Source: Bacteroidales bacterium
GTDB lineage: Bacteria; Bacteroidota; Bacteroidia; Bacteroidales; VadinHA17
Assembly: GCA_003141415.1 (NCBI GenBank)
Contig: PLLX01000077.1
Location: 7,120 to 49,342, forward strand
Reading direction: 5' to 3'
Length of the DNA: 42,223 bases
Positions 1-42,223 of the stretch are shown one piece after another. The notes beneath the pieces are model-generated. The model was not told where the DNA came from. It worked only from the letters and a program-made list of their open reading frames with translations, and did not search any database. Both the position numbers and the translations under genes were made by a program. The first letter of the stretch is position 1. Every line of letters starts with the position of its first letter.

Positions 1-392
1 CCATTAACTTTCATAAGTTCACTTTGCCTTTTTTCTGTTTGTTCTTCAAGTTGCAACTGGGACTTTGACTTTTTTAACTGAGCCTGCAAATCGCCGTCAA
101 AAAGTTTAACCAATAAGGAGCCCTTTTTTGCAAATCCTCCCTCGGACAAATTGATATCAACTACACGGCCAGCAACTTCAGGCATTAATACAGTTTCTTC
201 AAATGGCTTCAATGTCCCCGAAATGGCAATGGTTTGGTCCAATACTGTTGGATTTACAATCACTCCTTCCACCCTGAGACTAACAGCTTGCCTGGTAACT
301 GCAATTTTATTAGTCGGCCCTGAATGGCAGGAACAAAAGAAACCTGAAAATGCGATTATTATAAACAGGTTTACAAATTTTTTCTCGAACAT
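1..392 (-). CDS. RND efflux periplasmic adaptor subunit, N-terminal part (truncated by window edge)
   Basis: Reading leftward from an ATG at 392, 130 codons stay open to the window edge, so only the N-terminus is visible. The product begins with a hydrophobic signal segment containing two Cys residues (FFCSC), which suggests a lipoprotein. A biotinyl-lipoyl-like half follows (SGTLKPFEETVLMPEVAGRV, then GGFAKKGSLLVKLFDGDLQA) and then the start of a Lys/Gln/Glu-rich coiled-coil hairpin. This order is that of the AcrA/MexA membrane fusion family, which links an RND inner-membrane pump to an outer-membrane channel. The pump and channel genes would lie to the left, outside the window. A shorter plus-strand reading frame over the same bases has no family resemblance. 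The family is fairly sure; the substrate cannot be told. Confidence 0.85.
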   Translation of the reverse strand, partial: MFEKKFVNLFIIIAFSGFFCSCHSGPTNKIAVTRQAVSLRVEGVIVNPTVLDQTIAISGTLKPFEETVLMPEVAGRVVDINLSEGGFAKKGSLLVKLFDGDLQAQLKKSKSQLQLEEQTEKRQSELMKVN

Positions 393-618
393 AATTTGTT
401 GTATTGATTAAGTTTGAACATTTAACAGAATGATTTAGAAACACCAGATAATAATAGATTCATAACATATCATTACTAAATTAAATTTTATTTAAAAGGT
501 TAATTAACTGTCAAATGTATTGCTTTTATTAGTATTCTTTGTGTTAAATATTCATAAAAAAGCCAACGTATTATTTCTGAAACAGTGCACAACTACTATG
601 TAATTAATAAAAAGAAAT

Positions 619-626
619 TACTTTTG
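619..626 (+). promoter_or_regulatory. Putative Bacteroidota -7 promoter element (TACTTTTG)
   Basis: TACTTTTG fits the TAnnTTTG consensus and lies 23 bases before the ATG at 650, giving a leader of about 17 nt. I see no clear TTG at the -33 position, so support is the -7 match and its placement. The rest of the 257-base gap between the divergent genes at 392 and 650 shows nothing I recognise. Confidence 0.5.
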
Positions 627-649
627 TTGTAGTTTAAAAAATACTTTAT

Positions 650-1117
650 ATGATCCAACGAATACAATCCATATATCTGTCATTGATAGCAATTATTTCA
701 TTGTTATTTCTTAATGGAAGTTTTTTAGTTTTTGCTGAAAAAGCAGGATCTGTAATAAAAGTCACTTTTGGTGGGATATTTCGAGAGAGTGTTGCCCAGG
801 GTTCGCAACTGATTGAAAAGCTTTTGCCGCTTACTATTATAATTATTCTTATTCCAACAATATCCCTGATTACAATATTCATTTTTAAAAACAGAAAGAT
901 TCAGTTGCGTCTCTCATTAATTTTGATAATAATCATTACTGTGTTTGTAATAGGTTTAATCCATGTTTCACTAAGTATTAATTCAAAGTTTGAAGCAAAA
1001 ATAATTCCAGGGTTTAAACTGATCTTACCATTACTTATCCTAATAATTTCAATTTTAGCTTACAGGGGAATAAAGAAAGATGATCAGCTTGTTAAATCTA
1101 ATGACAGACTGAGGTAG
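650..1117 (+). CDS. DUF4293 family integral membrane protein
   Basis: The 155-residue product starts MIQRIQSIYLSLIAI, the typical opening of the DUF4293 family found in Bacteroidota. Four hydrophobic segments can be drawn: about residues 7-27, 57-78, 86-108 and 122-139. The tail is short and charged (KKDDQLVKSNDRLR), so the protein sits in the inner membrane with small loops. No catalytic motif is visible and the family has no established function. It stands alone, divergent from the efflux adaptor and convergent with pyrI. The two stop codons lie 17 bases apart. Confidence 0.8.
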   Translation: MIQRIQSIYLSLIAIISLLFLNGSFLVFAEKAGSVIKVTFGGIFRESVAQGSQLIEKLLPLTIIIILIPTISLITIFIFKNRKIQLRLSLILIIIITVFVIGLIHVSLSINSKFEAKIIPGFKLILPLLILIISILAYRGIKKDDQLVKSNDRLR

Positions 1118-1134
1118 GGGCCAAAAGAAAGTAA

Positions 1135-1593
1135 CTATATTATCTGCAGATTCTCCTGATTAGTTATTTTTTCACAATAATGACATTTCAATGATACATT
1201 CTTTTTTGAAACCACTTTAAATCTTGTAGTTACAGCTTCAAAGTTTGTTATGCATTTTGGATTCATACACTTCGCAATTCCAACTATGTAATCCGGAACT
1301 TCCACAACTTTTTTCTCAACAACTTCATAGTCTTTGATTATATTTAATTTGGCGTCAGGAGCAACAAGAGCGATTCTGTTAATATCTTCATCTTCGAAAA
1401 AAACGCCGGAGATCTTTATAATAGCTTTTCTTCCAAGTTTTTTGCTCTCAAGATTTGTTCCGAATGTTATCTGATTATCAATACGGTCGAGACCCAGTAT
1501 CTGTATTACTTTGAAGAGGTTACTTGCCGGCACATGATCAATAACTGTTCCATTCTGAATAGCACTGACGCTCATTTGTTTTGCTTCCTTCAT
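1135..1593 (-). CDS. pyrI: Aspartate carbamoyltransferase regulatory subunit
   Basis: The 152-residue product is the allosteric chain of aspartate transcarbamoylase, which binds nucleotide effectors and bridges catalytic trimers. The N-terminal effector-binding domain has the family hallmark SAIQNGTVIDHVPA. The C-terminal zinc domain keeps the four Cys ligands in CMNPKC and CHYC (residues 109, 114, 137 and 140), which hold the contact to the PyrB chain. A GTG at 1596 lies directly before the ATG at 1593; I take the ATG, though either is possible. The gene follows pyrB with a gap of about 10 bases, so the two are surely cotranscribed and translated in matched amounts. Confidence 0.95.
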   Translation of the reverse strand: MKEAKQMSVSAIQNGTVIDHVPASNLFKVIQILGLDRIDNQITFGTNLESKKLGRKAIIKISGVFFEDEDINRIALVAPDAKLNIIKDYEVVEKKVVEVPDYIVGIAKCMNPKCITNFEAVTTRFKVVSKKNVSLKCHYCEKITNQENLQII

Positions 1594-1602
1594 CACTTTG
1601 TT

Positions 1603-2511
1603 TTATTTAATACCTAAAAGTGAACATACAATAGCCTGACGTGTGTATACCCCGTTCAGAGCCTGTTCAAAATAGTAAGCTTTAGGATTGCTATCCACAT
1701 CCTGATGTATCTCATTAACCCTGGGAAGCGGATGTAGTATCCTCATATTGGATTTAGTATTTTTCAACATCGAGTTTCTGAGAACATATACATTTTTAAC
1801 TTTCTCATATTCAATTGGATCGGAAAATCGCTCCTTCTGTACGCGTGTCATATATATTATATCAGCTTTAGATATAATATCGGTAAAATCATTGTGTTCA
1901 TAATACTTAAGGCCAAGGTTGTCGAGGTATAATTTAAATTCGTCAGGCATTTTAAGCTCTTCCGGTGCAATGAAATTGAAAGTTGTGTTCCACCTCGACA
2001 TTGCCATCATCAGAGAGTGAACAGTCCTGCCATATTTTAGATCACCTACCATAAAAATATTCAAATTATCAAGTCTGCCCTGGGTTTTACGGATTGAATA
2101 GAGATCCAGTAAGGTTTGCGTAGGATGCTGATTTGCGCCATCACCGGCATTAATAACCGGAACACTGGCAATCTCACTGGCATATCTTGCACTTCCTTCT
2201 ATAGGATGCCGCATTACGATAAGATCACAATAATTGTTAACTGTCAGGATGGTATCATTTAATGTTTCACCTTTTGATACACTTGAATTGGAAGCATCAG
2301 AAAATCCAACGATCTTCCCGCCTAATCTGCTAATTGCACTTTCAAAACTTAATCTTGTGCGGGTGGAAGGCTCAAAAAATAAAGTTGCTATAACCTTTCC
2401 CTCCAGTAATTTTTGTGTAGGTTCTTTTTCGAATTCTTCAGTCAGATCGAGAATCCTGAGGATTTCTTCTGTCGAAAAATCATCTATCGATACTAAGCTT
2501 CTGTTTTTCAT
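1603..2511 (-). CDS. pyrB: Aspartate carbamoyltransferase catalytic subunit
   Basis: The 302-residue product condenses carbamoyl phosphate with aspartate in the committed step of de novo pyrimidine synthesis in the cytoplasm. The carbamoyl-phosphate site STRTR is at residues 49-53, the HPTQ motif at 129-132, and the aspartate-loop motif HPLPR at 260-264. The length is normal for a catalytic chain of the class that pairs with PyrI. The start is an ATG at 2511. The gene leads a two-gene operon with pyrI. A good -7 element lies about 40 bases upstream at 2550-2557. No attenuator-like hairpin is visible in the short leader. Confidence 0.97.
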
Positions 2512-2549
2512 TAATATGGCATATTAAATGCACATGTATGGTCAGGTAT

Positions 2550-2557
2550 CAAATTTA
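2550..2557 (-). promoter_or_regulatory. Putative -7 promoter element of pyrBI
   Basis: On the minus strand this reads TAAATTTG, an exact TAnnTTTG match. It lies 38 bases before the pyrB ATG and predicts a leader of about 30 nt. The -33 region has no clean TTTG, so strength is uncertain. Confidence 0.5.
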
Positions 2558-2624
2558 ATCAAGAATTGTCTTAACACCGATTAATGTTAATAATTAATTT
2601 AAAACTTTTAATTGGAATAATTCC

Positions 2625-3236
2625 CTAACGGGTTTCAATATACCGATATTTCAGACCATCAATCCGTGAAAGTTGGTTAAGTACCTTTTCTTTAACCGAT
2701 ACTCTGAAATTTAATAAGATACGGCATTCCAGATCGAATGATTGTTGTGATTGTCCAAGGTTTTCTTCTTTTAGGATCCTCATAACATCGTTCATAGAGA
2801 TATATGGATATGTGATTTCATAATACTCATGTACAGTCATCTCTGTAAGTTCGGCATTTTGTATTGAAGAGGCAGCCGCTGTCCTGTAGGCATTTATTAA
2901 TCCGCTGACGCCCAGTAAGGTGCCTCCAAAATACCTGCTGACTACAATAATAATGTTGGTCAAACCATATGAATTTATCTGACCCAGAATTGGTCTACCT
3001 GCTGTGCCTGATGGTTCTCCGTCATCATTCACTCTCCAAATAATTCGTTCGTGCCCAATCATATAGGCATAACAATGATGTTTTGCTTCATAGTGTTCTT
3101 TTCTGATTTTATCAATTATCGCCTTAATTTCTTGCTGATCGGAAACGGGAACCGCAAAAGAAACAAACCTGCTCCCTTTTTCTTTATATATTCCCTGCGA
3201 GGATGAGATTATTGTTTTATATGTATCAGAATTCAT
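2625..3236 (-). CDS. YigZ/IMPACT family protein
   Basis: The 203-residue product has the N-terminal IMPACT (UPF0029) fold with the conserved stretch NDDGEPSGTAGRPIL near residue 75 and VVSRYFGGTLLG near residue 100. A C-terminal DUF1949-type alpha/beta domain covers about residues 138-200. Bacterial members such as E. coli YigZ are small cytoplasmic proteins linked by structure to nucleic-acid or ribosome binding; their exact role is unsettled. The ATG at 3236 is the natural start. It lies upstream of pyrB on the same strand, separated by 113 bases holding the pyrB promoter, so it is probably its own unit. Confidence 0.9.
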   Translation of the reverse strand: MNSDTYKTIISSSQGIYKEKGSRFVSFAVPVSDQQEIKAIIDKIRKEHYEAKHHCYAYMIGHERIIWRVNDDGEPSGTAGRPILGQINSYGLTNIIIVVSRYFGGTLLGVSGLINAYRTAAASSIQNAELTEMTVHEYYEITYPYISMNDVMRILKEENLGQSQQSFDLECRILLNFRVSVKEKVLNQLSRIDGLKYRYIETR

Positions 3237-3368
3237 TGCTGAAAATTAATACTTTTACCCGGACTTTATTATTCTATGTACTGATCTTTTTATAACGTTC
3301 CAGTTGTTTCTCATCTGAATTCGCCACACTGGTTAATGGTTATTTGCTAAAACAGAAAAGATATTTCC

Positions 3369-3434
3369 AGCAGATTTCGCTGATCTGCGCAGATCAAATG
3401 GACCAATCTGCGAAAATCTACGGGATCAGCGGGT
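3369..3434. repeat. Palindromic intergenic repeat of the CGCAGATT type
   Basis: The segment contains GCTGATCTGCGCAGATC, then AATCTGCGAAAATCTACG and GATCAGCGGG. The right half read backwards (CCCGCTGATC, CGCAGATT) mirrors the left half, so it forms an imperfect inverted repeat of about 66 bases. From memory, similar CGCAGATT/AATCTGCG palindromes are scattered between genes in many Bacteroidota genomes. It sits immediately before the promoter of the GroES-like gene. Confidence 0.6.
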
Positions 3435-3452
3435 AAAAGAATAAAAAAATAA

Positions 3453-3460
3453 TACTTTTG
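3453..3460 (+). promoter_or_regulatory. Putative -7 promoter element (TACTTTTG)
   Basis: An exact TAnnTTTG match 19 bases before the ATG at 3479. It predicts a very short leader for the GroES-like/receiver pair. No clear -33 TTG is present. Confidence 0.5.
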
Positions 3461-3478
3461 TTATGAATTGAATAGTAT

Positions 3479-3862
3479 ATGAGTGTATTATTAGATGAAA
3501 AGGATCTTCACAAGCTGATTGTCATTGGTGACAGAATACTTATTAAGCCAAAAATTCCTCAGTCAAAGACAAGAAGCGGATTGCTGCTTCCTCCGGGTGT
3601 AAACGAAAATGAAAAGGTTCAAATCGGTTATGTAGTTAAAGTTGGTCCCGGGTACCCGATACCTTCTGTAAATGATAATGATGAACCCTGGAAAAACAGT
3701 TCTGATGAACCAAAATATGTTCCCCTTCAGCCAAAAGAGGGAGACCAGGCTGTATATCTTCAGAATAGCGCTATAGAGATAGAATTCAATAAGGAAAAGT
3801 ATATAGTAGTTCCACACTCTGCAATATTACTTCTTCTTAGAGATGACGGACTTTTTGAATAA
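3479..3862 (+). CDS. GroES-like (Cpn10 fold) protein
   Basis: The 127-residue product resembles chaperonin-10: VIGDRILIKPKIPQSKTRSG, the mobile-loop-like LLLPPGVNENEKVQIGYVVKVGPG, and the end IEFNKEKYIVVPHSAILLLL. It is about 30 residues longer than canonical GroES. The extra length comes from an N-terminal extension and a polar insertion rich in Asn, Asp, Glu and Pro in the middle (about residues 60-85). No groEL follows it, so it is unlikely to be the housekeeping co-chaperonin. It may be the divergent stand-alone paralogue seen in this phylum. The next gene, a receiver protein, begins 11 bases after its stop, suggesting an operon. The fold assignment is good; the role is unknown. Confidence 0.8.
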   Translation: MSVLLDEKDLHKLIVIGDRILIKPKIPQSKTRSGLLLPPGVNENEKVQIGYVVKVGPGYPIPSVNDNDEPWKNSSDEPKYVPLQPKEGDQAVYLQNSAIEIEFNKEKYIVVPHSAILLLLRDDGLFE

Positions 3863-3873
3863 TATTATCAGAT

Positions 3874-4260
3874 ATGGGAAATGGGTATTTAACTGGAAAA
3901 AAGGTTTTAATTGTAGAGGACGACTTGTCTAGCAGATTATATCTAAATAAAATACTTGAAAAGGCTGGCGTAATTATCCTGAATGCCGGGGATGGTCTGG
4001 AGGCAGTAAAGGTTGCCTCAAATAATCCTGATATTGATATTATTTTGATGGACCTACAGCTGCCAATAATGGATGGTTATTCAGCCCTGAGTAAAATCAG
4101 GGAGGTCAGGAATAATGTTATCGTAATAGCTCAAACAGCCTATAGCCTTATGGGTGATAAAGAGAAAATCCTTAATTCCGGATTTAATGATTATATTATT
4201 AAGCCGATTCTCTCGCAAAACCTGATAGATAAATTAATAACAAACCTTAAACGGGATTAA
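3874..4260 (+). CDS. Stand-alone response regulator receiver domain protein
   Basis: The 128 residues are a single CheY-type receiver and nothing else. The acidic pair is D16-D17, the phosphoacceptor D60 in MDLQLPIMDG, the switch Thr T88 and the conserved Lys K110 in the IKP motif, so it should be phosphorylatable. There is no DNA-binding or enzymatic output domain. It therefore acts by protein contact, as a phosphorelay intermediate or a DivK/CheY-like switch. It follows the GroES-like gene by 11 bases. No histidine kinase adjoins it; the nearest in the window is at 10029-10790. Confidence 0.92.
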   Translation: MGNGYLTGKKVLIVEDDLSSRLYLNKILEKAGVIILNAGDGLEAVKVASNNPDIDIILMDLQLPIMDGYSALSKIREVRNNVIVIAQTAYSLMGDKEKILNSGFNDYIIKPILSQNLIDKLITNLKRD

Positions 4261-4288
4261 GCATTTTTCAGAGTAGTATGAATTTAAT

Positions 4289-5464
4289 TTACTCTGTGTA
4301 AACTGAAATTTGTTGGAATTCCTTTCTGAATTCTTCAATTTCATTTGCCCATCTTTCTTTCTCAGCTTTGATATTATTTCTTGAAATTAGTGATTCCCTC
4401 ATTCCCGAATCACCTGAAAGAATATCAAATGGCATCAGGTTATTTTCATATTCGTATGGTGGAAGCTTGAATCTGAGAGCATCAGGTTTGGATGTTTCAA
4501 TTATAGCAGCAAAGATTTCCAAAGCAGTACATACAGGTTTAAAAAGGTCGATATCAGTAATATGTATCTGCAGACCATAGCAAAGTTCTCCGCAGAATTT
4601 ATGGAATGTTGGAATGAAATTGTGAGGCCTGAATACACATCCTTTAATATGTTGTGCATCAAGATTCCATTTTAATTTTTCAGGATCAATAAAAGGGGCT
4701 CCAAAAAGTTCAAATGGTATCGTGGTACCTCTGCCTTCGGAAAGGTTAAGTGCTTCAATAAGAACAGTCCCGGGGTAAACAAGTGCTGTTTGAACCGTTG
4801 GTATATTTGGCGATGGCAAAACCCAGGGTAGGCCGGTGTCACTAAATAATAAAGTCCTATTCCAGTTTTTCATCCTCACAACATTCAGGTCGCAAAGCGG
4901 GTAATATTTTTCTTTGATCCATATTGCCATTTCCCCGATTGTCATTCGATGGCATAAGGGAATTGATGCACCTCCTACGAATGTAAAATATTCTTTTTTC
5001 AGTACGGGACCATCAAATGGAAGCCTGCTTATCGGATTTGGCCTGTCAAATAACCACACAGGGATACCTGCTTCTGTACACGCTTCCATGCATAATTTAA
5101 CTGTCCAGATATATGTATACAAACGGGCTCCAACATCCTGGAGATCAATTAAAAATATGTCAATTCCATTTAGCATTTCAGGAGTTGGTTTACGATACTT
5201 CCCATAAAGGCTGTAAATGGGAATATTATAAACCGGATGCCTCTGGCTTTGCCATTCAATCATATTATCCTGGGTCTGCCCATGAATACCATGCTGTGGA
5301 CCGAAGAGAGCAGCTAATTTGCAGTCCTTCCTCCTGAAAAAGATTTCGGATATATGTATATAGTCCCTTGTAACACTTGGAGCGTGACATAAAATTCCAA
5401 TGTTTTTCCCTTTAAGTTTCGCAGGAAACTCATTCAAAATAGATTCGAGTCCGGTAATTACCAT
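4289..5464 (-). CDS. DUF1343 family protein, NamZ-type exo-beta-N-acetylmuramidase
   Basis: The 391-residue product carries the signature blocks of DUF1343: LFGPQHGIHGQTQDNM near residue 54, DLQDVGARLYTYIWT near 107, FDRPNPISR near 140 and LSEGRGTT near 242. The characterised member, NamZ of Bacillus subtilis, removes terminal MurNAc from peptidoglycan fragments, so a cell-wall recycling role is likely. Many relatives are exported, but this one begins directly with soluble sequence and shows no signal peptide or lipobox from its ATG at 5464. It would therefore work in the cytoplasm on imported fragments. It stands as a single gene. Confidence 0.85.
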   Translation of the reverse strand: MVITGLESILNEFPAKLKGKNIGILCHAPSVTRDYIHISEIFFRRKDCKLAALFGPQHGIHGQTQDNMIEWQSQRHPVYNIPIYSLYGKYRKPTPEMLNGIDIFLIDLQDVGARLYTYIWTVKLCMEACTEAGIPVWLFDRPNPISRLPFDGPVLKKEYFTFVGGASIPLCHRMTIGEMAIWIKEKYYPLCDLNVVRMKNWNRTLLFSDTGLPWVLPSPNIPTVQTALVYPGTVLIEALNLSEGRGTTIPFELFGAPFIDPEKLKWNLDAQHIKGCVFRPHNFIPTFHKFCGELCYGLQIHITDIDLFKPVCTALEIFAAIIETSKPDALRFKLPPYEYENNLMPFDILSGDSGMRESLISRNNIKAEKERWANEIEEFRKEFQQISVYTE

Positions 5465-5552
5465 CTGTCTGTTTTTATGAGCAAATATATGCTTAACAGA
5501 CTTAAATGATCAATAACCTACATCATATTAATTAAAAATGATTATTCTTTCA

Positions 5553-5560
5553 TAAGTTTG
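5553..5560 (+). promoter_or_regulatory. Putative -7 promoter element (TAAGTTTG) deciding the nucleotidase start
   Basis: TAAGTTTG is an exact TAnnTTTG match. Its final TTG is also the first possible start codon of the following frame. If this is the promoter, RNA begins near 5567 and only the ATG at 5582 can be used. Confidence 0.5.
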
Positions 5561-5581
5561 GGCATTAAAAATATTTTTAAT

Positions 5582-7351
5582 ATGGTAAAAAGATCGGTTA
5601 GCTGCCTGACTATTAAATTACTCTTCTTATTACTTATGGTTTCATGTACAGGAACAGGTAAAAAGAGTATAAGTATAATTGAGACTACAGATGTGCATGG
5701 AGTTATACTTCCGTATGATTTTATTGAAAATGAAAAGCTTAACGTTTCGATGGCTTCTTCTTTTGATTATATTAAGCAAATAAGGAAGAAAAAAGACGCA
5801 ACCCTGCTTCTCGATAACGGAGATAATCTCCAGGGACAACCCGAAGTATATTATTATAATTTTATTGATACAGTGCAACCCCATTTTGTAGCTGAAGCAA
5901 TGAATTATATGGGATATGATGCAGGCACGGTTGGGAACCATGATATAGAAGCCGGCCATGCAGTTTACGACAAGTTAGTAAAAGAATATAAGTTCCCTTT
6001 GCTGGCTGCCAATGCAGTTGATATCAAAACAGGTAATCCATATTTTAAACCTTATATAATCATTGAAAAAGATGGTGTTAAGATTGCTGTTTTTGGTCTT
6101 GTTACACCTGCAATTCCAAATTGGCTACCACAGGAACTATATTCCGGTATCGAATTTAAAGATATGGTTGAAACAGCTAGAAAATGGATGCCTGTTATTT
6201 TAAATGAAAAGCCCGATCTGGTTGTGGGACTATTTCATTCAGGGTGGGACAGATCTGACGGAAAATTACAACATACGTTTAATCTAAATGAAAATGGCTC
6301 TGCTGCCGTTGCTTACAATGTTCCAGGATTTGATATTATTTTTAATGGTCATGACCATAAAGTGGCAAATGAAAAATTTATAAATTCAGCAGGTGACACT
6401 GTGTTGATTCTCAATGGTGGAAGCAGGTCGGAAAAACTGGCGGAAGCAGATATAACATTTAATCCAAAAAAGATTTTAGGAAAACGACGGATGAAAATTT
6501 CTGGCCAGATTATAAATGTTGCTGATTTTAAGCCTGATCCTGAATTCATTACCAGGTTCACACCACAATATGAAATAATTGATGAATATGTAAAGAGAGT
6601 TATTGGCAGTTCATCATCAACTATCACATCAAGAGATGCTTACTTTGGTCCCTCAGCTTTCGTTGACATGATTCATACAATCCAGCTTGAAATAACTGGA
6701 GCAGATATTTCATTTGCTGCACCACTTTCATTTGATGTTCAGATAAACAAAGGTCCGATAACAGTAGGAGATATGTTTAAACTGTACAGATTTGAAAATA
6801 TGCTATACACAATGTCTCTGTCCGGTGATGAAGTTCAGAAATATCTTGAGTACTCATATTCAGAATGGCTCAATACAATGAAAGGTCCGACTGATTTATT
6901 ACTCAAATTTCGCACCGCGAAAGATGGGAAACCAACTTTAACAAATAACAAAGCATGGCTAAAAAACCAATCGTACAATTTCGATTCTGCAGCAGGGATT
7001 AATTATATAGTTGATGTTAGCAAACCAGAGGGTGCAAGAATTGAGATTAAAGGTTTTACTGATGGCAGACCTTTTGAAAAAAATAAAATGTATAAAGTGG
7101 CCGTTAACTCTTATCGTGGAAACGGTGGAGGCGGACATTTTACTGAAGGTGCCGGAATACCAAAAGATGAACTCAGAAAAAGACTAATTTCCTCTACAGA
7201 TCGTGATTTGAGGTATTATTTATTAAAATCAATTGAAGCAAAAAGAACAATCAATCCTGTACCTTTGAATAACTGGAAGATTATTCCTGAAAAATGGGTA
7301 AAAACGGCTATTACTTCTGAATATGACCTGCTATTCGGAATAAATAAATAG
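5582..7351 (+). CDS. 5'-nucleotidase / UshA-type metallophosphoesterase, lipoprotein
   Basis: From the ATG at 5582 the product has 589 residues. It starts with a lipoprotein signal ending LLLMVSC. The calcineurin-like domain shows the metal-binding blocks ETTDVHG, DNGDNLQG, GNHDIE, GLFHSGWD and FNGHDHK. The C-terminal 5'-nucleotidase domain shows GADISFAAPLSF, FENMLYTMSLSG and the substrate-pocket NSYRGNGGGGHF. Such enzymes hydrolyse nucleotides or UDP-sugars outside the cytoplasm to salvage nucleosides and phosphate. The frame could open at a TTG at 5558, but that codon lies in a promoter match and would add residues before an otherwise normal signal peptide. queE follows after 18 bases and may be cotranscribed. 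Confidence 0.92.
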   Translation: MVKRSVSCLTIKLLFLLLMVSCTGTGKKSISIIETTDVHGVILPYDFIENEKLNVSMASSFDYIKQIRKKKDATLLLDNGDNLQGQPEVYYYNFIDTVQPHFVAEAMNYMGYDAGTVGNHDIEAGHAVYDKLVKEYKFPLLAANAVDIKTGNPYFKPYIIIEKDGVKIAVFGLVTPAIPNWLPQELYSGIEFKDMVETARKWMPVILNEKPDLVVGLFHSGWDRSDGKLQHTFNLNENGSAAVAYNVPGFDIIFNGHDHKVANEKFINSAGDTVLILNGGSRSEKLAEADITFNPKKILGKRRMKISGQIINVADFKPDPEFITRFTPQYEIIDEYVKRVIGSSSSTITSRDAYFGPSAFVDMIHTIQLEITGADISFAAPLSFDVQINKGPITVGDMFKLYRFENMLYTMSLSGDEVQKYLEYSYSEWLNTMKGPTDLLLKFRTAKDGKPTLTNNKAWLKNQSYNFDSAAGINYIVDVSKPEGARIEIKGFTDGRPFEKNKMYKVAVNSYRGNGGGGHFTEGAGIPKDELRKRLISSTDRDLRYYLLKSIEAKRTINPVPLNNWKIIPEKWVKTAITSEYDLLFGINK

Positions 7352-7369
7352 ATTAGAAATATTAAAAAA

Positions 7370-7999
7370 GTGGAAAAGCAATCGGATTTAATATCAGATG
7401 GAGCCAGACTTCCGGTAGTAGAGGAGTTTTTTTCTTTGCAGGGAGAAGGTTATCACACAGGAAAAGCAGCATACTTTATCAGATTAGGAGGATGCGACAT
7501 TGGCTGTAACTGGTGTGATTCACGTTTTTCCTGGAACCCGAATTTACACCCAACAGTTGAAACAAAAGCTATAATCGATCGTGTTATTGAATCAGGCGCA
7601 GATTCGGTGGTAGTTACCGGTGGCGAACCGCTTATGTGGACGCTAGATATCTTATGTAATGGATTAAAAAACAAAAATATCAGTACATTTATAGAAACTT
7701 CAGGAGCATATCCATTAAGCGGAAGATGGGACTGGATTTGCCTTTCACCGAAAAGAAACATGCCCCCGGTCACTGAAATATGTAAAGTAGCTGATGAATT
7801 AAAAGTAATAGTCCAGAATGAAAATGATTTTGAATGGGCAGAAAAGTATCATGGAATGGTCAGTGGTGAATGCAGATTATATCTTCAACCTGAGTGGAGC
7901 AGATTTGAATCCATTATTCCTGAAATAGTTGAATATATCAAGAAGAATCCAACCTGGAGAATTTCACTTCAGGCTCATAAATATATGCATATTCCATGA
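7370..7999 (+). CDS. queE: 7-carboxy-7-deazaguanine synthase (radical SAM)
   Basis: The 209-residue product uses S-adenosylmethionine and a 4Fe-4S cluster to convert 6-carboxytetrahydropterin to 7-carboxy-7-deazaguanine, a step in queuosine precursor synthesis. The cluster motif is C42-x3-C46-x2-C49 in GGCDIGCNWCD. The substrate-end block LPVVEEFFSLQGEGYHTGKA precedes it, SVVVTGGEPLMW follows, and the family ending SLQAHKYMHIP is complete. The start is a GTG at 7370; no in-frame ATG precedes the conserved LPVVEEF block. It lies 18 bases after the nucleotidase and 7 bases before the next gene. No other queuosine genes are in the window. Confidence 0.95.
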   Translation: MEKQSDLISDGARLPVVEEFFSLQGEGYHTGKAAYFIRLGGCDIGCNWCDSRFSWNPNLHPTVETKAIIDRVIESGADSVVVTGGEPLMWTLDILCNGLKNKNISTFIETSGAYPLSGRWDWICLSPKRNMPPVTEICKVADELKVIVQNENDFEWAEKYHGMVSGECRLYLQPEWSRFESIIPEIVEYIKKNPTWRISLQAHKYMHIP

Positions 8000-8006
8000 T
8001 TCGGGT

Positions 8007-9944
8007 ATGAAGAACATTTTACCTATATTTATTCTAATAATCTATTGCTTATCCTCTCCGGTTTGTCTTTCCCAGGGTTTGCATACTTCATCAGACAAAG
8101 CCCTTAAGATATATAAGGAAGGTGTTTCTGCCTTCGATTATCTCGATTTCCATAAAGCTGAAATCGATTTTAAAGAAGCTATCTCAATAGATGATAAATT
8201 TTATGAAGCTTATATGATGCTTGGGGAATTAATGTCAAAGCAAAACAGGTTTAGCGAAGCTTCATTAAACTATAAGACAGCAGTAAAAATAGATTCTCTG
8301 TTTTTTAAACCTGTATTTTTCAATCTGGCAAATGCAGAGATGATGTCGGGAGATTATTTCAATGCACTGATTCATTTTAATGTTTATCAGTCGCAGAAGG
8401 GAATGTCATCCATGAACAAGATTGCTGCTACAAAGAGAATAAAAAATTGTGAATTTGCTATTAATGCTATGAAGAAACCGGTTCCGTTTAATCCGGTAAG
8501 TGTAGGAACCGGAATAAATACAATTGATGATGAATACTGGCCATCGATAACTGCAGATGGTCAAACACTTATGTTTACCAGACAGCCAAATTTAACTACT
8601 AATCCGGGATTTAAAGGAGTTGTCCAGGAGGATTTTTATATAAGTTATTTTTCTGACAATGCATGGCAAAAAGCATTTAATGCCGGGGCTCCGTTGAATA
8701 CAATCCAAAATGAAGGAGCTCAGACTCTTTCTTCTGATGGGAGCTATATGTATTTTACGGCATGCAACAGGCCCGGGGGGTTAGGAAATTGTGACCTGTA
8801 TTTTTCAGCTTTTAAAAATGGAAAGTGGTCTGAACCAACTAATCTGGGTGCTCCTGTTAATACAAGCCACTGGGAATCAACGCCCTCAATCAGTGCGGAT
8901 GGCAAAGCACTTTTCTTTTCGAGCAGCAGGCCCGGCGGTTTTGGTGGCAAAGATATCTGGTTAACAAGATTAAATGATAAAAATCAGTGGACAGAACCAG
9001 TAAACCTTGGAAGCATTATTAATACGGATGGGGATGAAATGTCGCCCTTCATACATTTTGATGGTAAGACACTCTATTTTGCTTCTGATGGCAGGGTCGG
9101 AATGGGAGGATTTGATCTTTTTGTGACCAGGCTTAAGGATGACAGTACGTGGACCGAACCTCAGAATCTTGGTTATCCTATTAACACCTATAATGATGAA
9201 ATGGGGCTTATAATTGAGTCAGGCGGCCAAAAAGCTTATTATTCATCAATAAGAGATAAGTCAAAAGGAAAGGATATTTTTTCCTTTAACCTTTATGAAG
9301 CGGTCAGGCCCAATCCGGTATCTTATATGAAAGGCAAAGTGTACGATAAAGAGACAGGTAAGCTATTAAAGGCAGATTATGAGCTAATTAATCTTTCAAC
9401 TGGAAAAATAATAATAAAAAATGTTACCGATGAAACTGGTAATTTCCTGGTTTGTCTTCCTTCAGGATATAATTACGGGATTAATGTCAGCAAACCTGGT
9501 TACCTTTTTTATTCCGAAAATTTCATGTTTGAAGGGATACACACGGCTTCTAAGCCTTTTATTAAAAGAATAATTCTGAATCCTGCTGTTGTAGGAGAGA
9601 AGATGCAGCTTTCAAATGTGTTCTATGAAATCGACTCCTGGCAATTAAAGAAGGAATCATTGACAGAATTAGATAATCTGGTAACGCTTCTGTCAGAAAA
9701 TAAAAACCTTATTATGGAAATTGCCGGTTATACTGATTCTACCGGATCAGTACAATATAATATGGCCTTATCTGAAAAAAGAGCTTTGTCGGTTGTTAAT
9801 TACCTAATAAAGAAGGGGATTTCTTCGGACAGGCTTAAGTATAAAGGATATGGGAACACTTCACCCCTTGGTGATAATGTGACCATTGAAGGTAGAAAAT
9901 TAAACAGGAGAACAGAAGCAAAGATTATTGAACTGAAAAAATAA
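8007..9944 (+). CDS. TPR-PD40 propeller-OmpA domain protein, PorE-like architecture
   Basis: From the ATG at 8007 the product has 645 residues. It has an N-terminal signal peptide ending near PVCLSQ, then TPR repeats (about residues 30-150). A PD40/WD40-like propeller follows, with repeated ISADGKALFFSSSRPGGFGG-type blades (about 170-420), and then a carboxypeptidase-regulatory-like beta domain (about 430-525). The C-terminal OmpA peptidoglycan-binding domain has GYTDSTGSVQYN and LSEKRALSVVNYL. This order matches PorE (PG1058) of the type IX secretion system. Bacteroidota carry many paralogues, so function is not settled. The frame is open upstream to a TTG at 7929, but that would overlap queE and bury the signal peptide. 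A hairpin follows the stop. Confidence 0.88.
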   Translation: MKNILPIFILIIYCLSSPVCLSQGLHTSSDKALKIYKEGVSAFDYLDFHKAEIDFKEAISIDDKFYEAYMMLGELMSKQNRFSEASLNYKTAVKIDSLFFKPVFFNLANAEMMSGDYFNALIHFNVYQSQKGMSSMNKIAATKRIKNCEFAINAMKKPVPFNPVSVGTGINTIDDEYWPSITADGQTLMFTRQPNLTTNPGFKGVVQEDFYISYFSDNAWQKAFNAGAPLNTIQNEGAQTLSSDGSYMYFTACNRPGGLGNCDLYFSAFKNGKWSEPTNLGAPVNTSHWESTPSISADGKALFFSSSRPGGFGGKDIWLTRLNDKNQWTEPVNLGSIINTDGDEMSPFIHFDGKTLYFASDGRVGMGGFDLFVTRLKDDSTWTEPQNLGYPINTYNDEMGLIIESGGQKAYYSSIRDKSKGKDIFSFNLYEAVRPNPVSYMKGKVYDKETGKLLKADYELINLSTGKIIIKNVTDETGNFLVCLPSGYNYGINVSKPGYLFYSENFMFEGIHTASKPFIKRIILNPAVVGEKMQLSNVFYEIDSWQLKKESLTELDNLVTLLSENKNLIMEIAGYTDSTGSVQYNMALSEKRALSVVNYLIKKGISSDRLKYKGYGNTSPLGDNVTIEGRKLNRRTEAKIIELKK

Positions 9945-9946
9945 AA

Positions 9947-9977
9947 AAATGGCTGTTTATTGGTAAAACAGCCATTT
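9947..9977. terminator. Bidirectional hairpin terminator
   Basis: AAATGGCTGTTT at 9947-9958 pairs perfectly with AAACAGCCATTT at 9966-9977 around a 7-base loop, giving a 12-bp stem. Read on the minus strand it is followed by a run of T, so it is a classic intrinsic terminator for the kinase gene. For the plus-strand OmpA gene the T tract is only the three bases of the stem. Confidence 0.8.
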
Positions 9978-10028
9978 GCTCTCACGCTGATTGAATTCAG
10001 ACATCGAAAATAATAACGCTTGCTTTTA

Positions 10029-10790
10029 TCAGATGGCGATCATGGTATTAACATATTTATTTATATTGATATCGGAGTTTACTATCACTTTGGCAGGAAT
10101 AGAAAAATAAATTCCTGTTCCGGTAAGCCCGTTACATTCAATGCAGATAGTCCCACCCAACATTTGGATTAGCTTCTTGGCCAGGGTAATATTGATAGCA
10201 GTATATGTATCATTATGTAGAATAAGAGATTCATTCAAATCTTCTGTTTGAAGAAATTCTTTGCATTTGAAATAACCCTGGCCGGAGTCGAGAATATAGA
10301 AGTTTACTTTATCGTCCCTGAGAAAGTACCCGATCTTTACATACCCTGATTTTGTGTTTTTTATTGAATTCTGGAACAGACTGCGAATTACCCTGTAAAT
10401 CTTGTTCTTGTCAATAATAACTTCAGCAGAATTTGAGAATTGTATTTCAGTTACGAGTTCCAGATCTTTATGACCTTCTTTATGTAGTTCTTCCCTGAAT
10501 TCCAAAAGAAGGTCATCTAGAAAACTGTCGAGTTTGCATATTTTTGAATCAGCTTTTGAATTACCCGTATCAATTATTGCCGAATCAAGAAAACTATCGA
10601 ACAGACCTATTAATTGTTCACATGCATTTAATATCTGGCTGCTGAATTCTTCACGGTCTGAATTATTGCTGCAACTATCTTTCATCAGAAATGAAAATGC
10701 AACAATCGCATTCATATGTGTTCTCATCTCATGGGACATCCCTGTAAGAACTGTTGGACAATTTATCATATTATTATTCGATGAGTTCAT
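10029..10790 (-). CDS. Soluble sensor histidine kinase, no input domain
   Basis: The 253-residue product consists only of a dimerisation/phosphoacceptor domain and a HATPase domain. The H box is GMSHEMRTHMNAI with H20; the Pro usual after RT is replaced by His. The N box is QNSIKNT, the G1 box DSGQGY, and the G2 region GTGIYFSIP. There is no membrane segment, PAS or receiver domain, so it must take its signal from a partner protein. It follows the anti-sigma-like TPR gene by 79 bases on the same strand and ends at a strong terminator. A GGA-type ribosome site lies before the ATG at 10790. No response regulator adjoins it; the receiver at 3874-4260 is only a distant candidate. Confidence 0.88.
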   Translation of the reverse strand: MNSSNNNMINCPTVLTGMSHEMRTHMNAIVAFSFLMKDSCSNNSDREEFSSQILNACEQLIGLFDSFLDSAIIDTGNSKADSKICKLDSFLDDLLLEFREELHKEGHKDLELVTEIQFSNSAEVIIDKNKIYRVIRSLFQNSIKNTKSGYVKIGYFLRDDKVNFYILDSGQGYFKCKEFLQTEDLNESLILHNDTYTAINITLAKKLIQMLGGTICIECNGLTGTGIYFSIPAKVIVNSDININKYVNTMIAI

Positions 10791-10869
10791 ATTGTTCCTA
10801 ATTAACTGATCTTCAATTGTGAGTTATTGTCACTTTTTGAATCGTACATTTATATTGGGTCCCAGTTAT

Positions 10870-11619
10870 TTACCTGAGTCCCCTGATTATCTTTTTTGCA
10901 TCATCTTTATAAATGCCACCCTCTTTTACAATTAATTTAAAAAGTTGTTTTGCCTTATCTGTTTCATTGGTGTTCAGATAACATAAGGCGAGATACCACT
11001 GTGCCTGATCAATGTAAAGGTTGTTTTTGTCATCAATCACCTTACCAAATGATTGTTTCGCCTCGGGATATTTCTTTTCTTCAAAATTTGCGACTCCTTT
11101 TAATAAGACAGTCTGCATATCATTAGGTTTGTTTTCAAGCACCTTGTTAAAAAGAATCGCGGCTTTCTCATAATCATGGGTATTATAAAACTCCAGGGCC
11201 AGTGAGAAATCAGCCTCTGTTTCAGCATGAGCTGACCTTTGACTTGTTGGAGGTTCATACGCTTTATAATATTGTTTCATTATTTTTTCTCTGCTCAGAT
11301 TCTTCCCCGAAAACAAAGTAATGCTTCCAATTAGGACAAGACCTGCAAAAACAGCAGCATATCTAATGTAAGTTGTTTTCTTAGACTTTTTTACCTGTTG
11401 CTTTACCTCTTTTCGTTGATTTTCAATTTGAGAAAGCTTACTTCTTAATGAGATTACATTCTGGTTCTTAAGAATCTCATCTGTACGCTTCCTGAGATGT
11501 ACCTCATTTCTGAGTTTATCGTTGCCTTCGAGTTCTTTCTGGAACCATTGTTTTTCTGCCTCACTCATCTCGCCGGCATTATACCTTTCGATGAAATATG
11601 AAAAATCAATTGTTTTCAT
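10870..11619 (-). CDS. Single-pass anti-sigma-factor-like protein with periplasmic TPR
   Basis: The 249-residue product has three parts. Residues 1-60 resemble the N-terminal helical module of Bacteroidota anti-sigma factors (FIERYNAGEMSEAEKQWFQKEL). A basic stretch (KKSKK, 77-81) precedes one membrane helix at about 87-104, predicting the N-terminus inside. Residues 130-249 hold about three TPR repeats that would lie in the periplasm. No zinc-binding HxxxCxxC motif is seen. It is encoded near an ECF sigma gene (15281-15892) and a TPR-CHAT protease, a grouping that suggests the N-terminus binds the sigma factor. Sigma binding is inference; membrane topology and TPR content are visible. Confidence 0.8.
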   Translation of the reverse strand: MKTIDFSYFIERYNAGEMSEAEKQWFQKELEGNDKLRNEVHLRKRTDEILKNQNVISLRSKLSQIENQRKEVKQQVKKSKKTTYIRYAAVFAGLVLIGSITLFSGKNLSREKIMKQYYKAYEPPTSQRSAHAETEADFSLALEFYNTHDYEKAAILFNKVLENKPNDMQTVLLKGVANFEEKKYPEAKQSFGKVIDDKNNLYIDQAQWYLALCYLNTNETDKAKQLFKLIVKEGGIYKDDAKKIIRGLR

Positions 11620-11722
11620 GGATATAAAATATTATTACATTTAAAAAAATCGTATATTTTCTTTCTACCTCTAAAGAGTAAAACAAATTACTCAATATCA
11701 GCAGTATAGTTTCAATATTAAG

Positions 11723-11737
11723 TGCTTCATTGAAGCA
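11723..11737. promoter_or_regulatory. Perfect short inverted repeat, possible operator
   Basis: TGCTTCA and TGAAGCA are separated by one base in the region upstream of the anti-sigma-like gene. It has no T tract and lies about 100 bases before that gene's ATG, so it could be a protein-binding site. No TAnnTTTG element is seen next to it. Confidence 0.3.
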
Positions 11738-11800
11738 TGCTATTTGTTATATCTTATAATAGGCCAAAACTTAATAATTCACCAACATTATTAAAAATTA

Positions 11801-11820
11801 GTTTACCTGTTTTGGTAAAC
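11801..11820 (-). terminator. Intrinsic terminator of the GG-leader peptide gene
   Basis: GTTTACC and GGTAAAC form a perfect 7-bp stem around a 6-base loop. On the minus strand the hairpin is followed by TAATTTTTAA. It lies 18 bases after the stop codon of the small peptide gene, which supports that gene being real and separately terminated. Confidence 0.6.
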
Positions 11821-11837
11821 AGAATGTATATATGTTA

Positions 11838-11972
11838 TCAGAGTATGACCGGAGGCATTACAGTTTTTATTATCGGGTCATTATCACCACCACGAACACA
11901 AACCATTTCTTCAGTTGAAAGTGCAAACTCAGTGAAAATGTCATTTGTCAATTTGGAATTTATGGTTTTCAT
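11838..11972 (-). CDS. Double-glycine leader secreted peptide precursor (44 aa)
   Basis: An ATG at 11972 opens a 44-codon frame ending in TGA at 11838. The leader starts MKTINSKLTNDIFTEF and ends LSTEEMVCVRGG, which fits the double-Gly consensus of Bacteroidota precursor peptides (LS.EEM...GG). The predicted mature peptide after G29 is DNDPIIKTVMPPVIL, 15 residues with no Cys. The partner enzyme is close by: a C39-peptidase ABC exporter at 16011-18197 with its adaptor. A hairpin terminator follows the stop. No strong ribosome site is visible. The longer plus-strand frame over the same bases (11737-12093) has no recognisable features and I treat it as a shadow. Cleavage and export are inferred; the motif is seen directly. 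Confidence 0.72.
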   Translation of the reverse strand: MKTINSKLTNDIFTEFALSTEEMVCVRGGDNDPIIKTVMPPVIL

Positions 11973-12149
11973 AGCTTTTTTATTAGTTAAGGTAATTCTT
12001 AATTCAATTTCTATACTACTACATGTCGGAGGATACCGTTTTGTGACACGAAAAAATCAATTATTTTTGAATTATTTTTTTATCTACACATAATGAGGCA
12101 ATTAGAGAGTACAATATTTTTATAAATAATGAATTTGATTTGGTTTTAT

Positions 12150-12157
12150 TATCTTTG
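12150..12157 (+). promoter_or_regulatory. Putative -7 promoter element (TATCTTTG) of the CHAT gene
   Basis: An exact TAnnTTTG match 54 bases before the ATG, identical to the element before the cobalamin riboswitch. TTTG copies lie upstream, but not at the usual 19-base spacing. Confidence 0.5.
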
Positions 12158-12203
12158 ACCAGGAAAAACATTTGGGGAACCTCTAAAACATTGAAACATT
12201 TTC

Positions 12204-15200
12204 ATGATTTTTCATAAAGAATTTTTAGGATATATTTTATTTATTTTTATTTCTGCCGGATTCCTTCATACAGCTGTTATTCATGGGAAAGATCTCTCTG
12301 TTGCAGCTTCTGGCTTGAATAATCTGGTAGTGACTTCAAATCTCGATTCCCTGAATAAAAGCTCAATAGAAATAGAACAGCTAAATGCATATATTAAAAG
12401 TCTTCTGGCAAAAAGAGCTTTATCGGAGTGCAGATTAACAGTTGAAAAAATACTGATGAAAATAAGTGCTGATAATATTGGTGATAGTACTTTATCTGAA
12501 TCCTATTACCTCATCGGAATATATCATTCGTTTACAAGGGATTATAATGAAGCCATTCATAACTTAGATCTTTGTATTTCAATAAAAGAGAAACATAAGG
12601 AATATGATAATCGTTATGTCAAAGCACTTTACAATCTTAGTGTGGGATATGCTAATCTCGGAGATTTAAATAAGTTCGAATATTATGCTTTGAAATCTCT
12701 TGAGCTCGGGAAAGTAATATATGGTGAATCAAATCCGGAGCTTTTAATTTCATATTTATCTCTGGTAAGTGCATACATAGATCAGAAGGAATATGAAAAG
12801 GCAATAACCACTACAAATATCGCATTAACTATAGCCATTAATAATTCTGATAAAGTACCTCCTGCTATGCTGGCCGATCTTTATTATAACTTAGGCGCCT
12901 GTTATAACAGACTGGCTGACTACTCAAAAGCAAAAATCTACCTGGATAAAACAGAATCAATCTATAAGAATTCTGCTTTGGATCAAAGTGACGGCTATAT
13001 AAATTTGATGAATGGTTTAGCACTAACTTATACTGCACTTGATTTTGCTCCTGAAGCAGGTAAGTATTACGAGAAGGGGGTAGCACTGGCTATTTCTAAA
13101 AATTCATCACTGGCTTTTAACATTATAAACAGCTATAGTATATTTCTTGCGGGTGATAAAAAAGCAAAAAAAGGAGAAAGGTTACTTAAAGACGCACTTG
13201 ACCGGGCAAAAGTCTCATATAAACTTTATCCACTTAACTACTTTGAAGTTCTCAATAATTATGCAGGTTATTTACGGGAAAACAAGATTGACAATAAAAA
13301 ATCTATTGAATGTTATGAAAAGTGTGTTGAATATGTGAAAAACAATGAACAGGACCTTTTTTTAAAAACCTATGTTTATATGGGTTATTCTCAAGCATTA
13401 GAGGAAGCAGGTGAGCCCGAGAAGGCTCTGGATATTATCCAGTCGTTGCTCTTTTCGGACCGGGAGAGAAGCCATATGAGCGGACCCTGTGAAAATCCTC
13501 CTCTAGAGACATTAAAACCTGATATAACATTTTTGAAGATTCTTAAGGTAAAATATAATATTTTATGGGATATATATAGAAAGAAGAATGACCATAGAAC
13601 TCTTGAAGCTGCCTCAAACACTTCAGAATTAATAGTTTCTCTGCTCGATAAAGTCAGAATTAATATAAGTGAAGAAGAGAGCAGATTAATATTGGGTGAT
13701 AAGTACAGAGATTCCTATCTTAATACAATACGTGATTTTAATCTTCTTTATAGTAAAACTGCTGATCGACATTATCTTGAAAAAGCATTTGAATATTCAG
13801 AAAAAAGCAAAGTTGCAGACTTGCTGACTTCTACAAGGGAGCTAAAAGCTACCCAGTTTAATATTCCATCAGATATCGGGAACTTTGAAAGGGAGTTGCA
13901 AAGGGAAATAAGTCTCATTAATGCTCATATATCTGATGAATCATCGAGTGAGAAACCAGATATGCTATTAATTGCTAAATGGAAAGAAAACCTTTTTAAA
14001 TATAGCAGGAAAAGGGATTCTCTGATTTTAGTATTTGAAAAACAATATCCTGGTTACTATGCTATAAAGTATAATACTCATATGATTGGTCTTAAGGATA
14101 TTCCTAAGATAATTGGCCAAAATGGGAATTACATTAATTATGTTATGTCCGATACTGCACTTTATATTTTTATAGTTAACAACAGAAATCAACAATTACT
14201 TGCGCTTCCTGTCGATTCTTCATTTTTTAATGACATAAAGCAATTCAGAAGTTTGTTATCAATGCCGTTGCCTTCAGAAAATGCCACATTGAAATTTAAA
14301 GAATTTCAGACCGTTGGTTACAGATTGTATAAGATCCTCATTGATCCGGTCAGATCCTATCTTATTTCTAATAAGCTATTTATATCTTCAGATAATATTC
14401 TTTCATATCTGCCATTTGAAACTATACCGACATCGACTGTTCCCGGAGAAGGGATACGATATAAGGAATTAAGTTATCTTATGAACGATTTTGATATTTC
14501 ATATACTTACTCTTCAACTTTTATGGCAGAATCAGAAAAAAAAGAATACAGCAGAAGTAACAGATTAATTGCGTTTGCTCCTGATTATCCCGAACCAATT
14601 GATATCCAATCAGCATTAAGTTCAAGACAAGGCGGAATGGGAATTCTGAACGATCTTCCTTTTGCACGGCAGGAGGCAAAGTTCGTTTCAGATATTACCG
14701 GTGGAACACTATTTGAAAATAGCGAAGCAAAAGAATCAGTGTATAAAAAAGAAGCAGGCAAGTATGACATTATCCATCTTGCTATGCATACTCTGCTGAA
14801 TGATAAAGATCCTATGCATTCAACATTGATCTTCAGTCAGCGAAATGATTCTACAGAAGACGGTTATCTTAAAACATTTGAGATTTACGGCATTCCTCTT
14901 AAGGCAAAAATGGTTGTTCTCAGTTCGTGCAACACAGGGACCGGGCAGTTATATTCAGGAGAATGTATTTTAAGCCTTGCACGAGGCTTTATCTATTCAG
15001 GGAGTCAATCGGTAATAATGTCTATGTGGGAGATTGAAGATAAATCAGGAACAGAGATTGTGAAAATGTTCTATAAAAACCTTAAAAAAGGATATACGAA
15101 AAGTGTTGCATTAAAAAGAGCAAGGATTGTTTTTTTAAAAAATGCTGATCAGTTGCGGTCTCACCCGTACTTTTGGTCCGCTTTAGTGGTATATGGAAAT

Positions 15201-15308
15201 AATACGCCATTATACTATTCAAATAAGCTGAGAATAACTATTATAGCAATTGTTATAATTTTGTTTTTATCTCTGGGAATTCATTTCTGGAAACGAAAAT
15301 ACTCCTGA
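12204..15308 (+). CDS. Exported TPR-CHAT caspase-like protease with C-terminal membrane anchor
   Basis: The 1034-residue product starts with a hydrophobic signal segment (about residues 5-28). TPR repeats fill about residues 80-470, and a helical linker leads to a CHAT domain at about 700-1005. The catalytic pair is visible: His in HLAMH (H858 or H862) and C909 in LSSCNTG. A final transmembrane helix (about 1009-1026) ends in the basic tail WKRKYS. Signal plus C-terminal anchor predict that TPR and CHAT both lie in the periplasm, an unusual place for a caspase-like protease. CHAT proteases cleave specific protein targets, for example TPR-CHAT in type III-E CRISPR. Its 3' end overlaps the sigma gene by 28 bases, tail to tail. 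The substrate is unknown. Confidence 0.9.
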   Translation: MIFHKEFLGYILFIFISAGFLHTAVIHGKDLSVAASGLNNLVVTSNLDSLNKSSIEIEQLNAYIKSLLAKRALSECRLTVEKILMKISADNIGDSTLSESYYLIGIYHSFTRDYNEAIHNLDLCISIKEKHKEYDNRYVKALYNLSVGYANLGDLNKFEYYALKSLELGKVIYGESNPELLISYLSLVSAYIDQKEYEKAITTTNIALTIAINNSDKVPPAMLADLYYNLGACYNRLADYSKAKIYLDKTESIYKNSALDQSDGYINLMNGLALTYTALDFAPEAGKYYEKGVALAISKNSSLAFNIINSYSIFLAGDKKAKKGERLLKDALDRAKVSYKLYPLNYFEVLNNYAGYLRENKIDNKKSIECYEKCVEYVKNNEQDLFLKTYVYMGYSQALEEAGEPEKALDIIQSLLFSDRERSHMSGPCENPPLETLKPDITFLKILKVKYNILWDIYRKKNDHRTLEAASNTSELIVSLLDKVRINISEEESRLILGDKYRDSYLNTIRDFNLLYSKTADRHYLEKAFEYSEKSKVADLLTSTRELKATQFNIPSDIGNFERELQREISLINAHISDESSSEKPDMLLIAKWKENLFKYSRKRDSLILVFEKQYPGYYAIKYNTHMIGLKDIPKIIGQNGNYINYVMSDTALYIFIVNNRNQQLLALPVDSSFFNDIKQFRSLLSMPLPSENATLKFKEFQTVGYRLYKILIDPVRSYLISNKLFISSDNILSYLPFETIPTSTVPGEGIRYKELSYLMNDFDISYTYSSTFMAESEKKEYSRSNRLIAFAPDYPEPIDIQSALSSRQGGMGILNDLPFARQEAKFVSDITGGTLFENSEAKESVYKKEAGKYDIIHLAMHTLLNDKDPMHSTLIFSQRNDSTEDGYLKTFEIYGIPLKAKMVVLSSCNTGTGQLYSGECILSLARGFIYSGSQSVIMSMWEIEDKSGTEIVKMFYKNLKKGYTKSVALKRARIVFLKNADQLRSHPYFWSALVVYGNNTPLYYSNKLRITIIAIVIILFLSLGIHFWKRKYS

Positions 15309-15892
15309 TATTCAGGATCTTCTTTCATAAGTTCGAGTAGAGCTTCTTTGCACATATATTTTTTTCTTCTGGCATAAACTTCATTTTTAAGATTCATTTT
15401 CAATGCAATCTCTTCATAAGAAAGTCCATCGGAGAATAAATTCAACACCATCTGTTGATCAGGTTTTAATTTTTGAAATACTCTGCTGATAATCCTTTCA
15501 AGAATCGGATCAGACTGTTCTTCCGTTCCCTCCTCTTCAGGAACGTCAATCTTCAGTTCTATCGTTTTTTGCTTTTTTCTAAGTTGTGCACTCCAGACAT
15601 TACGGGCGATTCCAAAAAAGTAACCTTTAAGGTCTGTTGTAAGATGAAGGTTATCGTCTGTGATCTGATTGTAAAGTACAATTATTGTATCCTGGAATAC
15701 ATCGGAAACATCTTCATCGGAACCGCTATTACCAAGAACATGATTCTTAACTGTTTGAAAATAATTGTCATAAAGCCAATTCAGAACTTTATCATCCTGA
15801 TTTCGCACTCCATTTATTATGTTAATATCGGATAATTTATTAAACAACCCCTTTTGGTTAGACGAATCAAATGGCAAATATAGTATTTCCAA
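15281..15892 (-). CDS. ECF-type RNA polymerase sigma factor
   Basis: The product of up to 203 residues has sigma region 2 at about residues 28-100 (VLNWLYDNYF, DVFQDTIIVLY, GYFFGIARNVW) and region 4 at about 135-195 (LKPDQQMVLNLFSDGLSYEEIALKM). It is therefore an alternative sigma of the extracytoplasmic-function group. No ATG lies before region 2. The start is probably TTG at 15892, or TTG at 15847, which would give 188 residues. The minus strand at 15882-15875 reads TATATTTG, so a promoter inside the longer frame is possible and would favour the later start. It is divergent from the exporter genes, suggesting that it controls them. The anti-sigma candidate is at 10870-11619. Confidence 0.9.
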   Translation of the reverse strand: MEILYLPFDSSNQKGLFNKLSDINIINGVRNQDDKVLNWLYDNYFQTVKNHVLGNSGSDEDVSDVFQDTIIVLYNQITDDNLHLTTDLKGYFFGIARNVWSAQLRKKQKTIELKIDVPEEEGTEEQSDPILERIISRVFQKLKPDQQMVLNLFSDGLSYEEIALKMNLKNEVYARRKKYMCKEALLELMKEDPEYQEYFRFQK

Positions 15893-15975
15893 AATCCAAA
15901 ACTCTTTTTTATAAAGCCTGAAGTTCTGATTTTATCTGAAACATGGGATTATCTTAATCAAAATATAAATATCTT

Positions 15976-15982
15976 TACTTTG
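15976..15982 (+). promoter_or_regulatory. Possible -7-like element before the exporter gene
   Basis: TACTTTG is one T short of the TAnnTTTG consensus and lies 28 bases before the ATG at 16011. The imperfect match leaves room for dependence on another sigma factor, such as the neighbouring ECF protein. Confidence 0.3.
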
Positions 15983-16010
15983 TCTATAAATCAATTTCCG
16001 GAAACCTCAA

Positions 16011-18197
16011 ATGTCTTTCCCTTTTGTAAAACAACCTGACGCAATGGATTGCGGACCAGCCTGCCTTAAAATGGTTGCAGGATTTTACAAAATGAATTTT
16101 TCCCTTGAATCTCTAAGAAAAAAGTGTTACATAACCAGGGAAGGAGTCTCATTTCTGGGACTTTCTGAAGCTGCTGATTCTTTGGGTTTTAGAACACTTG
16201 GTGTGAAGATCCCTTTTGAAATAATGAATGAGAATGTTCCTCTGCCATGTATTGTGCATTGGCGGCAAAAACATTTCATTGTCGTCTACAAAATCAAGAA
16301 TGATAAAATCTGGGCAGCGGACCCGGGAATTGGGCTGGTAACATTCAGTAATGAGGAATTTGTCCAAAGCTGGGCTTCTACTATTGTTGAGGGAAAACCT
16401 GCCGGCCTTGTGCTGATAATTGAACCGACACCATCTCTTTTTAAGAATGAGAATGAAAAGGAAAAGACAAACGGGTTTAAATTTCTTTTCAAATATTTTC
16501 GTCTTTACAAGAAGTATTTTTATCAGCTTGTTCTGGGTTTGGTCCTGGGAAGTTGCATTCAGCTGGTGATACCATTCCTTACTCAAGCTATTATTGATAT
16601 TGGCTTAAATAATAACGATATAGGGTTTATTTATCTCATTCTTTTTGCACAGTTAGCGCTGGTTTTTGGAAGAATGTCTGTTGAGTTTATAAGAGGATGG
16701 TTGCTGCTTCATATTGGTTCAAGAGTGAATGTAGCTGTAATATCAGGATTTCTTCAAAAACTGATGTCTTTGCCCGTTGCTTTTTTTGATACAAAACTGA
16801 CCGGTGATATTCTTCAACGCATTGAAGATAATAACAGGATCGAAGAGTTTCTTACTTCAGCCAGTCTCAATATTTTGTTTTCTTTTTTCAATCTTGTTGT
16901 CTTTGGAATTGTACTGGCAGTTTTTAGTCTTAAGATTTTAGCCCTCTTTTTAACCGGGTCAGTTCTATACATTGTTTGGGTTTCGATATTTATGAAATCA
17001 AGAGCCAGGCTTGATCATCAGCGCTTTAAGCAGATGTCTGTTTCAGGAAACAAGCTTATAAATATTGTTAATGGAATGCAGGAGATCAAACTGACACAAA
17101 GTGAATTAAGCATGCGCTGGGACTGGGAAAAGCTCCAGGCTACCTTATTTGGTCTAAAGGTAAAAGGATTGAGCATAGTTCAGTATCAATCTGCCGGCGC
17201 AACATTTATTAATGAAGTAACTAATGTTCTTATTACAATTGTAGCAGCAACTGCAGTTCTTAAAGGTAATATGACCCTGGGTATGATGCTTGCCGTTCAG
17301 TTTATTATAGGTCAGTTGAATGTACCAGTCAGTCAGATAATTGGTTTTTTCCGCATGTCTCAGGATGCAAAAATGAGTCTCGACCGGCTGGCTGAAGTCC
17401 ATAACCTTGAAGAAGAGGAACCTGATCCGGAAGTCAAAGTGCATAAACTTCCTGATAAAAAAGACATCTATTTTAATAGTCTTTCCTATCAATATGAGGG
17501 CCCGCGATCACCATTTGCTTTAAAAGATATTGACCTGTATATTGAAGAAAATAAAATAACTGCAATTGTCGGAACCAGTGGCAGTGGTAAAACAACTTTG
17601 TTAAAGATGCTTCTGGGTTTCTATCATCCCGTTGCAGGTGAAATACTTATTGGCGACTTACGTTTGACTAATCTAAGTCTTAAAGTCTGGAGGGCAAAGG
17701 TTGGAGCCGTTATGCAGGATGGCTTCTTATTCCCCGACACAATTGCAGCAAATATTGCTCCAGGATCGCAAGAAATAATTGAAGAAAGACTAATTAAGGC
17801 AGTTGGTATTGCAAATATTAAAGGATTTATTGAGTCTCTTCCGTTGGGATATAATACAAAAATAGGGGCGAATGGTCATGGATTAAGTGAAGGTCAGAAA
17901 CAAAGGTTGCTCATTGCCAGGGTGATTTATAAGAATCCCGATATTATAATTTTTGATGAAGCGACCAATTCTCTTGATGCCAATAATGAAAAGGTAATTG
18001 TAGAAAACCTTCAGGAATTTTTTATGGGAAAGACAGTTATAGTAGTTGCACACCGTCTCAGTACTGTGAGAAACGCCGATAAAATTGTTGTTCTTGATAG
18101 TGGCAGGATAATTGAAACCGGTACCCACGAATCGCTCATCGCAGCAAGAGGAGCTTATTTTAATCTTGTAAAGAATCAACTTGAACTGGGTAATTAG
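16011..18197 (+). CDS. Peptidase-containing ABC exporter (C39 peptidase, PCAT/bacteriocin type)
   Basis: The 728-residue product combines three modules. Residues 1-130 are a C39 cysteine peptidase with C14 in QPDAMDCGPACL, H88 in KHFIVVY and D104 in ADPG, so the catalytic set is complete. Residues about 165-450 are the ABC transmembrane domain. Residues about 480-720 are the ATPase, with Walker A GTSGSGKTT, signature LSEGQKQR, Walker B IIIFDEATNSLD and the H-loop AHRLST. Such proteins cut a substrate after a double-Gly leader and export the mature peptide. The small precursor at 11838-11972 is the only GG-leader gene I found nearby. The HlyD-type adaptor follows after 9 bases. Confidence 0.96.
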   Translation: MSFPFVKQPDAMDCGPACLKMVAGFYKMNFSLESLRKKCYITREGVSFLGLSEAADSLGFRTLGVKIPFEIMNENVPLPCIVHWRQKHFIVVYKIKNDKIWAADPGIGLVTFSNEEFVQSWASTIVEGKPAGLVLIIEPTPSLFKNENEKEKTNGFKFLFKYFRLYKKYFYQLVLGLVLGSCIQLVIPFLTQAIIDIGLNNNDIGFIYLILFAQLALVFGRMSVEFIRGWLLLHIGSRVNVAVISGFLQKLMSLPVAFFDTKLTGDILQRIEDNNRIEEFLTSASLNILFSFFNLVVFGIVLAVFSLKILALFLTGSVLYIVWVSIFMKSRARLDHQRFKQMSVSGNKLINIVNGMQEIKLTQSELSMRWDWEKLQATLFGLKVKGLSIVQYQSAGATFINEVTNVLITIVAATAVLKGNMTLGMMLAVQFIIGQLNVPVSQIIGFFRMSQDAKMSLDRLAEVHNLEEEEPDPEVKVHKLPDKKDIYFNSLSYQYEGPRSPFALKDIDLYIEENKITAIVGTSGSGKTTLLKMLLGFYHPVAGEILIGDLRLTNLSLKVWRAKVGAVMQDGFLFPDTIAANIAPGSQEIIEERLIKAVGIANIKGFIESLPLGYNTKIGANGHGLSEGQKQRLLIARVIYKNPDIIIFDEATNSLDANNEKVIVENLQEFFMGKTVIVVAHRLSTVRNADKIVVLDSGRIIETGTHESLIAARGAYFNLVKNQLELGN

Positions 18198-18206
18198 CAG
18201 CGATAT

Positions 18207-19496
18207 ATGAAAGATCAAAAACCTGAGATATTATATTCCGACCCTGTCAGAGAGATTATGGGAAAACCTCCGAGAAGAATTTTGCGGTGGGGTACGACGA
18301 TTATGCTTTTAGTTTTTGTTTTCTTTATTCTCTTTGCATGGTTAATAAAATATCCAGATACAATACCCGCTCCGGTTGAAATTACTACAACTAATCCTCC
18401 TGTAACTCTTGTTACTAAAATAACAGGACATATAAACTCCTTTTTTGTAAAAGAAAGAGAAAAGGTTAATGCTGGTCAATTGGTTGCTGTTATGGAAACT
18501 ACCGCCTCAATAAACGAAATTGAATTACTTAAACGAACCGTTGATTCTATTAAGAATCCTGAATTACTTTCTTATCGTTTGCTTCCATTATTCTCGGAGC
18601 TCGGTGAACTTCAGGGTTTCTATGGCGCTTTCCTGAAAAACCTTTCTGATTTAAATAACTATGTAACTAATGATTTAAATGGTAGCAATATTGCTTCGCT
18701 GATGGATGAGATAAATGGAATACAGGAATTTATCACCAGATTGAGTGTAAAGGAAAAATTGTACTCAGAAAATCAGCGACTTGAGGCGAAAATATTTAAA
18801 AGAGATTCCTCTCTTTTTTCTGGTAATGTAATACCTGAAAGCGACCTCGAAAGATCACACCAATCGTTGTTAAGAGTAAATATTGAACTGCAGCAGGCTC
18901 GACTTGACCATTCCTCGAAATCGATTGAGCTGGCTGAAAAACGTCAACTTCTTCAGGATTACCGTATAACCAGGATTGACGAGAGAGAAAAATTTGTTTC
19001 AGCTTTACGCGAATCCTTTTTAAACCTGAAGGCACAAATAAATTTATGGGAAAACACTTATTTGCTTATTTCCCCGGTAGAGGGTATCGTTTCCTTTACA
19101 AAGTACTGGAGTGCAAATCAATCAGTAGTCAAAGATGAACCAGTCGTCAGTATAGTTCCTCTCAAAGCTGGCAGTTTTCTTGGCAGGATAAACCTGAAGA
19201 TGGAAAGATCAGGCAAAGTGAAAACCGGTCTTTTAGTTAATATTAAACTGAGCGGATATCCATATCTTGAATATGGAATGGTAAGAGGTATTGTAAAATC
19301 CAAATCTCTGGTGGCGGCAAGTGATGCCTATATTATAGAAATTGAGCTTCCGGATGGCCTTAGGACATTATATGGAATAAACCTTGATTTTACTCAGAAT
19401 ATGCAGGGTACAGCGGAAATAATTACTGATAATATACGGCTTCTTCAAAAGATAGTTAATCCTTTCCGTTACCTGGTTTCAAAGAACAGGAAATGA
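18207..19496 (+). CDS. HlyD-type periplasmic adaptor of the peptide exporter
   Basis: The 429-residue product has a cytoplasmic N-terminus and one membrane helix at about residues 29-47. A lipoyl-like half follows (TKITGHINSFFVKEREKVNAGQLVAVME), then a long coiled-coil hairpin (about 90-270), the second lipoyl half (LISPVEGIVSFTKYWSANQSV) and a beta-barrel end. It should link the ABC exporter to an outer-membrane channel, so the mature peptide would be released outside the cell. It starts 9 bases after the exporter stop, clearly one operon. No TolC-like gene is in the window; a general TolC may serve. Confidence 0.93.
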   Translation: MKDQKPEILYSDPVREIMGKPPRRILRWGTTIMLLVFVFFILFAWLIKYPDTIPAPVEITTTNPPVTLVTKITGHINSFFVKEREKVNAGQLVAVMETTASINEIELLKRTVDSIKNPELLSYRLLPLFSELGELQGFYGAFLKNLSDLNNYVTNDLNGSNIASLMDEINGIQEFITRLSVKEKLYSENQRLEAKIFKRDSSLFSGNVIPESDLERSHQSLLRVNIELQQARLDHSSKSIELAEKRQLLQDYRITRIDEREKFVSALRESFLNLKAQINLWENTYLLISPVEGIVSFTKYWSANQSVVKDEPVVSIVPLKAGSFLGRINLKMERSGKVKTGLLVNIKLSGYPYLEYGMVRGIVKSKSLVAASDAYIIEIELPDGLRTLYGINLDFTQNMQGTAEIITDNIRLLQKIVNPFRYLVSKNRK

Positions 19497-19503
19497 CTTG
19501 TTT

Positions 19504-19683
19504 TTATTTTTTTGAGTAGGGCTCATAATCTTCATCTTTTGATGATGATGGAAAAGAGGAGCCTGAAGAAGGTTTTGTTTCAGTTCCGGATTTACCTTTA
19601 TCTTTCTTGATATATTTCTGATATAATCTGAATGCTAAAAACGCTATTACTGCAGAAAAGAGAATAATTTGAGATTGATGCAT
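19504..19683 (-). CDS. Small single-pass membrane protein (59 aa)
   Basis: An ATG at 19683 opens 59 codons ending in TAA at 19504. The N-terminal half is one membrane helix (QIILFSAVIAFLAFRLYQKY, about residues 5-24). The rest is a Lys/Ser-rich soluble tail ending KDEDYEPYSKK. I recall similar short proteins with a DYEPY-type tail in other Bacteroidota, but they have no known function. The minus strand at 19750-19743 reads TATATTTG, giving a plausible promoter about 60 bases upstream. The stop lies 7 bases from the HlyD-type gene's stop, tail to tail. The small size and the absence of other support limit confidence. Confidence 0.6.
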   Translation of the reverse strand: MHQSQIILFSAVIAFLAFRLYQKYIKKDKGKSGTETKPSSGSSFPSSSKDEDYEPYSKK

Positions 19684-19742
19684 ATAGGTCTTCGATTTAA
19701 TTTCAGTTTTTTAGAACTTTTGCACTGCATGAAATTTTCATT

Positions 19743-19750
19743 CAAATATA
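19743..19750 (-). promoter_or_regulatory. Putative -7 promoter element of the 59-aa membrane protein gene
   Basis: The minus strand reads TATATTTG, an exact TAnnTTTG match, about 60 bases before the ATG. No -33 TTG is visible at the usual spacing. Confidence 0.4.
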
Positions 19751-19788
19751 TAATTTATCTCACTAATATCTTATAAAGGTTTATTGAA

Positions 19789-19823
19789 AAGAAGGATCTA
19801 AAAACTAAAATATTATCCTTCTT
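19789..19823. other. Hairpin in the gap before the DUF349 gene
   Basis: AAGAAGGAT at 19789-19797 and ATCCTTCTT at 19815-19823 form a perfect 9-bp stem with a 17-base AT-rich loop. There is no following T run. The 295-base gap from 19684 to 19978 otherwise shows only the promoter at 19743-19750 and no further coding frame. Confidence 0.4.
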
Positions 19824-19978
19824 ACACTATCAGGTTGTCTTAATATCTGATTCTCACATTTATTTATGTCAAAACTTTGAGTATTATTAAATATTTCGAT
19901 ATTTTCGTACTCTGAAATTCCCATGGATTGTCATGGTGTAAATTACTGCTAAAGAGCTGAACTATAAAAGGATTGATT

Positions 19979-21964
19979 ATGACCAAGAAAAATCCGGATG
20001 ACTCTGTTCATAAAGAACAATCCGGGGCGAGTGAAAACGCCCTCGGAACTGAGGATGCCACACAAGCGGAAAACGCGCAAGAACCTGACTCTCTGGACGA
20101 TGGTGAAAAAACAGAAGAAAATACAGAGAAAGTCACTGAAAATGATAAGAATAAACAGGATGAAGAATCTGGGCCAACTGAGAAAGTGGAGCCTGAAGCT
20201 GAAGATTCTCACACTTTTGAAGATATAGAACTTCCTCAGGTTGATTATTCAGGATACACCAAGCATGAGCTTGTTGAAACATTAGGCCTTATTATAGAAA
20301 ACCGGCCTACTATTGAGATAAGGGATGATGTAGAACGTATCAAAATCCTCTTCTATAAGAAATTAAAGAGTGAATCGGAAGAAAGAAAAAATAAATTTCT
20401 TGAGGGCGGCGGAAAGATTGAAGATTATAGACAGTGGGTTGATCCTGATGATGCACGTGTAAAACATCTGCTCGAAAAATATAAAGAGAAAAAAACTGAT
20501 TATAATAAGGTTCAGGAAGCTGAAAAATATGAGAATCTTAAGAAAAAGTACGATATAATTGACAAAATCAAGGATCTTGTAAACAGGGAAGAATCGATAA
20601 ATAAAACTTTTCATGATTTCAGATCCCTCCAAAATGATTGGCATTCAATTGGTGTTGTTCCCCAGACTTCACTGAAAGATCTTTGGGAGAATTATCATCA
20701 TTATGTCGAAATCTTCTATGATTATATTAAAATCAATAAGGAACTAAGAGACCTTGATCTAAAAAAGAATTTAGAGGTTAAAGTTTTATTATGTGAAAAA
20801 GCAGAAGAACTTCTTCTTGAGCCAAATCCAGTTAATGCTTTCAGATCTTTGCAGGATTTTCATAATCAGTGGCGTGAGATAGGACCTGTACCACAGGAAT
20901 CAAAAAATGAGATATGGGAAAGGTTTAAAGAGGCGACTTCTCAAATTAACAAAAGACATCATGAATACTTCGAAAAACAGAAAGATGATCAGAAGAAAAA
21001 TCTTGATGCTAAAATAGCTCTTTGTGAAGAAGTAGATGCTATCAATTTGCTGGAATTTAAAAACTTCAAGGAATTTGATGAAAGAGCTGATAAGGTTGTA
21101 GAACTGCAGAAAATGTGGCGCACGATCGGATTTGCTCCTAAAAAGCAGAATAACAAAGTTTATCAGAGATTCAGAGATACATGCGATGCCTTCTTTGAGA
21201 AAAAAAGAGGCTTCTATGCAGATAACAAAGAGATTCAACTGAATAACCTGCAGCTAAAGACCGAATTATGTATGCAGGCTGAGGCTCTTCAGGAAAGTGA
21301 AGATTGGAAAGCAACATCTGATGCCCTAATTAAACTTCAGAAAGAATGGAAAGAAATTGGCCCTGTGCCACGTAAACAATCTGAAAGATGCTGGAAAAGA
21401 TTCCGAAAAGCATGTGATCACTTTTTCAACCGGAAGACTGAATTCTTTGCAGCTCTTGATACTTCATATGAAGATAACCTTAAGGCAAAACTTGGTGTAA
21501 TTGAAGAACTTGAAAAATTCGAATCAGGGACTGATGTTCCGACTGCATTCGAACGTTTAAAAGAACTGCAAAGGAAATGGACTGAGATTGGTTTTGTTCC
21601 CTTTAATCTTAAAGATGAGATCACTAATAAATACAGGGTTGCCATCAATAAGGAATTTGATAAGCTGAAAATAGGGGATGAGGATAAAAGCATTCTTAAA
21701 TACAAGACCAAACTTGATAACCTTAAAGCAAATCCGAAAGCCTCAAGAAAAGTCCGGAATGAGAGAGATAAATTCTTTACAAAGATTAAACAGCTTGAGG
21801 GCGACATCGTATTATGGGAGAATAATATTGGATTTTTTGCAAAATCCACCAATGCTGATACACTGAGAAGAGAGGTAGAGGAGAAAATAGATAGTGCAAA
21901 AAAACTAATTAAAACTCTTGAAGAAAAAGTCAAGATGATAGACCAGTCAGGCCTTGATGATTAA
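19979..21964 (+). CDS. DUF349 repeat protein, coiled-coil
   Basis: From the ATG at 19979, seven bases after AAAGGA, the product has 661 residues. The first 80 are highly acidic and probably disordered. Then come about five DUF349 repeats of roughly 70-80 residues, each with a W...GPVP or W..IG.VP core (WHSIGVVPQ, WREIGPVPQ, WRTIGFAPK, WKEIGPVPR, WTEIGFVPF). A coiled coil closes the protein. DUF349 proteins are cytoplasmic, common in Bacteroidota and not well characterised. The frame could open at a TTG at 19973, but the ATG has the ribosome site. pyrG begins 42 bases later, so the two may be cotranscribed with yidC. Confidence 0.88.
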   Translation: MTKKNPDDSVHKEQSGASENALGTEDATQAENAQEPDSLDDGEKTEENTEKVTENDKNKQDEESGPTEKVEPEAEDSHTFEDIELPQVDYSGYTKHELVETLGLIIENRPTIEIRDDVERIKILFYKKLKSESEERKNKFLEGGGKIEDYRQWVDPDDARVKHLLEKYKEKKTDYNKVQEAEKYENLKKKYDIIDKIKDLVNREESINKTFHDFRSLQNDWHSIGVVPQTSLKDLWENYHHYVEIFYDYIKINKELRDLDLKKNLEVKVLLCEKAEELLLEPNPVNAFRSLQDFHNQWREIGPVPQESKNEIWERFKEATSQINKRHHEYFEKQKDDQKKNLDAKIALCEEVDAINLLEFKNFKEFDERADKVVELQKMWRTIGFAPKKQNNKVYQRFRDTCDAFFEKKRGFYADNKEIQLNNLQLKTELCMQAEALQESEDWKATSDALIKLQKEWKEIGPVPRKQSERCWKRFRKACDHFFNRKTEFFAALDTSYEDNLKAKLGVIEELEKFESGTDVPTAFERLKELQRKWTEIGFVPFNLKDEITNKYRVAINKEFDKLKIGDEDKSILKYKTKLDNLKANPKASRKVRNERDKFFTKIKQLEGDIVLWENNIGFFAKSTNADTLRREVEEKIDSAKKLIKTLEEKVKMIDQSGLDD

Positions 21965-21994
21965 TGAAAATGAGATATTATATCTAACAACTAA

Positions 21995-23608
<1,614 letters not shown>

Positions 23609-23611
23609 ATG

Positions 23612-23625
23612 CACGATTTATCGTG
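23612..23625. other. Small hairpin between pyrG and yidC
   Basis: CACGA-TTTA-TCGTG forms a 5-bp stem with a TTTA loop four bases after the pyrG stop. It has no adjoining T run, so it is a weak processing or attenuation site at most. Confidence 0.25.
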
Positions 23626-23688
23626 TGTCAATAATAATTAATTATAATTCTCAATTCTTAAACAAATAATTTTAATTCACCTTAACGA

Positions 23689-25656
23689 ATGGATAGAAAT
23701 ACAATAACAGGTCTTATTTTGATTTTCGTAATCTTTATAGGATTCAGTTTATATAATAGCAACCGTAACAATAAAGCATTTGATAAGGCTCTGGCAGCAG
23801 CAGACTCAGATTATGCAAAAGGAGACCTTGAAACAGCGAGGACAGAATATATAAATGCTCTGAGGTTTAAGGCCAATCAACCTGATGCTCTTTCAAAAAT
23901 AAATGAAATCAATTTAAAGCTTGGAAATACACCTGCTAAAGAAAAATCTGACTCTTTGAGTTTACCTCAATCGAATTCATCCGTTTCAGGAACCAATCCA
24001 TCGGAAACAAAAACTGATGTTAATCAATATGGAGTTTTTGCACAATCGGCAATCGGTGAAAATGAGTTCATTATACTTGAAAATAACTTGGTTGAACTTA
24101 AAATTTCTCTTAAAGGAGGAAGAGTTTATTCTGCTCGTTTAAAAAATTACAAAACATTTGATGCTCAACCGCTTATCCTTTTTTCAGGTGATTCAACAGT
24201 TTTTGGATTCAATTTCTTTACCAACGACAATAAAGCTGTTCAGACCAATAACCTCTATTTCAAACCGGTATCTGACCAGAAATCTTATAAAGTGGGTTCG
24301 CAGCCCGAGAGCGTTGTGCTTAGATTATATGCAGGTGATGATAAATATATTGAATATAAATACACTCTTGCCCCTGATAAATATATAGTTGACTTTAATG
24401 TTAACTTCAAATCAATGGAAGGCATTATTGCTTCAAACCAGAATAGTCTGACATTAGACTGGAAAATGTTCATACCTCAACAGGAGAAAGGCCGGCAGAA
24501 TGAAGAGAATTATTCAACAATAAATTACAAATATTATCAGGATGATGTTGCCGGACTCAGGCTGCGTCAGTCGAAGGAGATCGAAAAAAATGATATCACC
24601 ACTAAACTCAGCTGGATATCTTTTCAGGACCAGTTTTTTTCTTCAATAATTCTTACCAATGACTTCTTTCTTAATGCTTCTGTCTCGTCTACCCGAACTC
24701 TTGCATCCAAAAAATACCTGAGATACTATACATCTGAGGTGGGCGTCCCTTTCAATAACGGCACTTCGAATTCGATCAATATGAAATTGTATTATGGACC
24801 AAATTCAATTCCAATTCTTAAAAAGGAAGGGCTACAGCTCGAAAAGATAGTTTTTCTGGGCAAGAATATAATTGGCTGGATCAGCCGGTTTGTAATCATT
24901 CCGATCTTTAACTGGCTTAATCATTTTATCAAGAATTTTGGATTAATTATTCTTATTCTGACAATCATCATAAAAGTTGTCCTCTTCCCGCTCACTTTTA
25001 AATCATACCAGTCTCAGGCAAAAATGCAGGTACTGAAGCCGATGGTCGAAGAACTTGGAAAGAAATTCCCAAAGAAAGAAGATGCGATGAAGAAACAACA
25101 GGCTACTATGGATCTGTATAAGAGGGCAGGAGTGAACCCAATGGGAGGCTGTCTGCCAATGCTGCTTCAGATGCCTATTCTCTTTGCCATGTTCAGATTT
25201 TTCCCAGTTTCAATTGAATTGAGGCAGGAACACTTCCTCTGGGCAACCGACCTGTCAACCTATGATTCAATACTGAAACTGCCATTTATGATTCCGATGT
25301 ATGGAAATCATGTGAGTCTTTTCACGCTCCTTATGACTGCATCTACATTACTTACAATGAAAATGACCGGTTCTTCTCCCGGTTCGGACCAACCTGGTAT
25401 GAAGATGATGATGTATATGATGCCGATAATGTTTATGCTTATTCTTAATAACTTCTCTGCTGGTCTTACATATTATTACTTCCTTGCTAATATGCTTACA
25501 TATGCACAGAATATGATATCAAAGAGGTTCATTAATGCTGATGCGGTCTTAGCGACACTGGAGGAGAATAAAAAGAAACCTCTTAAAAAATCAAAATGGC
25601 AGCAGCGACTCGAAACTGCAGCCAAACAGAGAGGTATCAATCCTCCTAAAAAATAA
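23689..25656 (+). CDS. yidC: Membrane protein insertase YidC
   Basis: The 655-residue product is the YidC/Oxa1 insertase that places proteins in the inner membrane, alone or with SecYEG. It starts with an N-terminal membrane anchor (residues 7-22). A Bacteroidota-style insertion follows, with a short TPR-like helical stretch (AAADSDYAKGDLETARTEYI), then the large periplasmic beta domain (about 110-380). The conserved insertase core follows from about 415 (NWLNHFIKNFGLIILILTII, VNPMGGCLPMLLQMPILFAMF, NNFSAGLTYYYF). The tail is basic (KKKPLKKSKWQQR), as expected for ribosome contact. It lies 80 bases after pyrG and ends at a strong terminator. Confidence 0.97.
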   Translation: MDRNTITGLILIFVIFIGFSLYNSNRNNKAFDKALAAADSDYAKGDLETARTEYINALRFKANQPDALSKINEINLKLGNTPAKEKSDSLSLPQSNSSVSGTNPSETKTDVNQYGVFAQSAIGENEFIILENNLVELKISLKGGRVYSARLKNYKTFDAQPLILFSGDSTVFGFNFFTNDNKAVQTNNLYFKPVSDQKSYKVGSQPESVVLRLYAGDDKYIEYKYTLAPDKYIVDFNVNFKSMEGIIASNQNSLTLDWKMFIPQQEKGRQNEENYSTINYKYYQDDVAGLRLRQSKEIEKNDITTKLSWISFQDQFFSSIILTNDFFLNASVSSTRTLASKKYLRYYTSEVGVPFNNGTSNSINMKLYYGPNSIPILKKEGLQLEKIVFLGKNIIGWISRFVIIPIFNWLNHFIKNFGLIILILTIIIKVVLFPLTFKSYQSQAKMQVLKPMVEELGKKFPKKEDAMKKQQATMDLYKRAGVNPMGGCLPMLLQMPILFAMFRFFPVSIELRQEHFLWATDLSTYDSILKLPFMIPMYGNHVSLFTLLMTASTLLTMKMTGSSPGSDQPGMKMMMYMMPIMFMLILNNFSAGLTYYYFLANMLTYAQNMISKRFINADAVLATLEENKKKPLKKSKWQQRLETAAKQRGINPPKK

Positions 25657-25682
25657 TGGTCCAATAATTTTTTGGAAAAGAG

Positions 25683-25710
25683 GGCTGTCTCAAAAGGACA
25701 GCCTTTTTTT
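25683..25710 (+). terminator. Strong intrinsic terminator after yidC
   Basis: GGCTGTC at 25683-25689 pairs with GACAGCC at 25697-25703 around a 7-base loop, followed directly by seven T. It closes the DUF349-pyrG-yidC stretch. Confidence 0.9.
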
Positions 25711-25752
25711 AAAAAGTTTATTTCATTCCTGCATGTGTAAAAGGTCCTTTCT

Positions 25753-25848
25753 GAGCCTTAGTGAAGTCCTTTGCGTTCCTTTGTGGTAAAACATAATTAA
25801 TTTAACCACAAATGATTACGAAGTAAAACATAAACCAACACAAAGGGA
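25753..25848. repeat. Degenerate palindromic intergenic repeat (CCTTTGTGGT / ACCACAAA type)
   Basis: The left part contains CTTAGTGAAGTCCTTTGCGTTCCTTTGTGG and the right part AACCACAAATG, ACGAAG and ACACAAAGG, so it is an imperfect inverted repeat around an AT-rich centre. Similar ACCACAAAGG-type elements recur between genes in Bacteroidota, from memory. The 287-base gap from 25657 to 25943 holds this, the terminator and a palindrome before the regulator gene. Confidence 0.5.
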
Positions 25849-25908
25849 AAAAAGCCCGCTGTTTTTTAAAAAGTTAAAAATTATTAAATTATTTCTGTGA
25901 TTAAAAAA

Positions 25909-25928
25909 AAGAACTAAATTTAATTCTT
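25909..25928. promoter_or_regulatory. 20-bp near-perfect palindrome, possible LacI-family operator
   Basis: AAGAACTAAATTTAATTCTT is a palindrome with only one mismatched pair. It ends 15 bases before the ATG of the LacI-family gene. LacI-type proteins bind such sites as dimers, so autoregulation is possible. The site is AT-rich, so chance cannot be excluded, and it lacks the central CG usual in LacI-family operators. Confidence 0.4.
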
Positions 25929-25943
25929 CCAATTAAAGGGGAA

Positions 25944-26978
25944 ATGGGAAAAAAATTTAAAAACAAAGATTTAGCCGCAAGGCTTGGTGTTTCAGGTACT
26001 TTAGTATCGCTTGTCCTTAATAATAAAGCTGATCAACAGGGTATTCGCAAAGATACCCAGGAAAAAGTTCTTATGCTTGCAAGGCAAATGGGGTATTATG
26101 AGTCGCTTCATGAAAAGAATGAATCTTCACCGGTTGAAGAGAAACCCGGAGTTCTCGGGATGATAGTACCTTCAATTAATGATCCTTTCGTCATTCAGAT
26201 CACACCTTTTCTTCAGAAAGCTTTTGCAAGTATCGGTGTTGGATTCTCTATTGTAACGAAAGATCCTGATGATCAGAGATATGATCGTCTTGTGGGAGCT
26301 TTTAAGAAGTTTTATAGCGGACTAATCCTTCTAGGCGATGCAGCTGATGAAGCAACTATAAGAACGCTAAGAACAACAGATTATCCATTCGTACTTCTTG
26401 AAAGACCTTCAAAAACATTGCGTCTCAATACGGTTAGTACAGATACTGTTGCAGGAGCTCAATTAGTTGTGAATCACCTGGATAAGCTTGGCTACAAAAA
26501 TATAATAATTGTTGCTGATCACAGGTCATCCCGTTTCGATACAACAGCAATTCAGGATATTATTAATACAATTGGTCAAAAGACCGGTATCAACAGACCG
26601 GTAGTAGTTGAATTAGACAAAAGGTCCGCAGGTGATGAAATTGATTCGACCCAATTTGATAAGTATCTTCGCCCACCTTACCGTGCAGATGTTATGGTTA
26701 TAATGAATGCAAGTCTGGTTTATCCGATAATGACGCTGTTAAGGAAAAAGAAACTAAGGGTTCCGCAGGATATTGCAGTCGTTTCAATGGAAGAGGGAAC
26801 AGGATTCGACCTTATGTTTTCTCCTGTAACCTGTCTTCGCAAGCCTCTTTCAGGAATTTCCACAAAAGTTGCAAATATGATATGGTCTGAAGTGAAAAAT
26901 TCAGGAAAAGGCAAGTTTAAGAGACAGGTTAATATATCACCCGAGCTTATTGTTAGGAATTCCTGCGGCACTATTTAG
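25944..26978 (+). CDS. LacI-family transcriptional regulator
   Basis: The 344-residue product has the LacI-type helix-turn-helix and hinge at residues 4-55 (KNKDLAARLGVSGTLVSLVLNNKADQQGI), followed by a periplasmic-binding-protein-like domain (GMIVPSINDPFVIQITPFLQ, STDTVAGAQLVVNHLDKLGYKNI, VAVVSMEEG-like block near residue 275). Such proteins repress or activate in response to a small ligand, usually a sugar. A good ribosome site, AAAGGGGAA, lies before the ATG. No sugar transport or glycosidase gene adjoins it. The only cotranscribed gene is the transglutaminase-like lipoprotein 13 bases downstream. The effector is unknown. Confidence 0.93.
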   Translation: MGKKFKNKDLAARLGVSGTLVSLVLNNKADQQGIRKDTQEKVLMLARQMGYYESLHEKNESSPVEEKPGVLGMIVPSINDPFVIQITPFLQKAFASIGVGFSIVTKDPDDQRYDRLVGAFKKFYSGLILLGDAADEATIRTLRTTDYPFVLLERPSKTLRLNTVSTDTVAGAQLVVNHLDKLGYKNIIIVADHRSSRFDTTAIQDIINTIGQKTGINRPVVVELDKRSAGDEIDSTQFDKYLRPPYRADVMVIMNASLVYPIMTLLRKKKLRVPQDIAVVSMEEGTGFDLMFSPVTCLRKPLSGISTKVANMIWSEVKNSGKGKFKRQVNISPELIVRNSCGTI

Positions 26979-26991
26979 AACTGTTGCTGGT

Positions 26992-29640
26992 ATGAAAATA
27001 TCCATAATAAGTGTAAAGACAGGTCTCAGATCTGTCTCTGCACTGGCATTACTAACATTGCTTATATTGTCCTGTTCCGGTAAGCACCTTATTAATGACA
27101 GCTCATATCTGGCAATCACTGAAAAAGCTTTTAATCAAAGAAAACAACTGGCCATAAACCGAGATTCGGCTCTTTTCTCTGTTTTTAGTCAGAATCTTTC
27201 AATAAAACAGTCTGAAGCCCTTAAGTTTCTTTATGCTTTCATGCCATTAAGCGACCTGGCAGACTATAGCGGAGATTTTTTTCTGGCTAATATTAATATG
27301 TCTTTACGGGCGCAATCAGATACAAAATGGGGAAAAGACATACCTGAAGAAGTTTTCCTACATTATGTTCTTCCATGCAGGATTAATAATGAAAACCTTG
27401 ATTCTTTCCGGATTAATTATTATAATGAACTAATGGAGAGAATTAAAGGGCGAGATATAAAAGAAGCTGCACTTGAAATAAACCATTGGTGCCATGAAAA
27501 GGTTAGTTATCAACCCTCTGATGACAGAACTTCTGCTCCAATGAGCACAATTCTTTCAACAAGAGGCAGATGTGGTGAGGAATCAACTTTTACTGTTGCA
27601 GCGCTCCGAACAGTTGGAATACCCGCTAGACAGGTTTATACTCCTCGTTGGGCCCATACAGATGATAATCATGCCTGGGTTGAAATATGGATTAACGGAC
27701 AATGGTTCTATATGGGCGCCTGTGAACCAGAACCTCTCCTCAACCGTGGTTGGTTTACAGAACCTGCAAGAAGGGCTATGCTGGTACATACAAAGTCATT
27801 TGGCGCATTCCGGGGTACTGAGAATGTTATTAACCGGCATGATAATTTTACCGACATTAATAATCTGGCTAAGTATGCTGTTACTAAGAAAATAACGGTA
27901 AAAACGCTTGACAATGAGAATGTACCTCTAAGTAATGCTAAGGTGGAATACCAGCTATATAATTACTCGGAATTCTATCCACTGGCTGTTGTTCCTACAA
28001 ACGAAGATGGAATAAGTCAATTTGAAACAGGATTAGGTGATCTATTGATCTGGGCCCATAAAGGTGATAATTTTGACTTTAAGAAAATATCAGTTGGTGA
28101 AACTGATACATTAATATTGAAACTTACCAAGAAAGAGCTTGGCAGCATTAGTACAGACCTGGACCTTGATGTACCTGTAATCCTCTCACCGCTTCCGGTA
28201 CCATCAAAAGAACTTATTGAACAGAACTCGCAGAGAATTAATAAAGAAAATAATATCCGTCAAAAGTATACAGATTCGTGGATGAAGCCAGCAGAGGCAA
28301 AAACTCTTGCATTAAGACTTAATATTGATTCTTCAAGAGTTATGAGTATAATTGCCAGAAGTATGGGCAACTATAAAGAGATCAGCTCATTTCTTTCAGA
28401 AACACCCGAATCAATTCTTCTGTTTGCTATGTCATTTCTTGAGATCCTTCCAGATAAGGATCTCAGGGATATTAAAAGTACCACACTTTCAGATCATCTT
28501 AGAAATAGTACTGTTCCAGTCAGCATTCCAGGTGAATCTGATAATAAGTTATTCTTAGAGAATATTCTTAACCCAAGAGTTGCAAATGAACTGTTAGTCC
28601 CATGGAGACATTATTTCTTAACAAAACTTCCTTCACAATTATTAATAAATGGATCACATGATCCTTCATTAATTGTTCAATATCTGAATGATAATATAAG
28701 AATTGCTGATGATGAAAACTATTATCAAACACCATTAACACCTATCGGAGTTAATGAACTTAAGGTTTCAGATACGGGTTCACGCGCCATTTGTTTTGTT
28801 GCAATATGCCGGAGTCTTGGAATATCTTCACGCCTTGAACCAGGAAGGAATGTGCCGCAGTATTTCTTCAATAAAAACTGGCATGATGTTTATTTTTCTG
28901 ATCAGAGACAACCTGATCAGCATAAAGGTTACCTTAAGCTACAATCAGGTGATACAAACCCTGTTCCTGAGTATTATATTCACTTTACTCTTGCAAGATT
29001 TGAAAATGGGCGTTATAATACCCTTGAGTATGACTACAACAAAAAAATTACTGATTTTAAGGAAGCACTTCCCCTGCCATCTGGACACTATATGCTTGTT
29101 ACCGGGAACAGATTAAGTGACAGCAAGATACTGTCAAACATCTCATTTTTTGATCTTTCGGAGAATGAACATAAAACTATTGATGTAAAAATCAGAAAGG
29201 ACGCCTCTGAAAAAAAGATCCTTGGCAAAATTGATCTGAAAAAGATTTACACTCTTTCTCATCTGAACAACTCTTCTCAGTCATGTGTTAACGATAAGGG
29301 ACTTGTGATCATCTGGATTGACCCTGAAAAAGAACCTACAAAACATATATTTAATGATCTTCCGTTGCTGAAAACTGAACTTGATGTCTGGGGAGGAAAA
29401 TTTCTTTTTCTTTCTGATTCAAATTCATTTAATCCTGAGAATGTCAAAGGTCTGCCTGCAAATAGCTCTTTTGGCATTGACAATCAGATGTCTGTATTAA
29501 AGAATTCTCTCAAACTTAATCTTCCCCCTGAATTGAATTTACCTGTTGTTTTAATAACTGATAGAGATGGAAATATTCTTTTCATATCAACCGGATATAG
29601 AATTGGCATCGGTGAACAAATATTAAAATACAGCAGGTGA
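26992..29640 (+). CDS. Transglutaminase-like lipoprotein with duplicated core and thioredoxin-like C-terminus
   Basis: From the ATG at 26992 the product has 882 residues and a lipoprotein signal ending LLILSCSG. A transglutaminase-like papain-fold domain follows, with nucleophile C194 in GRCGEEST and H227 in NHAWVEIW. A beta-rich domain (about 300-385) comes next. A second similar unit at about residues 570-640 (GVNELKVSDTG, FVAICRSLGISSRLEPG) has Thr where the Cys should be and no aligned His, so it is probably inactive. The last 110 residues look thioredoxin-like (GLVIIWIDPEKEP, LPVVLITDRDGNILFISTGY). The frame opens earlier at a TTG at 26950 inside the regulator gene, but the ATG gives a proper signal. 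Its substrate is unknown. Confidence 0.85.
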   Translation: MKISIISVKTGLRSVSALALLTLLILSCSGKHLINDSSYLAITEKAFNQRKQLAINRDSALFSVFSQNLSIKQSEALKFLYAFMPLSDLADYSGDFFLANINMSLRAQSDTKWGKDIPEEVFLHYVLPCRINNENLDSFRINYYNELMERIKGRDIKEAALEINHWCHEKVSYQPSDDRTSAPMSTILSTRGRCGEESTFTVAALRTVGIPARQVYTPRWAHTDDNHAWVEIWINGQWFYMGACEPEPLLNRGWFTEPARRAMLVHTKSFGAFRGTENVINRHDNFTDINNLAKYAVTKKITVKTLDNENVPLSNAKVEYQLYNYSEFYPLAVVPTNEDGISQFETGLGDLLIWAHKGDNFDFKKISVGETDTLILKLTKKELGSISTDLDLDVPVILSPLPVPSKELIEQNSQRINKENNIRQKYTDSWMKPAEAKTLALRLNIDSSRVMSIIARSMGNYKEISSFLSETPESILLFAMSFLEILPDKDLRDIKSTTLSDHLRNSTVPVSIPGESDNKLFLENILNPRVANELLVPWRHYFLTKLPSQLLINGSHDPSLIVQYLNDNIRIADDENYYQTPLTPIGVNELKVSDTGSRAICFVAICRSLGISSRLEPGRNVPQYFFNKNWHDVYFSDQRQPDQHKGYLKLQSGDTNPVPEYYIHFTLARFENGRYNTLEYDYNKKITDFKEALPLPSGHYMLVTGNRLSDSKILSNISFFDLSENEHKTIDVKIRKDASEKKILGKIDLKKIYTLSHLNNSSQSCVNDKGLVIIWIDPEKEPTKHIFNDLPLLKTELDVWGGKFLFLSDSNSFNPENVKGLPANSSFGIDNQMSVLKNSLKLNLPPELNLPVVLITDRDGNILFISTGYRIGIGEQILKYSR

Positions 29641-29744
29641 TAATGATATGCAGGGACCTGTCGCGACCGTTCCCAACATGTTATTACATATCTATATAAG
29701 TCATGTTTGTTAACAACTGTTGATATCTGACCGAATTCAATCTA
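29641..29744. other. Gene-free leader region before the B12 promoter
   Basis: This is the first part of the 464-base gap between the transglutaminase-like gene and the B12 operon. I see no coding frame, hairpin with a T run, or repeat here. Confidence 0.6.
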
Positions 29745-29774
29745 TTGTCAGAAATAAAATATCGATTATCTTTG
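29745..29774 (+). promoter_or_regulatory. Consensus promoter of the B12 uptake operon
   Basis: A TTG at 29745-29747 and TATCTTTG at 29767-29774 are separated by 19 bases, matching the Bacteroidota -33/-7 arrangement. RNA would start near 29781, right at the edge of the riboswitch. This is one of the two best-spaced promoters in the window. Confidence 0.75.
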
Positions 29775-29779
29775 TCATG

Positions 29780-29968
29780 TTTTGGTGTTACAATGAAATA
29801 AAATCATTGTAATGAAAAGGGAATGCGGTTTGAATCCGCAACAGTACCCGCTGCTGTGATGCCCGATCGTTCTAACGATGATGGTTTTGTGAAATACCTG
29901 CCACTGTAACTATTAAAAGTTATGGGAAGGCTTCATAAAACCGGGATAAGTCAGAAGACCTGCCATAT
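29780..29968 (+). ncRNA. Cobalamin riboswitch
   Basis: The conserved core is easy to read: GGGAATGCGGTTTGAATCCGCA, a CAGTACCCGCTGCTGTGATGC block, GCCACTGTAACT at 29899-29910, GGGAAGGCTTC, and the B12 box AAGTCAGAAGACCTGCC at 29948-29964. Adenosyl- or related cobalamins bind such RNAs and reduce expression of the genes downstream. The genes that follow encode a complete B12 uptake route, which confirms the call. About 136 bases separate the B12 box from the btuB-like ATG. No hairpin with a long T run is visible there, so control may act on translation; the mechanism is not resolved. Confidence 0.96.
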
Positions 29969-30104
29969 AAATCTAATATTCAAAGCTTTCGGGAAGAAAA
30001 GCGCCGAATCATTCATTGATTCCCCACTTAAACTTCCTTGTCAGTGCCGGATGTTGGACAAACGGGCTGAATATAAACTTTTTGCAGATATTTATTTTTG
30101 AAGA

Positions 30105-32051
30105 ATGCGTTATGTTATCAGCAGAAATAGAGATTTACATTTGAAAAATATTTTATTTTATATTGTAATTTTCTTTTCGTTGCCTTTGCACGCACAATTG
30201 TCAATTGTTAATGATACAATAAAAATAAAAGAGGTTGTTATCAGCAGAAATAAATTCAGTTCAGATCCTGAAGGGTATAAAAAAACTATCATTGATTCGT
30301 CCATTCTGATTAATTACAGTAATCGTAATTTGTCTGACATGATTTCAGAAAATACAGATATTTTTATAAAAAGTTATGGAATGGGCGGCACCGCAACACC
30401 CGCATTCAGAGGTACAGGAGCAAATCATACCCTTATAGACTGGAACGGGATCAATATTAATAGCCCAATGTTAGGACAGTCTGATCTTTCACTTATTCCT
30501 GTGGGGTTAATTGATGATGTTCAGATATATTTTGGTGGCGCCTCAATGTCATTAAACGATGGAGGTATCGGAGGAACAATTAACCTTGAGACCAAACCGG
30601 AATGGAAGAAGGAAACTTTGATATCAGTAAATACCGGAATAGGAAGTTTTGGACAATATACTGGTTTAATAAAGGCGAAAACCGGAAATTACAAATTTCA
30701 GACAGTTACAAAAGGCTATTTTCAAAACTCAGAAAATAATTTCAGGTATCTTAATTCTGAAATAAGTTCTGAACCAGTCTGGCAGACAAGAACTAATAAT
30801 CAGCTCCGGCAAAATGGCTTCATCCAGGAATTATATTTAAATAATGAAAAAAGTATTACTTCCGCCAGAATTTGGTACCAGAATACTGAGAGAAATCTAC
30901 CGGCTTCACTTTTGACTGAGCCCAATTCAGGTGAAAGACAACTTGACGAATCATTAAGGACAATGCTCAATTATGATGCATATAGAGGAAGAAGTAACTT
31001 TTCTTTTACCGGATCGTGGATGTTAAGCAGATTGAATTATTTTAATCCTCTGGCTTTAATTGACTCAAGGAATCTTTCGGAGATTCTGATTTTAAAGGCC
31101 AGCCTGGAAAACCCGATTGGAAAATATGCAAAACTAAAAGTGGTAATAGATGAGCAGTCAGATATTATAACATCAAATAATTATAATCATAAGACAACCC
31201 GTAATACGTCTACCCTGACTGCCTCTATTGAAAGAAAGAAAGAGAGATTTGGTACAACGATACTTGTTCGTGAGATATTGGATAAGAATACTTTATTACT
31301 TCCGGATTTTTCTTCAGGTATACAATTCAGAATTATTGATGAAAAGGAGTACTATATCAAAGCCAATGTCTCCAGAAATTCCAAAATACCTTCGATGAAT
31401 GATATGTACTGGGTACCAGGTGGAAATCCTGACTTAAAAAATGAATATGCTTTAATATATGAGATATCCTATGAGATGAACCTGAAAATTTCAGATCCCT
31501 TAAAAATAAAATATGATCTGTCTGTTTTTCGTTATAACATAAAAGATATGATACAATGGCATCCCGGGGAATACTCTTATTGGACTGCAGATAATATTGA
31601 AAATGTAAATTCAACCGGAGCAGAGACATCATTAGCATTGGATTATGTGCTAAATAATTTAAATGCAAGTATGAAAGCAGGTTACTCATTTACCAGAGCA
31701 ATAGCCGGAGGATCGAAAATCGAAAATGATATTTCAATAGGGAAACAGCTTATGTATATACCTGAAAATCAGGCTAACGCTTCATTCAGAATTGGTTACA
31801 AAAATGTCTATTCTTCATGGACAGCCAACTTCAACGGGAAAAGATATATAACTGTTGATAATTCAAATTATCTTCCGGGATACTTTATTAATAACTTTAT
31901 CGCAGGTATTAAATTCCGCCTGAAAAGCTCTTCAATTGATACAAATTTCAATATTGACAATCTTTTTAATATTAATTATCAATCAATTGCATATTACCCA
32001 TTACCCGGACGGTCATACTTTTTAAAGATTCTAGTTCAATTTGTTAAATAG
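30105..32051 (+). CDS. btuB: TonB-dependent outer membrane receptor, BtuB-like cobalamin transporter
   Basis: The 648-residue product has a signal peptide (FYIVIFFSLPLHAQ), an N-terminal TonB-box-like stretch (IKIKEVVIS) and a plug domain (about 50-165: LSDMISENTDIFIKSYG, ATPAFRGTGANHTLIDWNGI, GGIGGTINLETKP). A 22-strand-type barrel follows, ending in an aromatic residue near the C-terminus as outer-membrane proteins do. The upstream cobalamin riboswitch and downstream BtuF/C/D genes identify vitamin B12 or a related corrinoid as cargo. It is close in length to E. coli BtuB. The next gene's ATG lies 7 bases after its stop. Confidence 0.92.
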   Translation: MRYVISRNRDLHLKNILFYIVIFFSLPLHAQLSIVNDTIKIKEVVISRNKFSSDPEGYKKTIIDSSILINYSNRNLSDMISENTDIFIKSYGMGGTATPAFRGTGANHTLIDWNGININSPMLGQSDLSLIPVGLIDDVQIYFGGASMSLNDGGIGGTINLETKPEWKKETLISVNTGIGSFGQYTGLIKAKTGNYKFQTVTKGYFQNSENNFRYLNSEISSEPVWQTRTNNQLRQNGFIQELYLNNEKSITSARIWYQNTERNLPASLLTEPNSGERQLDESLRTMLNYDAYRGRSNFSFTGSWMLSRLNYFNPLALIDSRNLSEILILKASLENPIGKYAKLKVVIDEQSDIITSNNYNHKTTRNTSTLTASIERKKERFGTTILVREILDKNTLLLPDFSSGIQFRIIDEKEYYIKANVSRNSKIPSMNDMYWVPGGNPDLKNEYALIYEISYEMNLKISDPLKIKYDLSVFRYNIKDMIQWHPGEYSYWTADNIENVNSTGAETSLALDYVLNNLNASMKAGYSFTRAIAGGSKIENDISIGKQLMYIPENQANASFRIGYKNVYSSWTANFNGKRYITVDNSNYLPGYFINNFIAGIKFRLKSSSIDTNFNIDNLFNINYQSIAYYPLPGRSYFLKILVQFVK

Positions 32052-32058
32052 ATTTAAT

Positions 32059-33102
32059 ATGAAAAACTTAATAAAAATTGTCATTCTTCTCTTAATTGTT
32101 GATTCTTGTGCAAAAATACCAAATACCCAAAATTTAAATTATTCTCTTGGAGGCGGTGTTTTCGTAGTTAATGAAGGCAACTTCAGAGGCGGAAATGGAT
32201 CCCTGTCTTTTTATTCATATGATTCCTCAAAAATCTATAATGATCTTTTCTATAGTGTAAATGGCAGACCATTGGGTGATGTTCCAAATTCGATGGCCAT
32301 TAAAGGAGATGAGGCATACATTGTAGTTAACAACTCCGGGAAAATTGAAATTGTAGACCAGGCGACTCTTGAATCCAAATCAACAATTAACGGACTAATA
32401 TCACCACGGAATATTTCATTCATTAATGATTATAAAGCGTATGTATCAAGTCTCTATTCCGACTCGGTTACAATAATTAATCTCATTGATAATTCGATTA
32501 CCGGTTATATTAACCTGAGAAGAACATCTGAATCGATTGCTGTTGCCGGGAATAAAGCATTTATTTCATACTGGACAGAAGGGAAAGAAATTATGGTTAT
32601 TAATACCCTTAATGATAAAGTAGTTGATTCAATACAAGTAGGAATTGAGCCTGAGAGTATGGCATTTGACAAATATGGTATGCTATGGGTACTTTGCAAT
32701 GGTGGCTATACAAGACAAAATTATGCTGAACTGATTGAAATTAACACCGCTTCAAATTCTGTTGAAAAAACTTTTGTATTTCCGACAAAAGAAGATTCCC
32801 CATCATGTCTTAAGATAGATGGCACAGGACAGACTCTTTATTATCTAGATAATGGTATACGACAAATGGATATTAATGCAACTGATTTACCCTATGTTCC
32901 TTTTATATTACCGGAATCAGGACAATATTTCTACAAAATTGGAATTAACCCAATAAACAACGACGTTTTCGTTACGGACGCTGTTGACTTCGTGCAACAA
33001 GGTTATGTATTATTATATGCAGAAAGTGGGAAACTCATTTCAAAACTGAAAGCTGGTATAATTCCCGGGTCAATGTGCTTCAAAATAATAATCAATCCCT
33101 GA
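32059..33102 (+). CDS. BtuG-like surface cobalamin-binding beta-propeller lipoprotein
   Basis: From the ATG at 32059 the product has 347 residues. A short lipoprotein signal ends near LLLIVDSC, then come YncE/DUF5074-type propeller blades (GVFVVNEGNF, PNSMAIKGDEAYIVVNNSGKIEIVD, ISPRNISFINDYKAYVSSLYSDSVTIIN, PESMAFDKYGMLWVLCNGG). In Bacteroides, BtuG is a surface propeller lipoprotein that binds B12 very tightly and works with BtuB. The position directly after a btuB-like gene in a riboswitch-controlled operon fits that role. A TTG at 32041 in the end of btuB could also open the frame but gives a worse signal. The homology to BtuG proper is inferred from family and context. Confidence 0.8.
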   Translation: MKNLIKIVILLLIVDSCAKIPNTQNLNYSLGGGVFVVNEGNFRGGNGSLSFYSYDSSKIYNDLFYSVNGRPLGDVPNSMAIKGDEAYIVVNNSGKIEIVDQATLESKSTINGLISPRNISFINDYKAYVSSLYSDSVTIINLIDNSITGYINLRRTSESIAVAGNKAFISYWTEGKEIMVINTLNDKVVDSIQVGIEPESMAFDKYGMLWVLCNGGYTRQNYAELIEINTASNSVEKTFVFPTKEDSPSCLKIDGTGQTLYYLDNGIRQMDINATDLPYVPFILPESGQYFYKIGINPINNDVFVTDAVDFVQQGYVLLYAESGKLISKLKAGIIPGSMCFKIIINP

Positions 33103-33143
33103 ACTATCTTAACTATTCTTCGTTTATGTGAATTCAGGGAAAA

Positions 33144-34289
33144 ATGAATGCTTTAAAATTAATAGTGATCAGCGCATTATTTACGATTTCAGGATGCGGA
33201 AAAAGTGATAGGAAAGGCACTGACCAATTTCGTGAAGAGGGGAATGAAGTTGGAAGGGCAGAAAGATTTTCTCTTGAAAAAAAGAAGGGATGGACCGAAG
33301 TTAAAATTATTAATCCATGGCAGGGAGCAACTGATGTTAATCAGGTTTATTATCTGGTTAAAAGAGGATCAGAACTGCCGGAAGGGCTGGATTCTGCAGC
33401 CGTAATTTTTGTCCCGTTGAGAAAAATAATCTGCATGTCTACTACTTATATTGCAATGATTTCAGCTCTTAATGAAGAAAAATCAATTGTTGGCATGTCA
33501 GGTACAAATTTCATTTATTCACCTGAATTAATTAAAAATGTCGAAAAAGGTTTGGTAGCGGACGTTGGTTATGAAACTAATCTCAACAAAGAGTTAATCC
33601 TTAAAATTTCCCCTGACCTTATAATGATTTATGGAATAGGAAGTGAATCAGCTGGTTACGTTGGGAAGCTAAAGGAGTTGGGCACCAAAATTATTATTAA
33701 TGCCGATTACCTTGAAACAGATCCATTGAGCAGAGCAGAATGGATTAAATTATTCGGAGCTCTGTACTGCAAAGAAAATTTGGCTGACAGTATATATAAA
33801 TCTGAAGTTGATGAGTATAACAAATTGAAGTCATACATAGATCAAAATGCAACGAATAAGCCAAAAGTATTGCTCGGGCTTCCTTTTAAGGACACATGGT
33901 ATATATCGCCTGGTAATTCATTTATGAGTAAACTAATTATTGATGCCGGTGGTGATTATCTCTGGAGAGACACGAAGTCTTCTGTATCAATGCCATATGG
34001 AATAGAAAATGTTTATTTACGTGGAATGAAAGCTGATTTCTGGCTTAATATCGGAAGTGCCAGTTCCCGAAATGAGATTTCAATTGTTGATTCGCGTATG
34101 GAAGATCTTCCCTGTTTTAAGAATGATAATCTTTTCAATAATAACAATCGGATCACAATTAATGGAGGAAATGACTTTTGGGAGAGCGGAAGTCTTTATC
34201 CCCATCTGATACTCAAAGACATAGCTACTATTCTGCATCCTGAATTATTCAGTGATCAGTCATTAACCTACTACAGAAAGATTTATTAA
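33144..34289 (+). CDS. btuF: Cobalamin ABC transporter substrate-binding lipoprotein
   Basis: The 381-residue product has a lipoprotein signal (ALFTISGCG) and the two-lobed helical-backbone binding protein fold of the BtuF/FepB group. Recognisable blocks are FVPLRKIICMSTTYIAMISALN, KSIVGMSGTNFIYSP, LILKISPDLIMIYG and WYISPGNSFMSKLIIDAGGDYLW. It should hand periplasmic corrinoid to the BtuC permease. It is about 120 residues longer than E. coli BtuF, with an extra N-terminal part (about residues 20-90) before the conserved lobe. It lies 41 bases after the propeller gene and 22 before the permease. Confidence 0.88.
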   Translation: MNALKLIVISALFTISGCGKSDRKGTDQFREEGNEVGRAERFSLEKKKGWTEVKIINPWQGATDVNQVYYLVKRGSELPEGLDSAAVIFVPLRKIICMSTTYIAMISALNEEKSIVGMSGTNFIYSPELIKNVEKGLVADVGYETNLNKELILKISPDLIMIYGIGSESAGYVGKLKELGTKIIINADYLETDPLSRAEWIKLFGALYCKENLADSIYKSEVDEYNKLKSYIDQNATNKPKVLLGLPFKDTWYISPGNSFMSKLIIDAGGDYLWRDTKSSVSMPYGIENVYLRGMKADFWLNIGSASSRNEISIVDSRMEDLPCFKNDNLFNNNNRITINGGNDFWESGSLYPHLILKDIATILHPELFSDQSLTYYRKIY

Positions 34290-34311
34290 AACCGGCCCAT
34301 TGAAAAGTGAC

Positions 34312-35367
34312 ATGCAGAAAGAATTTTCTTCTGATCTTAAATCACGAAGAAATACCAGGTTAATTTTCTCAAGTCTGGTGTTGCTGGTTGCCATTTTTCT
34401 AATTCTGGATATTTTTTTTGGGTCAGTAAGTATAAAGGCATCAGATGTAATAAAAGCAATTTTCACAAATGCAGATAATAACTTTGAAATCATTATACTG
34501 AAATTCAGATTGCCAAAGGCTATAACAGCACTTACAGTTGGAGTGGCATTATCATTAAGCGGGTTGCAAATGCAGACTGTTTTCAGGAATCCTATGGCCG
34601 GACCCTATGTACTCGGGATAAGCTCCGGTGCCAGTCTTGGTGTTGCTTTCGTTATTTTGGGCTTTTCTTCAAATATTACAACAGTCAGTCTTAACGGATT
34701 AGGAAACTGGATTCTTGTTGCAGCCTCCTGGATCGGTGCGGGTGCAGTTATGCTGTTAATAATGGTCATCTCTTCGAAGGTAAAAGATATTATGACTATT
34801 CTCATTCTCGGCATTATGCTTTCAAGCGGGATATCGGCTATTGTAACAATTATGCAGTATTTCAGCAATGAGACATTGTTGAAAGCATACGTAATATGGA
34901 CTATGGGAAGTTTAGGAAATCTTACTGCAAGCCAGCTTAATGTTCTTTTGATTTCCGTCTTAGCAGGAGTGATTATGAGCTTATTCTCTTCAAAAATGTT
35001 AAATGCTTTACTTCTTGGTGAAAATTATGCAAGCAGTATAGGGCTCAATGTCAGAATTGCAAGAGCAGTGATATTTACATGTACAAGTATTCTGGCAGGA
35101 AGTGTTACTGCTTTTTGTGGTCCCATTGGATTCATAGGAATTGCAGTACCCCATATAGTAAGAATATTATTTAAAACATCTGATCATAAAATTTTAATAC
35201 CAGGTACTATTTTAATGGGTGGAGCGGTTATGCTTATAAGTGATATTATCTCCCAGTTGCCGGGATCAGAAAGTGTTCTGCCCGTGAATGCCGTTACTTC
35301 TTTGATTGGTATTCCTGTGGTTATCTGGGTAATCTTACGTAACAGAAAATATTCCGGACCATTCTGA
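34312..35367 (+). CDS. btuC: Cobalamin ABC transporter permease (FecCD family)
   Basis: From the ATG at 34312 the product has 351 residues and about ten membrane helices, as in BtuC. Family blocks are RLPKAITALTVGVALSLSGL, MQTVFRNPMAGPYVLGISSGA, LGENYASSIGLNVRIAR, and FCGPIGFIGIAVPHIVRILF. A TTG at 34300 would add four residues; the ATG is preferred. Together with BtuD it would carry B12 from the periplasm to the cytoplasm. Its stop and the next gene's start overlap in TGATG, indicating translational coupling. Confidence 0.93.
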   Translation: MQKEFSSDLKSRRNTRLIFSSLVLLVAIFLILDIFFGSVSIKASDVIKAIFTNADNNFEIIILKFRLPKAITALTVGVALSLSGLQMQTVFRNPMAGPYVLGISSGASLGVAFVILGFSSNITTVSLNGLGNWILVAASWIGAGAVMLLIMVISSKVKDIMTILILGIMLSSGISAIVTIMQYFSNETLLKAYVIWTMGSLGNLTASQLNVLLISVLAGVIMSLFSSKMLNALLLGENYASSIGLNVRIARAVIFTCTSILAGSVTAFCGPIGFIGIAVPHIVRILFKTSDHKILIPGTILMGGAVMLISDIISQLPGSESVLPVNAVTSLIGIPVVIWVILRNRKYSGPF

Positions 35368-36377
35368 TGAAAATGAATCCAAATGAAATATTATCTCTCG
35401 ATTCACTTAAAATCGGGTATGTTTCGGGGAAAAATAAAAATATTCTTCTTCCTCCTCTTACTGCAAGTGCTAAAAGAGGAGAACTTATTGCTGTCATAGG
35501 CAGAAATGGCATAGGTAAAAGTACTTTGTTAAGAACACTGACAGGACTGCAACAACCGCTCGGAGGTGAAATCTTTTACAGTGGTAAGAATATCAGGGAA
35601 TATTCAAAAATGGAGCTTGCACAAAAAGCAGGTTATATTTCTACTGAGATTATTAAAGTCAGCAATATGAGTGTATATGACCTTGTTGCACTTGGCAGAT
35701 TTCCGCATACTAACTGGATCGGCAAAATTGAAAAGAAGGATCATGAGGTTATTTTGGATGCTTTAGCAAAGACATCAATGACGTCATTTCGCAGAAAGTT
35801 TGTTTCCGAACTTTCTGATGGAGAACGCCAAAAGACAATGATAGCCAGGATTTTAGCCCAGGATACAGGTATTATGATTATGGATGAACCAACCGCGTTT
35901 CTGGATGTTGCAGGCAAATATGAGATTTTTCATCTTCTGCACACGCTCTCCAATAATGGTGATAAAACAATTGTCTTTTCAACTCACGATCTTCAAATGG
36001 CTATTAGTCAGTCAGATAAAATCTGGCTAATACTAGATAACAAACTTATTGAAGGAGCTCCTGAAGATCTTATGATTTCAGGAGCGTTTGATCACCTTTT
36101 TGATTCATCAAACGTAATGTTTAATTCTGAAGATGGCACTTTTTCTTTCCGGAGTGAAACAAAGGGGAGTATTTATATTGAGGGAAACGGAAATAAAAGA
36201 CACTGGACTGAAAAGGCAATCAACAGGGCTGGTTTTGCTGTTTCGAAAGAAAAAACGTTACCCTGTATAATAATTCCATCAGACAATACTAAGTCCTGGC
36301 AACTTTCAACTCAATCCAGTATTCAGGAGTTCTTCTCCATATATGAATTGATTTCGTCTCTGAGCGAGAAAGTGTGA
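35367..36377 (+). CDS. btuD: Cobalamin ABC transporter ATP-binding protein
   Basis: The 336-residue product has a full ABC ATPase in its first 240 residues: Walker A GRNGIGKSTLL, signature LSDGERQKTMIAR, Walker B IMIMDEPTAFLD and H-loop FSTHD. A further 90 residues (RSETKGSIYIEGNGNKRHW onward) form a C-terminal domain absent from E. coli BtuD; I recall the longer form in Bacteroidota relatives. Its ATG overlaps the permease stop by one base. It is the last gene of the B12 operon, and its stop lies only 6 bases from the stop of the convergent thioredoxin-family gene. Confidence 0.92.
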   Translation: MKMNPNEILSLDSLKIGYVSGKNKNILLPPLTASAKRGELIAVIGRNGIGKSTLLRTLTGLQQPLGGEIFYSGKNIREYSKMELAQKAGYISTEIIKVSNMSVYDLVALGRFPHTNWIGKIEKKDHEVILDALAKTSMTSFRRKFVSELSDGERQKTMIARILAQDTGIMIMDEPTAFLDVAGKYEIFHLLHTLSNNGDKTIVFSTHDLQMAISQSDKIWLILDNKLIEGAPEDLMISGAFDHLFDSSNVMFNSEDGTFSFRSETKGSIYIEGNGNKRHWTEKAINRAGFAVSKEKTLPCIIIPSDNTKSWQLSTQSSIQEFFSIYELISSLSEKV

Positions 36378-36383
36378 ACGGAC

Positions 36384-37802
36384 CTATTTATTAAACTTCC
36401 TGTAGTTATCTATAAACGGACCTATTTCCTCAACTGCCAGTTTCTTTGCAATAATTTTTTTGTTTTTATCGAGTATATAAACAGTAGGAGTAGACTGGAC
36501 ATTATAGTAATAGTCAAAATGTGAACTCCTCTTCGGATCCCATCCATTTATCCATATCAGTTTATTATCCTCTATATACTTCGTCCATTTTGCCTTGTCG
36601 GATGTGGTGCAAACGGCAAATACCTCCAGGCTGTAATCTCTTGGTTTATCATAGTAAGCCTTAAGCTTTGGTGTAGCCTCCTTGCAGTGTCCGCAATCGG
36701 GCTCCCAGAAATAAAGAACGGTAAAATCTTTTTCAACATCATAAAGTGATACAAATATTCCTTTATACGAGTCCATTATCATGTTTTCGGCTTTTTTACC
36801 AATAAGATTCGGTCTTAACAGATCAATTTGTTTCCGTAGGTCATCTTTGAATTCTTTTGTTACCCAGTCAGCTTTTCCCGAAAGATATATATCATCCGCC
36901 AGTTTAACCAATACGGCATCGTGTCCCATGATTTCGCTTTCCCTGAAATGATTAAAAAGATAAACTGATACGAATTGAAATATTTTATAATTGGCGCTGC
37001 ATTTTTTAATTAGTTTATCGATTTCCTTGTTTATGGTATCAGGTGACTGTATTAATGCACTTGTAAAAAACGCGTCAAGTTTTGCGTATAAAAGAGGTGT
37101 ACGAATTAATCTTTCATCAGTAAGGTCAATATTGTCAAAAAAATGATCCTTGTTATAATTGTAATTCCTCACCCACCTTACAGAATCGGGGTTTGCAAAT
37201 CCGATAGGAATCGGGAATTCAGGAATATCAATTGGAAGCAATCCTTTGACAAGAGTTCCAAGAAAGTTTCCATTATTTGCTTTGATGACACTTCTAAGGT
37301 ATGATTTCATGTTTTCTTCCTGAAGTTTTTGAAGTGATCCAAGGATCTTCAGCGAATCATTATTTTGCTTATTGTTCTGAATTCTTTTGGAAATAACAGA
37401 AGCACGTTGTTGCATAACTATCCATTTCCTCTGGTACTCAACAAAAGCTGAGTTCTCCTCTGACCCGTTAAATTTCAGCGTGTTAAAATAATCACTAAAT
37501 GAACAGTTGAGTGCAAAGTGTTGATTAGCAGATATCAAAATCTCAAAATATTTTCTCCCGGGCAGTACTATCATATATATACCCTGCGGTAGTGCCTCGT
37601 GTCCTCGTACAGTTCCATTACCTGTTCTGTCGAGTTTAATTGTATCTTTTATATACTGCTTATCTCCGAGATGATAAGCCAGGAAAACAGTAGAATCCTG
37701 AAGACCCTTTATGGTTATGTCAATTTCATAACCATTTTTTAACTGGCCAAAAGAAAATACCGGAACTAATGAAATTAATATAAAGAAAATTAACTTTCTC
37801 AT
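36384..37802 (-). CDS. TlpA-like thioredoxin-family exported protein
   Basis: From the ATG at 37802 the product has 472 residues and a signal peptide (FFILISLVPVFSFGQ). The N-terminal part resembles DUF4369 (YEIDITIKGLQDSTVFLAYH), the middle is helical (about 115-310, DUF5106-like), and the C-terminal thioredoxin domain has the redox motif C370-G-H-C373 in YFWEPDCGHCKEATPKL and the cis-Pro region VQSTPTVYILD. It probably reduces or exchanges disulphides in the periplasm. The frame could open at a TTG two codons earlier. A well-spaced promoter lies upstream. Confidence 0.9.
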   Translation of the reverse strand: MRKLIFFILISLVPVFSFGQLKNGYEIDITIKGLQDSTVFLAYHLGDKQYIKDTIKLDRTGNGTVRGHEALPQGIYMIVLPGRKYFEILISANQHFALNCSFSDYFNTLKFNGSEENSAFVEYQRKWIVMQQRASVISKRIQNNKQNNDSLKILGSLQKLQEENMKSYLRSVIKANNGNFLGTLVKGLLPIDIPEFPIPIGFANPDSVRWVRNYNYNKDHFFDNIDLTDERLIRTPLLYAKLDAFFTSALIQSPDTINKEIDKLIKKCSANYKIFQFVSVYLFNHFRESEIMGHDAVLVKLADDIYLSGKADWVTKEFKDDLRKQIDLLRPNLIGKKAENMIMDSYKGIFVSLYDVEKDFTVLYFWEPDCGHCKEATPKLKAYYDKPRDYSLEVFAVCTTSDKAKWTKYIEDNKLIWINGWDPKRSSHFDYYYNVQSTPTVYILDKNKKIIAKKLAVEEIGPFIDNYRKFNK

Positions 37803-37830
37803 TTGCAATTAAGATTACTAAAGACATTTG

Positions 37831-37861
37831 CAAAATTAGCCAATGCAATTTCTTTGCCAAA
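37831..37861 (-). promoter_or_regulatory. Consensus promoter of the thioredoxin-family gene
   Basis: On the minus strand TTTG (37861-37858) and TAATTTTG (37838-37831) are separated by 19 bases, a full Bacteroidota -33/-7 match. It predicts a leader of about 22 nt. Confidence 0.7.
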
Positions 37862-37893
37862 GGTTGTAGCACAAATATTAAGAAAATATATTG

Positions 37894-37901
37894 TATATTT
37901 G
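37894..37901 (+). promoter_or_regulatory. Putative -7 promoter element of the glycosyltransferase gene
   Basis: TATATTTG is an exact TAnnTTTG match 22 bases before the ATG at 37923. No TTTG is found at the -33 spacing. Confidence 0.5.
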
Positions 37902-37922
37902 ATAGGATAACCATAGAGAAAA

Positions 37923-38858
37923 ATGAAGATTTCTTTGCTCATTCCGGTTTTTAATTTTGATATTATTGCGCTGGTTCACAGCATGAAAAATGCAATGGGC
38001 AAAGTTCCTGAATTCTATGAAATTGTTATCGGTGATGATGGTTCTTCAACTGAATACCGGGAAAAATATCATTCACTCGAAGCTGAGAATGTAAAAGTGA
38101 TCTCTTCTGAGAAAAATATTGGAAGAGCTGCGATCAGAAACAGGCTGGCTCTTGAAGCAAATGGTGATTTCTTGCTTTTTATTGACGCTGATGTAATGCT
38201 TCCGGGAACAGCAGAAGCGTATATTCTGAAGTGGCTTCCTGCTATGAAAATTTCAAGGGTAATATGTGGTGGAACATTGTATCATGATGGTCCACCCGGC
38301 GATCCTGACAAACTTTTACGATGGAATTACGGAAAATGGAGAGAACAAAAAAGTGCGGCTGAAAGGAATAAACACCCCCATGCAGGTTTTTCAACATTTA
38401 ATGTCCTTATTGATAAATCAGTCTTTTCCAAAATCCGTTTCAATGAAGAGTTGAAACAATATGGTCATGAAGATACATTGCTTGGCTATCAGTTGAAAAA
38501 AGCCGGTATTGATATACTTCATATTGATAATGGGCTTATGCATGAGGGACTGGAATCGAACAGGGATTTTCTTAATAAAACTAAACTGGGTATAGAAAAT
38601 CTGAGCAAACTTTATGATAAAGTCACTGATAAGGGAGCATTTTCTGAGACTGTCATGATACTCAGGATTTATAATAAACTCAAGTTTTTTGGATTAACAC
38701 GAATTTTAGCGGCCATTTTTATCAGATACCGCGACCGGATGGAGATCAGACTTGATTCCAGTAATATTTCTCTTTTGTTATTTGCATTCTATAAGATGAG
38801 TATGTTTTGTACTTACCGGGCGATTCATATACGAAAAAATATCCTTCCTGTTTTCTAG
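37923..38858 (+). CDS. Family 2 glycosyltransferase
   Basis: The 311-residue product has the GT-A fold of GT2 enzymes: ISLLIPVFN at residues 3-11, the nucleotide-binding GDDGSS at 37-42, NIGRAAIRNRLALEA near 65-79 and the metal-binding DAD at 88-90. The acceptor-side block FNEELKQYGHEDTLLGYQL (near residue 180) carries the ED pair usually assigned to catalysis. No clear membrane span is present except a hydrophobic stretch near 282-295. It would transfer a sugar to a glycan or lipid acceptor. Donor and acceptor are unknown, and no glycan cluster surrounds it. A hairpin terminator follows. Confidence 0.9.
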   Translation: MKISLLIPVFNFDIIALVHSMKNAMGKVPEFYEIVIGDDGSSTEYREKYHSLEAENVKVISSEKNIGRAAIRNRLALEANGDFLLFIDADVMLPGTAEAYILKWLPAMKISRVICGGTLYHDGPPGDPDKLLRWNYGKWREQKSAAERNKHPHAGFSTFNVLIDKSVFSKIRFNEELKQYGHEDTLLGYQLKKAGIDILHIDNGLMHEGLESNRDFLNKTKLGIENLSKLYDKVTDKGAFSETVMILRIYNKLKFFGLTRILAAIFIRYRDRMEIRLDSSNISLLLFAFYKMSMFCTYRAIHIRKNILPVF

Positions 38859-38889
38859 CATTTTCCGGAATTGAATAGTCATTTCAATA

Positions 38890-38933
38890 GCGAATGACGG
38901 CGATGGAAATTTTGTCCATCCCAATTCGCTTTT
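38890..38933 (+). terminator. Composite hairpin terminator after the glycosyltransferase
   Basis: GATGGA (38902-38907) pairs with TCCATC (38915-38920), and outside it GCGAAT (38890-38895) pairs with ATTCGC (38924-38929), followed by TTTT. It lies between the convergent glycosyltransferase and ComB-type genes. Confidence 0.6.
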
Positions 38934-38980
38934 CCTGAATTTTTAAAGGGTAATGATTCTTTCACTTGATTATAAATTGA

Positions 38981-39673
38981 TTACAAAACGATTTTCATCA
39001 AATCAACATTGCCGTCAAACCTTCTTGTCGCTTTTAACACAAAATCGAACTTGTTTATCATTGTGCAGAGGAAAAAATCAGTTGGAGGAGAAAAATCAAT
39101 ATTGTCAGGGTTAAAGAATCTCTTTCCTGAAGTATTCTGGAGATCAGCAATTCTGTTTTCAGGAATAAATCTTTCATTTTTCAGTTCAGAAGCTATCATT
39201 TCAGCACACATCAGATCTTCTTCAGCTGAATTTGTTGCACGGTACCCCATTGCTACTAATGAAACATGATCTGGATCTATAGATTTAATATATTTTACAA
39301 TTGCACCTGCATTGACAAAGCTGCCAGTCAGAACCGCATCAGCATTTATTGCATTGATAAGGCCCTGTGTACCGGCAGTTGTGGTTTGGATTACAGTTTT
39401 TCCTGAAAGATCAGCTTTAATTATTTCTGTAGGACTATTACCAAAATCAAAACCAATAATTTTTTTCTCGTCTCTTTCACCAACAAGAATAGAGTTTTTG
39501 TATTTCTTTTTTAACAGAAATGCCTCTGAAACTTCAGAAGTAGCTATTATCCGGACTGCACCGGAATCCACTGCATAGCAAGCGACTGAAAAGGCCCTGA
39601 ATACATCAATAATAACCGCAACTCCTTTTGCATTTCGGGCTCCTTCAACAAATTCAAGAATCTCGACCTTCAT
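38981..39673 (-). CDS. 2-phosphosulfolactate phosphatase family protein (ComB)
   Basis: From the ATG at 39673, with AGGA seven bases upstream, the product has 230 residues. ComB family blocks are visible: GVAVIIDVFRAFS near residue 20, LVGERDEKKIIGFDFGNSP near 60, TVIQTTTAGTQGL near 93, and MGYRATNSAEEDLMCAEMI near 145. Characterised ComB removes phosphate from 2-phosphosulfolactate in coenzyme M synthesis. Bacterial members occur without the rest of that pathway and may act on another substrate, so specificity is open. The frame extends to an ATG at 39730, but the added 19 residues are poor and lack a ribosome site. Confidence 0.87.
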   Translation of the reverse strand: MKVEILEFVEGARNAKGVAVIIDVFRAFSVACYAVDSGAVRIIATSEVSEAFLLKKKYKNSILVGERDEKKIIGFDFGNSPTEIIKADLSGKTVIQTTTAGTQGLINAINADAVLTGSFVNAGAIVKYIKSIDPDHVSLVAMGYRATNSAEEDLMCAEMIASELKNERFIPENRIADLQNTSGKRFFNPDNIDFSPPTDFFLCTMINKFDFVLKATRRFDGNVDLMKIVL

Positions 39674-39733
39674 TTTACATCCTATTTTTAAAGTGAAAAT
39701 AGCAATTATTTTTACTTTATTACATTTCATCCC

Positions 39734-39762
39734 CTCAGGTATTTCGTATATTTGAACCTGAG
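39734..39762. promoter_or_regulatory. Inverted repeat framing the yihY -7 element
   Basis: CTCAGGT (39734-39740) and ACCTGAG (39756-39762) form a perfect 7-bp inverted repeat with a 15-base spacer. The spacer contains TATATTTG (39747-39754), an exact TAnnTTTG match. A repressor bound here would cover the promoter of the YihY/BrkB gene. The location also allows control of the divergent ComB-type gene. Confidence 0.45.
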
Positions 39763-39808
39763 AGCGTTTTCATAAATAACTTACTGATATTAATGGAAGT
39801 ATAACATT

Positions 39809-41146
39809 ATGGTAAATCCTGTTTCATGGACACTTGACTTGTTAAAGAGGCTTAATGATGCGATCTGGCGTACTCCACTTTCAGAACTATCCAGAGGAAA
39901 AACATTCATATTCAAGCAGTTAAGGATTATTGTCCTGGCTGCCAGGGGTTTTTCCAATGATAAGGTTCAACTCAGGGCTTCTGCATTAACTTTCTATTCA
40001 CTGCTTTCCATTATACCTTTCGCAGCTATAGTATTTGCTATAGCAAAAGGTTTTAATGTTGATAATAATATTAAAATAATTATACAAGAAAAATTCCAGT
40101 CGCAAGCGACTAATTTGAATTGGTTGTTAAATGAAGCACAAACTGCTATTAAAAAAACAAGCGGAGGTTATATGGCAGGGGTCGGAATTATAATCCTTTT
40201 TTGGTCAGTAATGTCGCTTCTTACTAATATAGAAAGCTCATTTAATCATATATGGCAGATCAGAACTTCAAGACCATGGCACAGAAAGTTTACCGACTAC
40301 CTGACCATAATGCTAATAGCTCCTGTATTTATTATTCTTTCAATAAGCATCACTCTATTTATTAGTATTAACCTTCCTGATTATATGACTAATGCTCCTA
40401 TACTTGACTTTTTTAAGCCGGTTATTAGTTTTCTAGTCCAATTTGCGCCATATCTACTCAGCTGGATAGCCCTGACCGTACTATTCATTATAATGCCAAA
40501 CGCGAAAGTCAAGTTTATTCCTGCGTTGATTTCAGGCATTATAGCAGGTACATTGCTTCAGGTTATTCAATGGTTATATATTGATCTTCAATTCGGGATA
40601 TCAAAGCTTGGTGCTATTTATGGTAGTTTCGCGGCTGTTCCGTTATTTGTTATCTGGTTACAGAGCAGCTGGATCGTGGTACTATTGGGAGCTGAAATAT
40701 CCTTTGCCAATCAGAATTTATCTCGTTATGAGATGGAGTCGGAGGCGCTGAATATCAGTAACTATCAGAAAAGGGCCCTTATACTGATGATATTGCATAT
40801 GATTATCCGTAATTTTTCGCTGGGTGAAAAGCCTATCAGCGCTTCATATATAGCATCTAATCTAAAAATCCCGGTACGACTCGCACGTGATATACTTCAG
40901 GATCTAAGCAGTGCTAACATTGTTTCCATAATTCATGAAAATGAAGAGAAGGAGCGTTTATATCAGCCTGCTATAGATATTAATAAACTGACAGTGAGTT
41001 TCGTTTTCTCACGGCTCGATAAAAAAGGTGTTGGTCAAATCATGGTTATCAGGAATAAAGATTATGAGAAAATCATTTCTATGCTTGAAAAGTTCGACAA
41101 GCTCATCGCAAAATCGGACGCCAACATTTTAATCAAAGACCTTTAG
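39809..41146 (+). CDS. YihY/BrkB family inner membrane protein
   Basis: The 445-residue product has a cytoplasmic N-terminus and six membrane segments between about residues 60 and 300. Family blocks are LRASALTFYSLLSIIPFAA, LFWSVMSLLTNIESSFNHIW and YGSFAAVPLFVIWLQSSWIVVLLGAEISFANQN. The last 120 residues form a soluble domain with a winged-helix look (ISASYIASNLKIPVRLARDILQDL). The family was once called RNase BN, which proved wrong; its real role is unclear. The 3' end overlaps the BioG-like gene by 14 bases, tail to tail. The promoter lies in an inverted repeat. Confidence 0.9.
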   Translation: MVNPVSWTLDLLKRLNDAIWRTPLSELSRGKTFIFKQLRIIVLAARGFSNDKVQLRASALTFYSLLSIIPFAAIVFAIAKGFNVDNNIKIIIQEKFQSQATNLNWLLNEAQTAIKKTSGGYMAGVGIIILFWSVMSLLTNIESSFNHIWQIRTSRPWHRKFTDYLTIMLIAPVFIILSISITLFISINLPDYMTNAPILDFFKPVISFLVQFAPYLLSWIALTVLFIIMPNAKVKFIPALISGIIAGTLLQVIQWLYIDLQFGISKLGAIYGSFAAVPLFVIWLQSSWIVVLLGAEISFANQNLSRYEMESEALNISNYQKRALILMILHMIIRNFSLGEKPISASYIASNLKIPVRLARDILQDLSSANIVSIIHENEEKERLYQPAIDINKLTVSFVFSRLDKKGVGQIMVIRNKDYEKIISMLEKFDKLIAKSDANILIKDL

Positions 41147-41864
41147 CTTTGTTTCCGGATACCTTTTTTAACTTGCTTTTTCTGTCCTGATAGTTTTCAA
41201 CAAAACTTATAAAATCGGTGAATGAGTTCCATTCATTGAAAAGATAATGAGGAAGTTGAAGAACAATATTCTTCGTGTTCTTCTCTTTCTCCCAGTAACC
41301 TTCGAGATTTTTTGAAGGAAAAACCCGGTCTATTTCACTTGTTACGGCATAATCCCATCTGAAACCTGATTCTTTTTGTTCCATTATGCGGTTATATAGC
41401 CATCGGAGTTCATCGTGTAAGGATCGGAGTGTTCTGTGAGGAACCCTGTTTATGTTTGATTGGTATGATTTTTTATCGCCAAACATTCTTAAATAGAACT
41501 TATCAATATTTTCCTCAGTAATATTATTTAGCGTCCCTTCAAATACATTTAGCGGTATTCCGTACATATCATCTGCGGGAACAGGAGTTCCATTTACAGC
41601 TATTGTTATATCAGGTTTTATACCTGTTTTGGGTGAAAGATATTCAGCTGCCCAGACACCAAGTGACCATCCTATAAGTGTGATTTTTTCATAAGTCTTC
41701 ATTTCCGGAAGAACAAGCGCTTCATCTGCCGAATAATTATAAAAAAGAATAAAGTCAAACTCATCATTGCAAAAAGGTGTGAAAACATTTTCGTCTGTTC
41801 CCCAGCCACCATATAATACAACTAGATGATTATTCTTTTCCCTCCTTCTGATATAGGTCTTCAT
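41133..41864 (-). CDS. BioG-type (DUF452) pimeloyl-ACP methyl ester esterase
   Basis: The 243-residue product is a DUF452 alpha/beta hydrolase. It has the oxyanion-region block LYGGWGTDENVF, nucleophile S67 in IGWSLGVWAAEY, D179 in SEIDRVFP and H206 in QLPHYLF, a complete triad. BioG proteins free pimeloyl-ACP from its methyl ester in biotin synthesis and replace BioH. In Bacteroidota bioG usually sits with other bio genes. None is visible here, but the window ends 359 bases upstream of this gene. The start is ATG at 41864. Confidence 0.85.
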   Translation of the reverse strand: MKTYIRRREKNNHLVVLYGGWGTDENVFTPFCNDEFDFILFYNYSADEALVLPEMKTYEKITLIGWSLGVWAAEYLSPKTGIKPDITIAVNGTPVPADDMYGIPLNVFEGTLNNITEENIDKFYLRMFGDKKSYQSNINRVPHRTLRSLHDELRWLYNRIMEQKESGFRWDYAVTSEIDRVFPSKNLEGYWEKEKNTKNIVLQLPHYLFNEWNSFTDFISFVENYQDRKSKLKKVSGNKAKGL

Positions 41865-42223
41865 TATACTCTATACAGCTTATTGATAAAAATATTCAGT
41901 TATCCCCGTTTACTGAAAGCAGCCAAAGATAGTTGATTTATTTATGAGTTGAGGCCAACTAGAGTATAAAAACCAAAATCGCTTGAAAATCAATTTATTT
42001 ACCCCATCCCCAAGGGGAGTAAATTGATTTTGACTTCGTCGGACTCACCGCTTTTGGCGGTTCGGTTCTTCGCTCTCCTTGGGGCCGGGGTGAAACGAAG
42101 AAAATCAATGGATAAATTAAACCAAATGTAACAGTCAAACAGGTTTTCGCTAACTGTTAAAATTTATTGATCTATACAATGGCAGAATTATAATAAAACG
42201 AAAAAAATAAGAGGAGGAAGGGT
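41865..42223. other. Gene-free end of the window
   Basis: This 359-base stretch upstream of the BioG-type gene holds a large inverted repeat (listed separately) and otherwise AT-rich sequence. No coding frame with recognisable content and no TAnnTTTG element of good quality was seen. The last bases, AAGAGGAGGAAGGGT, are purine-rich and could precede a gene outside the window. Confidence 0.5.
41985..42120. repeat. Large imperfect inverted repeat with GGGG-rich arms
   Basis: The left arm has AAAATCAATTTATTT followed by ACCCCATCCCCAAGGGGAG (42001-42019). The right arm has GCTCTCCTTGGGGCCGGGGTG (42071-42091) followed by AAAATCAATGGATAAATT. Inside, GGGAGTAAATTGATTTT also pairs back with the left flank, so alternative hairpins are possible. 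I recall CCCCAAGGGGA-type elements as scattered intergenic repeats in Bacteroidota. Confidence 0.55.

Follow-up and report, generated by a model that had tools for sequence, protein, structure and literature searches.

Gene Content and Conservation of the Locus

The window analysed here is a stretch of 42,223 nt from a Bacteroidales bacterium (VadinHA17; assembly GCA_003141415.1, contig PLLX01000077.1, positions 7,120-49,342 of the forward strand). Its positions 10029-19496 encode a kinase, a TPR protein with one transmembrane (TM) segment, a double-glycine (GG) peptide, a TPR-CHAT protease, an ECF sigma factor, a C39 exporter and an HlyD adaptor. The features are as follows.

10029-10790, reverse strand: histidine kinase, sensor-less and cytoplasmic, an optional member (Pfam HisKA; HATPase_c just under the cut-off)
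10870-11619, reverse strand: TPR protein, candidate anti-sigma (Pfam TPR; about 84 N-terminal residues predicted to be cytosolic, TM segment at 85-103, C-terminal TPR)
11838-11972, reverse strand: GG-leader peptide of 44 aa (leader 1-29, core DNDPIIKTVMPPVIL)
12020-12048, reverse strand: putative ECF-type promoter of the peptide gene (TGTCACAAA at 12040-12048, N12, GACATGTA at 12020-12027)
12204-15308, forward strand: TPR-CHAT caspase-like protease (Pfam CHAT, E 8e-50)
15281-15892, reverse strand: ECF sigma factor (TIGR02937 above the cut-off; TTG start)
16011-18197, forward strand: C39 peptidase-containing ABC exporter, PCAT (Pfam C39, ABC_membrane and ABC_tran in one protein)
18207-19496, forward strand: HlyD-type periplasmic adaptor (Pfam HlyD_3; TIGR01843 below the cut-off)
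19504-19683, reverse strand: small conserved membrane protein of 59 aa adjoining HlyD (31/50 loci; membership uncertain)

The seven genes, which a preliminary description of this DNA had singled out as a set lying between ordinary loci, are all present, and their order is repeated in 50 orthologous loci, 48 of the same genus (47 genomes) and 2 of the same family. The CHAT, ECF and PCAT genes were each found in all 50 loci, the TPR gene in 47, the HlyD gene in 44 and the kinase gene in 39. The absences of TPR and HlyD coincide with contig ends, and the kinase is missing despite sequence coverage from L073, L094, L095, L101, L103 and L106. The locus is a real conserved unit and its recurrence is not due to chance. 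Within the genus the order has been passed down vertically together with the housekeeping flanks, and the other families therefore carry more weight. No match was found in an Rfam scan of positions 9900-20100, and PADLOC returned no match to the CHAT, TPR or ECF protein, leaving the system unmarked as defence. A limited literature search yielded no description of such a circuit. Because the peptide gene bears a conserved sigma-type promoter, we propose that the gene set may be an undescribed peptide-signalling circuit of uncultured Bacteroidota.

The Sigma Factor, Its Candidate Inhibitor and the CHAT Protease

The ECF protein contains sigma regions 2 and 4, and the 3' end of its gene overlaps that of the CHAT gene by 28 bp. 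For the TPR protein an anti-sigma-like layout is supported, with a single TM segment found by hydropathy in 94 of 100 homologues and a membrane orientation deduced from the sequence. The matches listed for its AF2 model were of the TPR type only, and among them there was no fold match to the N-terminal domain. The kinase has no recognised sensor region and no predicted TM segment, and none of the locus genes was recognised as a response regulator.

In the CHAT protein of the window a hydrophobic N-terminal segment (residues 7-26) precedes the catalytic pair H862/C909 and a C-terminal TM segment (1006-1031). The His-Cys pair is kept across the CHAT proteins (H862 in 131/131, C909 in 130/131), and an N-terminal hydrophobic segment exceeded a simple cut in only 81 of 131, the start codons being uncurated, which counts against export. 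A periplasmic location of CHAT is likely, and the two proteins look as the preliminary description had pictured them, a caspase-like protease predicted to be periplasmic and a membrane protein resembling an anti-sigma. A fold search with the AF2 model of the CHAT TPR region matched the pheromone receptors NprR and Rap together with many other TPR proteins, LGN ranking above NprR among the matches listed. DdvA, a transmembrane anti-sigma (8rw5, 8rot), ranked high in Foldseek and was absent among the best 50 rows of a second look; a literature search on DdvA yielded no paper. To our knowledge, the inputs and substrates of CHAT proteases outside the CRISPR and gasdermin systems are mostly not known.

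The Peptide, Its Putative Promoter and the Exporter

The peptide was recovered by its motif in 46 of the 50 orthologous loci. Three of the absences (L074, L081, and L082) are contigs cut at CHAT, and the fourth, L073, is a true loss in which the exporter was retained. One relative, G025, has no peptide any more and still has the exporter, CHAT, TPR and ECF genes, which counts against reading the set as a circuit. Among 36 same-genus genomes, 29 had the CHAT orthologue and the peptide, 2 CHAT alone, 5 neither and none the peptide alone (p 6e-5). Judged from its sequences the peptide is evolving as a protein; pN/pS was 0.33 in the leader and 0.52 in the core over 69 close pairs drawn from the 17 of 39 sequences that were of equal length. 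No family in NCBIfam or PHROGs matched it. A search with the peptide profile gave 9 matches outside the main locus, 7 of which have a CHAT domain at a distance of at most about 2.6 kb. Of these 7, 4 sit in genome G090 and 2 (L199, L125) had been found before through their CHAT genes. Several peptide-CHAT pairs can share one genome, and G022 has two peptide-CHAT sets and a single C39 gene.

The ECF-type -35 element TGTCACAAA lies upstream of the peptide in 47/47 regions and the full motif in 42/47. In the first set, the peptide-CHAT intergenic regions, these counts were 40/40 and 39/40 (with the full spacing), and in seven further main-type peptide loci outside that set, one of which (L101) had been inspected beforehand, they were 7/7 and 3/7. 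The motif was found toward CHAT in 0/40 intergenic regions and between the TPR and peptide genes in 0/40. The full motif has a single match in the window's own genome, so that the peptide gene is the sole motif-linked gene found there; the match is unique within the window, and a reversed-pattern control gave 0 matches in 10 genomes. In 2 of 10 same-genus genomes (G022, G029) the full motif had no match. The sigma factor very probably recognises TGTCACAAA-N12-GACATGTA. The regulon found in this way is tiny and shows no clear output for a signalling loop, which counts against one.

The 130 bp between the ECF and PCAT genes carry the motif in 0 of 48 stretches; autoregulation of the sigma gene is therefore not seen here, and induction of the exporter by sigma is unsupported at this locus. 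The earlier proposal that freed sigma induces both exporter and peptide is accordingly supported for the peptide, which stands behind a conserved ECF-type promoter, and has nothing in its favour at this locus for the exporter. One relative has a further HlyD-PCAT pair that carries the motif, and a related motif precedes the ECF gene in the relatives L229 and L233.

The PCAT protein matches the solved C39 exporters 4ry2 and ComA 8hf4 over almost its full length, and export of the peptide by PCAT can be predicted with good confidence. No outer-membrane channel was recognised at the locus.

CHAT Loci of Other Families

Of 94 CHAT loci from other families or paralogous lineages, 76 were kept (at least 600 bp upstream and a CHAT protein of at least 800 aa) and 18 excluded; they are partly non-independent, L009 and L200-L203 forming one paralogous lineage. 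L197, which has a PCAT, was excluded because its upstream side is cut. The 40 kb of gene-free sequence upstream of the CHAT genes held 20 GG-ORF matches, one of them false (ribosomal protein S12, L204), against 2 in 209 kb elsewhere, a density about 50 times higher upstream of CHAT. The strict GG regex missed the paralogue peptides of L009 and L201, and since a relaxed scan returned many false ORFs that had to be judged by eye, an objective rule was used for the counts; it excludes the doubtful GG peptide of L123.

A related -35 element (GGTAAC/GGTTACC/TGTCAC), in a pattern composed after the data had been inspected, precedes 15 of 17 GG peptides, the doubtful one of L123 included, versus 4 of 73 other genes in those loci. 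L123 and L125 have near variants only. In L193 a GG peptide away from CHAT lacks the pattern, which counts against the promoter rule.

In the wider sample 35 of 51 CHAT/ECF/TPR modules have no recognised GG peptide, and the peptide is therefore dispensable for the core switch. Most modules also lack an exporter in the sampled stretch (up to about 8-10 kb per side). The condition that the preliminary description had named as refuting it, CHAT, sigma and TPR genes occurring mostly without any exporter or peptide gene, thus finds a divided answer. A PCAT was seen near 5 of 17 GG-bearing versus 0 of 59 GG-less loci of other families (p 3e-4; in L218 the C39 protein lies only at the edge of the sampled stretch). 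In 17 of 34 peptide-less modules a gene with a secreted-type N-terminus, partly judged by eye, stands before CHAT; on this count and that of the exporters the adjacency does not look accidental. The exporter is, on the sequences compared, an optional, peptide-linked part of the module. When independent pairs were taken from a tree, only 2-4 were available for peptide versus exporter (p 0.5-1), too few to be informative. The tree (FastTree, 72 rows) has many long branches. It was restricted to loci that have an ECF, TPR or GG gene or an adjacent T9SS-type cargo gene, 17 GG loci including L123 among them, and its main-type loci were reduced to 14 in addition to the window.

Proposed Circuit and Alternatives

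In the circuit that we propose, the one-TM TPR protein would hold the ECF sigma factor, which would start transcription of the peptide gene at TGTCACAAA-N12-GACATGTA. Cleavage after Gly-Gly would fall to the C39 domain of the neighbouring exporter, and PCAT and HlyD would deliver a short linear peptide to the periplasm or to the outside, where it would meet the TPR superhelix of the membrane-anchored CHAT, perhaps as its cognate ligand. Activated CHAT would then cleave the periplasmic part of the anti-sigma, releasing sigma and closing a self-amplifying loop. The parts, the promoter-like motif, their conservation and the associations of the peptide with CHAT and with the exporter can be read from the sequences. 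The arm from sigma over the peptide to the exporter is well supported, and the arm from the peptide over CHAT to the anti-sigma is one that we infer. Cleavage of the anti-sigma by CHAT has an even chance of being right, and binding of the peptide to CHAT falls just short of that. Taken whole, the locus is tentatively read as a module of proteolytic ECF signalling that exports a mini-peptide of its own, and to this reading we give somewhat less than an even chance. A wider reading would see a new class of Gram-negative peptide communication. Every GG mini-peptide would there bind privately to its own periplasmic TPR-CHAT, which would open an ECF sigma and so raise the output of the same peptide; a single exporter could supply several peptide-CHAT pairs in a cell, and in a class-wide CHAT/ECF switch other secreted ligands could stand in for the peptide. 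This wider reading we consider rather doubtful. We know of few autoinducing peptide circuits in Bacteroidota. If real, the loop would make a caspase-like protein of the periplasm the receptor of a secreted peptide, and it would provide a sigma switch that changes its secreted partner from family to family. With short peptides, a sharp promoter motif and a fixed protease active site, each step is open to direct test.

CHAT might instead be a processing protease of secreted cargo: sigma would answer an envelope cue and make the cargo, which CHAT would cut in periplasmic transit. The gene before CHAT encodes a secreted product of varying type, whether a GG peptide, a protein with SdrD_B-like and Por_Secre_tail domains (some with dockerin or cohesin), a subtilase lipoprotein or, in L191, small secreted proteins that alternate with CHAT in tandem pairs. 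GG peptide and T9SS-type cargo were never seen together (0/53 loci), and in 5 of 10 module loci examined the T9SS-type cargo gene stands behind a similar promoter, found in a scan whose 23 sites in total include several before short meaningless ORFs. However, once C39 has cut, cores with a median length of 16-18 residues offer little for a further protease, and the constant anti-sigma/sigma pair beside CHAT would be left without a reason. We regard this explanation as unlikely.

That the peptide is a bacteriocin-like antimicrobial, with CHAT, ECF and TPR proteins as its regulators, is improbable. A GG leader with a C39 exporter is a usual bacteriocin arrangement of Bacteroidales (PMC6671954, PMC10352776), but the cores are short (14-22 aa in the genus) and rich in Pro, range from near neutral to acidic (medians of -1, n=43, and -3, n=17, for the charge) and are mostly Cys-free (Cys in 1/43 and 2/17). 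Their C-terminal motif, usually PP[I/V]xI, is kept across the genus. None of the genes at the locus was recognised as one for immunity or for a modification enzyme, and the several peptide-CHAT pairs per genome also speak against an antimicrobial.

There is little likelihood that the exporter is an unrelated neighbour of a functional unit made of CHAT, ECF and TPR with or without the peptide. Such a view would fit the majority of other-family modules, which have no exporter in the sampled stretch, its absence from 12 of 17 GG loci, the vertical inheritance of the order and flanks within the genus and the exporter of the peptide-less L073. Against it, C39 exporters are known GG-leader processors, and in other families the exporter was found in GG-bearing loci only, in varied arrangements (L155, L199, L221, L230; L218 at the edge only). 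Accidental adjacency is weakened by the first four, rearranged loci in which peptide, exporter, CHAT, TPR and ECF are all present, and by the skew of exporters toward GG-bearing loci.

It is highly improbable that the genes form a stress or death circuit, with CHAT as the executioner of the cell and the peptide as a by-product. CHAT proteases act as executioners in other systems, but the sole motif-linked gene found in the own genome is that of the peptide, none of the locus genes was recognised as a toxin-like effector, the predicted place of CHAT is outside the cytoplasm, and nothing pointing to the programmed-death role once suggested for these genes was seen at the locus.

Comparison with Known Systems

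The GG leader and the C39 exporter with its adaptor are common to the proposed module and to the GG/PCAT systems (ComA/CSP, bacteroidetocins, Bacteroidales RiPP clusters), from which it differs in a shorter, mostly acidic, Pro-rich core that mostly lacks Cys, in having no recognised modification enzyme or immunity gene and in the attached CHAT/ECF/TPR module. The terms CHAT, sigma and caspase do not occur in the main text of a mining paper on Bacteroidales (PMC10352776). Bacteroidetocins and class II bacteriocins are described as mature peptides of about 42-48 aa with Cys (PMC6671954), a definition that the present cores lie outside.

In heterocyst cyanobacteria the CHAT protein HetF and the C39 exporter HetC are both required for one developmental programme; the organisms also have the PatS and HetN peptides, and the paper concerned gives no known substrate for HetC (among PMC10986499, PMC7159879, PMC8406250). 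The similarity is weak, the HetF model scoring 13.5 bits against the CHAT protein with a cut-off of 1200. We know of no ECF sigma factor or TPR anti-sigma associated with HetF.

RRNPP receptors reside in the cytosol, where they bind peptide taken back into the cell. The candidate receptor here, unlike NprR and Rap, is predicted to be periplasmic and carries a protease, and its peptide would leave through a C39 exporter. The likeness is a resemblance of TPR superhelices, which is weak evidence, many other TPR proteins matching as well.

A precedent for a link between CHAT and sigma is Csx29, a TPR-CHAT protein described as cleaving an ECF inhibitor (PMC10028731). The type III-E CASP/Craspase system (Csx29, Csx30, CASP-sigma) and the present locus have in common a TPR-CHAT with the His-Cys pair. 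Cas7-11 and Csx30 were not recognised among the seven locus genes, the CHAT protein is predicted to be anchored after export, a peptide would take the place of RNA as the trigger, and the part of the inhibitor would fall to a TPR protein with one TM segment. The proposed logic is the same as in the proteolysis of the anti-sigmas RseA (by DegS) and RsiW, where a protease frees an ECF sigma from a one-TM inhibitor (PMC10028731). In our module the protease would be of the CHAT class and its likely input a sigma-driven exported peptide.

Locus organization and conservation within the genus

The genome that carries the locus comprises 5.26 Mb in 279 contigs and is 82 percent complete. The seven genes are placed between an OmpA-type gene and a DUF349 gene:

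7929-9944, OmpA-type gene (flank)
10029-19496, the seven-gene set: CHAT protease, double-glycine-leader (GG) peptide, C39 exporter PCAT, its adaptor HlyD, ECF sigma, one-TM TPR protein and sensor-less kinase
19504-19683, minus strand, small conserved protein that has a single hydrophobic segment and adjoins HlyD; found in 31/50 orthologous loci
19973-21964, DUF349 gene (other flank)

The peptide, leader MKTINSKLTNDIFTEFALSTEEMVCVRGG followed by core DNDPIIKTVMPPVIL, is encoded on the minus strand, divergently from CHAT. The 50 orthologous loci (L066-L115) comprise 48 from 47 genomes of the same genus and 2 from other members of the family. CHAT, ECF and PCAT were each present in 50/50, TPR in 47, HlyD in 44 and the kinase in 39. 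The peptide was found in 46, the misses being three cut contigs and one loss (L073, genome G025). The housekeeping flanks are likewise kept, so the conservation of the gene set reflects shared inheritance and is by itself little proof of function. The kinase as well as the peptide has been lost in G025 (L073/L239), and in L080 (genome G042) several stops interrupt CHAT and the ECF frame is truncated, with the peptide and exporter genes still open.

Judged from its sequences, the peptide is under purifying selection, with a pN/pS of 0.33 for the leader and 0.52 for the core (69 pairs drawn from 17 of 39 sequences). In 40 of 43 cores the C-terminus reads PP[IVTK], then at most two residues, then I, L or Y as the last. 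Among 36 same-genus genomes, 29 have both the CHAT orthologue and the peptide, and none has the peptide without CHAT; two have CHAT without the peptide (G025, and G028, where the contig ends), and five have neither (no CHAT match in G006, G030 and G032; weak matches in G008 and G035). This co-presence gives a Fisher value of 6e-5, uncorrected for relatedness.

Putative ECF-type promoter motif upstream of the peptide

Upstream regions of 47 main-type peptides (the window and 46 loci) were examined, the first 40 being aligned and the other seven checked separately. TGTCACAAA occurs in 40/40 aligned regions, and TGTCACAAA-N12-NACATG in 39/40, in the direction of the peptide only; the remaining seven have TGTCACAAA in 7/7 and the full motif in 3/7. 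The motif is absent from the 130 bp before PCAT (0/48) and from the TPR-peptide gap (0/40), and the promoters of CHAT and PCAT seem to be of the housekeeping type.

The motif was found once in the window, and TGTCACAAA-N12-15-ACATG has a single match in the window's own genome. Of ten same-genus genomes, 8 have matches, 10 in total, and G022 and G029 have none; the reversed-pattern control gave 0. Seven of these matches precede the peptide, as determined by comparing places (the G054 locus was read directly). The others lie before the TPR gene of G025, where the peptide is gone, before an additional HlyD-PCAT pair at another place in G010 (L240, contig C1), and before a 247-aa protein of unrecognised kind in G045. 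In other families, a related -35 element, in a pattern defined post hoc, precedes 15/17 GG peptides versus 4/73 other genes, the peptide of L193 being an exception.

Association of peptides and exporters with CHAT beyond the main locus

The peptide profile, run on 60 genomes, gave 39 hits, 9 of them outside the main locus. Seven of the nine have a CHAT domain on the same contig within about 2.6 kb (four in G090 and one each in G022, G082 and G017); the other two (G090:C180 and G020:C199) have no CHAT domain on the contig within that distance. The four G090 hits lie one each on contigs C100, C128, C133 and C173, and the contig of the fifth, C180, is without a CHAT match. There are two peptide-CHAT sets and one C39 gene in G022, and five peptides and three C39 matches in G090; since C39 genes are fewer than peptides, one exporter may serve several. 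The window's own genome has three C39 genes and a second peptide-CHAT-TPR-ECF-kinase set (L009, contig C55), with no exporter within the fetched stretch.

CHAT searches also covered 116 relatives, together with 295 genomes from the class and 393 from the order. From these, 94 loci that are not of the main type were retrieved, and profiles constructed for this analysis served to annotate them. By a fixed rule, the density of GG-type ORFs in gene-free DNA is 0.49 per kb up to 1.5 kb upstream of CHAT (20 hits) and 0.0096 per kb elsewhere (2 hits). In the 76 loci with enough sequence, GG peptides were found in 16/51 with ECF or TPR nearby and in 1/25 without, that single one being ribosomal protein S12; PCAT is present in 5/17 GG loci versus 0/59 others. 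The gene orders are unlike the window's: HlyD-PCAT-peptide divergent from CHAT, then TPR-ECF, in L155, L199 and L230, and HlyD-PCAT-HK-TPR-peptides, HK being the kinase, in L221. A kinase is found in some other-family loci as well. The CHAT tree implies at least five changes of partner type, and six of PCAT.

Other secreted partners of CHAT

In 17 of 34 peptide-less modules (CHAT with ECF/TPR), the gene directly before CHAT has a secreted-type N-terminus, as assessed by hydropathy and by eye, and ten of these genes belong to one type of about 400-440 aa. All five that were scanned have Por_Secre_tail above cut-off and SdrD_B (two below cut-off); three also match dockerin, one of them below cut-off, and one matches cohesin. 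By profile, this type adjoins CHAT in 12/72 tree rows, and 5/10 module loci scanned have a GGTTACCTTT-type site in front of it. GG and the SdrD_B/Por_Secre_tail type were found together in 0/53 loci; in the sister CHAT/ECF/TPR modules L121, L225, L227, L229 and L233 the latter takes the GG peptide's position just before CHAT, preceded by a GGTTACCTTT-type site. Most loci from L172 to L188 carry ECF, TPR and CHAT and no recognisable partner.

Among more distant modules, a lipoprotein-like subtilase (Peptidase_S8) gene lies directly upstream of CHAT in L190 (6893-8206) and L193 (11075-12376). L191 (4772-11141) has two tandem pairs of a small secreted protein and CHAT, with a near-identical GGTAACATTTTAAAG site before each small gene.

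Proposed mechanism and precedent

What the sequences demonstrate is the set of components, its conservation, the motif and the associations described above. From what is known of these families, the sigma factor would drive the peptide gene, the C39 domain would cleave the peptide after GG, and PCAT/HlyD would export it. More tentatively, the peptide might bind CHAT, and CHAT might then cut the TPR protein, the candidate anti-sigma. The cleavage has a precedent in Csx29: according to PMC10028731, this protein acts under RNA control and cleaves Csx30, which inhibits an ECF-like sigma. The main rival explanation is that CHAT processes its own secreted partner.

We place the locus, read as CHAT cleaving the TPR protein, under regulated anti-sigma proteolysis, as a new variant. 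The literature searched, which includes few subscription papers, yielded no account in which CHAT occurs together with a GG peptide and an ECF sigma. If the peptide does act as a private ligand, the system would be categorically new.

As a separate observation, a Foldseek search with the CHAT model ranked DdvA, a transmembrane anti-sigma (PDB 8rw5, 8rot), near the top.
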